Origin: Pseudomonadaceae bacterium
Lineage (GTDB): Bacteria; Pseudomonadota; Gammaproteobacteria; Pseudomonadales; Pseudomonadaceae
DNA: 38,277 nt
Reading direction: 5' to 3'
Assembly: GCA_007692485.1 (NCBI GenBank)
Contig: REBY01000094.1
Location: 1 to 38,277 of the forward strand
In this document: piece by piece, positions 1-38,277 of the stretch
How the letters are laid out: each line of letters opens with the position of its first letter
How positions within the stretch are numbered: the stretch's first letter is position 1
Translations under genes and position numbers: made by a program
The notes under the pieces: generated by a model
Told to the model about the DNA's origin: nothing
Databases searched by the model: none
What the model saw: the letters and a program-made list of their open reading frames with translations, nothing else

Positions 1-610
1 AGTCATTCCGACCACCGTGCTCACGGAAGGCCGCTAATGTAATGGGCGGGGTGTCGCGCGTCAACCTTTGATCGGAAAAAACTTCTGCGGTACTGACGTT
101 GCAATCAGGGATTGCCACCAGGTACCAGGGTTCTTCGATATCCACCGGGGTCAGTTGCTCGCCAACGCCTTCAGCCCAGGCGGCGTGGCCGCGCACGAAC
201 ACCGGCACATCCGCGCCCAGTTGCAGGCCGAGCTCGGCCAATTGGTCGAGCGTCAAGCCGCACTGCCACAACTGATTGAGGCCGAGCAGGGTGGTTGCTG
301 CATCCGAGCTACCACCACCGAGGCCACCACCCATGGGTAAACGCTTGTCGAGGCGGATATCGGCGCCACCATGTTGCGCGCAATGGGGTTGCAATAGTTT
401 GGCGGCACGCAGGATCAGATTGTCTGCCGGATCTACCCCTTCCAGTTCAGTGTGCAGCTGTATCTGGCCGTCTCTGCGCGGCTGGAAATGCAGGGTGTCG
501 CCGTAATCGAGAAACTGGAACAGGGTCTGCAGGGTGTGATAACCATCGGTGCGGCGCCCGGTAATATGCAGAAACAGGTTGAGTTTCGCCGGGGCTGGCA
601 GGCTGAGCAT
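1..610 (-). CDS. ispE: 4-diphosphocytidyl-2-C-methyl-D-erythritol kinase, 3' end cut by the window
   Basis: This GHMP-family kinase phosphorylates the 2-hydroxyl of CDP-methylerythritol with ATP, a cytoplasmic step of the MEP isoprenoid pathway. Visible residues are the N-terminal [12 protein letters not shown] substrate-binding segment with the conserved Lys at residue 9, and the glycine-rich ATP loop [15 protein letters not shown] at about residues 92-106. About 203 of the usual 280 or so residues are present; the reading frame is still open at base 1. The ATG at 610 gives the family-like start [13 protein letters not shown] at 625, in the same frame, would add five residues and sits directly on the lolB stop with a GGGAA seven bases upstream, so the start is not settled. 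It is the third gene of the TPR-lolB-ispE unit, as in Pseudomonas generally. Confidence 0.95.
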
Positions 611-621
611 TTGGCTGTCGA

Positions 622-1233
622 TCAATTGCGTGGTTCCCAATGGGTCACTACCAGGGTGATCAGCATGTCGTAACCACTGATTTGCAAACGTTGCGGCAAT
701 TGCCGTTCCCCGACTTCCTGGTAGCGGCTGTATTCAACGGTCCAGCCATCCTGTTGCAGCCGCGCCAGGCGGCTATCAGTATCCAGTTGCAACTGGCTGG
801 GGCTGTCGGGTGCCGGCAGCCCGCGCACCCACCACAGCAAGTTATCAACGGGCAGGCGCCAGCCGATGCTTTGTGCCAGCAGTTCTTCCGCGTCGGCGGC
901 CTGGCGGGTGGGTTGGCCGGCAATCTCCAGGGTCACGCCGTCGCGGTCACCCTGTATTTGGGTGGCACCTCTGCCTAGCGGGCCAGACAGGCGGATGTCG
1001 TAGTAGTCCTGTTGCTGCAGCCAGAACAGGGTGCCGCTACCGGATTCTTCGGGCGCGCGCAGGCCGATCTTGCCTTGCAGTATCCAGTTGTCGAGAGATG
1101 ACACATTGGCTTTGTGTGCCCGCCAGGCTTGCGGGTCACCGCCGATATCCAGACTTTCACGTTGATGCAGGTTGCTACAGGCGGCCAGCGTCAGGGACAG
1201 CAATAGCAGCAGGGGAAGGCGAATCAGGTGCAT
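622..1233 (-). CDS. lolB: Outer-membrane lipoprotein insertion receptor LolB
   Basis: LolB accepts lipoproteins from the periplasmic carrier LolA and inserts them into the inner leaflet of the outer membrane; it is itself a lipoprotein. The 203-residue product begins with a short hydrophobic signal peptide ending in lipobox LAAC (Cys19), followed by the family segment [13 protein letters not shown] and the paired segments [13 protein letters not shown] and [15 protein letters not shown] that are typical of the LolB fold. Length matches the family. It starts three bases after the stop of the TPR lipoprotein gene and its TGA overlaps the alternative TTG start of ispE, so the three are almost certainly co-transcribed. 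The gene order is the normal one for Pseudomonas. Confidence 0.95.
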
Positions 1234-1236
1234 GCG

Positions 1237-2964
1237 TTACTCATGTTCCAGGCGTTGTCGGGTTTCCCGCACCAGCGGGCTATCGGGGTCGTTATCGAGT
1301 GACTCCTCCCAGACCGCTCGGGCTTCGTCGTGACGGCCCAGTTGCCAGAGTACCTCACCCAGGTGGGCGGCTACTTCCTGGTCGGGGAAGGCTTCCCAGG
1401 CTTGCTGTAGATATTCCAAAGCCAGTTCCAGGTTGCCCAGCCGGTAATGTACCCAGCCCAGGCTGTCGATGATCGCGGGGTCATCGGGCTCGAGTGTGTG
1501 GGCCTGCTCGATTAGTTCGAGTGCTTCCTCGAGGCGTTCATTACGGTCGGCCAGCGTATATCCCAGGGCATTCATGGCCATGGCATTGTCCGGCTCGCGC
1601 GCCAGGATGTGTCGCAGGTCTTGTTCACTTTGCTCAGGCTGCCCGAGTTGGTCATGCAGCAGAGCGCGGACGTAGAGCAAGTTACTGTCGTCGCTGAACT
1701 CATTAAGCGCTTCCTCGGTGCGCTGCATGGCGCGCTCCGGGTGACGATCAAGCAGGGTCTCGATTTCAATCAGATAGAGCTGCATGCGTGCTTGCGGACG
1801 TTCGCTGCGCGATTCGGCCATTATTTGCGCCAACAGGTCCAGGCGATCGTCAGCCATTAGCGCCTGAGTAATGCGCAATCGTGCCGGCAGATATTCATTG
1901 CCGTCGCGCACGGCCAGCCAGGCTTGTATGGCTTCATCGGCCTGGCCCTGTTCTTCAAGGGCCAGCCCCAAATGATACAGCGTGGTGCTGTTATCCGGCT
2001 CTTGCTCCAAGGCTTGCTCAAGGTAGTAAGCGGCCAGATCGGGCTGCTGGTTCTCCAGGCTGATCAGGCCGAGGGTCAAAATCAGGTCGTGATCTTCGGG
2101 GTTCTGTTCCAGCAGGCGGCCAAATTGACTGGCGGCAGTGTCCAGCTCTTCGCTGGCGAGCAGCAAACGTGCCAGTTGCAGGCGCAAGCGACTGTCATCC
2201 GGGTATTGCTGCAGGCTGGCATGCAGCAGGTCAATGGCTGCTTGCGGCTGATCGAGCTGGTCCAGCAGGTTGGCTTGCAGTAGCAGGGCACCGGCTTGCT
2301 GCTGATCCAATGGCTGCTGCTGCAGGATGTCCAGCGCTTGTTGCGGCTCACTTTCGTGCACTATCAAGGCGCGGGCAAAGGCCAGTTGGCGATTGTCGGG
2401 ATACTCGTCCTGTAGTTGCTGGAGCGTGCCAAGCAGAGTGTTGCGGGTTGTTGCGTCACTCTGGCTGGCGGCGACGGCGAGGAAGTCAAAATGCGCTTCG
2501 CCACTCATCTCCAAGACCTTGCGCATACTTGCCGTGGCGGGCTCTATCTGGCCAGCACGGGCTTGTTGCAAGGCGGCTGCCCGGTGCGCTTCTACATCGT
2601 TCGGCGCGACTTGGGTCCAGAGGGTAGCCATCTCCAGCGCGGGTTCTTCGGCACCGAGAAATTCAGCAACTCGCAGCGCACGTTCGACCACTCCCGGGTC
2701 GCGGGTCTGTTCGGCTTGACGCAGGTAGTTGCCTAACGCCAGGTCAAACCGGTTGCGCTGGCCAGCCATTTCCGCTGCCAGCAGCTCGAACAGGGTATCC
2801 TTGGGGAAAGGCCGTGGCGGCACATCCGGCAGAGTCAGGCTAAGCTCGGGCACGGGCTCAACCGCTGCGACTGGGGGGCTGTCGACCTGCGACCGGTTGG
2901 CACAGGCCGTGACCAACAGGCTCAGGCTAATGACCAGAAAAGTGCGTTGAAAGGTAGATGTCAT
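1237..2964 (-). CDS. Tetratricopeptide-repeat lipoprotein (PA4667-like)
   Basis: The 575-residue protein starts with a signal peptide and lipobox VTAC (Cys21), then a Pro-rich linker, and then a long run of TPR helical hairpins covering most of the chain. The clearest repeats lie in the C-terminal half, for example those built around NALGYTLADRNERLEEAL and DSLGWVHYRLGNLELALEYL. TPR solenoids are protein-interaction scaffolds, and the lipobox places this one in the periplasm, probably at a membrane. It occupies the same position as PA4667 of P. aeruginosa, directly upstream of lolB, which suggests a cell-envelope role, but no partner can be read from the sequence. It heads the lolB-ispE unit and is divergent from hemA across a 150-base promoter region. 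Confidence 0.85.
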   Translation of the reverse strand: MTSTFQRTFLVISLSLLVTACANRSQVDSPPVAAVEPVPELSLTLPDVPPRPFPKDTLFELLAAEMAGQRNRFDLALGNYLRQAEQTRDPGVVERALRVAEFLGAEEPALEMATLWTQVAPNDVEAHRAAALQQARAGQIEPATASMRKVLEMSGEAHFDFLAVAASQSDATTRNTLLGTLQQLQDEYPDNRQLAFARALIVHESEPQQALDILQQQPLDQQQAGALLLQANLLDQLDQPQAAIDLLHASLQQYPDDSRLRLQLARLLLASEELDTAASQFGRLLEQNPEDHDLILTLGLISLENQQPDLAAYYLEQALEQEPDNSTTLYHLGLALEEQGQADEAIQAWLAVRDGNEYLPARLRITQALMADDRLDLLAQIMAESRSERPQARMQLYLIEIETLLDRHPERAMQRTEEALNEFSDDSNLLYVRALLHDQLGQPEQSEQDLRHILAREPDNAMAMNALGYTLADRNERLEEALELIEQAHTLEPDDPAIIDSLGWVHYRLGNLELALEYLQQAWEAFPDQEVAAHLGEVLWQLGRHDEARAVWEESLDNDPDSPLVRETRQRLEHE

Positions 2965-3115
2965 GGCGTTCCGCAGCAGCGTTCAGATAAGGATGATGAT
3001 GCCACAGGATCTCAGGTAAACACACCGGCCCAGCCTGAGGAATTGATTGGCATTGATATACATAGGACAATTAGGGGTTTGAATCATTCCGCAGTCCCTC
3101 GCATAAAGAGGCATC
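2965..3115. promoter_or_regulatory. Divergent promoter region between the TPR gene and hemA
   Basis: The 151 bases between the two divergent starts must hold promoters for both transcription units. A weak sigma-70 candidate for hemA is TTGATT at 3043-3048 and GACAAT at 3066-3071 with a 17-base spacer. The hemA start is preceded by AAAGAGG, a good ribosome-binding site. No convincing operator was seen. Confidence 0.35.
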
Positions 3116-4408
3116 ATGGGTTTTCTGGCAATCGGCATCAATCACAAGACGGCAGCCGTCGACGTCCGCGAGCGGGTGGCATTTTCGCCTGAGCAGCTGG
3201 CCGAAGCCCTGCAGCGTATGCGTGTCGATACCGCGACGCAGGAGGTGGCGATCCTGTCTACCTGCAATCGCACTGAAATCTACTGCAGTCAGGATGCACC
3301 GGATGCCGAGCGGGTATTGCGCTGGCTGGCCGATTATCACGGCTTGCCGGCCGAGCAGTTGACCGGTAGTAGCTATCAATATCAGGAATCGGCTGCGGTG
3401 CGCCATATGATGCGTGTAGCCGCGGGCCTTGATTCCATGGTGCTGGGCGAGCCACAGATTCTGGGGCAGATGAAAGATGCCTGGCAGGCTGCGCGCACCG
3501 CTGGCACCTTGGGTCCGCAGTTGGACCGTCTGTTTCAGAGTACTTTCAATACGGTCAAACAGGTGCGTACCGATACCGCGATTGGCGAGAATCCGGTATC
3601 CGTGGCCTTTGCCGCCGTGAGCCTGTCGCGACAGATCTTTTCCGACTTGCGTCGCAGCACGGCCTTGCTGATTGGCGCCGGGGAAACCATCACCTTGGTC
3701 GCCCGCCACCTCTATCAGCAGGGCGTTAGCAAGATTATTGTTGCCAACCGTACTCTGGAGCGCGCGCAGCAACTGAGTGATGAGCTGGGTGGGCGGGCGA
3801 TCGTGCTTAACCAGATTCCGGATGTGCTGGCCGAGTGCGATATTGTCATCAGTTCTACCGCCAGCCCCCTGCCGATTTTGGGCAAGGGGGCGGTGGAACG
3901 TGCGCTGCGCCAGCGTCGCCACAAGCCCATGTTTATGGTGGATATCGCCGTGCCGCGTGATATCGAACCCGAGGTGGGTCGCCTGGCCGATGTGTATTTG
4001 TACACCGTCGACGACCTGCATGAAGTGATCGAGGAAAACATGCGCTCGCGTCAGGGCGCCGCCGATGCTGCCGAGCGTCTGATTGACCTGGGTACCGATG
4101 AGTTCATGCAGCGCTTGCGTGCACTGGCCGCGGTCGATGTGTTGCGTCGCTACCGGCAAAAGGCCGAAGCACTGCGCGACCAGGAGCTGACCCGCGCGCT
4201 GAGTCGGCTGCAGCGCGGCGGCGACCCGTCAGCGGTCATGAGCGAAATGGCGCGCGCACTGACTAACAAGTTGCTGCATGACCCCAGTGTGCAGCTCAAA
4301 CAGATGACCGCCGAAGGGCGTGCCGATGCCCTGGCGCTGGCGCAGGAGCTGTTTGCGCTGGAGCCGGATCAGGCCCCGACCCTCACACCACCACAAGGCA
4401 AACCATGA
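3116..4408 (+). CDS. hemA: Glutamyl-tRNA reductase
   Basis: HemA reduces glutamyl-tRNA(Glu) to glutamate-1-semialdehyde with NADPH, the committed step of C5-pathway haem synthesis in the cytoplasm. The 430-residue product has the N-terminal GINHKTA motif, the catalytic Cys50 within STCNRTEIY, the [19 protein letters not shown] segment at about 98-116, the NADPH-binding LLIGAGE at about 184-190, and a C-terminal helical dimerisation domain. Length and domain order are standard. Its TGA overlaps the prfA ATG by four bases (ATGA), so the two are translationally coupled. It leads the hemA-prfA-prmC-moeB-murI operon found throughout Pseudomonas. Confidence 0.98.
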
Positions 4409-5490
4409 AGGCATCATTGCTCAACCGCCTGGATACCCTGCAAGACCGTTTTGAAGAGCTGTCAGCCTTACTCAGCGATGCCGACGTCATTAGCGATCAG
4501 TCACGTTTTCGCGAGTATTCGAAAGAATATGCCGAGCTGGAAAACACTATGGAGTGCTACCAGCAATGGCGCAGTGTGCAGGCTGATCTGGAAGAAGCAC
4601 GTACCTTGCTCAAGGATAGCGATGCCGATATGCGCGCCATGGCCGAGGAAGATCTGGCTGCGGGCAGCGAGCAGTTGCAGCAGTTGGAAGTACAGCTCAA
4701 TCAGTTGTTGCTGCCGAAAGACCCGGATGATGAGCGCAATGTATTTCTGGAAATCCGTGCCGGTACCGGTGGTGATGAGGCCGCGCTGTTTGCCGGTGAC
4801 TTGTTCCGCATGTATTCCCGTTATGCGGAGCAGCAGGGTTGGCGTCTGGAAGTCTTGTCAGAAAATGAGGGCGAGCATGGCGGCTTCAAAGAAGTCATCG
4901 CCCGGGTTGATGGCGCCAGTGTCTATGCGCGGCTGAAATTTGAATCGGGTGCCCACCGGGTGCAGCGGGTGCCGGAAACTGAATCCCAGGGCCGCATCCA
5001 TACCTCGGCCTGCACCGTGGCGGTATTGCCGGAAATGGACGAGCAGGCTGCCATCGACATCAATCCGGCTGATTTGCGCGTTGATACCTTCCGCGCATCC
5101 GGCGCCGGCGGTCAACATATCAACAAGACCGATTCCGCCATTCGGCTTACTCACCTGCCCAGCGGCATGGTGGTTGAATGTCAGGAAGAGCGCTCGCAGC
5201 ACAAGAACCGCGCCAAGGCCATGAGCCTGTTGCAGTCGCGTCTGGCTAACCAGCAGCGCGAAGCGCAGGAAAAGCAGTTGTCGGATACCCGCCGTTTGCT
5301 GGTGGGATCGGGTGACCGCTCCGAACGCATCCGTACTTACAACTTCCCCCAAGGGCGGGTGACCGATCACCGTATCAATCTGACGTTGTACAGTCTGGAT
5401 GAAGTGATACAGGGCAGCCTGGACGCGGTGATTGAACCCTTGCGGCGTGAATATCAGGCCGATCAGATGGCTGCCCTGGATGCGCATTGA
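4405..5490 (+). CDS. prfA: Peptide chain release factor 1
   Basis: RF1 reads UAA and UAG stop codons and triggers hydrolysis of peptidyl-tRNA. The 361-residue product carries the stop-codon-recognition tripeptide in PET form at residues 190-192 (PXT class, typical of RF1) and the catalytic GGQ at 235-237 within [14 protein letters not shown]. The Gln of that motif is the residue methylated by PrmC, encoded next. The gene overlaps hemA by four bases and prmC by eleven, which ties synthesis of the factor to that of its modifying enzyme. Nothing unusual was seen. Confidence 0.98.
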
Positions 5491-6301
5491 TCAGGTGCTG
5501 GCCACAGTTGATTTACCGGGCTCGACCAGCCCGCGGCTGGATGCCGAGCTGCTGCTGGTGACTGTGCTCGGCAAGCCGCGCAGCTACCTGCGTACCTGGC
5601 CGGAATACGAACTGACCGCGGACCAATTGAGTGCTTACCAGACCTTGTTGGCCCGCCGCCGCGCTGGCGAGCCGATAGCCTATCTGTTGGGTCGTCAGGG
5701 TTTCTGGTCGCTAGACTTGGCCGTGGCGCCAAGCACCCTGATCCCACGACCGGATACCGAGCGCTTGGTTGAATTGGCACTGGAGCTGGGCCCGTCAGGT
5801 GCTGCGCAGGTGCTGGATCTAGGCACTGGCAGTGGCGCGATTGCACTGGCACTGGCCAGCGAACAGCCGCAGTGGCAACTTACTGGCGTAGACCGGGTGC
5901 CCGAGGCAGTGGCGCTGGCAACTCGCAATGCGGTTGAACTGGGGTTGGGCAATGCGACCTTTCAGCACAGCGATTGGTTTGCTGGACTCGGCGGCCAGCG
6001 GTTTGACCTGATCGTCAGTAACCCGCCCTATATTGCCGAGGATGACCCGCACCTGACTCAGGGCGACCTGCGTTTTGAACCGAGCAGTGCCCTGGTCAGT
6101 GGCACCGATGGCTTGCGGGATACTCGCCAGATCATTAGCCAATCCCGTGATCATTTGCGTGGTTGGCTACTATTGGAACATGGCTGGCAGCAGGCTGAGC
6201 CTGTGCAGGCGCTGTTGCGCGAACACGGCTATCAGGCGGTGGCCTCCTGGCAGGACCTGGCCGGTCAGACACGGGTAAGCGGAGGGCAGTGGCATGGATG
6301 A
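5480..6301 (+). CDS. prmC: Release factor glutamine N5-methyltransferase
   Basis: PrmC (HemK) methylates the GGQ glutamine of RF1 and RF2 using S-adenosylmethionine. Visible are the N-terminal helical substrate-binding domain (residues 1 to about 85), the SAM loop [16 protein letters not shown] at about 111-126, and the catalytic NPPY at 181-184. I chose the ATG at 5480 because it gives the family N-terminus ([14 protein letters not shown], followed by RLDAELLL); the frame is open further upstream inside prfA, but those residues are not family-like. With this start the gene is 273 residues long and overlaps prfA by 11 bases. Its stop overlaps moeB. Confidence 0.96.
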
Positions 6302-7049
6302 CCAGCAGCTGTTGCGCTACAGCCGACAAATTCTGCTGGCGCAGGTCGATATAGACGGTCAGCAGCGCCTGCTCGACAGCCATGTGCTGATCGTCGGGGT
6401 CGGTGGTCTGGGTGCGCCGGTTGCGCTGTATCTGGCCGCTGCCGGGGTTGGTCAGATAACGCTGGCAGATCCGGACCAGGTTGACCTGAGTAACCTGCAG
6501 CGCCAGGTCATCCACCATCAGGCTGATATCGGGCGTGACAAGGTGGCCTCGGCGGTAGACCGGCTGTGTGGGATCAACCCCGGGGTGCAGGTGCATACTT
6601 TGCCTCAGGCCTTGTTTGGCGCAGCCCTGCAGGCTGCAGTAGACGCGGTAGATCTCGTGCTGGACTGCAGCGACAATTTTGCGACCCGGCAGGCGGTTAA
6701 TCGCGCCTGTGTTGCGGCAGTCAAGCCTCTGGTATCCGGCGCGGCGATTCGGCTGGAAGGTCAGCTCAGTGTGTTTGATCCACGACGGGCTGACAGTCCG
6801 TGCTATCAATGCCTGTATGGCGACGGTGAGGAAACCACGCTGAGTTGCAGTGAGGCTGGCGTGCTTGGCCCGTTGGTCGGCACTATTGGCAGCCTGCAGG
6901 CGCTCGAAGCGATCAAGCTGCTAGCCGGCTTTGGTACCCCGCTGGTTGGCCGGTTGCTATTGCTGGATGCGCTCGAAGGCCGTTTCCGGGAGCTACGTGT
7001 GCCCCGTGACCCGGCTTGCCCCTGCTGTGGCACGAGGCCAGACGCATGA
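6294..7049 (+). CDS. moeB: Molybdopterin-synthase adenylyltransferase MoeB (ThiF/HesA family)
   Basis: The E1-like enzyme activates the C-terminal glycine of a small sulfur carrier (MoaD, or ThiS in the sister family) by adenylation. The 251-residue product has the ATP-binding VGVGGLGAP at about 34-42, the adjoining [15 protein letters not shown] segment, and two zinc-binding CXXC pairs, CYQC near residue 171 and CPCC near the C-terminus. There is no rhodanese domain. From sequence alone MoeB and ThiF-type activities are hard to separate; the position after prmC is the one annotated moeB in Pseudomonas. It overlaps prmC by eight bases and murI by four. Confidence 0.9.
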
Positions 7050-7837
7050 GCAGTGCACCCGTTGGTGTATTCGACTCCGGCCTGGGCGGCCTGTCGGTGC
7101 TGCATGAAATCCGTCACCGGTTACCGCAGGAAAGCCTGCTCTATGTAGCCGATTGTGCCTATGTGCCCTACGGTGACAAACCACCCGAATTGATCCGCCA
7201 GCGCAGCCGTCAGATTGCCGACTTTTTGCTGGCGCAAGGTGCCAAAGCGCTGGTGGTCGCCTGCAATACGGCTACTGCTGCGGCGATCAACGATTTGCGC
7301 AGCTGTTATGACCTGCCCATTATCGGTATGGAGCCAGCGGTCAAGCCCGCCACCCAGGCAACGCGCAGTGGCGTGGTCGGTGTGCTGGCCACCACAGGTA
7401 CCCTGCAAAGTGCCAAATTTGCTGCCTTGTTGGATCGTTTTGCCGGCAATGTCGAGGTGATTACCCAGCCCTGTCCGGGGCTGGTCGAGTGTGTCGAGCG
7501 TGGTGAACTGGAAAGCCCGACCACTCGCGCCTTGCTGCACAGCTATCTGCAGCCCCTACTGGCAGCGGGATGCGACACGCTTATACTGGGTTGTACCCAC
7601 TATCCGTTATTGCGACCGCTGTTGCAGAGCATGCTGCCGGCAGATATTCGCTTGATTGATACTGGGGCTGCGGTGGCGCGTCAATTGGATGATCGCCTGC
7701 AAGCTGCTGGTTTACCGGCCACGGCTGGTAGCACCGCGACGACGACTTTCTGGACGACTGGCGAGCTTGAACGCATGCAGCACAGCCTGCCTATTTTGTG
7801 GGGGCAGGCTGCTGATGTACTGCTCCTGAATCTGTGA
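7046..7837 (+). CDS. murI: Glutamate racemase
   Basis: MurI interconverts L- and D-glutamate, supplying D-Glu for peptidoglycan. The two catalytic cysteines are Cys73 in [10 protein letters not shown] and Cys183 in LGCTHYPLL, with the Asp10-Ser11 pair of VFDSGLGG at the N-terminus. The 263-residue length is normal. I chose the ATG at 7046, which overlaps the moeB stop as ATGA and gives a family-like N-terminus; the frame extends further upstream within moeB. It is the last gene of the tightly overlapped core operon; pagL follows after 26 bases with its own ribosome-binding site. Confidence 0.97.
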
Positions 7838-7863
7838 TTGGATATCAAGTAAGGAAGACCGCA

Positions 7864-8394
7864 ATGAAAAACAAAGCCGTTGTCATTGGGAGTGCGGCCT
7901 TGGCAGCCATGCTGCTGTCTCCGGTTAGTGCAGCGCTGGATGGCCTGAGTGTGGACCTTGGTCATAGCTCGGAGTCAACTACGACGCTGCGTCTTGGTGC
8001 TCAGTGGGATTTTGGCCAGACTCTATGGCGCAGTCAGGGGGGCGACCTGGCCTTGGATGGCTATTGGGATCTGGCAGCCACCCATTGGGGTAGCCTGGAT
8101 ACTGCCAGCATCGACGCGTCGCCGGTTTTTCGACTCAACTTTGCTGCCGGCGATCAAGGGGCGCAAGCTTACTTTGAGGCGGGTATTGGTATTGCCTGGT
8201 TCAGCCGCTCACGTCTGGCGCCGGGCACCAACCTGGGCTCCAGTCTGCAGTTTGCCGACCGTATCGGCTTGGGCCTGCGCCTGGCCAATGGTAATGATGT
8301 TGGCTTGCGCTTCTTCCATTACTCCAATGCCGGCTTCAATCGCCGCAATAGTGGAGTAGAAACCCTGGCATTGCATTATCGCTTCAATCTATAA
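7864..8394 (+). CDS. pagL: Lipid A 3-O-deacylase PagL
   Basis: PagL is an outer-membrane beta-barrel esterase that removes the 3-O-linked acyl chain from lipid A. The 176-residue precursor has a signal peptide (about residues 1-23, cut after VSA) and barrel-like alternating strands ending in a C-terminal aromatic-rich strand. The catalytic triad is visible as His152 and Ser154 in FHYSNAG and Glu166 in NSGVETL. The spacing (2 and 12) equals that of His149/Ser151/Glu163 in P. aeruginosa PagL as I remember it. The ATG at 7864 follows AAGGAAG and begins the signal peptide, so longer upstream starts are rejected. As in PAO1, it lies just downstream of murI. Confidence 0.92.
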   Translation: MKNKAVVIGSAALAAMLLSPVSAALDGLSVDLGHSSESTTTLRLGAQWDFGQTLWRSQGGDLALDGYWDLAATHWGSLDTASIDASPVFRLNFAAGDQGAQAYFEAGIGIAWFSRSRLAPGTNLGSSLQFADRIGLGLRLANGNDVGLRFFHYSNAGFNRRNSGVETLALHYRFNL

Positions 8395-8430
8395 CGACTA
8401 TGCGCTGCCGCAGCGGAAGCTGCTGAAGCA

Positions 8431-8465
8431 GGCCCGGCGGCAGTGGTTACCCTGTCAGCCGGGCC
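8431..8465. terminator. Putative bidirectional terminator hairpin
   Basis: GGCCCGGC at 8431-8438 pairs with GCCGGGCC at 8457-8464, with extra pairing of GGCAG and CTGTC in the interior. The hairpin sits between the convergent ends of pagL and the DUF6746-like gene. Neither side has a clear U-tract, so it may only block or stabilise transcript ends. Confidence 0.45.
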
Positions 8466-8476
8466 GGAGATCAGGT

Positions 8477-8857
8477 TTATTCGATGATCTTGCCAATACC
8501 CTCCAGATAGGCGGCGCCGTAATCGGTGACCGCATCCGCTTGCATGCTTTCCGTCGCCCAGTGCATGTCAGCCACGGTGTCATGCAGCAGCTGCAGGTCA
8601 TCGATCAAGCGCTGCAAGGTGTCCTCAAGGGTGTACGAGAGCTTGTGGATGTCATGCATATCATTGTCGCTAAGCTCCCCTCCGATCAGGGCGGCGAGTT
8701 GCTGGTTACTGCTGCGCAGGTTACTGACCGCCTGTTCGGTAGAGTCAGATCGCTCAGCCTGATAGTGGGCGGCGCGGTCATTGTCGCCAGTGGCAAAGGT
8801 CGGTAATGACAGGCTGGCCAGAGCGGCGACAGTGGTGGCAAGTATGAGGTGTTTCAT
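8477..8857 (-). CDS. Small periplasmic protein, DUF6746-like
   Basis: The 126-residue product starts with a signal peptide cut after TFA (about residue 22), followed by a mainly helical mature chain rich in Asp and Glu (HKLSYTLEDTLQRLIDDLQLLHDTVADMH). It resembles, from memory, the Pseudomonas family DUF6746 of secreted helical proteins with no assigned function. The frame runs upstream to 8914, but the ATG at 8857 begins the signal peptide and is preferred. It lies 53 bases after the flavoprotein gene on the same strand, so it may be the last member of the iron-uptake transcript or have its own promoter. The acidic helices could bind metal or a haem-like ligand, but no motif shows this. Confidence 0.7.
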   Translation of the reverse strand: MKHLILATTVAALASLSLPTFATGDNDRAAHYQAERSDSTEQAVSNLRSSNQQLAALIGGELSDNDMHDIHKLSYTLEDTLQRLIDDLQLLHDTVADMHWATESMQADAVTDYGAAYLEGIGKIIE

Positions 8858-8910
8858 AGGGCTCTCGTCGTTGATACACGGGTTTGAGGTGTGGCGCCGG
8901 AGCGCCGGTT

Positions 8911-10311
8911 TCAATAAACATCGCGGCGTAGTCGGCCCTCAGCTTCCAGTTGCTTGAGCGTGACAGTGCCAAGCACGTCTTCGAGTACTTGCTCAACACC
9001 AGGGGCCATGCCCACGGCGTTACCGCATAGGTAGATGGCTGCTCCGTCCGCCACCCAATCGCGTAATGTCGCTTGCGCGCGGTTCAGGCGGTGCTGCACA
9101 TATTCGCCGCCCGGCGGGTCGCGGGAAAAAACGCGATCACAGCGGGCCAGCAGGTCGCGGGCTTCGAGGTCGTTCAGCTCGCTGTGATAGAAATCATCAC
9201 AGGCCGCATGGCGCTCACCAAAGATCAGCCAGTTGCGACCGTCATCCCCTTGGGCGCGTTGGCGCAGGTGGGCCATCAATCCAGCGAGGCCGGTGCCATT
9301 GCCAATCAGAATCAGCGGCCGGTCGGCATTGTCACCCAGTTGGAAGTTGCGGTTACGGCGAATCCGGCCTTGCAACAGGCTGCCAATGGGCGCTTCAGTG
9401 CAGAGCAGCCCCGACATCAGCCCGGTACTATCAGCGTCGGTATAGTGCAGTCGCACCAGTAGCTGCATTGCGCCGCTGCCGGGCAATGAGGCGATTGAGT
9501 AAGTGCGTGGTCGGCTATCCGCACCTTCGGCGCGCAATTGCAGCAAGTCGCCAGCCTGCCATTCGGGCAGCGCGAGACGATGGCTACTGTCACCCGCGCC
9601 AGTGACCGGCTCGAATGTCACTTCAACCACCGGAGCACCGACGCTGCCGGGGTTAAGCAGGCGGCGTTGTTGCAATCGCCAGTAGCCCCAACTCACCGAT
9701 TTGCTGGTGTCGGGGCCATCGATCTGGGCAATATCGGCCAGCCGATGTTGCCAGTTGCACAGGGCCAGCGGGTCAGCCCCGTCGACCTCAATACAGGGTG
9801 CCAGTGCACTGGCACCAGCGCCTTGCAACCAGGCGTCCAGCTGTCGACCAAAGGCGCAGAAGTGGGCATAGTGCCGGTCGCCGAGGGCGAGCAGCAGATA
9901 GGGCAACTCAGCCAGTGATGCTTCAGCCCGCATGACCTCGTCAACAAAACGCCGAGCGTTATCCGGTGCGTCGCCCTCACGACAGGTGCTGGCAATCAGC
10001 AGCAGTTTTGCGCAGCCCTGCAGATCCTCAAGGGTCAGGCTGCCCAATGCAGCTATTCGCACCTGAGCGCCGCTGGCCTTAAGTACCCCGGCGGCTTGTT
10101 CGGCGAGCTCTTCACCGAAGCCGGTCTGGCTGGCAAACGCCACCAAGGTCGGCTGCTGGCTGTCAGGCCCTGAGGCGTTTTGCGTGGCCAGTTCCGTTCG
10201 ACTGCGGGCGCTGACCGGGTGGTTGCGCCGCCAACTGAAGCGACACAATCCGGCATAGGCAAGCAACAGCCCGGCAGCCGTTGCCAGTCGGGTGGGGTCA
10301 TCAATCAACAT
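8911..10311 (-). CDS. Membrane-anchored flavodoxin/ferredoxin-reductase-type flavoprotein (sulfite reductase alpha-like)
   Basis: The 466-residue protein has one N-terminal membrane segment (about residues 8-27), a flavodoxin-like FMN domain (about 55-190, phosphate loop ASQTGFGEELAE), an FAD-binding barrel with RTYSIAS (about 265-275) and an NAD(P)H-binding domain with LIGNGTGLAGL and a C-terminal LCGNAVGMAPGVEQVLE. This is the cytochrome P450-reductase/CysJ architecture: electrons pass from NADPH through FAD to FMN. It is not in a sulfite-reduction context. It stands with a PepSY membrane protein and a TonB receptor, like oxidoreductases near piuA-type receptors, so a role in reducing siderophore-bound iron is inferred. 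In some relatives PepSY and flavoprotein modules are fused in one chain; here they are separate genes. Confidence 0.85.
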   Translation of the reverse strand: MLIDDPTRLATAAGLLLAYAGLCRFSWRRNHPVSARSRTELATQNASGPDSQQPTLVAFASQTGFGEELAEQAAGVLKASGAQVRIAALGSLTLEDLQGCAKLLLIASTCREGDAPDNARRFVDEVMRAEASLAELPYLLLALGDRHYAHFCAFGRQLDAWLQGAGASALAPCIEVDGADPLALCNWQHRLADIAQIDGPDTSKSVSWGYWRLQQRRLLNPGSVGAPVVEVTFEPVTGAGDSSHRLALPEWQAGDLLQLRAEGADSRPRTYSIASLPGSGAMQLLVRLHYTDADSTGLMSGLLCTEAPIGSLLQGRIRRNRNFQLGDNADRPLILIGNGTGLAGLMAHLRQRAQGDDGRNWLIFGERHAACDDFYHSELNDLEARDLLARCDRVFSRDPPGGEYVQHRLNRAQATLRDWVADGAAIYLCGNAVGMAPGVEQVLEDVLGTVTLKQLEAEGRLRRDVY

Positions 10312-10364
10312 AGGTTAACTGACGCTCGTCCGTGGGTTATGCATAGCGGCGGTTACGGCTAAGC

Positions 10365-11168
10365 TCATTGCGGCAAGACTTCCAGGGTGACGGCGTAGGA
10401 GGTGCGACGCTGGGCATTGGCGAGGGTGGCGTTTTCGTCATGCGACGAAGCACTCACCCAATACATGCCCGGTGCTGGCCAGGTATAACTGATGCGGCCT
10501 TCGGCGTCGGTGGTCAGGGTGACTCGCTCCAACTGGTCGCGGTAGCGGGTACCACCGGCCATGATGTTGACCTCTACCTCGGCGGCGGGCTCGCCATTGA
10601 GCATAAAGGCAAAGGTGGCGGCTTCGCCGTGGTAGAGGTCGTTAGGATGCGTCACCGGAACCAGTTCCAGGCCCTGATCGGTAGCCGGGATGTCTGAGGG
10701 GCTGCGGACGGTAACGAAGGTTTCAATCCGCGAGATGGATTCACGCAGGCTCAGTTCCTCTGCTTCAGCGGGGACGTTTTCCGCCATGTCATCATGACGC
10801 CCGCGCCAGCGGCGGGTCTCGTCACCCTCTTTCCAACTGGCCATGACGCTGGCATTGACCAGGGCCAGACGGTAGGAGCCGCTTTCCGGCAAATTGGCAT
10901 CGAACACAGTGCGCAGATTACCCTGCATGACATTTTCCGGTTCGACACTGATGCCCTGTGGGCCGGTAATGTGCAGGTTGTCCTGAATGCGCAGGGGGCG
11001 ATAAGTGAAGTGGAAGGTGTCGTTGGATACGGCGCCATCCACAGTCACCGGGCCCTCGCGCGATAGCACGGTAGACGAGGGTAGCAGCCAGACATCATGC
11101 GCCTGTGCGACCGGAACCAGGCTCAGGGCCAGGAGTGGCGTCATCAGAATAGTGCGGGTGATTTTCAT
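10365..11168 (-). CDS. Periplasmic DUF4198-domain protein
   Basis: The 267-residue product has a signal peptide cut after AQA (about residue 23), and the mature protein starts with HDVWLLPS, the hallmark opening of DUF4198 proteins. The rest looks beta-rich, with a C-terminal Ig-like/transthyretin-like section (TDAEGRISYTWPAPGMYWVSASS). DUF4198 proteins are periplasmic and often encoded beside metal transporters or TonB receptors; their reaction is unknown. An N-terminal His of the mature chain could bind metal, which is inference. The ATG at 11168 was chosen because it opens the signal peptide. It lies 31 bases downstream of the DUF2271 gene and is part of the iron-block transcript. Confidence 0.85.
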   Translation of the reverse strand: MKITRTILMTPLLALSLVPVAQAHDVWLLPSSTVLSREGPVTVDGAVSNDTFHFTYRPLRIQDNLHITGPQGISVEPENVMQGNLRTVFDANLPESGSYRLALVNASVMASWKEGDETRRWRGRHDDMAENVPAEAEELSLRESISRIETFVTVRSPSDIPATDQGLELVPVTHPNDLYHGEAATFAFMLNGEPAAEVEVNIMAGGTRYRDQLERVTLTTDAEGRISYTWPAPGMYWVSASSHDENATLANAQRRTSYAVTLEVLPQ

Positions 11169-11199
11169 AGGTGCTCCATGGTGATTGGGGTGTGGGTAA

Positions 11200-11718
11200 T
11201 CAGGGGGCAAGCCGGACAATGATCTGGCCCAGCTCGTGTTCGCCTTTGGCTCTGTGGGTGTCGTCGGCAACCAGAGGCCATTGCACCGGCAGGCTGACGA
11301 CTTCACGCCCGCCATGCTCGCGGGATGCTTCGATGATTAGCCGGTACTCGCCGTCATCCAGCTCGCTGAGTGGCGCTTGTTTAGTGCTGAAGGTGAGGGT
11401 ATGCATACCCGGTGGGCGGGTAGCGCTGGTGAGCCCGTCGACGGGGACCTCAAGGTCGCGTCCGGTGCGGCGCCACCACAGGCGCATATCCTTGAGCCAC
11501 TCGGTGCCCTTGGCATCGCGCATGTCAATGTCGTACCAGACGGCGAGATTGGCCGCGACACTGTTATCTGGGCGTTCCAGCCAAACGGCGACATAAGGCC
11601 GGCGATAGTCGGAAGCATCAAAAGCTGGTACTTCGATATCAACTGTCAGGTCGGCTGCCAGCACGGGCTGCATGACGAGAGTGCAGAGTGTGGCCAGGGT
11701 AAGTTTGGATCTGATCAT
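11200..11718 (-). CDS. Periplasmic DUF2271-domain protein
   Basis: The 172-residue product has a signal peptide ending in VLA (about residue 21) and then DUF2271-type sequence. Visible features are a beta-strand pattern with RRPYVAVWLERPDNS, a WLKDMRLWWRR segment and a C-terminal SLPVQWP section. DUF2271 proteins occur in clusters with DUF4198, PepSY membrane proteins and TonB-dependent receptors. Their biochemical role is not established, and no catalytic motif can be pointed to here. It starts 10 bases after the PepSY gene, so the two are probably translated from one message. Confidence 0.85.
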   Translation of the reverse strand: MIRSKLTLATLCTLVMQPVLAADLTVDIEVPAFDASDYRRPYVAVWLERPDNSVAANLAVWYDIDMRDAKGTEWLKDMRLWWRRTGRDLEVPVDGLTSATRPPGMHTLTFSTKQAPLSELDDGEYRLIIEASREHGGREVVSLPVQWPLVADDTHRAKGEHELGQIIVRLAP

Positions 11719-11728
11719 GGGTGACCTC

Positions 11729-12421
11729 TTAGTGCATGAAGAGCAGGATGATGAGTAGTGGGATTAGCGCCCCGGCAGCGACCAACGGCCAGACCATTGG
11801 GCGCTGCCGGGCGTGCAGCCAAAGGATGAAAAGCCCGCTGAGGGTAAAAATGACGCAAGCGACGGCGAAGACATCGATAAACAGGCTCCAGACGGGGCCG
11901 GTGTTACGGCCTTTGTGCAGGTCATTGAGCCAGGCCACGCTGCCACGGTGGGTGTGCTCAAACTCTACTGCGCCGGTATCAATATCGATGACGAGCCAGG
12001 CATCGCCACCGGGTCGCGGCATAGCCAGATAGACTTCGCCGTGCTCCCACTCGGCATCTGCTCTGGATATGGGCTGGCCGATGTTCCGACCCAACCAGCG
12101 GCGCAGGTCTCGAGGCAGGGGTTGCAGCGGATCGGCCGTTTGAGCCAAGGAGGCCAAGGCGTTCTGCTGAGCGGCAGCTAGCGTCAAAGACTGGGTCTTG
12201 GTCACCGTGCTGGCGGGAAGCGCATTGGGGTGATTAAGGGTGATCCCGGTTAGCGCAAACAGCAGCATGCCGATCAGGCAGACGGCCGAACTGACCCAGT
12301 GCCATTGCATCAACTGTCGTAGCCACCAGCTGCGTCTGAGGTGGCTGCGTGCGCGACCATCAGCCGGTGAGTTGGCTGGTTGGGACGAGGTCGTTGTCGG
12401 CGTAGTTGAATGAGGTGACAT
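11729..12421 (-). CDS. PepSY-associated membrane protein (short PepSY_TM type)
   Basis: The 230-residue inner-membrane protein has three likely membrane helices (about 43-63, 178-202, 211-229) and a large periplasmic loop holding a PepSY-like segment. Histidines sit at helix ends: His41 (QWHW), His64 (LNHPN), His169 (NDLHKGR) and His203 (WLHARQRP). That arrangement suits haem ligation across the membrane, as proposed for ferric-siderophore reductases FpvG and FoxB, which share the PepSY_TM family. This protein is much shorter than those. With the flavoprotein encoded downstream it could pass electrons to periplasmic ferric-siderophore; this is inference. It follows the receptor gene after 76 bases containing a strong hairpin. 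Confidence 0.85.
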   Translation of the reverse strand: MSPHSTTPTTTSSQPANSPADGRARSHLRRSWWLRQLMQWHWVSSAVCLIGMLLFALTGITLNHPNALPASTVTKTQSLTLAAAQQNALASLAQTADPLQPLPRDLRRWLGRNIGQPISRADAEWEHGEVYLAMPRPGGDAWLVIDIDTGAVEFEHTHRGSVAWLNDLHKGRNTGPVWSLFIDVFAVACVIFTLSGLFILWLHARQRPMVWPLVAAGALIPLLIILLFMH

Positions 12422-12455
12422 GGATCCTGACTCTGAAAAGTAAAAGCAAGCACGC

Positions 12456-12487
12456 GGCTCTGGTCTGCTGGCGAGCGGACCAGAGCC
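12456..12487 (-). terminator. Strong intercistronic hairpin between the TonB receptor and PepSY genes
   Basis: GGCTCTGGTC at 12456-12465 pairs perfectly with GACCAGAGCC at 12478-12487. The interior adds a T-G wobble pair and GCT/AGC closed by a GGCG tetraloop, a stem of about 14 pairs. Reading the minus strand, it is followed by a T-rich stretch (GCTTTTACTTTTC) some nine bases later. It could be a leaky terminator or an mRNA-stabilising hairpin that makes receptor levels exceed those of the downstream genes. Confidence 0.55.
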
Positions 12488-12497
12488 AGGGCTGCGA

Positions 12498-14924
12498 CTA
12501 GAAGCGTGCGTTTACGCTGACCCAAACATTGCGTTTCTTGTCCTTGTTGTTGTAATGGTCGGCATACGTCGGCTGCCAGCCGTCGATACAGTTGTTGCCG
12601 GACGTGCATTCAGTGAAGTCAACGTCATAGGTGGTGAAGTCCTTGTTCAGCAGATTGTTGACGCGACCATTGATGGTGATGCTGTCACTGACCCGGTAGC
12701 TGGCGCCGAGGTGGAAAATGTCGAAATCCTTGCGGTACTGGTCTTTCTCCAGAGCAGTGTTGTAGCGCCAGAAACGGTCGGCTTCTGCTTGCATGGTGAG
12801 GAAAATCACCAGGTCAGGTGTGGCATCCCAATCGAGGGTGGCGTTGAGCATGTGGCGGGCCGAATTGGTCAGTGGCCGACCCTTGTTGCTGCCGCTCTTT
12901 TGCTCGCTGTCGGTATGGGTGTAGTTACCGCGCAGGGCGAAGCGGTCAAGCATTTGCCAGCGACCGGCCACTTCCAGCCCCTGAATCACAGCCTTGTCGA
13001 TGTTGCTGGCGCGACTTGAGGTGCTGTAGCCAAGGTCGGCGTATTCACCGGTGCTTGAGCAGGCCAGCCCGGTATCACCGCCGCAGGGCTGGTTAGCGAT
13101 CTTGTCCTTGAACTCATTGTGGAACAGGGTGGCATTGAAGCTGTGGCGGTTGGGATGGTTCCAGTACAGGGCCAGCTCGGTATTGCGGCTGGTTTCGGGC
13201 TCAAGGTCGGGGTTGCCGAACATGGGACTGGTGCCTTGGCCGCCGAAGCCCCGAATGCCATCGTAAAGGTCGGTGGTTTTTGGCGTCTTGAAGCCGGTAC
13301 TGACCCCGCCTTTGAGCGTCCAGTTTGGCGCCAGGCTGTATACCCCGTACAGGCGCGGTGACACATTGCTGCCGAACGATTTGTGGTCGTCGTAGCGCAC
13401 ACCGGCAGTCAAGGTGAAGTTGTCGGTCATCATCCAGTTGTCTTCGATGAACAGCGACCACATTCGGTTGTCCTGGGTTTTGCCGGGGTCGCCGGACTCC
13501 ATGCCGAATATGCCGTCTTTCAATTCACCGTTGATAACCTGGCTACCCAGAACCAAGTGATGGTCGCCAACGACATCATGCACTGGGATATCGAGACGGC
13601 CATCAAAGGTGTACTGGTTGCTTTGCATAGTGCGCTTGGCGCGTGGCAGGAAGGTTTGCTCAGCAATCGCGCGGCGTTCCTCTTCGCTCAAACCGGCATA
13701 GGGGCCGGTGGCATCAAACATCTCTAGTAGCTGCTGCCGCTCTGACACCGTAAAGGGCAGGGTACGGCCGTTATTGTCGGTTTCGACATAAGCGAGCGAT
13801 ACCACGCTAGTGGCAAAATCCCAGCGCCCTTCATGGGACAGGGACCAACTGGAGCGGGTAAATTCCTGGTCGGAGAAATAGCCGACGCGCGGGTTGGCGC
13901 GGCGGCTCCAGTTACCCCCGTTATCGGCGCAAGTGCCGGCATTGTTGCCCGTGGCACCCATGCAGACATTACCGGCGGCCCAGATGGTGTCGATACTGTC
14001 CACGGTGCCTAGCGGGAAACTGGTAGTACCGGTAATCGGGTCTGTGACTGGTTTGTTGTCATAATCCTGAACGGATCTGTCATAGTCGAAGCTGATGCGC
14101 TGGCGTTCACCCGGGGTGAAAATCAGACTGAAGCCGTAGGCCTTGTTGGTGTTGTCGACTGTTTTTCCGCCACCGCCAAAACCCAGTGAGCGCGTGTGCA
14201 CACCGCCAGCCGGGTTGGTAACTGACTTGAATTCAGGCGTTGAGGCTAGCCGGTCATAGACGCTGCCGCGCAGGGTAAGCCCCAGCATGCCCGGAATAAG
14301 CGGGCCGCGGACACTGAAATCAGTAGTAATGTCATCGCCGAAGGCATCATCCGTTTGCAGGGTGCGGCTGTGGGTGACGGAGCCACTCCAGTGGGTGATG
14401 TCGCGCTTGGTGATGATATTGATAACGCCGCCAATGGCATCAGCGCCGTACAAGGTGGATGCCGGGCCGCGGATGACCTCAATACGTTCGATGGCATCCA
14501 GCGGAGGTATATGGTTGAACTGGTTGCCGCCAAAGGAGTTGGGATAGATATCGCCGTGGTTGCTCTGCCGGCGCCCGTCGATCAGAACCAGCGTGTAATC
14601 CGCCCCCATGCCGCGGATGCTGATGGTTCGCTGCCCGGTCTTGTCCGAGGTTTCGCCGACATCAACCCCTTCAATATCACGTACCGCATCAATCAGCGTG
14701 GTGTAGGGGCGGCGCGCAAGATCTTCCTGGGTAACAATGGTGATGCTGGCTGGCGCATCGGTGATCTTCTGCTCGAAGCCGGTGGCGGTAACCACGGTAT
14801 CATCCAGCCGGATACCCGGTTCGGCGATGACCGGCTGGGCCAGTGAGCAGCAGGCGATCGCTGCTGCAGTAGCTAGAGGATGACGACGGAATATGGGCAA
14901 GAGCCTGCGAGAATAGGCGGGCAT
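12498..14924 (-). CDS. TonB-dependent outer-membrane receptor, catecholate-siderophore (CirA/IrgA-like) type
   Basis: The 808-residue precursor has a signal peptide cut near Ala34, a TonB-box-like DDTVVTA at 41-47, a plug domain with PASITIVTQEDL and RIEVIRGPASTLYGADAIGGVINIITK-type residues (around 145-175), and a 22-strand barrel ending in a terminal Phe. It would import a ferric complex using TonB-ExbBD energy. The plug resembles CirA/IrgA/FepA-type catecholate receptors. The heme-receptor FRAP and NPNL motifs are only loosely matched (FKTPKTTDLY, GNPDLEPE), and the latter pattern is common to many siderophore receptors. Ligand therefore remains open. A Fur-box-like sequence overlaps its promoter, and hemP lies directly upstream on the same strand. 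Confidence 0.93.
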   Translation of the reverse strand: MPAYSRRLLPIFRRHPLATAAAIACCSLAQPVIAEPGIRLDDTVVTATGFEQKITDAPASITIVTQEDLARRPYTTLIDAVRDIEGVDVGETSDKTGQRTISIRGMGADYTLVLIDGRRQSNHGDIYPNSFGGNQFNHIPPLDAIERIEVIRGPASTLYGADAIGGVINIITKRDITHWSGSVTHSRTLQTDDAFGDDITTDFSVRGPLIPGMLGLTLRGSVYDRLASTPEFKSVTNPAGGVHTRSLGFGGGGKTVDNTNKAYGFSLIFTPGERQRISFDYDRSVQDYDNKPVTDPITGTTSFPLGTVDSIDTIWAAGNVCMGATGNNAGTCADNGGNWSRRANPRVGYFSDQEFTRSSWSLSHEGRWDFATSVVSLAYVETDNNGRTLPFTVSERQQLLEMFDATGPYAGLSEEERRAIAEQTFLPRAKRTMQSNQYTFDGRLDIPVHDVVGDHHLVLGSQVINGELKDGIFGMESGDPGKTQDNRMWSLFIEDNWMMTDNFTLTAGVRYDDHKSFGSNVSPRLYGVYSLAPNWTLKGGVSTGFKTPKTTDLYDGIRGFGGQGTSPMFGNPDLEPETSRNTELALYWNHPNRHSFNATLFHNEFKDKIANQPCGGDTGLACSSTGEYADLGYSTSSRASNIDKAVIQGLEVAGRWQMLDRFALRGNYTHTDSEQKSGSNKGRPLTNSARHMLNATLDWDATPDLVIFLTMQAEADRFWRYNTALEKDQYRKDFDIFHLGASYRVSDSITINGRVNNLLNKDFTTYDVDFTECTSGNNCIDGWQPTYADHYNNKDKKRNVWVSVNARF

Positions 14925-15024
14925 TGGGTAAAGCTCCTGGTCAGTAGCGTTGGTTTTTGGCTGGCTGGCTGACAGGAGGCTGGGCAGGTGGCCCTTTCCG
15001 CAGGTGGCTAACTTATCGGTGCGT

Positions 15025-15053
15025 ATACTAAATGATAATAATTCGTATTACAA
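15025..15053 (-). promoter_or_regulatory. Candidate sigma-70 promoter of the TonB-receptor gene
   Basis: On the minus strand, TTGTAA (15053-15048) and TAGTAT (15030-15025) are separated by exactly 17 bases, about 100 bases upstream of the receptor ATG. The spacer is AT-rich and contains the Fur-like sequence, so Fur binding would block RNA polymerase directly. Confidence 0.55.
15028..15046. promoter_or_regulatory. Fur-box-like operator upstream of the TonB-receptor gene
   Basis: The segment centred on AATGATAATAATT matches the 19-base consensus GATAATGATAATCATTATC at 12 positions by my alignment. It overlaps the -10 element and spacer of the candidate receptor promoter, the arrangement expected for iron-dependent Fur repression. 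Confidence 0.65.
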
Positions 15054-15088
15054 TATTTTGCCTTGATTAGGCGAGGGTTGGTTACAGC

Positions 15089-15289
15089 TTATTTGGTCAG
15101 TATGAGCTTTCCGCTACGGGTTACTCGCAGGGTATATAGCGCGCCCTGGTGGTCAATAATGATGCTGTTATTACCCTGTAAAAGGGTGCTGCTTAGCAGT
15201 ATGTTGCTGGCAGGTACAGCATCCTGCGGGGTACCACTTTCAGCGCTGCGGGCTGGCGGTTGATTGCGGACCATTGGGTTGCGGTGCAT
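15089..15289 (-). CDS. hemP: Hemin uptake protein HemP
   Basis: The 66-residue protein matches the HemP/HmuP family: a variable polar N-terminus, then SSTLLQGNNSIIIDHQG with the conserved Gly and His, and the family ending YTLRVTRSGKLILTK at about 52-66. HemP/HmuP proteins are small cytoplasmic factors linked to haem or siderophore receptor genes; in some proteobacteria they activate expression of the receptor. The ATG at 15289 is preceded by AAGG at a suitable distance. It lies 165 bases upstream of the receptor gene and has its own promoter with a Fur-box-like operator, so both are expected to be iron-repressed. A regulatory role here is inference. Confidence 0.9.
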   Translation of the reverse strand: MHRNPMVRNQPPARSAESGTPQDAVPASNILLSSTLLQGNNSIIIDHQGALYTLRVTRSGKLILTK

Positions 15290-15304
15290 GAACAGGCCTT
15301 ATAT

Positions 15305-15323
15305 GCAAATGGTAATCATTTAC
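15305..15323. promoter_or_regulatory. Fur-box-like operator upstream of hemP
   Basis: GCAAATGGTAATCATTTAC matches the 19-base Fur consensus at 14 positions by my alignment, including ATG-G/A-TAATCATT, and is nearly palindromic. It starts next to the hemP -10 element and covers the expected transcription start. Confidence 0.8.
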
Positions 15324-15352
15324 ATTAAATGCCAGTAAGCCAACTATGTCAA
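15324..15352 (-). promoter_or_regulatory. hemP sigma-70 promoter
   Basis: On the minus strand a perfect -35 TTGACA (15352-15347) and a 5-of-6 -10 TTTAAT (15329-15324) are spaced by 17 bases. The -35 lies only about 15 bases beyond the stop codon of the DUF2878 gene. The Fur-box-like sequence follows immediately, so this should be a strong promoter tightly repressed when iron is sufficient. Confidence 0.75.
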
Positions 15353-15366
15353 CCTGAGCCGAGAAC

Positions 15367-15921
15367 TTACTCGTCCGGGTCCATGGTGATCGCTGTTTTT
15401 TGCTGCGCGGCCACCAGGCGTTGGCGGTATTGCTCACGATACAGGTGTGCAAAGCCATGCAGTACCGGCAAGACGACAGCCCAGGTAGCAGCGAGTATCA
15501 GGATGCTGGGTAGCAGGCCAAGTGGTAGTTCAACATCGGCTAAGGCGGCGCCAGCAACGTAAGAGCCGGGCGCTGCAATGGCACCCACCGCTGCGGCCAC
15601 CCACCAGCGTCGGCTCCAGGCCAGGCAGTGGTTAAGGGTGGTAGCCAGCAAGGCCCAGAGTAGTGCCAGCCAAAGCGGTATCAGGTCGGATTCACCAGGG
15701 AAGGCGAACACCCCGAGATGCATGAGAAAAGAGTCCAGCGCGGCACCGGCAAAAAATACCGTCATCACCAGTTTGCCTTCAGCCGCCCAACTGCTGGTCC
15801 AAGTAAAGTGCACGACTAGCACGGCAAGCGGAATCAATAACCAGAACGAACTGCCACCGAGTACTGCTGCGAACCAGCCGAGCTGGAACAAAACAGCGTT
15901 GGCAATCAGTTTGGTCGGCAT
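15367..15921 (-). CDS. DUF2878-family integral membrane protein
   Basis: The 184-residue protein is almost entirely hydrophobic, with about five to six membrane helices (for example LFQLGWFAAVLGGSSFWLLI and LWLALLWALLATTLNHCLAW) and a short charged cytoplasmic tail. It matches the DUF2878 family as I recall it, which has no assigned activity but is often encoded next to cyclopropane-fatty-acid-synthase-like genes. The ATG at 15921 lies one base past the stop of the methyltransferase gene; the frame is open upstream but overlaps that gene deeply. It is the last gene of the nine-gene operon. A role in membrane-lipid modification is inferred from its place only. Confidence 0.85.
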   Translation of the reverse strand: MPTKLIANAVLFQLGWFAAVLGGSSFWLLIPLAVLVVHFTWTSSWAAEGKLVMTVFFAGAALDSFLMHLGVFAFPGESDLIPLWLALLWALLATTLNHCLAWSRRWWVAAAVGAIAAPGSYVAGAALADVELPLGLLPSILILAATWAVVLPVLHGFAHLYREQYRQRLVAAQQKTAITMDPDE

Positions 15922-15922
15922 G

Positions 15923-17275
15923 TCAGGCTCCCAAGGTATGTAAATGCAAGTTCGGTCGGGCTTCTGGTTTGCTGAAGAGGATCTGCGCGGTACCGATCGA
16001 GCGCTCCTCAAAGCCGCCTTCGCAGTAACACAGGTAGAACTCCCACAGCCGGAAAAAGTAGTCATCATACCCGAGTTGCTGCAGATGGCTGCGTGCGTTC
16101 TTCAGGTTGCGATACCAGTGACGCAGGGTTTCTGCGTAGTGCAGGCCGATATCTTCCAGGTGCAGCATGGCAAGATCGGTATGCTTGCGCGTCAGTTCGC
16201 CAATCAGGCTGACTGATGGCAGAGAGCCACCCGGGAACACGTAGCGCTGGATGAAATCCACACTTTTACGTGCCTGATCATAACGTTGATCACGAATGGT
16301 AATGGCTTGCAGCAGCATCAAACCATCGGGTTTCAGGCGTTTGGCACAGTGCTCGAAGTAGGTACGAAAATAGTTATGACCGACGGCTTCAACCATTTCA
16401 ATCGAGACCAGTTTGTCGTACTCACCGGTCAGCTCACGGTAGTCCTTGAGTAGCAGGGTGATACGGTCCTGCAAGCCGAGCTCTGCGACCTTGTCTTTGG
16501 CGTAGGCAAACTGTTCTTCCGACAGGGTCGTAGTGGTTACCCGACAGCCGTAATGTTGGGCGGCATAAATAGCCATGCTGCCCCAACCGGTGCCAATTTC
16601 CAGCAAGTGATCTTCGGGCTTAAGTTCCAGTTTGCGGCAAATGCGCTCCAGCTTGTGTTGCTGTGCTTGCTCCAGGTTGTCGCATTGAGGCGGGAAGATG
16701 GCCGCCGAGTACATCATGCTGGGGTCGAGAAAGTTCTCGAACAGATCATTGCCCAAGTCGTAATGCGCCTGAATATTGCGCCGCGAACCTTTCATGGTGT
16801 TGCGATTCAGCCAGTGCATCCACTTTAGTGCCGGGCGGCCGAGGCGGGCCAAGCCCTGTTCGAGGGCATCAAGTACATCGAGGTTGCGCACAAACAACTT
16901 GGTGACTGCACTCAGATCTGGCGTGGTCCAGAAGCCATGAATATAAGACTCGCCGGCACCGACACTGCCATTGCCCGCCACCATAGGGTATGCAGCCGGG
17001 CTATGCAGGTGAACCTCGGCGTGCAAACCATCACTGTCGGGCTGGCCGAATTGCAGCATCTCGCCGTCTTCATGCAGGGTAAGGGTGCCAAAGCGCAATG
17101 CCTTGAGCTGAGCCAGCACCAGGCGACGCGACAGGTTCTGCATCCAGTTGGGCCGTTCGGCTACCTGCTCGGCACGGGCGCGGGTCTTGCCTAGTAACTG
17201 GCTGGCGCGTTCATCCGTCACTGTCTGGTCTTCGGTGTAACAGACTAACGGCTCATCTTGGCTAATGCTTTTCAT
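15923..17275 (-). CDS. Cyclopropane-fatty-acyl-phospholipid synthase-family methyltransferase (possible furan-fatty-acid methylase)
   Basis: The 450-residue SAM-dependent enzyme has an N-terminal domain (about 1-150) and a catalytic Rossmann domain with LLEIGTGWGSMAIYAAQHYG (about 205-224), a VSIEMVEAVG segment and the family C-terminus WEFYLCYCEGGFEERSIGTAQ. These enzymes methylate double bonds of phospholipid acyl chains at the inner membrane. The classical Cfa is stationary-phase related; members in SDR/FAD/DUF1365 clusters are instead linked to photo-oxidative stress, and the P. putida light-induced gene ufaM (furan-fatty-acid methylase) is of this type as I recall. I cannot choose between cyclopropane, branched or furan product from sequence. 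The start at 17275 overlaps the DUF1365 gene by 14 bases. Confidence 0.88.
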   Translation of the reverse strand: MKSISQDEPLVCYTEDQTVTDERASQLLGKTRARAEQVAERPNWMQNLSRRLVLAQLKALRFGTLTLHEDGEMLQFGQPDSDGLHAEVHLHSPAAYPMVAGNGSVGAGESYIHGFWTTPDLSAVTKLFVRNLDVLDALEQGLARLGRPALKWMHWLNRNTMKGSRRNIQAHYDLGNDLFENFLDPSMMYSAAIFPPQCDNLEQAQQHKLERICRKLELKPEDHLLEIGTGWGSMAIYAAQHYGCRVTTTTLSEEQFAYAKDKVAELGLQDRITLLLKDYRELTGEYDKLVSIEMVEAVGHNYFRTYFEHCAKRLKPDGLMLLQAITIRDQRYDQARKSVDFIQRYVFPGGSLPSVSLIGELTRKHTDLAMLHLEDIGLHYAETLRHWYRNLKNARSHLQQLGYDDYFFRLWEFYLCYCEGGFEERSIGTAQILFSKPEARPNLHLHTLGA

Positions 17276-18074
17276 CTGAGGACTCCTTGACCTTGATAGC
17301 GGTGGCCGCCGTGGTGATCTGAACGGGTGCACGGTGATCGAAAATCGGAATACGTTTGAGGGCCAGGCGCAACGCCTGCCAGTAGATACCGGTGATGGTT
17401 TTCAACACCATAAAGGGGAAGCTGACAGCCTCTCGGCGCAACAAACTTTTGCTCAGCGGCTGGCGCGCCAGATTGAGCGTGGCATCAAAGAGCTTTTCCC
17501 GCGCCTGCCAGTCTTCCATGTGGATCAGCAAGGTTCGGCCGGGTTGGCTGAAGCGCATGCGATAGTCCAGCTCAGGAGGCAGGAAAGGGGATACCTGAAA
17601 GGACTTGGCCACTTGGAAATTTTGCGTGCGCTGCTCCGGATCGGTTTTCATCACATAGCAATAACGTTCAAGCCAGGGGGTATTGCTGACTTCGGTAATG
17701 ATTGCGCGCAATGTATGCGTTTGGTCATAGCAATAGAAAAACGACGCCGGGTTGAATACCAGGCCAAAGCTGCGCACCTGGGTGAGCAGACAGACCGGGC
17801 CATTCAATTGCAGGCCGAGCTGTTCATAGACCAATCTCTGGGCGGTTTGCTGCAGGCTTTCATCGTCGCGGGCATGATGGCGCAGATAGTCGCTGGGACG
17901 AAAGCGCATGGGTGACCACCAGCGGCCGGACCACAGGCTGCTCAGGCTGAATACCTCGGTCTGTTCCTCCAGGTTCAGCCACAGCAGACTAAGCCGATAG
18001 GTGAAGTTATGACGTTTCGGGGCGTAGCGGCGATGCCGGATCCACCCACGATAGAGAGCACTGGATGCATTCAT
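17262..18074 (-). CDS. DUF1365-domain protein
   Basis: The 270-residue protein opens with ALYRGWIRHRRYAPKRHNFTYRL, the typical DUF1365 start, and has the family core SFGLVFNPASFFYCYD at about 107-122, with many conserved aromatic residues, and a C-terminal KTITGIYWQALRL segment. The enzymatic role of DUF1365 is not established. It is almost always encoded between an amine-oxidase-like FAD protein and a Cfa-type methyltransferase, as here, so a part in unsaturated-fatty-acid modification is the best guess. It overlaps the FAD oxidoreductase gene by four bases and the methyltransferase gene by 14. Confidence 0.9.
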   Translation of the reverse strand: MNASSALYRGWIRHRRYAPKRHNFTYRLSLLWLNLEEQTEVFSLSSLWSGRWWSPMRFRPSDYLRHHARDDESLQQTAQRLVYEQLGLQLNGPVCLLTQVRSFGLVFNPASFFYCYDQTHTLRAIITEVSNTPWLERYCYVMKTDPEQRTQNFQVAKSFQVSPFLPPELDYRMRFSQPGRTLLIHMEDWQAREKLFDATLNLARQPLSKSLLRREAVSFPFMVLKTITGIYWQALRLALKRIPIFDHRAPVQITTAATAIKVKESSDEKH

Positions 18075-19321
18075 GCCGAGTCCTCCTGCAACGCGTCAAC
18101 CACCCGCAGGGCGCTGACCACGCCGTCTTCATGGAAACCATTGGCCCAGTAGGCGCCACAGAAATAACTGTGGCGGGCGCCCAGTAGCTCGCGCCAGCGC
18201 TGCTGGGCCTGTTGTGCTGGCAGGCTGAATTGGGGATGGGCGTAGCTGAAGCGAGCGAGAATCTTGTCCGGATCTATCGCTGCCGTCTGGTTCAGGCTGA
18301 CACAGAAGGTGTCTGCTGCCTGAAGCCCTTGCAAAATATTCATGTTGTAGGTCACCGCCGCCGGTTGCTGGCGATCACCCCCTAAACGGTAGTTCCAACT
18401 GGCCCAGGCCAGCTTCCGGTCTGGTAGCAGGCGGGTATCGGTGTGCAGCACCACGTCATTATCGGCGTATCCAATAGCGCCCAGAATGGCCAGTTCTTGT
18501 TCACTGGGCTCACTGAGCATAGCCAGTGCCTGGTCGCTATGGCAGGCAAAGATCACCTTGTCGAAGGCCTCACTGCCAGCCGCGCTATGAATGGTGACGC
18601 CATGAGCTGTTCGTTCCACCCGCTGCACCGGACAATTCAGGCGGATGCGCTCGGCAAAGGCGGCGCTCAAGGGCTCGACGTAGCTGCGCGAGCCGCCTTG
18701 AATTACCCGCCATTGTGGTCGGTCGCTGACGGATAGCAGACCATGATTGCGGAAAAAACGGATGAAGAACTGCAATGGAAAGGCGAGCATATCGGCCAGT
18801 GACATGGACCAGATGGCTGCGCCCATGGGGATAATGTAGTGGTCGATAAAGCGCTGACCATAACCTTCTGCTGTCAGATAATCGCCTAGTGTGGTTTCCG
18901 CACTGATGCGCTCTTCGTTGAGGTCACGCAATGCCTGGCGATTGAAGCGCAGAATATCACTGACCATGCCGAGAAAGCCGGGTGAGAGCAGGTTGCGGCG
19001 CTGGGCAAACAGGCTATTCAGATTGTTACCGTTGTATTCCATGCGGGTGACCGGGTCATGCACGGAAAAGCTCATTTCGGTTGGCTGTGAGCGCACACCA
19101 ATCTCATTCAGCAACTGAATAAAGTTGGGGTAGGTCCAGTCGTTGAACACGATAAAGCCGGTGTCGATAGCGTAGGGCTGGCCATTAACCTCAACGTCGA
19201 CAGTATGGGTGTGCCCGCCCACCCAATCGGCGGCTTCGAACACAGTCAGGTCATGCTGTGCGGCCAGCTTATAGCCGCAGACCAAGCCGGAAATGCCGGA
19301 ACCGATAATGGCGATTCGCAT
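18071..19321 (-). CDS. FAD-dependent oxidoreductase, flavin amine-oxidase/desaturase-like
   Basis: The 416-residue protein starts with a dinucleotide-binding GSGISG (residues 7-12) and the FEAADWVGGHTHTV motif near 29-42, the signature of amine-oxidase-like and phytoene-desaturase-like flavoproteins. A second FAD-contact region is seen at the C-terminus (YFCGAYWANGFHEDGVVSALRV). It probably acts on a hydrophobic substrate at the membrane. Its partners DUF1365 and the Cfa-type methyltransferase suggest action on phospholipid acyl chains; related genes belong to the singlet-oxygen response of Rhodobacter as I recall. The start shares one base with the SDR stop (TGATG). Confidence 0.88.
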   Translation of the reverse strand: MRIAIIGSGISGLVCGYKLAAQHDLTVFEAADWVGGHTHTVDVEVNGQPYAIDTGFIVFNDWTYPNFIQLLNEIGVRSQPTEMSFSVHDPVTRMEYNGNNLNSLFAQRRNLLSPGFLGMVSDILRFNRQALRDLNEERISAETTLGDYLTAEGYGQRFIDHYIIPMGAAIWSMSLADMLAFPLQFFIRFFRNHGLLSVSDRPQWRVIQGGSRSYVEPLSAAFAERIRLNCPVQRVERTAHGVTIHSAAGSEAFDKVIFACHSDQALAMLSEPSEQELAILGAIGYADNDVVLHTDTRLLPDRKLAWASWNYRLGGDRQQPAAVTYNMNILQGLQAADTFCVSLNQTAAIDPDKILARFSYAHPQFSLPAQQAQQRWRELLGARHSYFCGAYWANGFHEDGVVSALRVVDALQEDSA

Positions 19322-20088
19322 CAGTCACGCTCCACATTATCAGTTCTGGCCATGCCTTTGGTCAGGGCAAAGCGCAGGCCGTTGGGCAGGCTGCCAAGCA
19401 GGCGGAGAAAACTGATGAAAATACCCGGGAAGCGAATTTCACGCTGGCCGCGGGCAATACCTTTAACGATCTTGCGCGCCGCTTGTTCGCTGGTGACCTG
19501 CATCGGCATGGGGAAATCATTCTGTGCCGTCAAAGGTGTTTCGACAAAGCCAGGGCTGACCAGGCTAATACCGATATTCCATTGCGCCAGATCCAGTTCC
19601 AGCGACTGGAACAGGTAGCGCATGGCGGCCTTGGAGGCGCCATAGGCTTCTGCCCGTGGCAGGGGGCAGAACGTCACGCTGCTGCCCACACCCACCAGGC
19701 GGGGTTTTTCGCCCAGGCGCAGCAAGGGCAGGGCTGCTTCAATGCAGTGTACGGTGCCTTGGACATTGGCCGCCATGACGCGGGCAAAGAGGGCGGAATC
19801 AAATGCGGCCACGTCAACGTACTCGCAAGTGCCCGCGTTTAGAATCGCCAGATCCAGCGCGCCCCATTTGTCGCTCAGCGCCTGCCCGACAGCCAGAACG
19901 GCTGCATGCTCGGTGAGGTCCGCTATGAGTACCTCGATCTGTCCGGGAAATTCAGCGGCCAATGCATCCAGTGGTTCGCGGCGGCGGGCAGTCAGCGCCA
20001 GTTGATGGCCCGCAGTGGCTAACTCGCGTGCCAATGCCAGGCCTATGCCACTGGAAGCTCCGGTCAACCAGATCCGTTGCGCATTCAT
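19321..20088 (-). CDS. Short-chain dehydrogenase/reductase (SDR)
   Basis: The 255-residue classical SDR has the cofactor loop TGASSGIG (residues 9-16), the LNAGT segment near 85-89, a catalytic Ser in VGVGSSVTF and the YxxxK pair in AYGASKAAM near 150-160. A more basic and hydrophobic C-terminus (FISFLRLLGSLPNGLRFALTKGMA) could touch the membrane. It would oxidise or reduce an alcohol or carbonyl with NAD(P)H; the substrate is unknown, but its fixed place ahead of the FAD/DUF1365/Cfa genes suggests lipid-linked chemistry. It overlaps both neighbours (four bases with the NTF2-like gene, one with the FAD gene). Confidence 0.9.
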   Translation of the reverse strand: MNAQRIWLTGASSGIGLALARELATAGHQLALTARRREPLDALAAEFPGQIEVLIADLTEHAAVLAVGQALSDKWGALDLAILNAGTCEYVDVAAFDSALFARVMAANVQGTVHCIEAALPLLRLGEKPRLVGVGSSVTFCPLPRAEAYGASKAAMRYLFQSLELDLAQWNIGISLVSPGFVETPLTAQNDFPMPMQVTSEQAARKIVKGIARGQREIRFPGIFISFLRLLGSLPNGLRFALTKGMARTDNVERD

Positions 20089-20516
20089 GCCAGTCTCCTT
20101 TTAAGCCACGCGATCAGCCGGCCCAGCAGTGGCAAGTGCTCGTAGAGCAGCGCGCCGGCATCAAAGTAGTCTCTATGGCGGCAGACCTTGTCGCCGCGAA
20201 ATTGCACAAAGCTACAGCCTTCGACCGCAATCGGTTGTCCTCGTTGCAGGCGCGGATGCTGGTAGGTCATGGTCCAGCGCAGCGCTGCTTCATTGTCGTT
20301 GAGCGCCTGGCAGTGGTGGAACTCAAACTGGATGTCGGTGACGTTCGCATACAGGTTGGCGCAGTAGGCCTGCATGGCGGCCAATCCATTAATCGTATGC
20401 AAGGGGTCAGTGAACACCATATCGTCGTGATATAGCTCAGCCAGTTGCACGAGGTTGTCTTTATTCAGGGCAGCAAAGCCGCGGGCGAAGCGTTCAGTAG
20501 CGGTCGTGATGCTCAT
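20085..20516 (-). CDS. NTF2-like/SnoaL-type small protein
   Basis: The 143-residue protein fits the NTF2-like cone fold: an N-terminal helix (ATERFARGFAALNKDNLVQLAELYHDD), then MVFTDPLHTINGLAAMQAYCANLY and alternating strands with ALRWTMTY and VQFRGDKVCRHRDYFDAG. Such proteins bind small hydrophobic ligands or act as isomerases or cyclases; the catalytic residues cannot be named here. It overlaps photolyase and SDR genes by four bases each, so it is made with them. In LitR-type clusters a SnoaL-like gene commonly accompanies the SDR and Cfa-like genes. Confidence 0.85.
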   Translation of the reverse strand: MSITTATERFARGFAALNKDNLVQLAELYHDDMVFTDPLHTINGLAAMQAYCANLYANVTDIQFEFHHCQALNDNEAALRWTMTYQHPRLQRGQPIAVEGCSFVQFRGDKVCRHRDYFDAGALLYEHLPLLGRLIAWLKRRLA

Positions 20517-21940
20517 GCGCTTTCTCCCAGGGACTTGAACACCTCAAGTGCTCGTTGACGTGTCTGTTTAAGGTCAACAATGGCAGCAGGGTAGTCAATA
20601 GCGCTGAACAGGTCGGCTTTGACCGGTTGATGGATCTGCTTGCCTTTGAGGCCTGATAGTTCCGGCAGCCACTGGCGGATAAAGTCACCCTGAGGGTCAA
20701 ACTTTTCCGATTGGGTCAAGGGATTGAAAATACGGAAATAGGGCGCGGCATCAGTTCCGGTGGAGGCGCTCCATTGCCAGCCACCATTATTGGCCGCCAG
20801 GTCACCGTCAATCAGGTGCTGCATAAACCAGCGTTCACCTTCGCGCCAGTCGATCAGCAGGTTTTTGGTCAAGAACATGGCGCTGAGCATGCGCAGGCGG
20901 TTGTGCATCCAGCCGGTGGCCAATAGTTGACGCATAGCCGCATCCAGAATCGGGAAGCCGGTTTTGCCCTGTTGCCAGGCTTTGAGGGCATCGGCGTCCT
21001 GGCGCCAGGGCACGCTATCCATCTCCGGGCGGAAGGCCCGGTGCCGTGAAACCCGGGGGTAGCAAACTAGAATATGCTTGTAAAATTCGCGCCAGAGTAA
21101 CTCATTGATCCAGCTCACGGCGCCGGCATTACCGCTATCGAATTCGCCCTGATTGCACGCCAATGCGGCATGCAGACACTGGCGCACGGATAGAACGCCA
21201 CCGGTCAGGTAGGCGGACAGACGGCTGGTGCCATCAAGGTCAGGGCGGTTACGTTGTTCGTCATAGTGCGTCATGATCTGTTCGCTGAACAGGTCCATGC
21301 GCGCAACAGCGGCAGCTTCGCCAGCCGGCCAGAGCGCACGCTGGCTATCACTGGCGCGAAAATCATCCAGTTCGGTGGGGGCCGGATCGCTGGCACAGGG
21401 TGCCTGGTTCTGGGCCTGTACCGGAGGCAAGCAGGCTGGCGTGTTGCGGTGCAGTTCGCGGTAGGCCAGGCGACGGAACTGACTGTACACCTTGAACATG
21501 CTGCCAGCCTGAGTCAGCAGGCTGCCTGGGTTAAACAGCAACTGGTCGGTATAGCGTTGGCAGTCCAGGTCAGCGGCGGTAAAGGCTTCAGCAACGGCGT
21601 CATCGCGCTGCTGTTCATGAATACCGTATTCGTCGTTGAAGTGCAGGCTGCGGGCGTCGAGCTTTTTCGCTAACTCCAGCAGGGCCTTGGGTGCATCTGT
21701 CCATGCCGGTACATTGAGGATGCGCAGGGGAATGTTCAACGCCTGCAGGTCATGACTCAGACTGGCCAGGTTGCGCAGCCAGAAATCAATTTTGATCGGT
21801 GCGTCATCATGCGCTTGCCAGGTCGCAGGGCTGAGCAGGCATACGACCACAACAGGCCCTTTTTCTCGAGCGTGCCAGAGTGCGTGGTTGTCACTCAAAC
21901 GCAGGTCGTTGCGTAGCCAGCACAGTTGCAAGGCACTCAT
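20513..21940 (-). CDS. phrB: Deoxyribodipyrimidine photolyase
   Basis: This enzyme repairs cyclobutane pyrimidine dimers using blue light and reduced FAD. The 475-residue length matches E. coli PhrB. Visible are the N-terminal alpha/beta antenna domain (LCWLRNDLRLSDNHAL), HFNDEYGIHEQQRD around 99-112 with residues that contact the folate antenna, and the C-terminal FAD/DNA domain with SWINELLWREFYKHIL, TGWMHNRLRMLSAMFLTKNLL and NNGGWQWSASTGTDAAPYFRIFNP. It overlaps the regulator gene by four bases and lies in a light-response type operon. As in PAO1 it stands beside the MerR-family regulator gene. Confidence 0.96.
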   Translation of the reverse strand: MSALQLCWLRNDLRLSDNHALWHAREKGPVVVVCLLSPATWQAHDDAPIKIDFWLRNLASLSHDLQALNIPLRILNVPAWTDAPKALLELAKKLDARSLHFNDEYGIHEQQRDDAVAEAFTAADLDCQRYTDQLLFNPGSLLTQAGSMFKVYSQFRRLAYRELHRNTPACLPPVQAQNQAPCASDPAPTELDDFRASDSQRALWPAGEAAAVARMDLFSEQIMTHYDEQRNRPDLDGTSRLSAYLTGGVLSVRQCLHAALACNQGEFDSGNAGAVSWINELLWREFYKHILVCYPRVSRHRAFRPEMDSVPWRQDADALKAWQQGKTGFPILDAAMRQLLATGWMHNRLRMLSAMFLTKNLLIDWREGERWFMQHLIDGDLAANNGGWQWSASTGTDAAPYFRIFNPLTQSEKFDPQGDFIRQWLPELSGLKGKQIHQPVKADLFSAIDYPAAIVDLKQTRQRALEVFKSLGESA

Positions 21941-22833
21941 ACAGCCTCCTGTAACCAGGTCAGCAGACGGCTGTGGGCCCTGCTGGGCAAGTCTGCCAGC
22001 GGTTGAATGCCCAGGCCAATCAGCTCTTCGTCATGGATGATTGCCGCCGGGCCGGCCATAAACAAGGGCGTGACATGATGGTCGCTCAGTTTGGGTAACT
22101 GTCGGCGTAGCTGGACAGCCGGCAGAGCCTGGCTGCTGAACATGATCAACGCTTTGGCCTGATTGTGCTCACAGATTAGGCCCAACTCGCTGGCAGGGAC
22201 TTCCCACTCGAGCAAGTTGATGTGATAACCCTCATTGCTCAGCAACAGCGCCAGTAACCAAAGGCCTGGTTCGCAGTGCTGGTCCGACAGGCTGGCGAGC
22301 ACCAGGCGTGGGCCTTGAGAGTGACAGTTATTATGGTAGAGCCGGGTAGCCAGCTTGCTGCGCAGCCAAGTGTGCGCAAACACCTGCTCCAGTTGGCTGC
22401 CAAACTGGCCCTGCCAGCGTTGCTCAAGTTGTTGCAGCAGGGGTTCCAGTAACTGGGTGCACAGTGTGCGTACCGGATACTGTGCAGCTGTCTGGTTATA
22501 AATCTGTTCCAGTCTGTCCGGATCAAAAGCCAACAGGGCATTGAGCAGATTTTGCTGCGCCTGCTGCCAGGGGCTATCTACTGCCACGCGCGTCTGGTTG
22601 GGCCGCTCCAGCAGCTCCTTGACTTGACTAACAGCTACGCCGCGTTCCAGCCAGGTAAGAATTGACTGTATCTGTGCCAGGTGACGATCAGAATAGAGTC
22701 GGTGACCTTTCGGCGTACGGTGCGGCTTGATCAAGCCGTATCGGCGTTCCCAGGCGCGCAAGGTCACGGCGTTAACGCCGGTCATACGGGACACTTCGCG
22801 AATCGGCAGCATGGCGGTTTCATTGGTCGGCAT
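21937..22833 (-). CDS. MerR-family regulator of the LitR/CarH (PplR) type
   Basis: The 298-residue protein has an N-terminal MerR helix-turn-helix (about 9-77, VTLRAWERRYGLIKPHRTPKGHRLYSD) and a C-terminal region shaped like the CarH/LitR cobalamin-binding part: a helical WQGQFGSQLEQVFAH segment and a Rossmann-like domain (LVLASLSDQHCEPGLWLLALLLSNEG). In CarH the motif is W-x9-EH plus a His lower ligand; here the EH pair reads EQ and the later His is shifted, so B12 binding is doubtful. That fits class II LitR proteins such as P. putida PplR. The ATG at 22833 has AGGAG seven bases upstream and is preferred to TTG at 22839. It probably controls its own operon. Confidence 0.87.
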   Translation of the reverse strand: MPTNETAMLPIREVSRMTGVNAVTLRAWERRYGLIKPHRTPKGHRLYSDRHLAQIQSILTWLERGVAVSQVKELLERPNQTRVAVDSPWQQAQQNLLNALLAFDPDRLEQIYNQTAAQYPVRTLCTQLLEPLLQQLEQRWQGQFGSQLEQVFAHTWLRSKLATRLYHNNCHSQGPRLVLASLSDQHCEPGLWLLALLLSNEGYHINLLEWEVPASELGLICEHNQAKALIMFSSQALPAVQLRRQLPKLSDHHVTPLFMAGPAAIIHDEELIGLGIQPLADLPSRAHSRLLTWLQEAV

Positions 22834-22854
22834 GGGCAATCTCCTGGGCCATGG

Positions 22855-23811
22855 TCAGATGGCGTTGCGCAGGCTGAGCCCGGGCGGGTGAGGTTGCAGA
22901 TAGGCTTGCTGGTGCAAATAGTCGTCCGGGTGCTTCATCAGGTGGTGTTTCAGCAAGGTGAGCGGGACGACCAGTGGCACTTGCCCCTGGCGGTAATCGG
23001 TAATCAGGGTTTCCAGTTCCTGGCGTTCATCACTGCTGAGTACACGTTTGAAGTGCCCGGCGATGTGTGCAAGTACGTTGCTGTGGCTGCCGCGGTTGGC
23101 GACTTTTTTTAGCGCAACCATGAGCAACTCAAAGTAAGAATCGGCGATATGCGGCAAATCTGCGGCGGCCAGATTGGCCAGCAAGTGTCCCATTCGCTGA
23201 TAGTGTTGCGGATGATGTGCCAGCAACAGATATTTGTGTCGGGCATGGAATTTCAGTAGACGCTTGGCGTCCAGCCCTTCAGCCAATAACTGCTGCCAGG
23301 CGGCATAGACCATGACCCGGGTGACGAAGTTTTCGCGCAATACCGGGTCGTGCAGGCGACCTTCTTCTTCTACTGGCAGTAATGGGCGCTGACGCATAAG
23401 CTCGGCCGCGAAAGCGCCTGCTGCCGTGCCTTGAGCTGGGTGACCGTTGCTTTGATAAACCTTGACGCGTTCCATGCCGCAACTGGGTGACTTCTGCATC
23501 AATATGAAACCGCATAGATGCGTCTGCTCATCGGCCACCTTGCGGCCGTAGCTGCGCAAATCGTCAGTGACATCCAGGGTTGGTGTTTTGCTGCCAACAA
23601 CACGGGGTTGGCTGGGTTCTCCGACCAGGCGGATAGGTTCACGCGGGGTGCCAAGGCCAATGCTGACTTCCGGACAGAAAGGTACCAGGTCAAAACAGTC
23701 GCCCAATTGCACGGTACAGAGGCGCGAGTGCTTGTGGCCGCCATTGAAGCGGACCGGACTACCCAGCAGGCATTGACTGATACCGATGGGAATGCGCTGT
23801 GAATCAACCAT
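22855..23811 (-). CDS. DUF523/DUF1722 two-domain protein (YbgA-like)
   Basis: The 318-residue protein has an N-terminal DUF523 domain (about 8-155: GISQCLLGSPVRFNGGHK, FCPEVSIGLGTPREPI, and a conserved Cys in KSPSCGM) and a C-terminal DUF1722 domain (about 185-310: FHARHKYLLLAHHPQHYQRMG). The second domain is that of E. coli YbgA, whose gene adjoins phr. The function is unproven; some DUF523 members degrade thiouracil-type bases (TudS) using an iron-sulfur cluster, and the conserved cysteines would permit one here. It is the first gene of the nine-gene operon. The ATG at 23811 begins the family-like sequence; the frame runs upstream to 23949 through the operator region, which is unlikely to be translated. 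Confidence 0.9.
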   Translation of the reverse strand: MVDSQRIPIGISQCLLGSPVRFNGGHKHSRLCTVQLGDCFDLVPFCPEVSIGLGTPREPIRLVGEPSQPRVVGSKTPTLDVTDDLRSYGRKVADEQTHLCGFILMQKSPSCGMERVKVYQSNGHPAQGTAAGAFAAELMRQRPLLPVEEEGRLHDPVLRENFVTRVMVYAAWQQLLAEGLDAKRLLKFHARHKYLLLAHHPQHYQRMGHLLANLAAADLPHIADSYFELLMVALKKVANRGSHSNVLAHIAGHFKRVLSSDERQELETLITDYRQGQVPLVVPLTLLKHHLMKHPDDYLHQQAYLQPHPPGLSLRNAI

Positions 23812-23823
23812 GACCGATACCCT

Positions 23824-23847
23824 TATACAATAGAAAACCTGTGTACA
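23824..23847. promoter_or_regulatory. LitR/PplR-type direct-repeat operator in front of the nine-gene operon
   Basis: TATACA at 23824-23829 and TGTACA at 23842-23847 are separated by exactly 12 bases, matching the T(G/A)TACA-N12-T(G/A)TACA direct repeat I remember for P. putida PplR1. It lies 13-36 bases upstream of the DUF523/DUF1722 ATG. Confidence 0.7.
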
Positions 23848-23854
23848 AGAATTA

Positions 23855-23881
23855 GTGTACACAAGTCCCATATTTGTACAA
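23855..23881. promoter_or_regulatory. Second TGTACA pair upstream of the nine-gene operon
   Basis: Two more TGTACA hexamers occur at 23856-23861 (within GTGTACAC) and 23875-23880 (within TTGTACAA), separated by 13 rather than 12 bases. With the adjacent canonical pair there are four hexamers within 57 bases, suggesting cooperative or multiple regulator binding. Confidence 0.5.
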
Positions 23882-23917
23882 GTATTTTGATCGGTGGTGG
23901 TATTCTTTTGCGGTTTG

Positions 23918-24133
23918 CTAGCGCCAGCCCATGTGCCAGCGTTCGGCATCCTTCAAATGGTGCCAGTCAATCCGCTGCGAGCGCTTGGTCAGCACCGCCT
24001 CCAGCTCGACAGCTTGCACCTGCTCAAGCTCGTCGCGATAGAGCGCGGTAACCATGAAGTGTCGCTCGCGCTGCTGGGGTTGGCTGGCAGTCCATTTAGA
24101 GTGCAGCAGTTTCTCGGGGTTCAGCCGATGCAT
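23918..24133 (-). CDS. Trp-rich small protein, TIGR02450 family
   Basis: The 71-residue protein reads MHRLNPEKLLHSKWTA, then QQRERHFMVTAL, LEAVLTKRSQRIDW and ending WHMGWR. This is the TIGR02450 pattern of conserved Trp residues and basic patches. The function is unknown; homologs occur near photolyase genes and in marine bacteria as I recall. The ATG at 24133 starts four bases after the stop of the upstream FAD oxidoreductase gene, so the two form one transcript under the operator at 25180-25203. A longer frame reaching 24517 runs against the oxidoreductase gene and is not real. Confidence 0.85.
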   Translation of the reverse strand: MHRLNPEKLLHSKWTASQPQQRERHFMVTALYRDELEQVQAVELEAVLTKRSQRIDWHHLKDAERWHMGWR

Positions 24134-24137
24134 ACTT

Positions 24138-25127
24138 TCAATGCTTACTGAGCAGTGTCTTGGCTGCTTGTTGGCCGCTGAGCCAGGCATTCTCGACCCG
24201 GCCGCCCAAACACCAGTCGCCGCAGGCATAGAGCCCAAGTTCGGGTGCCGCCAGGGCGCCCCACTCACATTGTTGCCCGGGGCGCGCATACAGCCAGCGG
24301 TGCACATGAGTGAATTGAGCGGTTGGTAGGTCCATGCTGAGTACTTCGGCGAAAGCACTGAGCAAGTCGCTGGCAACGGTGTCCTTGTCACTATCGATAT
24401 GCGCTTGGGCCCAGGCCGGAGTTGACTGGATAACCCAGGTGTCTGACTCATCGCGGCCTGGCTTGCTACTGTTGCGGGAAATCCAGTCAATCGGTCCTTC
24501 GCGCACAAAGCAGGCATCCATCGGCGTATCCAGTGGCTGGTTGAAGCTTAGAGCCAGAGTCCAGCCCGCGAGCATCTCCACCTGGCTGGCGGCATGGGCG
24601 AGTTGGCTGGCAGGTTCCAACAGGGTGACTGCTTGTGGCGCGGGCGTTGCGACCACGACGCGAGCAAAAGGACCGTGAGCTTGTTGCTGGTCGTCAAGCA
24701 GTAACCATTGCCCGTCGTCCTGAGCCTGGAGTTTTTCTATGCGCGTACTACTGACCAGCTCCAGGCCTTCAAGTAGCGCCCGGGACCAGGCCGTCATGCG
24801 CGGGTAACCAACAAAACGCTGTTGATTGTCTTGCGAGCGACGCAATCCGGATTGATCATACTGGTAAAGGCGCGGAGTCCATTCCTCCACGCAGCGGGCA
24901 TCGAGCCAGGTTTTGAGCTCCTGCCGAAAGCTGTGGTCGCGGGCGGTAAAGTATTGTGCGCCCATATCGAACTGACCAAACTCAGTGCGCTTGCTGCTGA
25001 GGCGCCCACCACTGCCGCGGCTCTTGTCAAAGATGACCACGGCATGGCCTGCAGCGACCAAGCTGCGGGCGGCACTGATGCCCGACAGGCCGGCACCGAT
25101 AATGGCGATTTTTAATGATTGCGACAT
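24138..25127 (-). CDS. NAD(P)/FAD-dependent oxidoreductase, renalase/amine-oxidase-like
   Basis: The 329-residue protein starts with a FAD-binding IIGAGLSGISAARSL (GxGxxG at 11-16), then VVIFDKSRGSGGRLSSKR (about 31-48) and MGAQYFTARD, which is the renalase-like signature. The C-terminal FAD contact is GLYACGDWCLGGRVENAWLSGQQAA. The substrate is unknown. The ATG at 25127 is chosen because it opens the Rossmann fold; the frame continues to 25253 through the operator. The operator match shared with the photolyase operon indicates co-regulation, so a light or oxidative-stress role is inferred. It is distinct from the second FAD enzyme at 18071-19321. Confidence 0.88.
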   Translation of the reverse strand: MSQSLKIAIIGAGLSGISAARSLVAAGHAVVIFDKSRGSGGRLSSKRTEFGQFDMGAQYFTARDHSFRQELKTWLDARCVEEWTPRLYQYDQSGLRRSQDNQQRFVGYPRMTAWSRALLEGLELVSSTRIEKLQAQDDGQWLLLDDQQQAHGPFARVVVATPAPQAVTLLEPASQLAHAASQVEMLAGWTLALSFNQPLDTPMDACFVREGPIDWISRNSSKPGRDESDTWVIQSTPAWAQAHIDSDKDTVASDLLSAFAEVLSMDLPTAQFTHVHRWLYARPGQQCEWGALAAPELGLYACGDWCLGGRVENAWLSGQQAAKTLLSKH

Positions 25128-25179
25128 AGCGCAGACAGACTCCGTTGCAGTTTGGATGCAGAATTGGCTCGACAAAACT

Positions 25180-25203
25180 TGTACATGCAAATTAGTGTGT
25201 ATA
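25180..25203. promoter_or_regulatory. LitR/PplR-type direct-repeat operator upstream of the FAD oxidoreductase gene
   Basis: On the minus strand, TATACA (25203-25198), 12 bases, then TGTACA (25185-25180): again the exact T(G/A)TACA-N12-T(G/A)TACA form. It lies about 53-76 bases upstream of the ATG at 25127. The rest of the 232-base gap to 25360 shows nothing else convincing. Confidence 0.7.
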
Positions 25204-25359
25204 GCATCGCCTAATCTGCTGATAGCTGCAAGCATCTGATATCTGGATAGCATAAACTAAACAGCGGAATTTTCTCGCTCCTGTGCATCAAGCTGGACAC
25301 AGGTATTACTACCCAGTCATTGGTGTCTGCAGTGCAGGCATGGAACCAGGAGAGAAGAC

Positions 25360-26256
25360 ATGCATATCTTGCTAACCGGCGGTACCGGATTGATAGGCCG
25401 GGCTTTGTGTAAACGACTGGTGGCCGAGGGTCACCAACTCACCGTCTGGAGCCGCCGTCCGGATCAGGTCCCGACACTCTGCGGTGCCCAGGTGCAGGGC
25501 ATCGCCAGCTTGCAACAACTCGATCAGCAGACAGTGGACGCAGTCATTAACCTCGCCGGCGCGCCGATTGCTGATCGCCCCTGGACGGCCAAGCGTAAAG
25601 CAGTGCTCTGGGCCAGCCGGGTGGGCTTGACCGAACAACTGGTCGAGTGGCTGGGGCAACAAGAGCACAAGCCAAAGGTACTGATCAGTGGCTCAGCAGT
25701 AGGTTGGTACGGTGACGGCGGCGATGTGCTGATTACCGAGCAAAGCCCGCCGAGTCTGGAATACACACATACGCTGTGTGATGCCTGGGAAGCTGCCGCT
25801 CGCCGTGCCGGGTCCTATGGTATACGCGTCTGCTTGTTGCGCACCGGGTTGGTTTTAGCTCCTAATGGGGGCTTCCTGTCTCGTTTGCTACTGCCATTCA
25901 AGCTGTGTTTGGGCGGGCCCATCGGTAAAGGCCAGCATTACATGCCTTGGGTGCACCGCGATGACATGGTCGGCATTATTGTGCAGTTGCTGCTCAATCC
26001 CGATGCACAGGGGCCGTTTAATGCAGTAGCACCTAATCCGGTCAGTAATCGTGAGTTTGCCCGCACCCTGGGCAAGGTGCTCAAGCGGCCGACAATCCTG
26101 CCTCTGCCAGCGCCCGTGCTTAAGCTAGGTTTGGGCGAAATGTCGCGCTTGTTGTTGACCGGTCAGCGGGCCGTGCCGGAAAAAATGCTTGAACAAGGGT
26201 ATCAATTCAAATTCAGCGAGCTGGAAACAGCGCTGAATGATGTTATCAATCATTGA
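25360..26256 (+). CDS. TIGR01777-family epimerase-like protein (YfcH/PA4656-like)
   Basis: The 298-residue protein is an extended SDR with an N-terminal NAD(P)-binding TGGTGLIGRAL (about 6-16), AVINLAGAPIADRPW (about 62-76), SGSAVGWYGDGG, and the family C-terminal DUF1731-like region (KVLKRPTILPLPAPVLKLGLGEMSRLLLTGQRAVPEK). Its substrate is unknown. AGGAGAGA precedes the ATG at a good distance. It is followed 15 bases later by hemH, as in PAO1, and probably shares its transcript. It is divergent from the FAD oxidoreductase gene, and the light-type operator between them could reach it, though it sits 157 bases upstream. Confidence 0.9.
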   Translation: MHILLTGGTGLIGRALCKRLVAEGHQLTVWSRRPDQVPTLCGAQVQGIASLQQLDQQTVDAVINLAGAPIADRPWTAKRKAVLWASRVGLTEQLVEWLGQQEHKPKVLISGSAVGWYGDGGDVLITEQSPPSLEYTHTLCDAWEAAARRAGSYGIRVCLLRTGLVLAPNGGFLSRLLLPFKLCLGGPIGKGQHYMPWVHRDDMVGIIVQLLLNPDAQGPFNAVAPNPVSNREFARTLGKVLKRPTILPLPAPVLKLGLGEMSRLLLTGQRAVPEKMLEQGYQFKFSELETALNDVINH

Positions 26257-26271
26257 CTGTCGGGAGTTGTC

Positions 26272-27291
26272 ATGTCGTCACGTGGGGTATTGCTGGTTAA
26301 TCTGGGTTCGCCGCAAAGCACTTCGGTAGCGGATGTAAAGCGCTATCTGAATGAGTTTTTGATGGATCCCTATGTGATTGATATCCCCTGGCCGGCGCGG
26401 CGCCTGTTGGTCAGCCTGATCCTGTTGCTGCGGCCAAAAAAGTCTGCCGAGGCCTATGCGTCTATCTGGTGGGAGGAGGGCTCGCCCCTGATTGTTATCA
26501 GTCGACGGGTGCATGAAGCGGTTAAGGCACAATTGGATATGCCGGTTGAATTGGCCATGCGTTATGCCGAGCCCTCGATTGAGCGCGGCATCCTGGCTCT
26601 GGCCAAACAGGGTGTCAGTGAAATCCTATTTATGCCGCAATACCCGCAACATGCCGATAGCACCATTACCACCTCGGTCAAGGAAGCGGAACGGGTTATC
26701 CGTGAGCATCAGCTATCGGTCAAGTTGACCGTGGTGCCGGCATTTTATCAGCGCAAAGAATATATGGATGCGTTGGTTGCCAGCGCTCAGGAGTATTTTG
26801 AGCAACCCTTCGACCATCTATTGATGAGTTATCATGGCCTGCCGGAGCGGCACCTGAAGAAAGCGGATCCCACCGGCCAGCACTGCCTGCAATTTCCTGA
26901 TTGTTGCGAACGGCCTTCGCCAGCCCATGCCACGTGCTACCGGGCGCAATGTACTGCTGTCAGTAAAGCCTTTACAGCACGCATGGGGCTGAGTGATGAC
27001 CAGTGGTCACAAGCCTTCCAGTCGCGGCTGGGTAAGGACAAATGGATTGAACCTTACACCGATGCCCGCGTGGATGAACTGGCTGCACAAGGGGTCAAAC
27101 GACTGATCGTCATGTGTCCGGCCTTTGTCGCCGACTGTATTGAAACGCTGGAAGAAATAGGTGATGAGCTGCGTGAGCAATTTATTGCTGCCGGCGGCGA
27201 AGAACTGGTGCTCGTGCCTTGTCTGAATGACCACCCGCAATGGGTTGAGGCACTGGTGCATTGGATCAAGACTGAACCTGAAGCGGCTTGA
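26272..27291 (+). CDS. hemH: Ferrochelatase
   Basis: HemH inserts ferrous iron into protoporphyrin IX, the last haem-synthesis step, at the cytoplasmic membrane. The 339-residue product has the N-terminal [10 protein letters not shown], the catalytic His188 in [13 protein letters not shown], and the C-terminal [15 protein letters not shown] motif with the active-site Glu. A Cys-rich stretch at 205-227 (Cys205, 211, 212, 222, 227) could hold an internal [2Fe-2S] cluster of the sort described for some bacterial ferrochelatases; this is inference. Its position beside TIGR01777 is standard. It is transcribed away from the iron block, so no shared promoter is implied. Confidence 0.96.
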
Positions 27292-27378
27292 ACTTACCCC
27301 CTTGGCGGCTGCGAGTTTGCTGCTTTGTGACGCTGTTGGCATTTGTCCATGTTTTTGTGACTTGTCAGTAGTGGATTA

Positions 27379-27404
27379 CTGAGCAAAAGTATAGTTTTAC
27401 TCAG
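27379..27404. promoter_or_regulatory. Inverted repeat around a candidate -10 element upstream of pilV
   Basis: CTGAGCAAAA (27379-27388) and TTTTACTCAG (27395-27404) form an inverted repeat with one mismatch and a six-base centre. A TATAGT hexamer at 27390-27395 sits in the middle. TTGTCA at 27363-27368 is a poorly spaced (21 bases) -35 candidate. The repeat looks more like an operator than a terminator, since the stem is AT-rich. Confidence 0.4.
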
Positions 27405-27418
27405 CCAAGGTGCACGGA

Positions 27419-27946
27419 ATGCACATAATGGTATGTCGGACAAGGACGTCTGGCTTATCTCAGGTTGCGCCAAGAGTCGTGCGGCCACTCTTCTTGTATC
27501 CTTCACCGCTAGCTTGCCAGCGTGGCGTCAGCTTGCTGGAAGTCCTGATTGCTGTGCTGGTGCTGGCCATTGGGGTGCTGGGTGCAGCAGCCCTGCAACT
27601 GAACGCCTTGCGTTACAACGCCAGCGCTGCGCATACCACTCAGGCCAGTTTTATTGCCTATGACATGCTCGACCGCATGCGTGCCAATGCAGACAATCTT
27701 GCTAGCTATGCCACCACCGTTGATAGCTGCCCGACCATCAGCTCTTCACCCGGTACTATCAGCGCGGTCGACCGGGCTGACTTTGCCAATGCCGTGGGAT
27801 GTCAGTTACCCAGTGGCGCAGGCGGCATTGAAATCAGTGACAACCGCGCCACCATTACCATCAGTTGGTCAGAAGCGCGCATTCTGGCAGACGAACCGGA
27901 TACCACTTTTGTGGTGTCCAGTCTGATCCGGAGCCTCACCCAGTGA
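27419..27946 (+). CDS. pilV: Type IV pilus minor pilin PilV
   Basis: PilV is a minor pilin of the pilus-tip priming complex, inserted in the inner membrane and processed by PilD. The prepilin signature is clear: QRG before VSLLEVLIAVLVLAIGVLG, with cleavage after Gly and the expected Glu at +5, followed by a hydrophobic helix and a small globular domain with Cys residues. The start is uncertain. ATG at 27419, used here, has AAGG eight bases upstream but implies a 36-residue leader; ATG 27428, GTG 27479 (16-residue leader) and TTG 27494 are in the same frame, and leaders in this family are usually short. Its stop overlaps pilW as GTGA. Confidence 0.88.
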   Translation: MHIMVCRTRTSGLSQVAPRVVRPLFLYPSPLACQRGVSLLEVLIAVLVLAIGVLGAAALQLNALRYNASAAHTTQASFIAYDMLDRMRANADNLASYATTVDSCPTISSSPGTISAVDRADFANAVGCQLPSGAGGIEISDNRATITISWSEARILADEPDTTFVVSSLIRSLTQ

Positions 27947-28731
27947 CCGTTGATAGCCAGACCCATCAGTCTGCCGAACGGGGCTTCGGCTTGGTTGAGC
28001 TGATGATTGCTTTGACACTGGGCCTGGTACTGGTGCTGGGTGTGGTTCAGGTGTTCGTCGCCAGCAACCGAACGTTCAATGTGCAGCAGCACGCCTCGGC
28101 CTTGCAGGAAGATGCCCGCTTTGTGCTCAGCCGACTTTCTAGCGAACTGCGCATGGTCAATATGTATGGCTGTCTGAATTTGTCGCGTCTGCCACAGTCA
28201 ATCCAGGATGACTTGCCTGGCGCATTTGATAATCCTATTGGCTACGCCGGTGGCGTGCTCACAGTGATTACCGCAGACCCTAACAACCAGGTTTTTGTCA
28301 GCAATACCACGGCAAGTGTCAGTCATTACGGCGCGCAATGGCTGATAGCAACCAATTGCCGCGATCAACTGCGGATTGCCAGCAGTGGAGACGTCAATGT
28401 GCAGGCCGGCGACATCCTGATCCCCCTGCGACAATTGGAGTACCGCGTACAAGACAATGCATTGCAGGTGCGTACCAATGGCGTCGGCAACTTTGAAACG
28501 CTGATTACTGGTGTGGCTGATCTGGACGTCAGTTTTGGCTTGGCCAGCACACCCGGTGAGCGAGTGGTTGATGGCAACTATGTCAGCAGTGTGGCCAGTA
28601 GTGACTTCAACCGCATTCGCAGTGTTCGCCTGGTCTTGCAGCTGAGTGACAGCCCAGCCAATACCAGTAACGCCCAGGTCAAAACGCAGGAATACAGCCT
28701 GGTTGCCGCTTTGCGTAACCGGATGAATTAG
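27943..28731 (+). CDS. pilW: Type IV pilus minor pilin PilW
   Basis: PilW is a large minor pilin that joins PilV, PilX, PilE and PilY1 in the tip complex. The 262-residue product starts at a GTG that overlaps the pilV stop by four bases, and has a 14-residue leader ending ERG, cleaved before FGLVELMIALTLGLVLVLG with Glu at +5. The remainder is a large beta-rich domain with a likely disulfide pair (MVNMYGCLNL and ATNCRDQL). The alternative start at 27865 lies inside pilV and is rejected. Identification rests on the signature, size and order between pilV and pilX. Confidence 0.9.
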   Translation: MTVDSQTHQSAERGFGLVELMIALTLGLVLVLGVVQVFVASNRTFNVQQHASALQEDARFVLSRLSSELRMVNMYGCLNLSRLPQSIQDDLPGAFDNPIGYAGGVLTVITADPNNQVFVSNTTASVSHYGAQWLIATNCRDQLRIASSGDVNVQAGDILIPLRQLEYRVQDNALQVRTNGVGNFETLITGVADLDVSFGLASTPGERVVDGNYVSSVASSDFNRIRSVRLVLQLSDSPANTSNAQVKTQEYSLVAALRNRMN

Positions 28732-28743
28732 CGAGGAAGACGG

Positions 28744-29250
28744 ATGGAACATAGGGATATGTTGCCTGCCTGCCAGCGGCAAAAGGGCGCTGCGCTAGCG
28801 GTTAGCCTCATCTTTCTACTGTTGCTGACGATGACCGCGGTGGCTGCGGTTCAGGGTGCCAGTAGTCAGGAACGTATGGCGTCCAATATCAAGTTCAAAA
28901 ATGACAGCTTTCAGGCTGCTGAGGCAGGCCTGCGACTGGCAGAAGAAGCCCTTGCGGCTGATTTTGCCGAATTTTCCAGCCCCTGTTCAGGTGCTGGATG
29001 CAATGTTGAAGGCAGTGTTTTTGATCTTGATACACGGGCGCGGCCGAGTGCCGAATGGGTTGAAATCGGGCCATCGAGCCAAACCAACAACATGACGGTG
29101 TGGTATCGGGTGATCAACCTGGGGCAGAGCAACGCCCCGGCTCAAGTTCCCAGTAACGCTCCCGGGACTCTGTATCGGATTGTGGTGGTGTCTTTCCGCG
29201 GTTCAACCCGGACTGTGCTGGAGAGTGTCTATGTTCGCAGCGAAGCCTGA
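28744..29250 (+). CDS. pilX: Type IV pilus assembly protein PilX
   Basis: The 168-residue product has the PilX N-terminus: a short basic leader ending QKG, then AALAVSLIFLLLLTMTAVAAVQG, and the family segment SNIKFKNDSFQAAEAGLRLAEEAL. After cleavage position +5 would be Val, so the Glu usual in pilins is missing, as in other proteins of this type. It acts in the minor-pilin tip complex together with PilV, PilW and PilY1. A purine-rich GAGGAAGA stands just upstream of the ATG at 28744. Its 3' end overlaps pilY1 by 20 bases. Confidence 0.87.
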   Translation: MEHRDMLPACQRQKGAALAVSLIFLLLLTMTAVAAVQGASSQERMASNIKFKNDSFQAAEAGLRLAEEALAADFAEFSSPCSGAGCNVEGSVFDLDTRARPSAEWVEIGPSSQTNNMTVWYRVINLGQSNAPAQVPSNAPGTLYRIVVVSFRGSTRTVLESVYVRSEA

Positions 29251-32137
29251 TTCTTGTGCGCGTAAACTGCGCTTGCTGGCGTTCCTGACGGGAGCCATTG
29301 GGGCGCTGGTGGGCACGCAGACTGCCCAAGCCTTTTCGCCCAAACCGGGTGCCTTGTTGGCAGGGTCTAATGTGCCGCCCAATGTGGTGATCTTGTTCGA
29401 TAACTCGACCAGCATGTTGGCCAACCTTGAGGGTTCCTATTTTACCCATGCGGCTAACCAGCGAATCTCCATTGCACGTAATGTTACCAAGGACGTGCTG
29501 GCTCAGAACCGAGGGGTCAACTACGGGTTGTTTGTTTACAATGACAGCACCTCGGCAAGCGAGGGCCCTGGTGGGCGCATGGTCTTGACTGTCGCGCCGG
29601 TGACGCCGGGGGCTGGCGACGGCCACTTCAATCGTTTACTGCAAAGCATTGATGCCGTTGCCCCAAGTTTCTCACCTATTACTTACACCCCGCTGGGTGA
29701 GACCTACTATGAAATCACCCGCTATATGCGTGGCCTGACCCCGCACTATGCAGGCAGTGGCGTCACGCGTTTTACCAGTCCGATTCACTATCGCTGTCAG
29801 CGCAACTTTGCCTTGGTTGTGACCGATGGTTTGCCGACCTATGATTTTGATCAAAACGCAGAGCTGCCGCCCAGTACAGGAAGCGGTCGTGACCCGGATG
29901 GCAATAATCCCAACACGCCCGGGACATTCAACTTACCCAATTGGCGGGGTTCAACGGATCCGTTTTATCTGACCGAGCTGGCCCGCTTTGCCTACGAAAC
30001 CGACCTGCGCAACCCTGAGCGCCATGGGGTAACCCTTGATGCTGCGGGGCAGCCCTGGAATGACCCCCAGTTCCCGATACAAAATATGCAGACGTATGTG
30101 ATCGGTTTTGGTTTTGCTGCTGAGGTCGGCGATGAAGATCTGCTTGATCCAGAGAATAATCCCCTTGCTGCGACGGCTCATGCGGGTGGCGGACGTTATT
30201 TCGCGGCAGATTCGGCTACCGAGCTGAGTTCGGCCCTTAATGCGGTGCTTCGTGAAATCAATGCTGCAGCGGGGTCAGGCGGTAGCAGTGCGGCAAGCTC
30301 GGATGTTTTGACTCCCGACCAGACGTTGTTTTATCGCACCAGCTACGATCCGGAGGAATGGGGTGGGGGTGTAGAGGCGCTCAGGGTTGATGCCTTGGGT
30401 CAGGTATCTAGTCAGGTGTGGTCAACCGATACGACCTATACGGCGACACGGAACGGTCTTTTCCAGACGTTCAGCCACGATAGTCACCAGGTGGTGAGCA
30501 TCGCTGGCGCCACGCCAGCGAATAGTCTCAGCGCTGCGCAGCGTAGTCTGCTTGCGGAGGAAGCAAGACGTGCAGGGCTATCTTCCGGTAGCGACATTAA
30601 CGCCGCGCATGCCCTTCTTGACTGGGTACGCGGCGTCAATCGCCCGGAACTGCGCACGCGTAACCGGCTGATGGGCGATATCATCAACTCGCCGCTGCGC
30701 CACTCGATATATGACATGGTGTCTTTGGGAGATGGCAGTGATGTGTATCAGGCCTACAAAGGTTATCGCATCACCACGCGAACCCCGCTTATTGTTGTCG
30801 GCTCCAACGATGGCCTGCTGCATGTATTGAATGCCGATAATGGTGAGCACCTGCTGGGCTACTTGCCGGCAGCTTCTTTTGCCCGGCTGGGCAGCAAAGC
30901 CAGCCCTGACTACGGTGGCGCCAACTATACGCCGGGGGTTGATGGGCCCATCCAGTTGGCTGATGTTCGCCTGGGTAATGTCTGGTCAACCATAGCGGTT
31001 GCCGGTATGGGGCCCGGTGGCAAGTCGCTGATGGCGCTTCGCTTGCTCGACGCCAACAACCAAGGGCCGAGTGCTCTGTGGGAGCGCAGCCCGGCCAATA
31101 CTGGCTGGGAAAACTTGGGTTATACCTACGCCACACCCGCCTTTGCGACCCTGGCAGATGGTCGCTCTGTGTTTGTCATCGGCAATGGTTATGGTGGCGA
31201 CAGTGGCGAGGCTTCCCTGTTTATTGCTGAGGCGGAAACGGGCAATGTTATCCGTGAGTTACCGGTTAATAATCGCAGGGGTGTGGAGTCCGGGAACGGC
31301 CTTTCTTCTGCACAAGTGGTTGTGGACAGCCAAGGTGTTCTGCAAGCCGCCTACGCCGGTGACATGCATGGGCAGCTGTGGAAATTTGATCTGTCTGCCA
31401 ATGACACCTCAAGCTGGGCAGCAGCTTTTAACGGGCAACCGCTGTTCCGCGCCAATTCGGACCAGCCCATTACCGTGCAGCCGCACGTTGTTGACCATCC
31501 AGTCGCCGGACGTTTGGTGCTCTTTGGTACCGGCAAGTTTCTTGAGCAGACCGATGTCACCAATACCGACCTGCAAGCCTTTTATGGCGTCTGGGATCGA
31601 CCGGGCAACGCAGGTGAATTGACGCCGCAAGACCTCTTGATGCAACGCATCACCGCACAGCCAGTCATCCATGCAACGCGCAACCGTCAGGTTTCCCAGC
31701 GCCTGGTCGACTGGACCAAGCACCAGGGCTGGTATTTGCCACTCAGCTACGATGGCGAACGTTTGGGCGAGCGGGTTACCCGGCGCGTACTGATCCGCAA
31801 CAACCGCGTGATTTTCAACACCGGCCTGATCGATACCAGCAGTATTGACGATCCCTGTGAGGGGGTGACAGGTGAGGGTTGGTTGATGGCGCTGGATCTG
31901 TTTTCTGGCGGCATGCTGCCCTATGCCGTTTTGGATACGAACCGTGACGGTCTGGTTGGTGACGGTGATGAGCTGAGTGCCGGCATAGAGCTGGATATTG
32001 GCCTGCCGGGCGATATTACGGTGGTGAGAGCAGAGGGTGCAGAGCACTACATTATTGATGGTTCCGAGAGTACCCAAACCATAGCCGGGTTGGTGCTATC
32101 CATCTTCCGCCGCATTATGTGGCGCCAATTGATGTAA
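29231..32137 (+). CDS. pilY1: PilY1-type pilus tip protein with von Willebrand A and beta-propeller regions
   Basis: PilY1 is the large secreted or tip-located protein that controls pilus extension and takes part in adhesion and surface sensing. The 968-residue product has a signal peptide (about 1-34, ending TAQA), an N-terminal vWA domain with the metal site Asp57-x-Ser59-x-Ser61 in VILFDNSTSM and VVTDGLPTYD, and a C-terminal region with beta-propeller strands. An EF-hand-like loop lies at 902-913 (DTNRDGLVGDGD), near the calcium site reported for P. aeruginosa PilY1. It is shorter than PAO1 PilY1 as I recall (about 1,160 residues). The ATG at 29231, inside pilX, opens the signal peptide. 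Confidence 0.93.
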   Translation: MFAAKPDSCARKLRLLAFLTGAIGALVGTQTAQAFSPKPGALLAGSNVPPNVVILFDNSTSMLANLEGSYFTHAANQRISIARNVTKDVLAQNRGVNYGLFVYNDSTSASEGPGGRMVLTVAPVTPGAGDGHFNRLLQSIDAVAPSFSPITYTPLGETYYEITRYMRGLTPHYAGSGVTRFTSPIHYRCQRNFALVVTDGLPTYDFDQNAELPPSTGSGRDPDGNNPNTPGTFNLPNWRGSTDPFYLTELARFAYETDLRNPERHGVTLDAAGQPWNDPQFPIQNMQTYVIGFGFAAEVGDEDLLDPENNPLAATAHAGGGRYFAADSATELSSALNAVLREINAAAGSGGSSAASSDVLTPDQTLFYRTSYDPEEWGGGVEALRVDALGQVSSQVWSTDTTYTATRNGLFQTFSHDSHQVVSIAGATPANSLSAAQRSLLAEEARRAGLSSGSDINAAHALLDWVRGVNRPELRTRNRLMGDIINSPLRHSIYDMVSLGDGSDVYQAYKGYRITTRTPLIVVGSNDGLLHVLNADNGEHLLGYLPAASFARLGSKASPDYGGANYTPGVDGPIQLADVRLGNVWSTIAVAGMGPGGKSLMALRLLDANNQGPSALWERSPANTGWENLGYTYATPAFATLADGRSVFVIGNGYGGDSGEASLFIAEAETGNVIRELPVNNRRGVESGNGLSSAQVVVDSQGVLQAAYAGDMHGQLWKFDLSANDTSSWAAAFNGQPLFRANSDQPITVQPHVVDHPVAGRLVLFGTGKFLEQTDVTNTDLQAFYGVWDRPGNAGELTPQDLLMQRITAQPVIHATRNRQVSQRLVDWTKHQGWYLPLSYDGERLGERVTRRVLIRNNRVIFNTGLIDTSSIDDPCEGVTGEGWLMALDLFSGGMLPYAVLDTNRDGLVGDGDELSAGIELDIGLPGDITVVRAEGAEHYIIDGSESTQTIAGLVLSIFRRIMWRQLM

Positions 32138-32146
32138 GGAGGCGGC

Positions 32147-32551
32147 ATGCCGCGCTGGAAGCAGCTGGGCTTTACCCTGATCGAGGTCATGGTGGTGGTG
32201 GCCATTGTCGGTATTCTCGCGGCAATTGCCTATCCGGCCTACACCGAATACGTCAAGAAGACCCGGCGGGCGGAAGTCAGCAGTATTCTGTTGGAAAATG
32301 CGCATTTACTCGAGCGTCACTATACCCGCAATGGGGCCTATGACGATGGTACGGTCAATGGCCTGGTCACCCAGAGCCCGGCCGACGGTGCTGCGGTGTT
32401 CACCATCATGGTTACCCGCGAGGAAGAAACCTTTGAGCTGGAAGCGACCGCAGTGGCCGGTAGCATTATGGCGGGTGATGTTTGCGCCACCTATACCCTG
32501 AACCAGCTCGGGCAGCGCACACCTGCCGAGGCCAAGTGCTGGCGACGGTGA
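32147..32551 (+). CDS. pilE: Type IV pilus minor pilin PilE
   Basis: The 134-residue product has the short leader MPRWKQLG, cleavage before [28 protein letters not shown] with Glu at +5, and a small globular domain closed by a Cys pair near the C-terminus (DVCATYTL and AKCWRR), the usual pilin D-region. It is the last gene of the pilV-W-X-Y1-E operon, nine bases after pilY1 with GGAGGC as ribosome-binding site. It could be the minor pilin PilE rather than the major pilin: size, position and lack of a separate strong promoter support the minor role. Confidence 0.9.
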
Positions 32552-32561
32552 GGTGGTTTGT

Positions 32562-32592
32562 TGGCGGGGCATGTGAGCACATTGCCCCGCCA
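32562..32592. terminator. Bidirectional terminator-like hairpin between pilE and uraA
   Basis: TGGCGGGGCA at 32562-32571 pairs perfectly with TGCCCCGCCA at 32583-32592, and the loop adds TGTG/CACA pairing. It lies between two convergent genes. No U-tract follows on the plus strand (ATCGAC); on the minus strand the stem is followed by ACAAACCACC. It is likely a shared transcript end, although not a classical Rho-independent one. Confidence 0.6.
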
Positions 32593-32597
32593 TCGAC

Positions 32598-33848
32598 TTA
32601 CTCAGCCTGAGTCGTGTCTGTTGAGGGGTGTGGCAAGATCAGGTTCAGCACAATGGCGACAACCCCACAGAGGCTGATGCCTTGCAGGCTGAAGCTCTGA
32701 TTACCGATCATCAGGCCGCCGATACCGAAGACCAAAGTGACAGAAACGATGCACAGGTTGCGGGGCTGCGCGAGGTCGACCTGGTTTTTGATCAAGGTAT
32801 TCATACCCACAACCGCAATCGAGCCAAATAGCAGGCAGAGAATGCCACCCATCACAGGCGTAGGGATACTGAGCAGAATGGCGCCGAATTTGTCGATAAA
32901 GGCCAGAACAATGGCAAAGCAGGCTGCCCAGATCATCACGTTGGGGTTGAAGTTGCGCGTCAGCATCACCGCGCCGGTCACCTCTGAATAGGTTGTGTTT
33001 GGCGGGCCACCAAACATGGCGGCGGTGGAGGTGGCAATACCGTCACCCAGCAGGGTGCGTTGCAACCCTGGCTTGCGGATATAGTCTTTGCCCGTCACCG
33101 AGCCAATCGCCAACACATCGCCAATATGCTCAATGGCTGGTGCGATGGCTACCGGGATCATGAACAGAATGGCCGCCAGCTTGAATTCTGGAGTGACAAA
33201 GCCGGGCATGGCCAGCCAGCTGGCCTCGCCAACACTGGAAAATTCAACGATGCCGAACACCCAGGACAGGCTGTAGCCGACAATGACCCCGGCCAGAATC
33301 GGCACCAGCCGGAATAGCCCTTTGGCAAAGATGGCCACTGCAATGGTGGTTGCCAGCGACAACATGGCAATGGTGATGGCTATCGGGTAATCAATAATCT
33401 GTTCGGCACCATCGCCGGTTTTGCCCATGGCCATGTTCACCGCAACCGAGGCCAGCCCGAGCCCGATCACCATGATCACCGGGCCAACCACAATCGGCGG
33501 CAACAGGCGCTGAATAAAGCCCGGACCGCGCCAGCGCACCAGCAGGCTGAGCAGGATGTACATCACCCCTGCGGCCAACAGGCCACCGAGGGTCGCTGCC
33601 AGCCCCCAGGTCTGGTTGCTGTACATGATCGGGGCAATAAAGGCGAAGCTTGAGGCAAGAAAGACCGGCACCTGTCGCTGGGTGGTGAACTGGAACATCA
33701 GGGTACCGATCCCAGCGGTAAACAGTGCTACGCTGGGATCCATGCCGGTTATCAGCGGCATCAGTACCAGGGCACCAAAGGCGACAAACAGCATTTGTGA
33801 GCCGGCCAGGGCGCTGCGCCAGCCGCGGGTGTCCAGGGCATCCATCAC
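32598..33848 (-). CDS. uraA: Uracil permease (nucleobase:cation symporter-2 family)
   Basis: This 12-14-helix inner-membrane transporter imports uracil with protons. The 416-residue product has the family sequence [22 protein letters not shown] near 50-70 and the conserved [17 protein letters not shown]-type and [19 protein letters not shown] motifs with the substrate-site Glu at about 245. It overlaps upp by four bases (ATGA), matching the salvage pathway order uptake then phosphoribosylation, as in PAO1 (PA4647/PA4646). Other NCS2 substrates (xanthine) are possible, but co-location with upp makes uracil much more likely. Confidence 0.93.
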
Positions 33849-34486
33849 ACGATATCCTTCTGCTTGGTACCAAAAATCTTGTCACCGGCATCGCCGAGGC
33901 CGGGAATGATATAGCCATGTTCATTCAGCCGTTGATCCACCGACGCGGTGTAGATGCACACATCCGGATGCGCCCGGTTGACCCTTTCAATGCCTTCCGG
34001 TGCGGCGACCAGCACTAACGCACGAATCTCGCGGGCGCCGGCCTTTTTCAGCATGTCGATCGTAGCGATCATAGAGCCGCCGGTCGCCAACATGGGGTCA
34101 ATGATCAGTGCCATGCGCTGGTTCATATCGCCGACCAGCTTTTCCAGGTAGGTATCAGCTTCCAGGGTTTCTTCGTTGCGCGCCAAACCAATCACGCTAA
34201 CCTTGGCGCTGGGTATCAGGCTGAGAACACCATCGAGCATGCCCAGGCCGGCGCGCAGGATGGGTACCACGGTGATCTTCTTGCCAGACAGTTTTTCTAC
34301 CTCAACACGGCCACACCAGCCGTCTATGGAATAGCTTTCCACCGCCAGATCCTTGGTGGCCTCGTAGGTCAGCAAGGCAGCGACTTCCTGTGCCAGCTCG
34401 CGAAAGTTCTTGGTGCTGATTTCGGCGCGGCGCATCAGGCCCAGTTTGTGGCGGATCAAGGGGTGACGAATTTCTTCAACATTCAT
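33845..34486 (-). CDS. upp: Uracil phosphoribosyltransferase
   Basis: Upp makes UMP from uracil and PRPP, a cytoplasmic pyrimidine-salvage step. The 213-residue product has the N-terminal [12 protein letters not shown], the PRPP-binding loop [15 protein letters not shown] at about 127-141 and the uracil-binding C-terminal [17 protein letters not shown] chose ATG at 34486 ([11 protein letters not shown]), which is the family start; the frame is open to 34522. It is co-transcribed with uraA and divergent from hpt. Confidence 0.97.
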
Positions 34487-34651
34487 AGCAGGACGTCTCG
34501 GCAGGCACGGATTTAACCGCAATAGCCTAAACTATCCTGGCTGGCCCGGTCATCAGCTAATCAGTATGCTGGGGCTGAAAAGCTTGCCTTTGTGCCGCAA
34601 GATCAGTACTTTTCGCCCCTTTTTTGCCTAACTCAAGCTGGAGGTCAGTGC

Positions 34652-35209
34652 ATGCCAATCGATCTGGAACACGTCAGGCAAGTGATGGACGAAGCAGATT
34701 GTCTGTTCAATCAAGCTGAGGTTGAAGCCGCCATGGACCAGATGGCATCCGCCATCACCACTGATTTGGCTGCGGCTAATCCCTTGGTTTATAGCGTAAT
34801 GAACGGTGGGTTGGTGATTGCCGGGCAACTGGTCACTCGCCTGCCATTCCCGATGGAAGTCGGCTATCTGCATGCTACGCGTTACCGCAACAAGCTCTCT
34901 GGTGGCGAGCTGTTCTGGAAGGCCCGGGCCGAACATTCGCTGGTCGGGCGCACAGTATTGATCATTGATGACATTCTGGATGAAGGGCACACGTTGGCGG
35001 CCATTGTCGAATACTGCAAGGACGCTGGCGCCGAATCCGTCAAGACGGCGGTACTCTTGGACAAGCAGCATGAGCGCAAGGCCTATCCAGGCATGCGTGC
35101 GGATTACACCGGGCTGGATGTAGAAGATCGCTATATTTTTGGTTTTGGTCTGGATTACAAAGGCTATTGGCGCAATGCGCCGGGCATTTATGCCCGCAAA
35201 GGCCATTGA
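34652..35209 (+). CDS. hpt: Hypoxanthine-guanine phosphoribosyltransferase
   Basis: The 185-residue enzyme converts hypoxanthine and guanine to IMP and GMP using PRPP. The PRPP motif VLIIDDILDEGHTLAAI lies at about 107-123 and VMNGGLVIAGQL near 49-60 is the second substrate-binding loop. The C-terminal YIFGFGLDYKGYWRN is typical. The ATG at 34652 follows GGAGGT at a good distance; the upstream frame is rejected. It is divergent from upp, giving a salvage cluster for both base classes, as in PAO1 (PA4645). Confidence 0.94.
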   Translation: MPIDLEHVRQVMDEADCLFNQAEVEAAMDQMASAITTDLAAANPLVYSVMNGGLVIAGQLVTRLPFPMEVGYLHATRYRNKLSGGELFWKARAEHSLVGRTVLIIDDILDEGHTLAAIVEYCKDAGAESVKTAVLLDKQHERKAYPGMRADYTGLDVEDRYIFGFGLDYKGYWRNAPGIYARKGH

Positions 35210-35210
35210 G

Positions 35211-35246
35211 ACCGGATACCCCTGAAAAGCTGGTTCGGTGTCCGGT
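35211..35246 (+). terminator. Hairpin after hpt
   Basis: ACCGGATACC at 35211-35220 pairs with GGTGTCCGGT at 35237-35246, with one wobble pair, directly after the hpt stop. There is no U-tract, so it may be a weak terminator or message-end structure. Confidence 0.4.
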
Positions 35247-35299
35247 GGCTGGGTACAATGCCGGCCTTTAATGATCGATGGAATAGCTGCGAGGTGAAT

Positions 35300-35593
35300 G
35301 TGCGCAAAGACAAGAAAAAGGTGATTGGCGAGCCGATGACTGACGAGCAGGTGGCTGCATTTCTCGAGGCGCGCCCCTATGGTAATGAGTCAGTCGAGCT
35401 GCACCTGCTCACCCGCGCCTATCGTGGCCTGCGCGTGGAAGACTTCGAACGCTTCGTGGTCATGTTTCAGGCTGCCGGGCACGACCTGAACGCGGCGGTG
35501 GATGTCAGTGGCAAAAGCTTTTTGGCCGAACTGCGCGAGCATGATCAGGCGGATGATTACGTTGCCATCCTGGAGCAAGCTGGCGCCCGCTGA
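35300..35593 (+). CDS. PA4642-family small protein
   Basis: The 97-residue protein begins MRKDKKKVIGEPMTDEQV and continues AFLEARPYGNESVELHLLTRAYRGLRVEDFERFVVMFQAAGHDLNA, a charged helical pattern characteristic of the Pseudomonas PA4642 family with no assigned function. The GTG at 35300 is chosen because the family starts with MRKDKK and GCGAGG precedes it; GTG 35294 or ATG 35258 would add unrelated residues. The last 37 bases overlap, on the other strand, the 3' end of a small convergent gene. Conserved AYRGL suggests a structured core but no activity can be stated. Confidence 0.8.
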   Translation: MRKDKKKVIGEPMTDEQVAAFLEARPYGNESVELHLLTRAYRGLRVEDFERFVVMFQAAGHDLNAAVDVSGKSFLAELREHDQADDYVAILEQAGAR

Positions 35594-35811
35594 GCTTGCT
35601 GCTGAGCACCCCGGTACGCTTGGTTGTTGCCATTGACCGGGGTTAGCTGATCAGCCGCTAGCCCGATCTGACGGGTGTCCATGTCTTTCACTTCTACCCA
35701 ATGCCGGCCTTCGGGTCGCATATCCAGCCGCCATAGCGCCAGGCAATGGCCCTGGGTGTCCAGCTTGGCGTAACAGCGTGGTTTGCCGCGTTTGTTTTTC
35801 CACCAGCGCAT
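35557..35811 (-). CDS. Small basic protein of unknown function
   Basis: The 84-residue protein opens MRWWKNKRGKPRCYAKLD and continues with an anti-parallel-strand-like stretch (GHCLALWRLDMRPEGRHWVEVKDMD). I recognise no family with certainty; similar small proteins occur next to PA4642 in Pseudomonas. The case for a real gene is the ribosome-binding site: AAAGGAG seven bases upstream of the ATG at 35811. Its C-terminal region overlaps the 3' end of the PA4642-like gene by 37 bases. A longer frame reaching 36081 is antisense to the lipoprotein gene and rejected. Confidence 0.6.
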   Translation of the reverse strand: MRWWKNKRGKPRCYAKLDTQGHCLALWRLDMRPEGRHWVEVKDMDTRQIGLAADQLTPVNGNNQAYRGAQQQAQRAPACSRMAT

Positions 35812-35969
35812 AAACAGTCTCCTTTCGGTTATGTCTAGCGTACGATGCCGCGATTGCGGTTTGATGACAGGAACCCGTGCGTGTGGCTGACAGTCAAAAG
35901 CACTGCCGATGGGCGCTGGCAATGCTATGCTCGCGGCATTCACGTTTCTTGTTAGCGGAGAGAGCAGCA

Positions 35970-36554
35970 ATGTTGAAGCGAATGGCTTGGCCCCTGTTGG
36001 TAGCTGGCTTGTTGGTTTTGGTGGGGTGTGCGCACAGCCCACAGACGCTGGACGTAAGGCCGGCATTGGATTCCCAGCCAACGCGGGCAGGCAATCAGCA
36101 ACCGGTGGTCGTGGTGGTTAATGATACGCGCGAGGACAAGACTTTGGGCACACGTGGCGGGATCTATCCGCAAACCAGTAGCCTGAGCTTGAGTGATCAG
36201 GTACTGCCGCGTCTGCGTGCGGAAGTCGAAGCCGGCGTACGTGCTCTGGGTTATACCCCGGTGCCCGCAGGCACTCCGAACGCGGGTCAGCTGACGGTCA
36301 GTCTGGCTGAACTGACGTATCAGGTTCCTGGTGAGGTGGCCTATGTGACTGAGGCCAATCTGACTGCTGCCTTTACCGCGCAGGCGCGTAAAGGGGGGGA
36401 GCAATACCGTGGTCGTTACAGCGCGTCATCCAACCATCGCTTTGGCTATGCGCCAAATCAGGCGACCAATACCCGCCTGGTTACCGAGGTAATGAATGAC
36501 GCCTTGACCCGTCTGTTCAAGGATCCGGCAATTGCCGAGGTGTTGGGGCGGTAA
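35970..36554 (+). CDS. YajG-like lipoprotein
   Basis: The 194-residue precursor has a signal peptide with lipobox VGC (Cys20), and then a YajG-type sequence: VVVVVNDTREDKTLGTRGGIYPQTSSLSL, DQVLPRLRAEVEAGVRALGY and the C-terminal EVMNDALTRLFKDPAIAEVLGR. YajG family members are outer-membrane-linked lipoproteins of unknown role. The ATG at 35970 opens the signal peptide and has GGAG upstream; earlier in-frame starts are rejected. A strong terminator follows ten bases after the stop. Confidence 0.88.
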   Translation: MLKRMAWPLLVAGLLVLVGCAHSPQTLDVRPALDSQPTRAGNQQPVVVVVNDTREDKTLGTRGGIYPQTSSLSLSDQVLPRLRAEVEAGVRALGYTPVPAGTPNAGQLTVSLAELTYQVPGEVAYVTEANLTAAFTAQARKGGEQYRGRYSASSNHRFGYAPNQATNTRLVTEVMNDALTRLFKDPAIAEVLGR

Positions 36555-36563
36555 GCTACGCAT

Positions 36564-36593
36564 AAAAAAACAGCCCCGTTAGGGGCTGTTTTT
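36564..36593. terminator. Bidirectional Rho-independent terminator
   Basis: CAGCCCC (36571-36577), loop GTTA, GGGGCTG (36582-36588), flanked by an A-run and a T-run: a textbook terminator in both directions. It serves the yajG-like gene on the plus strand and the BCCT transporter on the minus strand. Confidence 0.93.
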
Positions 36594-36607
36594 CGTTGTG
36601 CCGGCGA

Positions 36608-38277
36608 TTAACCACCGACCGGTTTGGGGTCGTCCTCTGGCGGCGTGGGTTGTTGCAGCATCTCGTCATGCTCGGCCATATTCCAGGGCAGGGTACCGGG
36701 TGAGATATGCAGGAAGTGCAGATATTTCTCGAACTGGTCGAGAATGTCGGCAATGATCTCCTGGTCGTCATAGCCATAAATGTCATAGGCCTGGCCACCA
36801 CGACGCAGGAACACTTCGGCCCGATAATGGTGCTCATCACCCTCGCGGCTGCGATCCATTTCCGGATAGGCAAACGACGGCCGGTTGTGTTCGACCATGC
36901 GGATTTCATAGATGAAGTCCACTTCACCAGGCCGCAGGATTTCCAGCCAGGTACGGCAGCCCTCGGGATCATGCTCGACATGTGCCGGCCAGCCACTGTC
37001 TTTCAGACCATCAGCGACATGGTGCATGCTGTCAGTCACTCGGGTAGCGATAAATTGGCTGACTGAGTCACGATCTGCATAGTGCAACAGGCTCTTCAAG
37101 CGCTTCTTCCAGCTGCGTGGCACCGACTCGCTGGCCGATCGGGTATGCAGGCCCTCAACCAGGCTCTGGCTCCGGTGCCCTTCAATCACCAGTGCTCGCC
37201 ACAGCCCCACTGCGGCAATCAGCATGATGATAGAGAAGGGTAGAGCGCTGGCGATAGTCATGGTCTGCAAGGCCCCCAAGCCACCGGCGAGCAGCAGAAC
37301 CGAAGCCAGCACCCCTTCCAGAATGGCCCAGAAAGCACGTTGCCAGGCTGGCGTATGCAGGGCGCCACCGGAAGCCAACGCATCAATCACCAGTGAGCCC
37401 GAGTCGGACGAGGTGACGAAAAAGGTGATGATAAGAATCACCGTGATAAAGGACACAATCGCCGACAAGGGTAACTGCTCATACAGGCGGAACAGCGCGA
37501 CGGCATTGTTTTCCTGTACTTCGCCGATCAGTGCGGTGTAACCCTGGTTCATGATCAGGTTCAGCGCGGTATCGCCAAAGATGGAGAACCACAGGAAAGT
37601 GAAAATGGTGGGTACGAACATGACCCCAAAGACAAACTGACGGATGGTGCGGCCACGGCTGATTTTGGCAATAAACATGCCGACAAACGGGGCCCAGGCA
37701 ATGGTCCAGCCAAAGATGAACAGGGTCCAGTTGCCGATCCAGTCGGAGCGCGAGTAGGCCTGCAGGTTGAAGGTGCGCTCGACAATGTTGTTCAGGTAGC
37801 TACCAGTGTTTTGCAGGAAGGTTTCCAGAATCAGGATGGTAGGCCCCACTGCAAACACAAACAGCATCAGGGAAATGGCCAGTGCCATGTTCAATATGGA
37901 CAGGCGTTTGACCCCCTTGTCCAGACCGGCAACCACCGAAAACAATGCAAGGAAGGTAATCACGGCAATGGCAATGATCTGTACTGTGACGCTGATCGGA
38001 ATTTGCGGCCACAGGTAATTGATCCCGGCATTGATCTGGTTGACCGATAGCCCCAGTGTCGTGGCAATACCAAACAGGGTGCCAAGGATCGCAAAGGTGT
38101 CAACAGCATGCCCGATAGGGCCGTAGATACGGTCGCCGATCAAGGGGTAGAGCGCTGAGCGGATCGACAATGGCAGGCCGTGACGGAAGGAAAAGTAGGC
38201 CAATACCAGGCCAACCAGGCCGTAAATGGCCCAGATATGGAAGCCCCAGTGAAAGAAGGCAATCTGCATCGCCTGCT
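36608..38277 (-). CDS. betT: BCCT-family choline transporter, BetT type, N-terminus cut by the window
   Basis: About 556 codons are present; the frame continues past 38277, so a Met at 38269 is internal. The first visible residues QIAFFHWGFHIWAIYGLVGLVLAYFSFR, followed by LPLSIRSALYPLIGDRIYGPIGHAVD and GTLFGIATTLGLSVNQIN, closely track E. coli BetT as I remember it. Roughly eight membrane helices follow, then a long hydrophilic cytoplasmic tail of about 170 residues, as in BetT-type osmoregulated carriers. It would import choline with protons or sodium for glycine-betaine synthesis; the substrate is inferred from similarity. No bet genes lie in the window. Confidence 0.88.
   Translation of the reverse strand, partial: QAMQIAFFHWGFHIWAIYGLVGLVLAYFSFRHGLPLSIRSALYPLIGDRIYGPIGHAVDTFAILGTLFGIATTLGLSVNQINAGINYLWPQIPISVTVQIIAIAVITFLALFSVVAGLDKGVKRLSILNMALAISLMLFVFAVGPTILILETFLQNTGSYLNNIVERTFNLQAYSRSDWIGNWTLFIFGWTIAWAPFVGMFIAKISRGRTIRQFVFGVMFVPTIFTFLWFSIFGDTALNLIMNQGYTALIGEVQENNAVALFRLYEQLPLSAIVSFITVILIITFFVTSSDSGSLVIDALASGGALHTPAWQRAFWAILEGVLASVLLLAGGLGALQTMTIASALPFSIIMLIAAVGLWRALVIEGHRSQSLVEGLHTRSASESVPRSWKKRLKSLLHYADRDSVSQFIATRVTDSMHHVADGLKDSGWPAHVEHDPEGCRTWLEILRPGEVDFIYEIRMVEHNRPSFAYPEMDRSREGDEHHYRAEVFLRRGGQAYDIYGYDDQEIIADILDQFEKYLHFLHISPGTLPWNMAEHDEMLQQPTPPEDDPKPVGG

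Follow-up and report, generated by a model that had tools for sequence, protein, structure and literature searches.

Two inverted TGTACA-type repeats as probable class II LitR operators of a photolyase operon and an oxidoreductase unit in a Pseudomonadaceae draft genome

Do two promoters that share a T(G/A)TACA pair next to a gene for a LitR-type regulator belong to one light-responsive regulon, and which protein would read the shared site? The window, i.e. the whole stretch of 38,277 nucleotides analyzed here, had been described in a first-pass annotation as carrying two such pairs with 12-base gaps. Indeed, both pairs are exact in the sequence:

23824..23847, TATACA-N12-TGTACA on the plus strand: operator A, a dyad; in the rudS-litR operon its predicted span is approximately +1 to +24
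25180..25203, TATACA-N12-TGTACA on the minus strand: operator C, between the FAD oxidoreductase gene and the divergent TIGR01777-hemH pair

These sites were said to precede a nine-gene photolyase operon, with a MerR-family, LitR-type regulator encoded inside it, and a unit of FAD oxidoreductase and TIGR02450 genes. The gene content agrees with this description, and domain and phmmer searches identify the encoded regulator as a LitR/CarH-like protein. Products were assigned by domain search:

22855..23811, minus: rudS-type gene, 2-thiouracil desulfurase (TudS) plus DUF1722 (ATG at 23811; PF04463 and PF08349, scanned from 23808)
21937..22812, minus: litR1, MerR HTH plus B12-binding_2-like domain (the start codon may be as far upstream as 22839)
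20513..21940, minus: phr, DNA photolyase
20085..20516, minus: SnoaL-like protein
19321..20088, minus: short-chain dehydrogenase (SDR)
18071..19321, minus: FAD amine-oxidase-like protein
17262..18074, minus: DUF1365 protein
15923..17275, minus: CMAS-family methyltransferase, ufaM-like by family and position
15367..15921, minus: DUF2878 protein, ninth gene of the operon
24138..25127, minus: FAD/NAD(P)-binding oxidoreductase
23918..24133, minus: TIGR02450/DUF2389 Trp-rich protein
25360..26256, plus: TIGR01777 oxidoreductase, divergent neighbor of operator C, regulation uncertain
26272..27291, plus: hemH, ferrochelatase, divergent neighbor of operator C, regulation uncertain

Operator C lies closer to the inferred oxidoreductase start than to TIGR01777 in all 14 syntenic loci of the genus. 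Downstream of hemH (27410-32137), the window holds type IV pilus minor pilin-like genes and a long PilY1-like ORF, as read by eye from the translations.

The consensus published for PplR1 of P. putida is T(G/A)TACA-N12-TGTA(C/T)A (PMC9758184). The pattern given in the first-pass annotation, T(G/A)TACA-N12-T(G/A)TACA, was right in its core and its N12 gap but not in its second alternative base, which stands at position 5 of the right half (C/T) rather than at position 2. With these alternatives, one at position 2 on the left and the other at position 5 on the right, the consensus is a dyad, i.e. its own reverse complement. To this we add the substitutions seen in relatives, taken as 208 sites from 80 loci (the best 80 of 225 relatives) by a rule that is symmetric for both halves. 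TATACA occurs 52 times in the left half and never in the right, while TGTATA occurs 11 times in the right half and never in the left; the direct-repeat reading was rejected on these counts. The same rule applied with gaps of 9-11 and 13-15 returned 8 to 24 sites each. The set of 208 retains 27 left TGGACA and 28 right TGTTCA halves, which probably represent one recurring non-operator sequence, and the positions flanking the 208 sites gave no clear decision between dyad and direct form. Across the 37 genomes of the genus, 16 double-altered dyads stand against 2 double-altered direct repeats (TATACA-N12-TATACA), although one longer palindrome recurs in three of the 16, which may be sites of a different regulator; among the order's other families the direct form is no rarer, with 8 matches. 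Since the consensus is its own reverse complement and the substitutions are of the dyad type, we read the operator as an inverted repeat. Judged by sequence, it appears better called inverted than direct, and the earlier label of a direct repeat is not borne out. The terms 'direct repeat', 'inverted' and 'palindrom' are all absent from the main text of PMC9758184.

How much weight can two short sites bear? With up to two mismatches allowed, the window contains 5 matches where shuffled sequences predict 3.70; the motif in this form is no commoner than chance, so the evidential weight rests on exactness. A genome-wide search for the repeat, proposed as a check in the first-pass annotation, was run on the 2,797,109 bases of the source genome (209 contigs, 93.7% complete). 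It returned the originally stated pattern in exact form at these two sites only (2 versus 1 match of the reversed control), and the published form gave 2 exact matches versus 0 for the control. Operators A and C, 1.36 kb apart, are the sole exact pair genome-wide. Allowing one mismatch yields 11 sites (the 2 exact and 9 further ones) versus 3 for the control.

Conservation was assessed in the best 80 of the 225 relatives, 1.61 Mb in all, made up of one MAG with 92% identity and 79 Pseudomonas/Stutzerimonas records. Within these 80 loci the N12 form occurs 151 times and is present in every locus, versus 7 occurrences for all other gaps from 0 to 20 together; count peaks at gaps of 21 and 25-27 arise because two operators adjoin. 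An exact site lies within 250 bases upstream of the inferred start of rudS (77) or litR (2) in 79 of these best 80 loci. One locus (L058:9246-9923) encodes a RudS without its first 141 residues, the N-terminal TudS part, and keeps the site ahead of the remainder. The oxidoreductase was found in 79 of the 80, each time with a site 39-52 bases before its inferred start (4 exact, 75 with one mismatch). We also fetched 20 regions of relatives, mostly around LitR genes, of which 14 are from the same genus and syntenic with the window. In these, operator C is exact throughout (14/14), and the rudS/litR operator is exact in 11 and present as a degenerate N13 form in 3; the operator directly heads litR in five of the 14, where no rudS was found. 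The other six regions comprise three with LOV-LitR2 near rudS-litR-phr (L156-L158), a partial one (L166) and two of the LitR2 type (L167 and L168). For the published form, the 37 genus genomes hold 58 exact sites versus 6 for the control, and 21 genomes from the other families of the order hold 15 versus 7, a weak excess.

A rather prosaic explanation would be that the repeats are promoter hexamers (TTGTAC, TATACA, TATAAG) fitting the consensus by chance; the operator halves do overlap or adjoin predicted -35 and -10 elements, and one of the one-mismatch matches in the source genome is a LexA-like box. However, the gap is exactly 12 in 80 of the best 80 loci, the genus sites number 58 versus 6, and exact sites are missing from the genomes that lack LOV and LitR. 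A short LOV protein is encoded in 30 of the 37 genus genomes (E up to 1e-40), and the same 30 have a LitR match below 1e-30. In the other seven genomes, without a LOV at that cut-off, we found neither an exact operator nor a LitR match stronger than 4.4e-6; the chance that all seven lack the operator is 1.7e-4, treating related genomes as independent. An accidental fit is thus extremely improbable. What favors LitR operators is the presence of the operator at both the litR operon and the oxidoreductase unit in nearly every relative, and 24 of the 30 LOV- and LitR-carrying genomes hold it in exact form. Against this reading count the other six of these 30, which have no exact site at all, and the 3 of 14 relatives with the N13 form only at the rudS promoter.

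The promoter elements and the start site were predicted from alignment by eye:

23854..23859, minus: predicted -10, TACACT, of the rudS-litR operon
23876..23881, minus: predicted -35, TTGTAC, of the rudS-litR operon, overlapping an isolated TGTACA half-site at 23875-23880

TTGTAC-N16-TA(C/G)A(C/A)T recurs at the rudS/litR promoter in all 15 sequences compared (the window and 14 relatives), and in all 15 the operator or its N13 form begins five or six bases after the -10. At the oxidoreductase promoter, the TATACA half of operator C (25198-25203) coincides with a predicted extended -10, TGCTATACA, which is found in 12 of 15 promoters with TATACA preceded by TGC. Both layouts would fit repression by occlusion. 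Two further candidates in the rudS promoter were discarded. The TGTACA at 23856-23861 was considered as an extra half-site and is read as part of the -10 (TGTAGA in 4 and CGTACA in 1 of the 14 relatives), and an additional N13 operator at 23856-23880 is read as the -35/-10 pair instead.

Which type of regulator does litR1 encode? The N-terminus of LitR1 is a MerR-type HTH (PF13411, E 7.9e-18), followed by a B12-binding_2 domain (PF02607, E 7.4e-7), i.e. the middle domain without a B12-binding domain that characterizes class II LitR proteins. In keeping with this class, litR1, phr, SDR, FAD oxidoreductase and ufaM-like genes form one cluster, with a single transcript predicted; a T(G/A)TACA-N12-TGTA(C/T)A operator lies upstream of it; and a short LOV protein is encoded in the same genome. 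This 146-aa protein carries a DCRFLQ motif, and its gene adjoins a second one, litR2 (C197:14487-15359), whose product is 37% identical to LitR1. LitR2 gave no hit to PF02607 or PF02310 at E up to 0.001. The closest solved relatives of the LOV protein are 'sensory box' proteins (best E 4.3e-66), among them 3sw1, which we take to be PpSB1-LOV. LitR1 might alternatively be a class I, B12-dependent photoreceptor of the CarH/LitR type that senses light directly. Among solved structures, CarH-type chains are the best full-length phmmer matches (E 2.9e-21 and 3.5e-21), and the B12-binding_2 domain is in line with such a function. Yet LitR1 does not have the B12-binding domain with axial histidines by which class I is recognized: PF02310 was not reported at E up to 0.01, and in the phmmer alignment the EH of CarH AEEHL stands opposite QV and the histidine of CarH ERHEIG opposite Cys, though a His stands one residue before; we take the two CarH histidine positions to be cobalt ligands. 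Moreover, LitR1 scores 105.6 with the CarH NCBIfam model, far under the cut-off of 400, and a short LOV protein is available in the genome. We consider a class I photoreceptor very unlikely. Light input most likely passes through LOV and possibly the paralogue LitR2, and not through LitR1 alone. The whole-protein MlrA model gave 94.0 bits for LitR1 with a cut-off of 417, and the operator itself has the form typical of MlrA, an inverted TGTACA repeat with a 12-bp gap.

From the sites, the gene content, the presence of LOV and LitR2, the conservation and the co-occurrence, all observed here, we conclude that both sites are very probably operators of class II LitR proteins (PplR/PmlR type), with repression in the dark, relief by LOV in blue light and negative autoregulation of litR1. 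Binding, dark repression, LOV antirepression and light induction are carried over from work on P. putida and P. mendocina. Each 24-bp dyad would be occupied in the dark by a dimer or higher oligomer of LitR, which would cover the predicted start site of the rudS-litR-phr operon and the predicted -10 of the oxidoreductase promoter. In blue light, the short LOV protein encoded with LitR2 would bind LitR and free the promoters. Since the litR1 gene lies inside the first operon, LitR1 is proposed to be negatively autoregulated. The self-regulated, light-responsive regulon envisaged in the first-pass annotation thus appears to be supported by the present analysis.

It is also conceivable, though we think it unlikely, that LitR2 is the main reader of the operators and LitR1 an accessory or modulating paralogue, in which case autoregulation would be indirect. 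Six genomes of the genus (G003, G006, G018, G019, G028 and G033) have a distant LitR match only (best E 8e-41 to 1.6e-33) and nonetheless keep exact operators, in four of them between the oxidoreductase and TIGR01777-hemH; G019 has operators before an oxidoreductase gene and elsewhere, G003 has one between LitR2 and LOV, and the targets in L181 and L184-L187 were named by reading translations. In addition, the HTHs of the two paralogues are very similar in alignment, with RAWERRYGL...GHRLY present in 25 of 25 aligned LitR1/LitR2 sequences, and PmlR2 is the binder shown biochemically (PMC9758184). A leading role of LitR2 is at odds with the fact that an exact operator still precedes the litR1 gene in 11 of 14 syntenic loci, with the same core residues retained in the LitR1 HTH, and with the assignment of the consensus to PplR1 in P. 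putida (PMC9758184).

Do class II LitR proteins control further genes? Of the nine one-mismatch sites in the source genome, L197 (C197:16333-16356), which precedes folE-folM, alone fits the known regulon. Four others lie inside ORFs (L189, L191, L192 and L193), L194 lies 99 bases before an amidase-like gene, and L195, which precedes an S24 peptidase gene, is the one that coincides with the LexA-like box, a reminder that a single match may be misleading. A further one (L190:944-967) sits immediately ahead of where a GIY-YIG nuclease gene probably starts, which makes this gene another candidate for light-controlled repair. A palindrome of greater length, likewise matching the consensus, occurs at glutamine-synthetase genes (L170:1971-1994, L174:2024-2047 and, with one mismatch in the source genome, L196:1501-1524, the same letters occurring in G031) and probably belongs to another regulator.

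In the relatives, where the fetched genus sites cover all but three of the 58 (those in G014, G031 and G033), targets were named with Pfam, save for the chemoreceptors of L157 and L158 and the DUF6436 partner of L171. Exact sites are found at the starts of 4HB chemoreceptor genes in four genus genomes (sites starting at 1992 in L169, 2006 in L179, 2038 in L182 and 1985 in L183); the orthologue in the source genome (C28:22980-24608) is preceded by an N13 pair. Others lie between divergent GGDEF and DUF6436-type genes in three genomes (L171, L173, L177), upstream of a PAS-chemoreceptor gene adjoining LOV in three regions (L156-L158), at a photolyase gene in one genus genome (L172), and upstream of a protoglobin-PAS-GGDEF-EAL gene (L176:2040-2063 and L178:1967-1990) in the two relatives whose LitR1 is the most similar. 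The source genome has no close orthologue of the latter (best 47%) and no site near that best match. No sensible target was apparent at L175 and L180. Judged from these positions, the chemoreceptor and c-di-GMP genes are possible extensions of the regulon. In another family of the order, an operator (L188:4445-4468) is flanked by genes that lead to a BLUF protein and to a photolyase. In L168 (2303-5063), hemH, LitR2, operator and LOV are adjacent; a one-mismatch site lies approximately 147 bases from hemH, and genes for a photolyase and a stand-alone DUF1722 protein are nearby. This arrangement hints at light control of ferrochelatase.

Taken together, the window represents a well-supported further class II LitR/short-LOV regulon, ordinary in kind. 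An apparently complete light-response module (LOV, two LitR proteins, operators, photolyase, RudS and FolE) is thus present in a 2.8 Mb gammaproteobacterial draft genome, where light is predicted to induce genes for DNA repair and photoprotection jointly. Once the repeat is read as inverted and not as direct, class II LitR is linked to the MlrA branch. In E. coli, the MlrA box reads AAAATTGTACA(12N)TGTACAATTTT (PMC9662190) and the csgD site is AAAGTTGTACA(12N)TGCACAATTTT (PMC3509220); the box shares with our operators the TGTACA core, the inverted repeat and the 12-bp gap. The E. coli BluR site, described as both repetitive and palindromic, likewise has the TGTACA core. In contrast to the system proposed here, MlrA activates csgD, and BluR is antagonized by BluF and not by LOV. 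We tentatively suggest, with rather more doubt than confidence, that class II LitR, MlrA and BluR share an ancestral code (inverted TRTACA with a 12-bp gap), which LOV/LitR in this genus would have spread to chemoreceptors, diguanylate cyclases and a protoglobin-GGDEF-EAL protein; light would then gate decisions on both motility and biofilm, and perhaps ferrochelatase. In the literature searched, LitR stands beside MlrA only as the unrelated quorum-sensing LitR or in a reference, and MlrA is not named in PMC9758184. Worth testing are the dyad reading, the connection to MlrA and the additional targets in relatives, namely the genes for chemoreceptors and for c-di-GMP enzymes at the positions named above.

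The nine-gene rudS-litR-phr-ufaM operon resembles a known light operon, and the system is already known from Pseudomonas. Sumi et al. reportedly described the PplR1/PplR2/PplR3 - PpSB-LOV regulon of P. putida KT2440 in 2020. Its targets include phrB/ufaM/litR genes and folE, and a strain without both LOVs shows low constitutive transcription (PMC9758184), a point against the mechanism proposed here; in a co-culture study with equal illumination, KT2440 PP_0738-PP_0742 went up together (PMC11014904). The operator consensus and the phrB/ufaM/litR genes are common to both systems, whereas P. putida has three LitR-type paralogues and we found two, and the promoter geometry here is its own. An operon under LitR control that holds both rudS and phrB has been described before (PMC11417400); the rudS-type gene, first in the operon here, is likened to the tRNA 4-thiouridine desulfidase RudS by domain content. 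The closest parallel in layout is PmlR1/PmlR2 - PmSB-LOV of P. mendocina NBRC 14162. There, PmlR2 protects two TGTACA-N12-TGTACA sites in footprints and represses in vitro, and illuminated LOV relieves the repression, this work concerning PmlR2 and not the LitR1 type; in gel shifts PmlR2, LOV and DNA formed a stable complex in light, contradicting the surface plasmon data that the authors prefer (PMC9758184), and this gel-shift result slightly lowers our confidence in the proposed mechanism. The nine-gene unit with phrB, SDR, FAD oxidoreductase and ufaM is light-induced, as are pmlR1, phrB and ufaM; the site at folM is weaker, and induction of folM and folE amounts to 1.6- to 3.3-fold (PMC9758184). 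At the nine-gene promoter P. mendocina has two operators, one of them over the -35, whereas here one N12 operator is combined with a half-site at the predicted -35. As in our genome, the P. mendocina system comprises a nine-gene operon, a second LitR adjoining a short LOV protein, fol genes near this second LitR with a weaker site, and an operator that lies downstream of the start site and ahead of the start codon.
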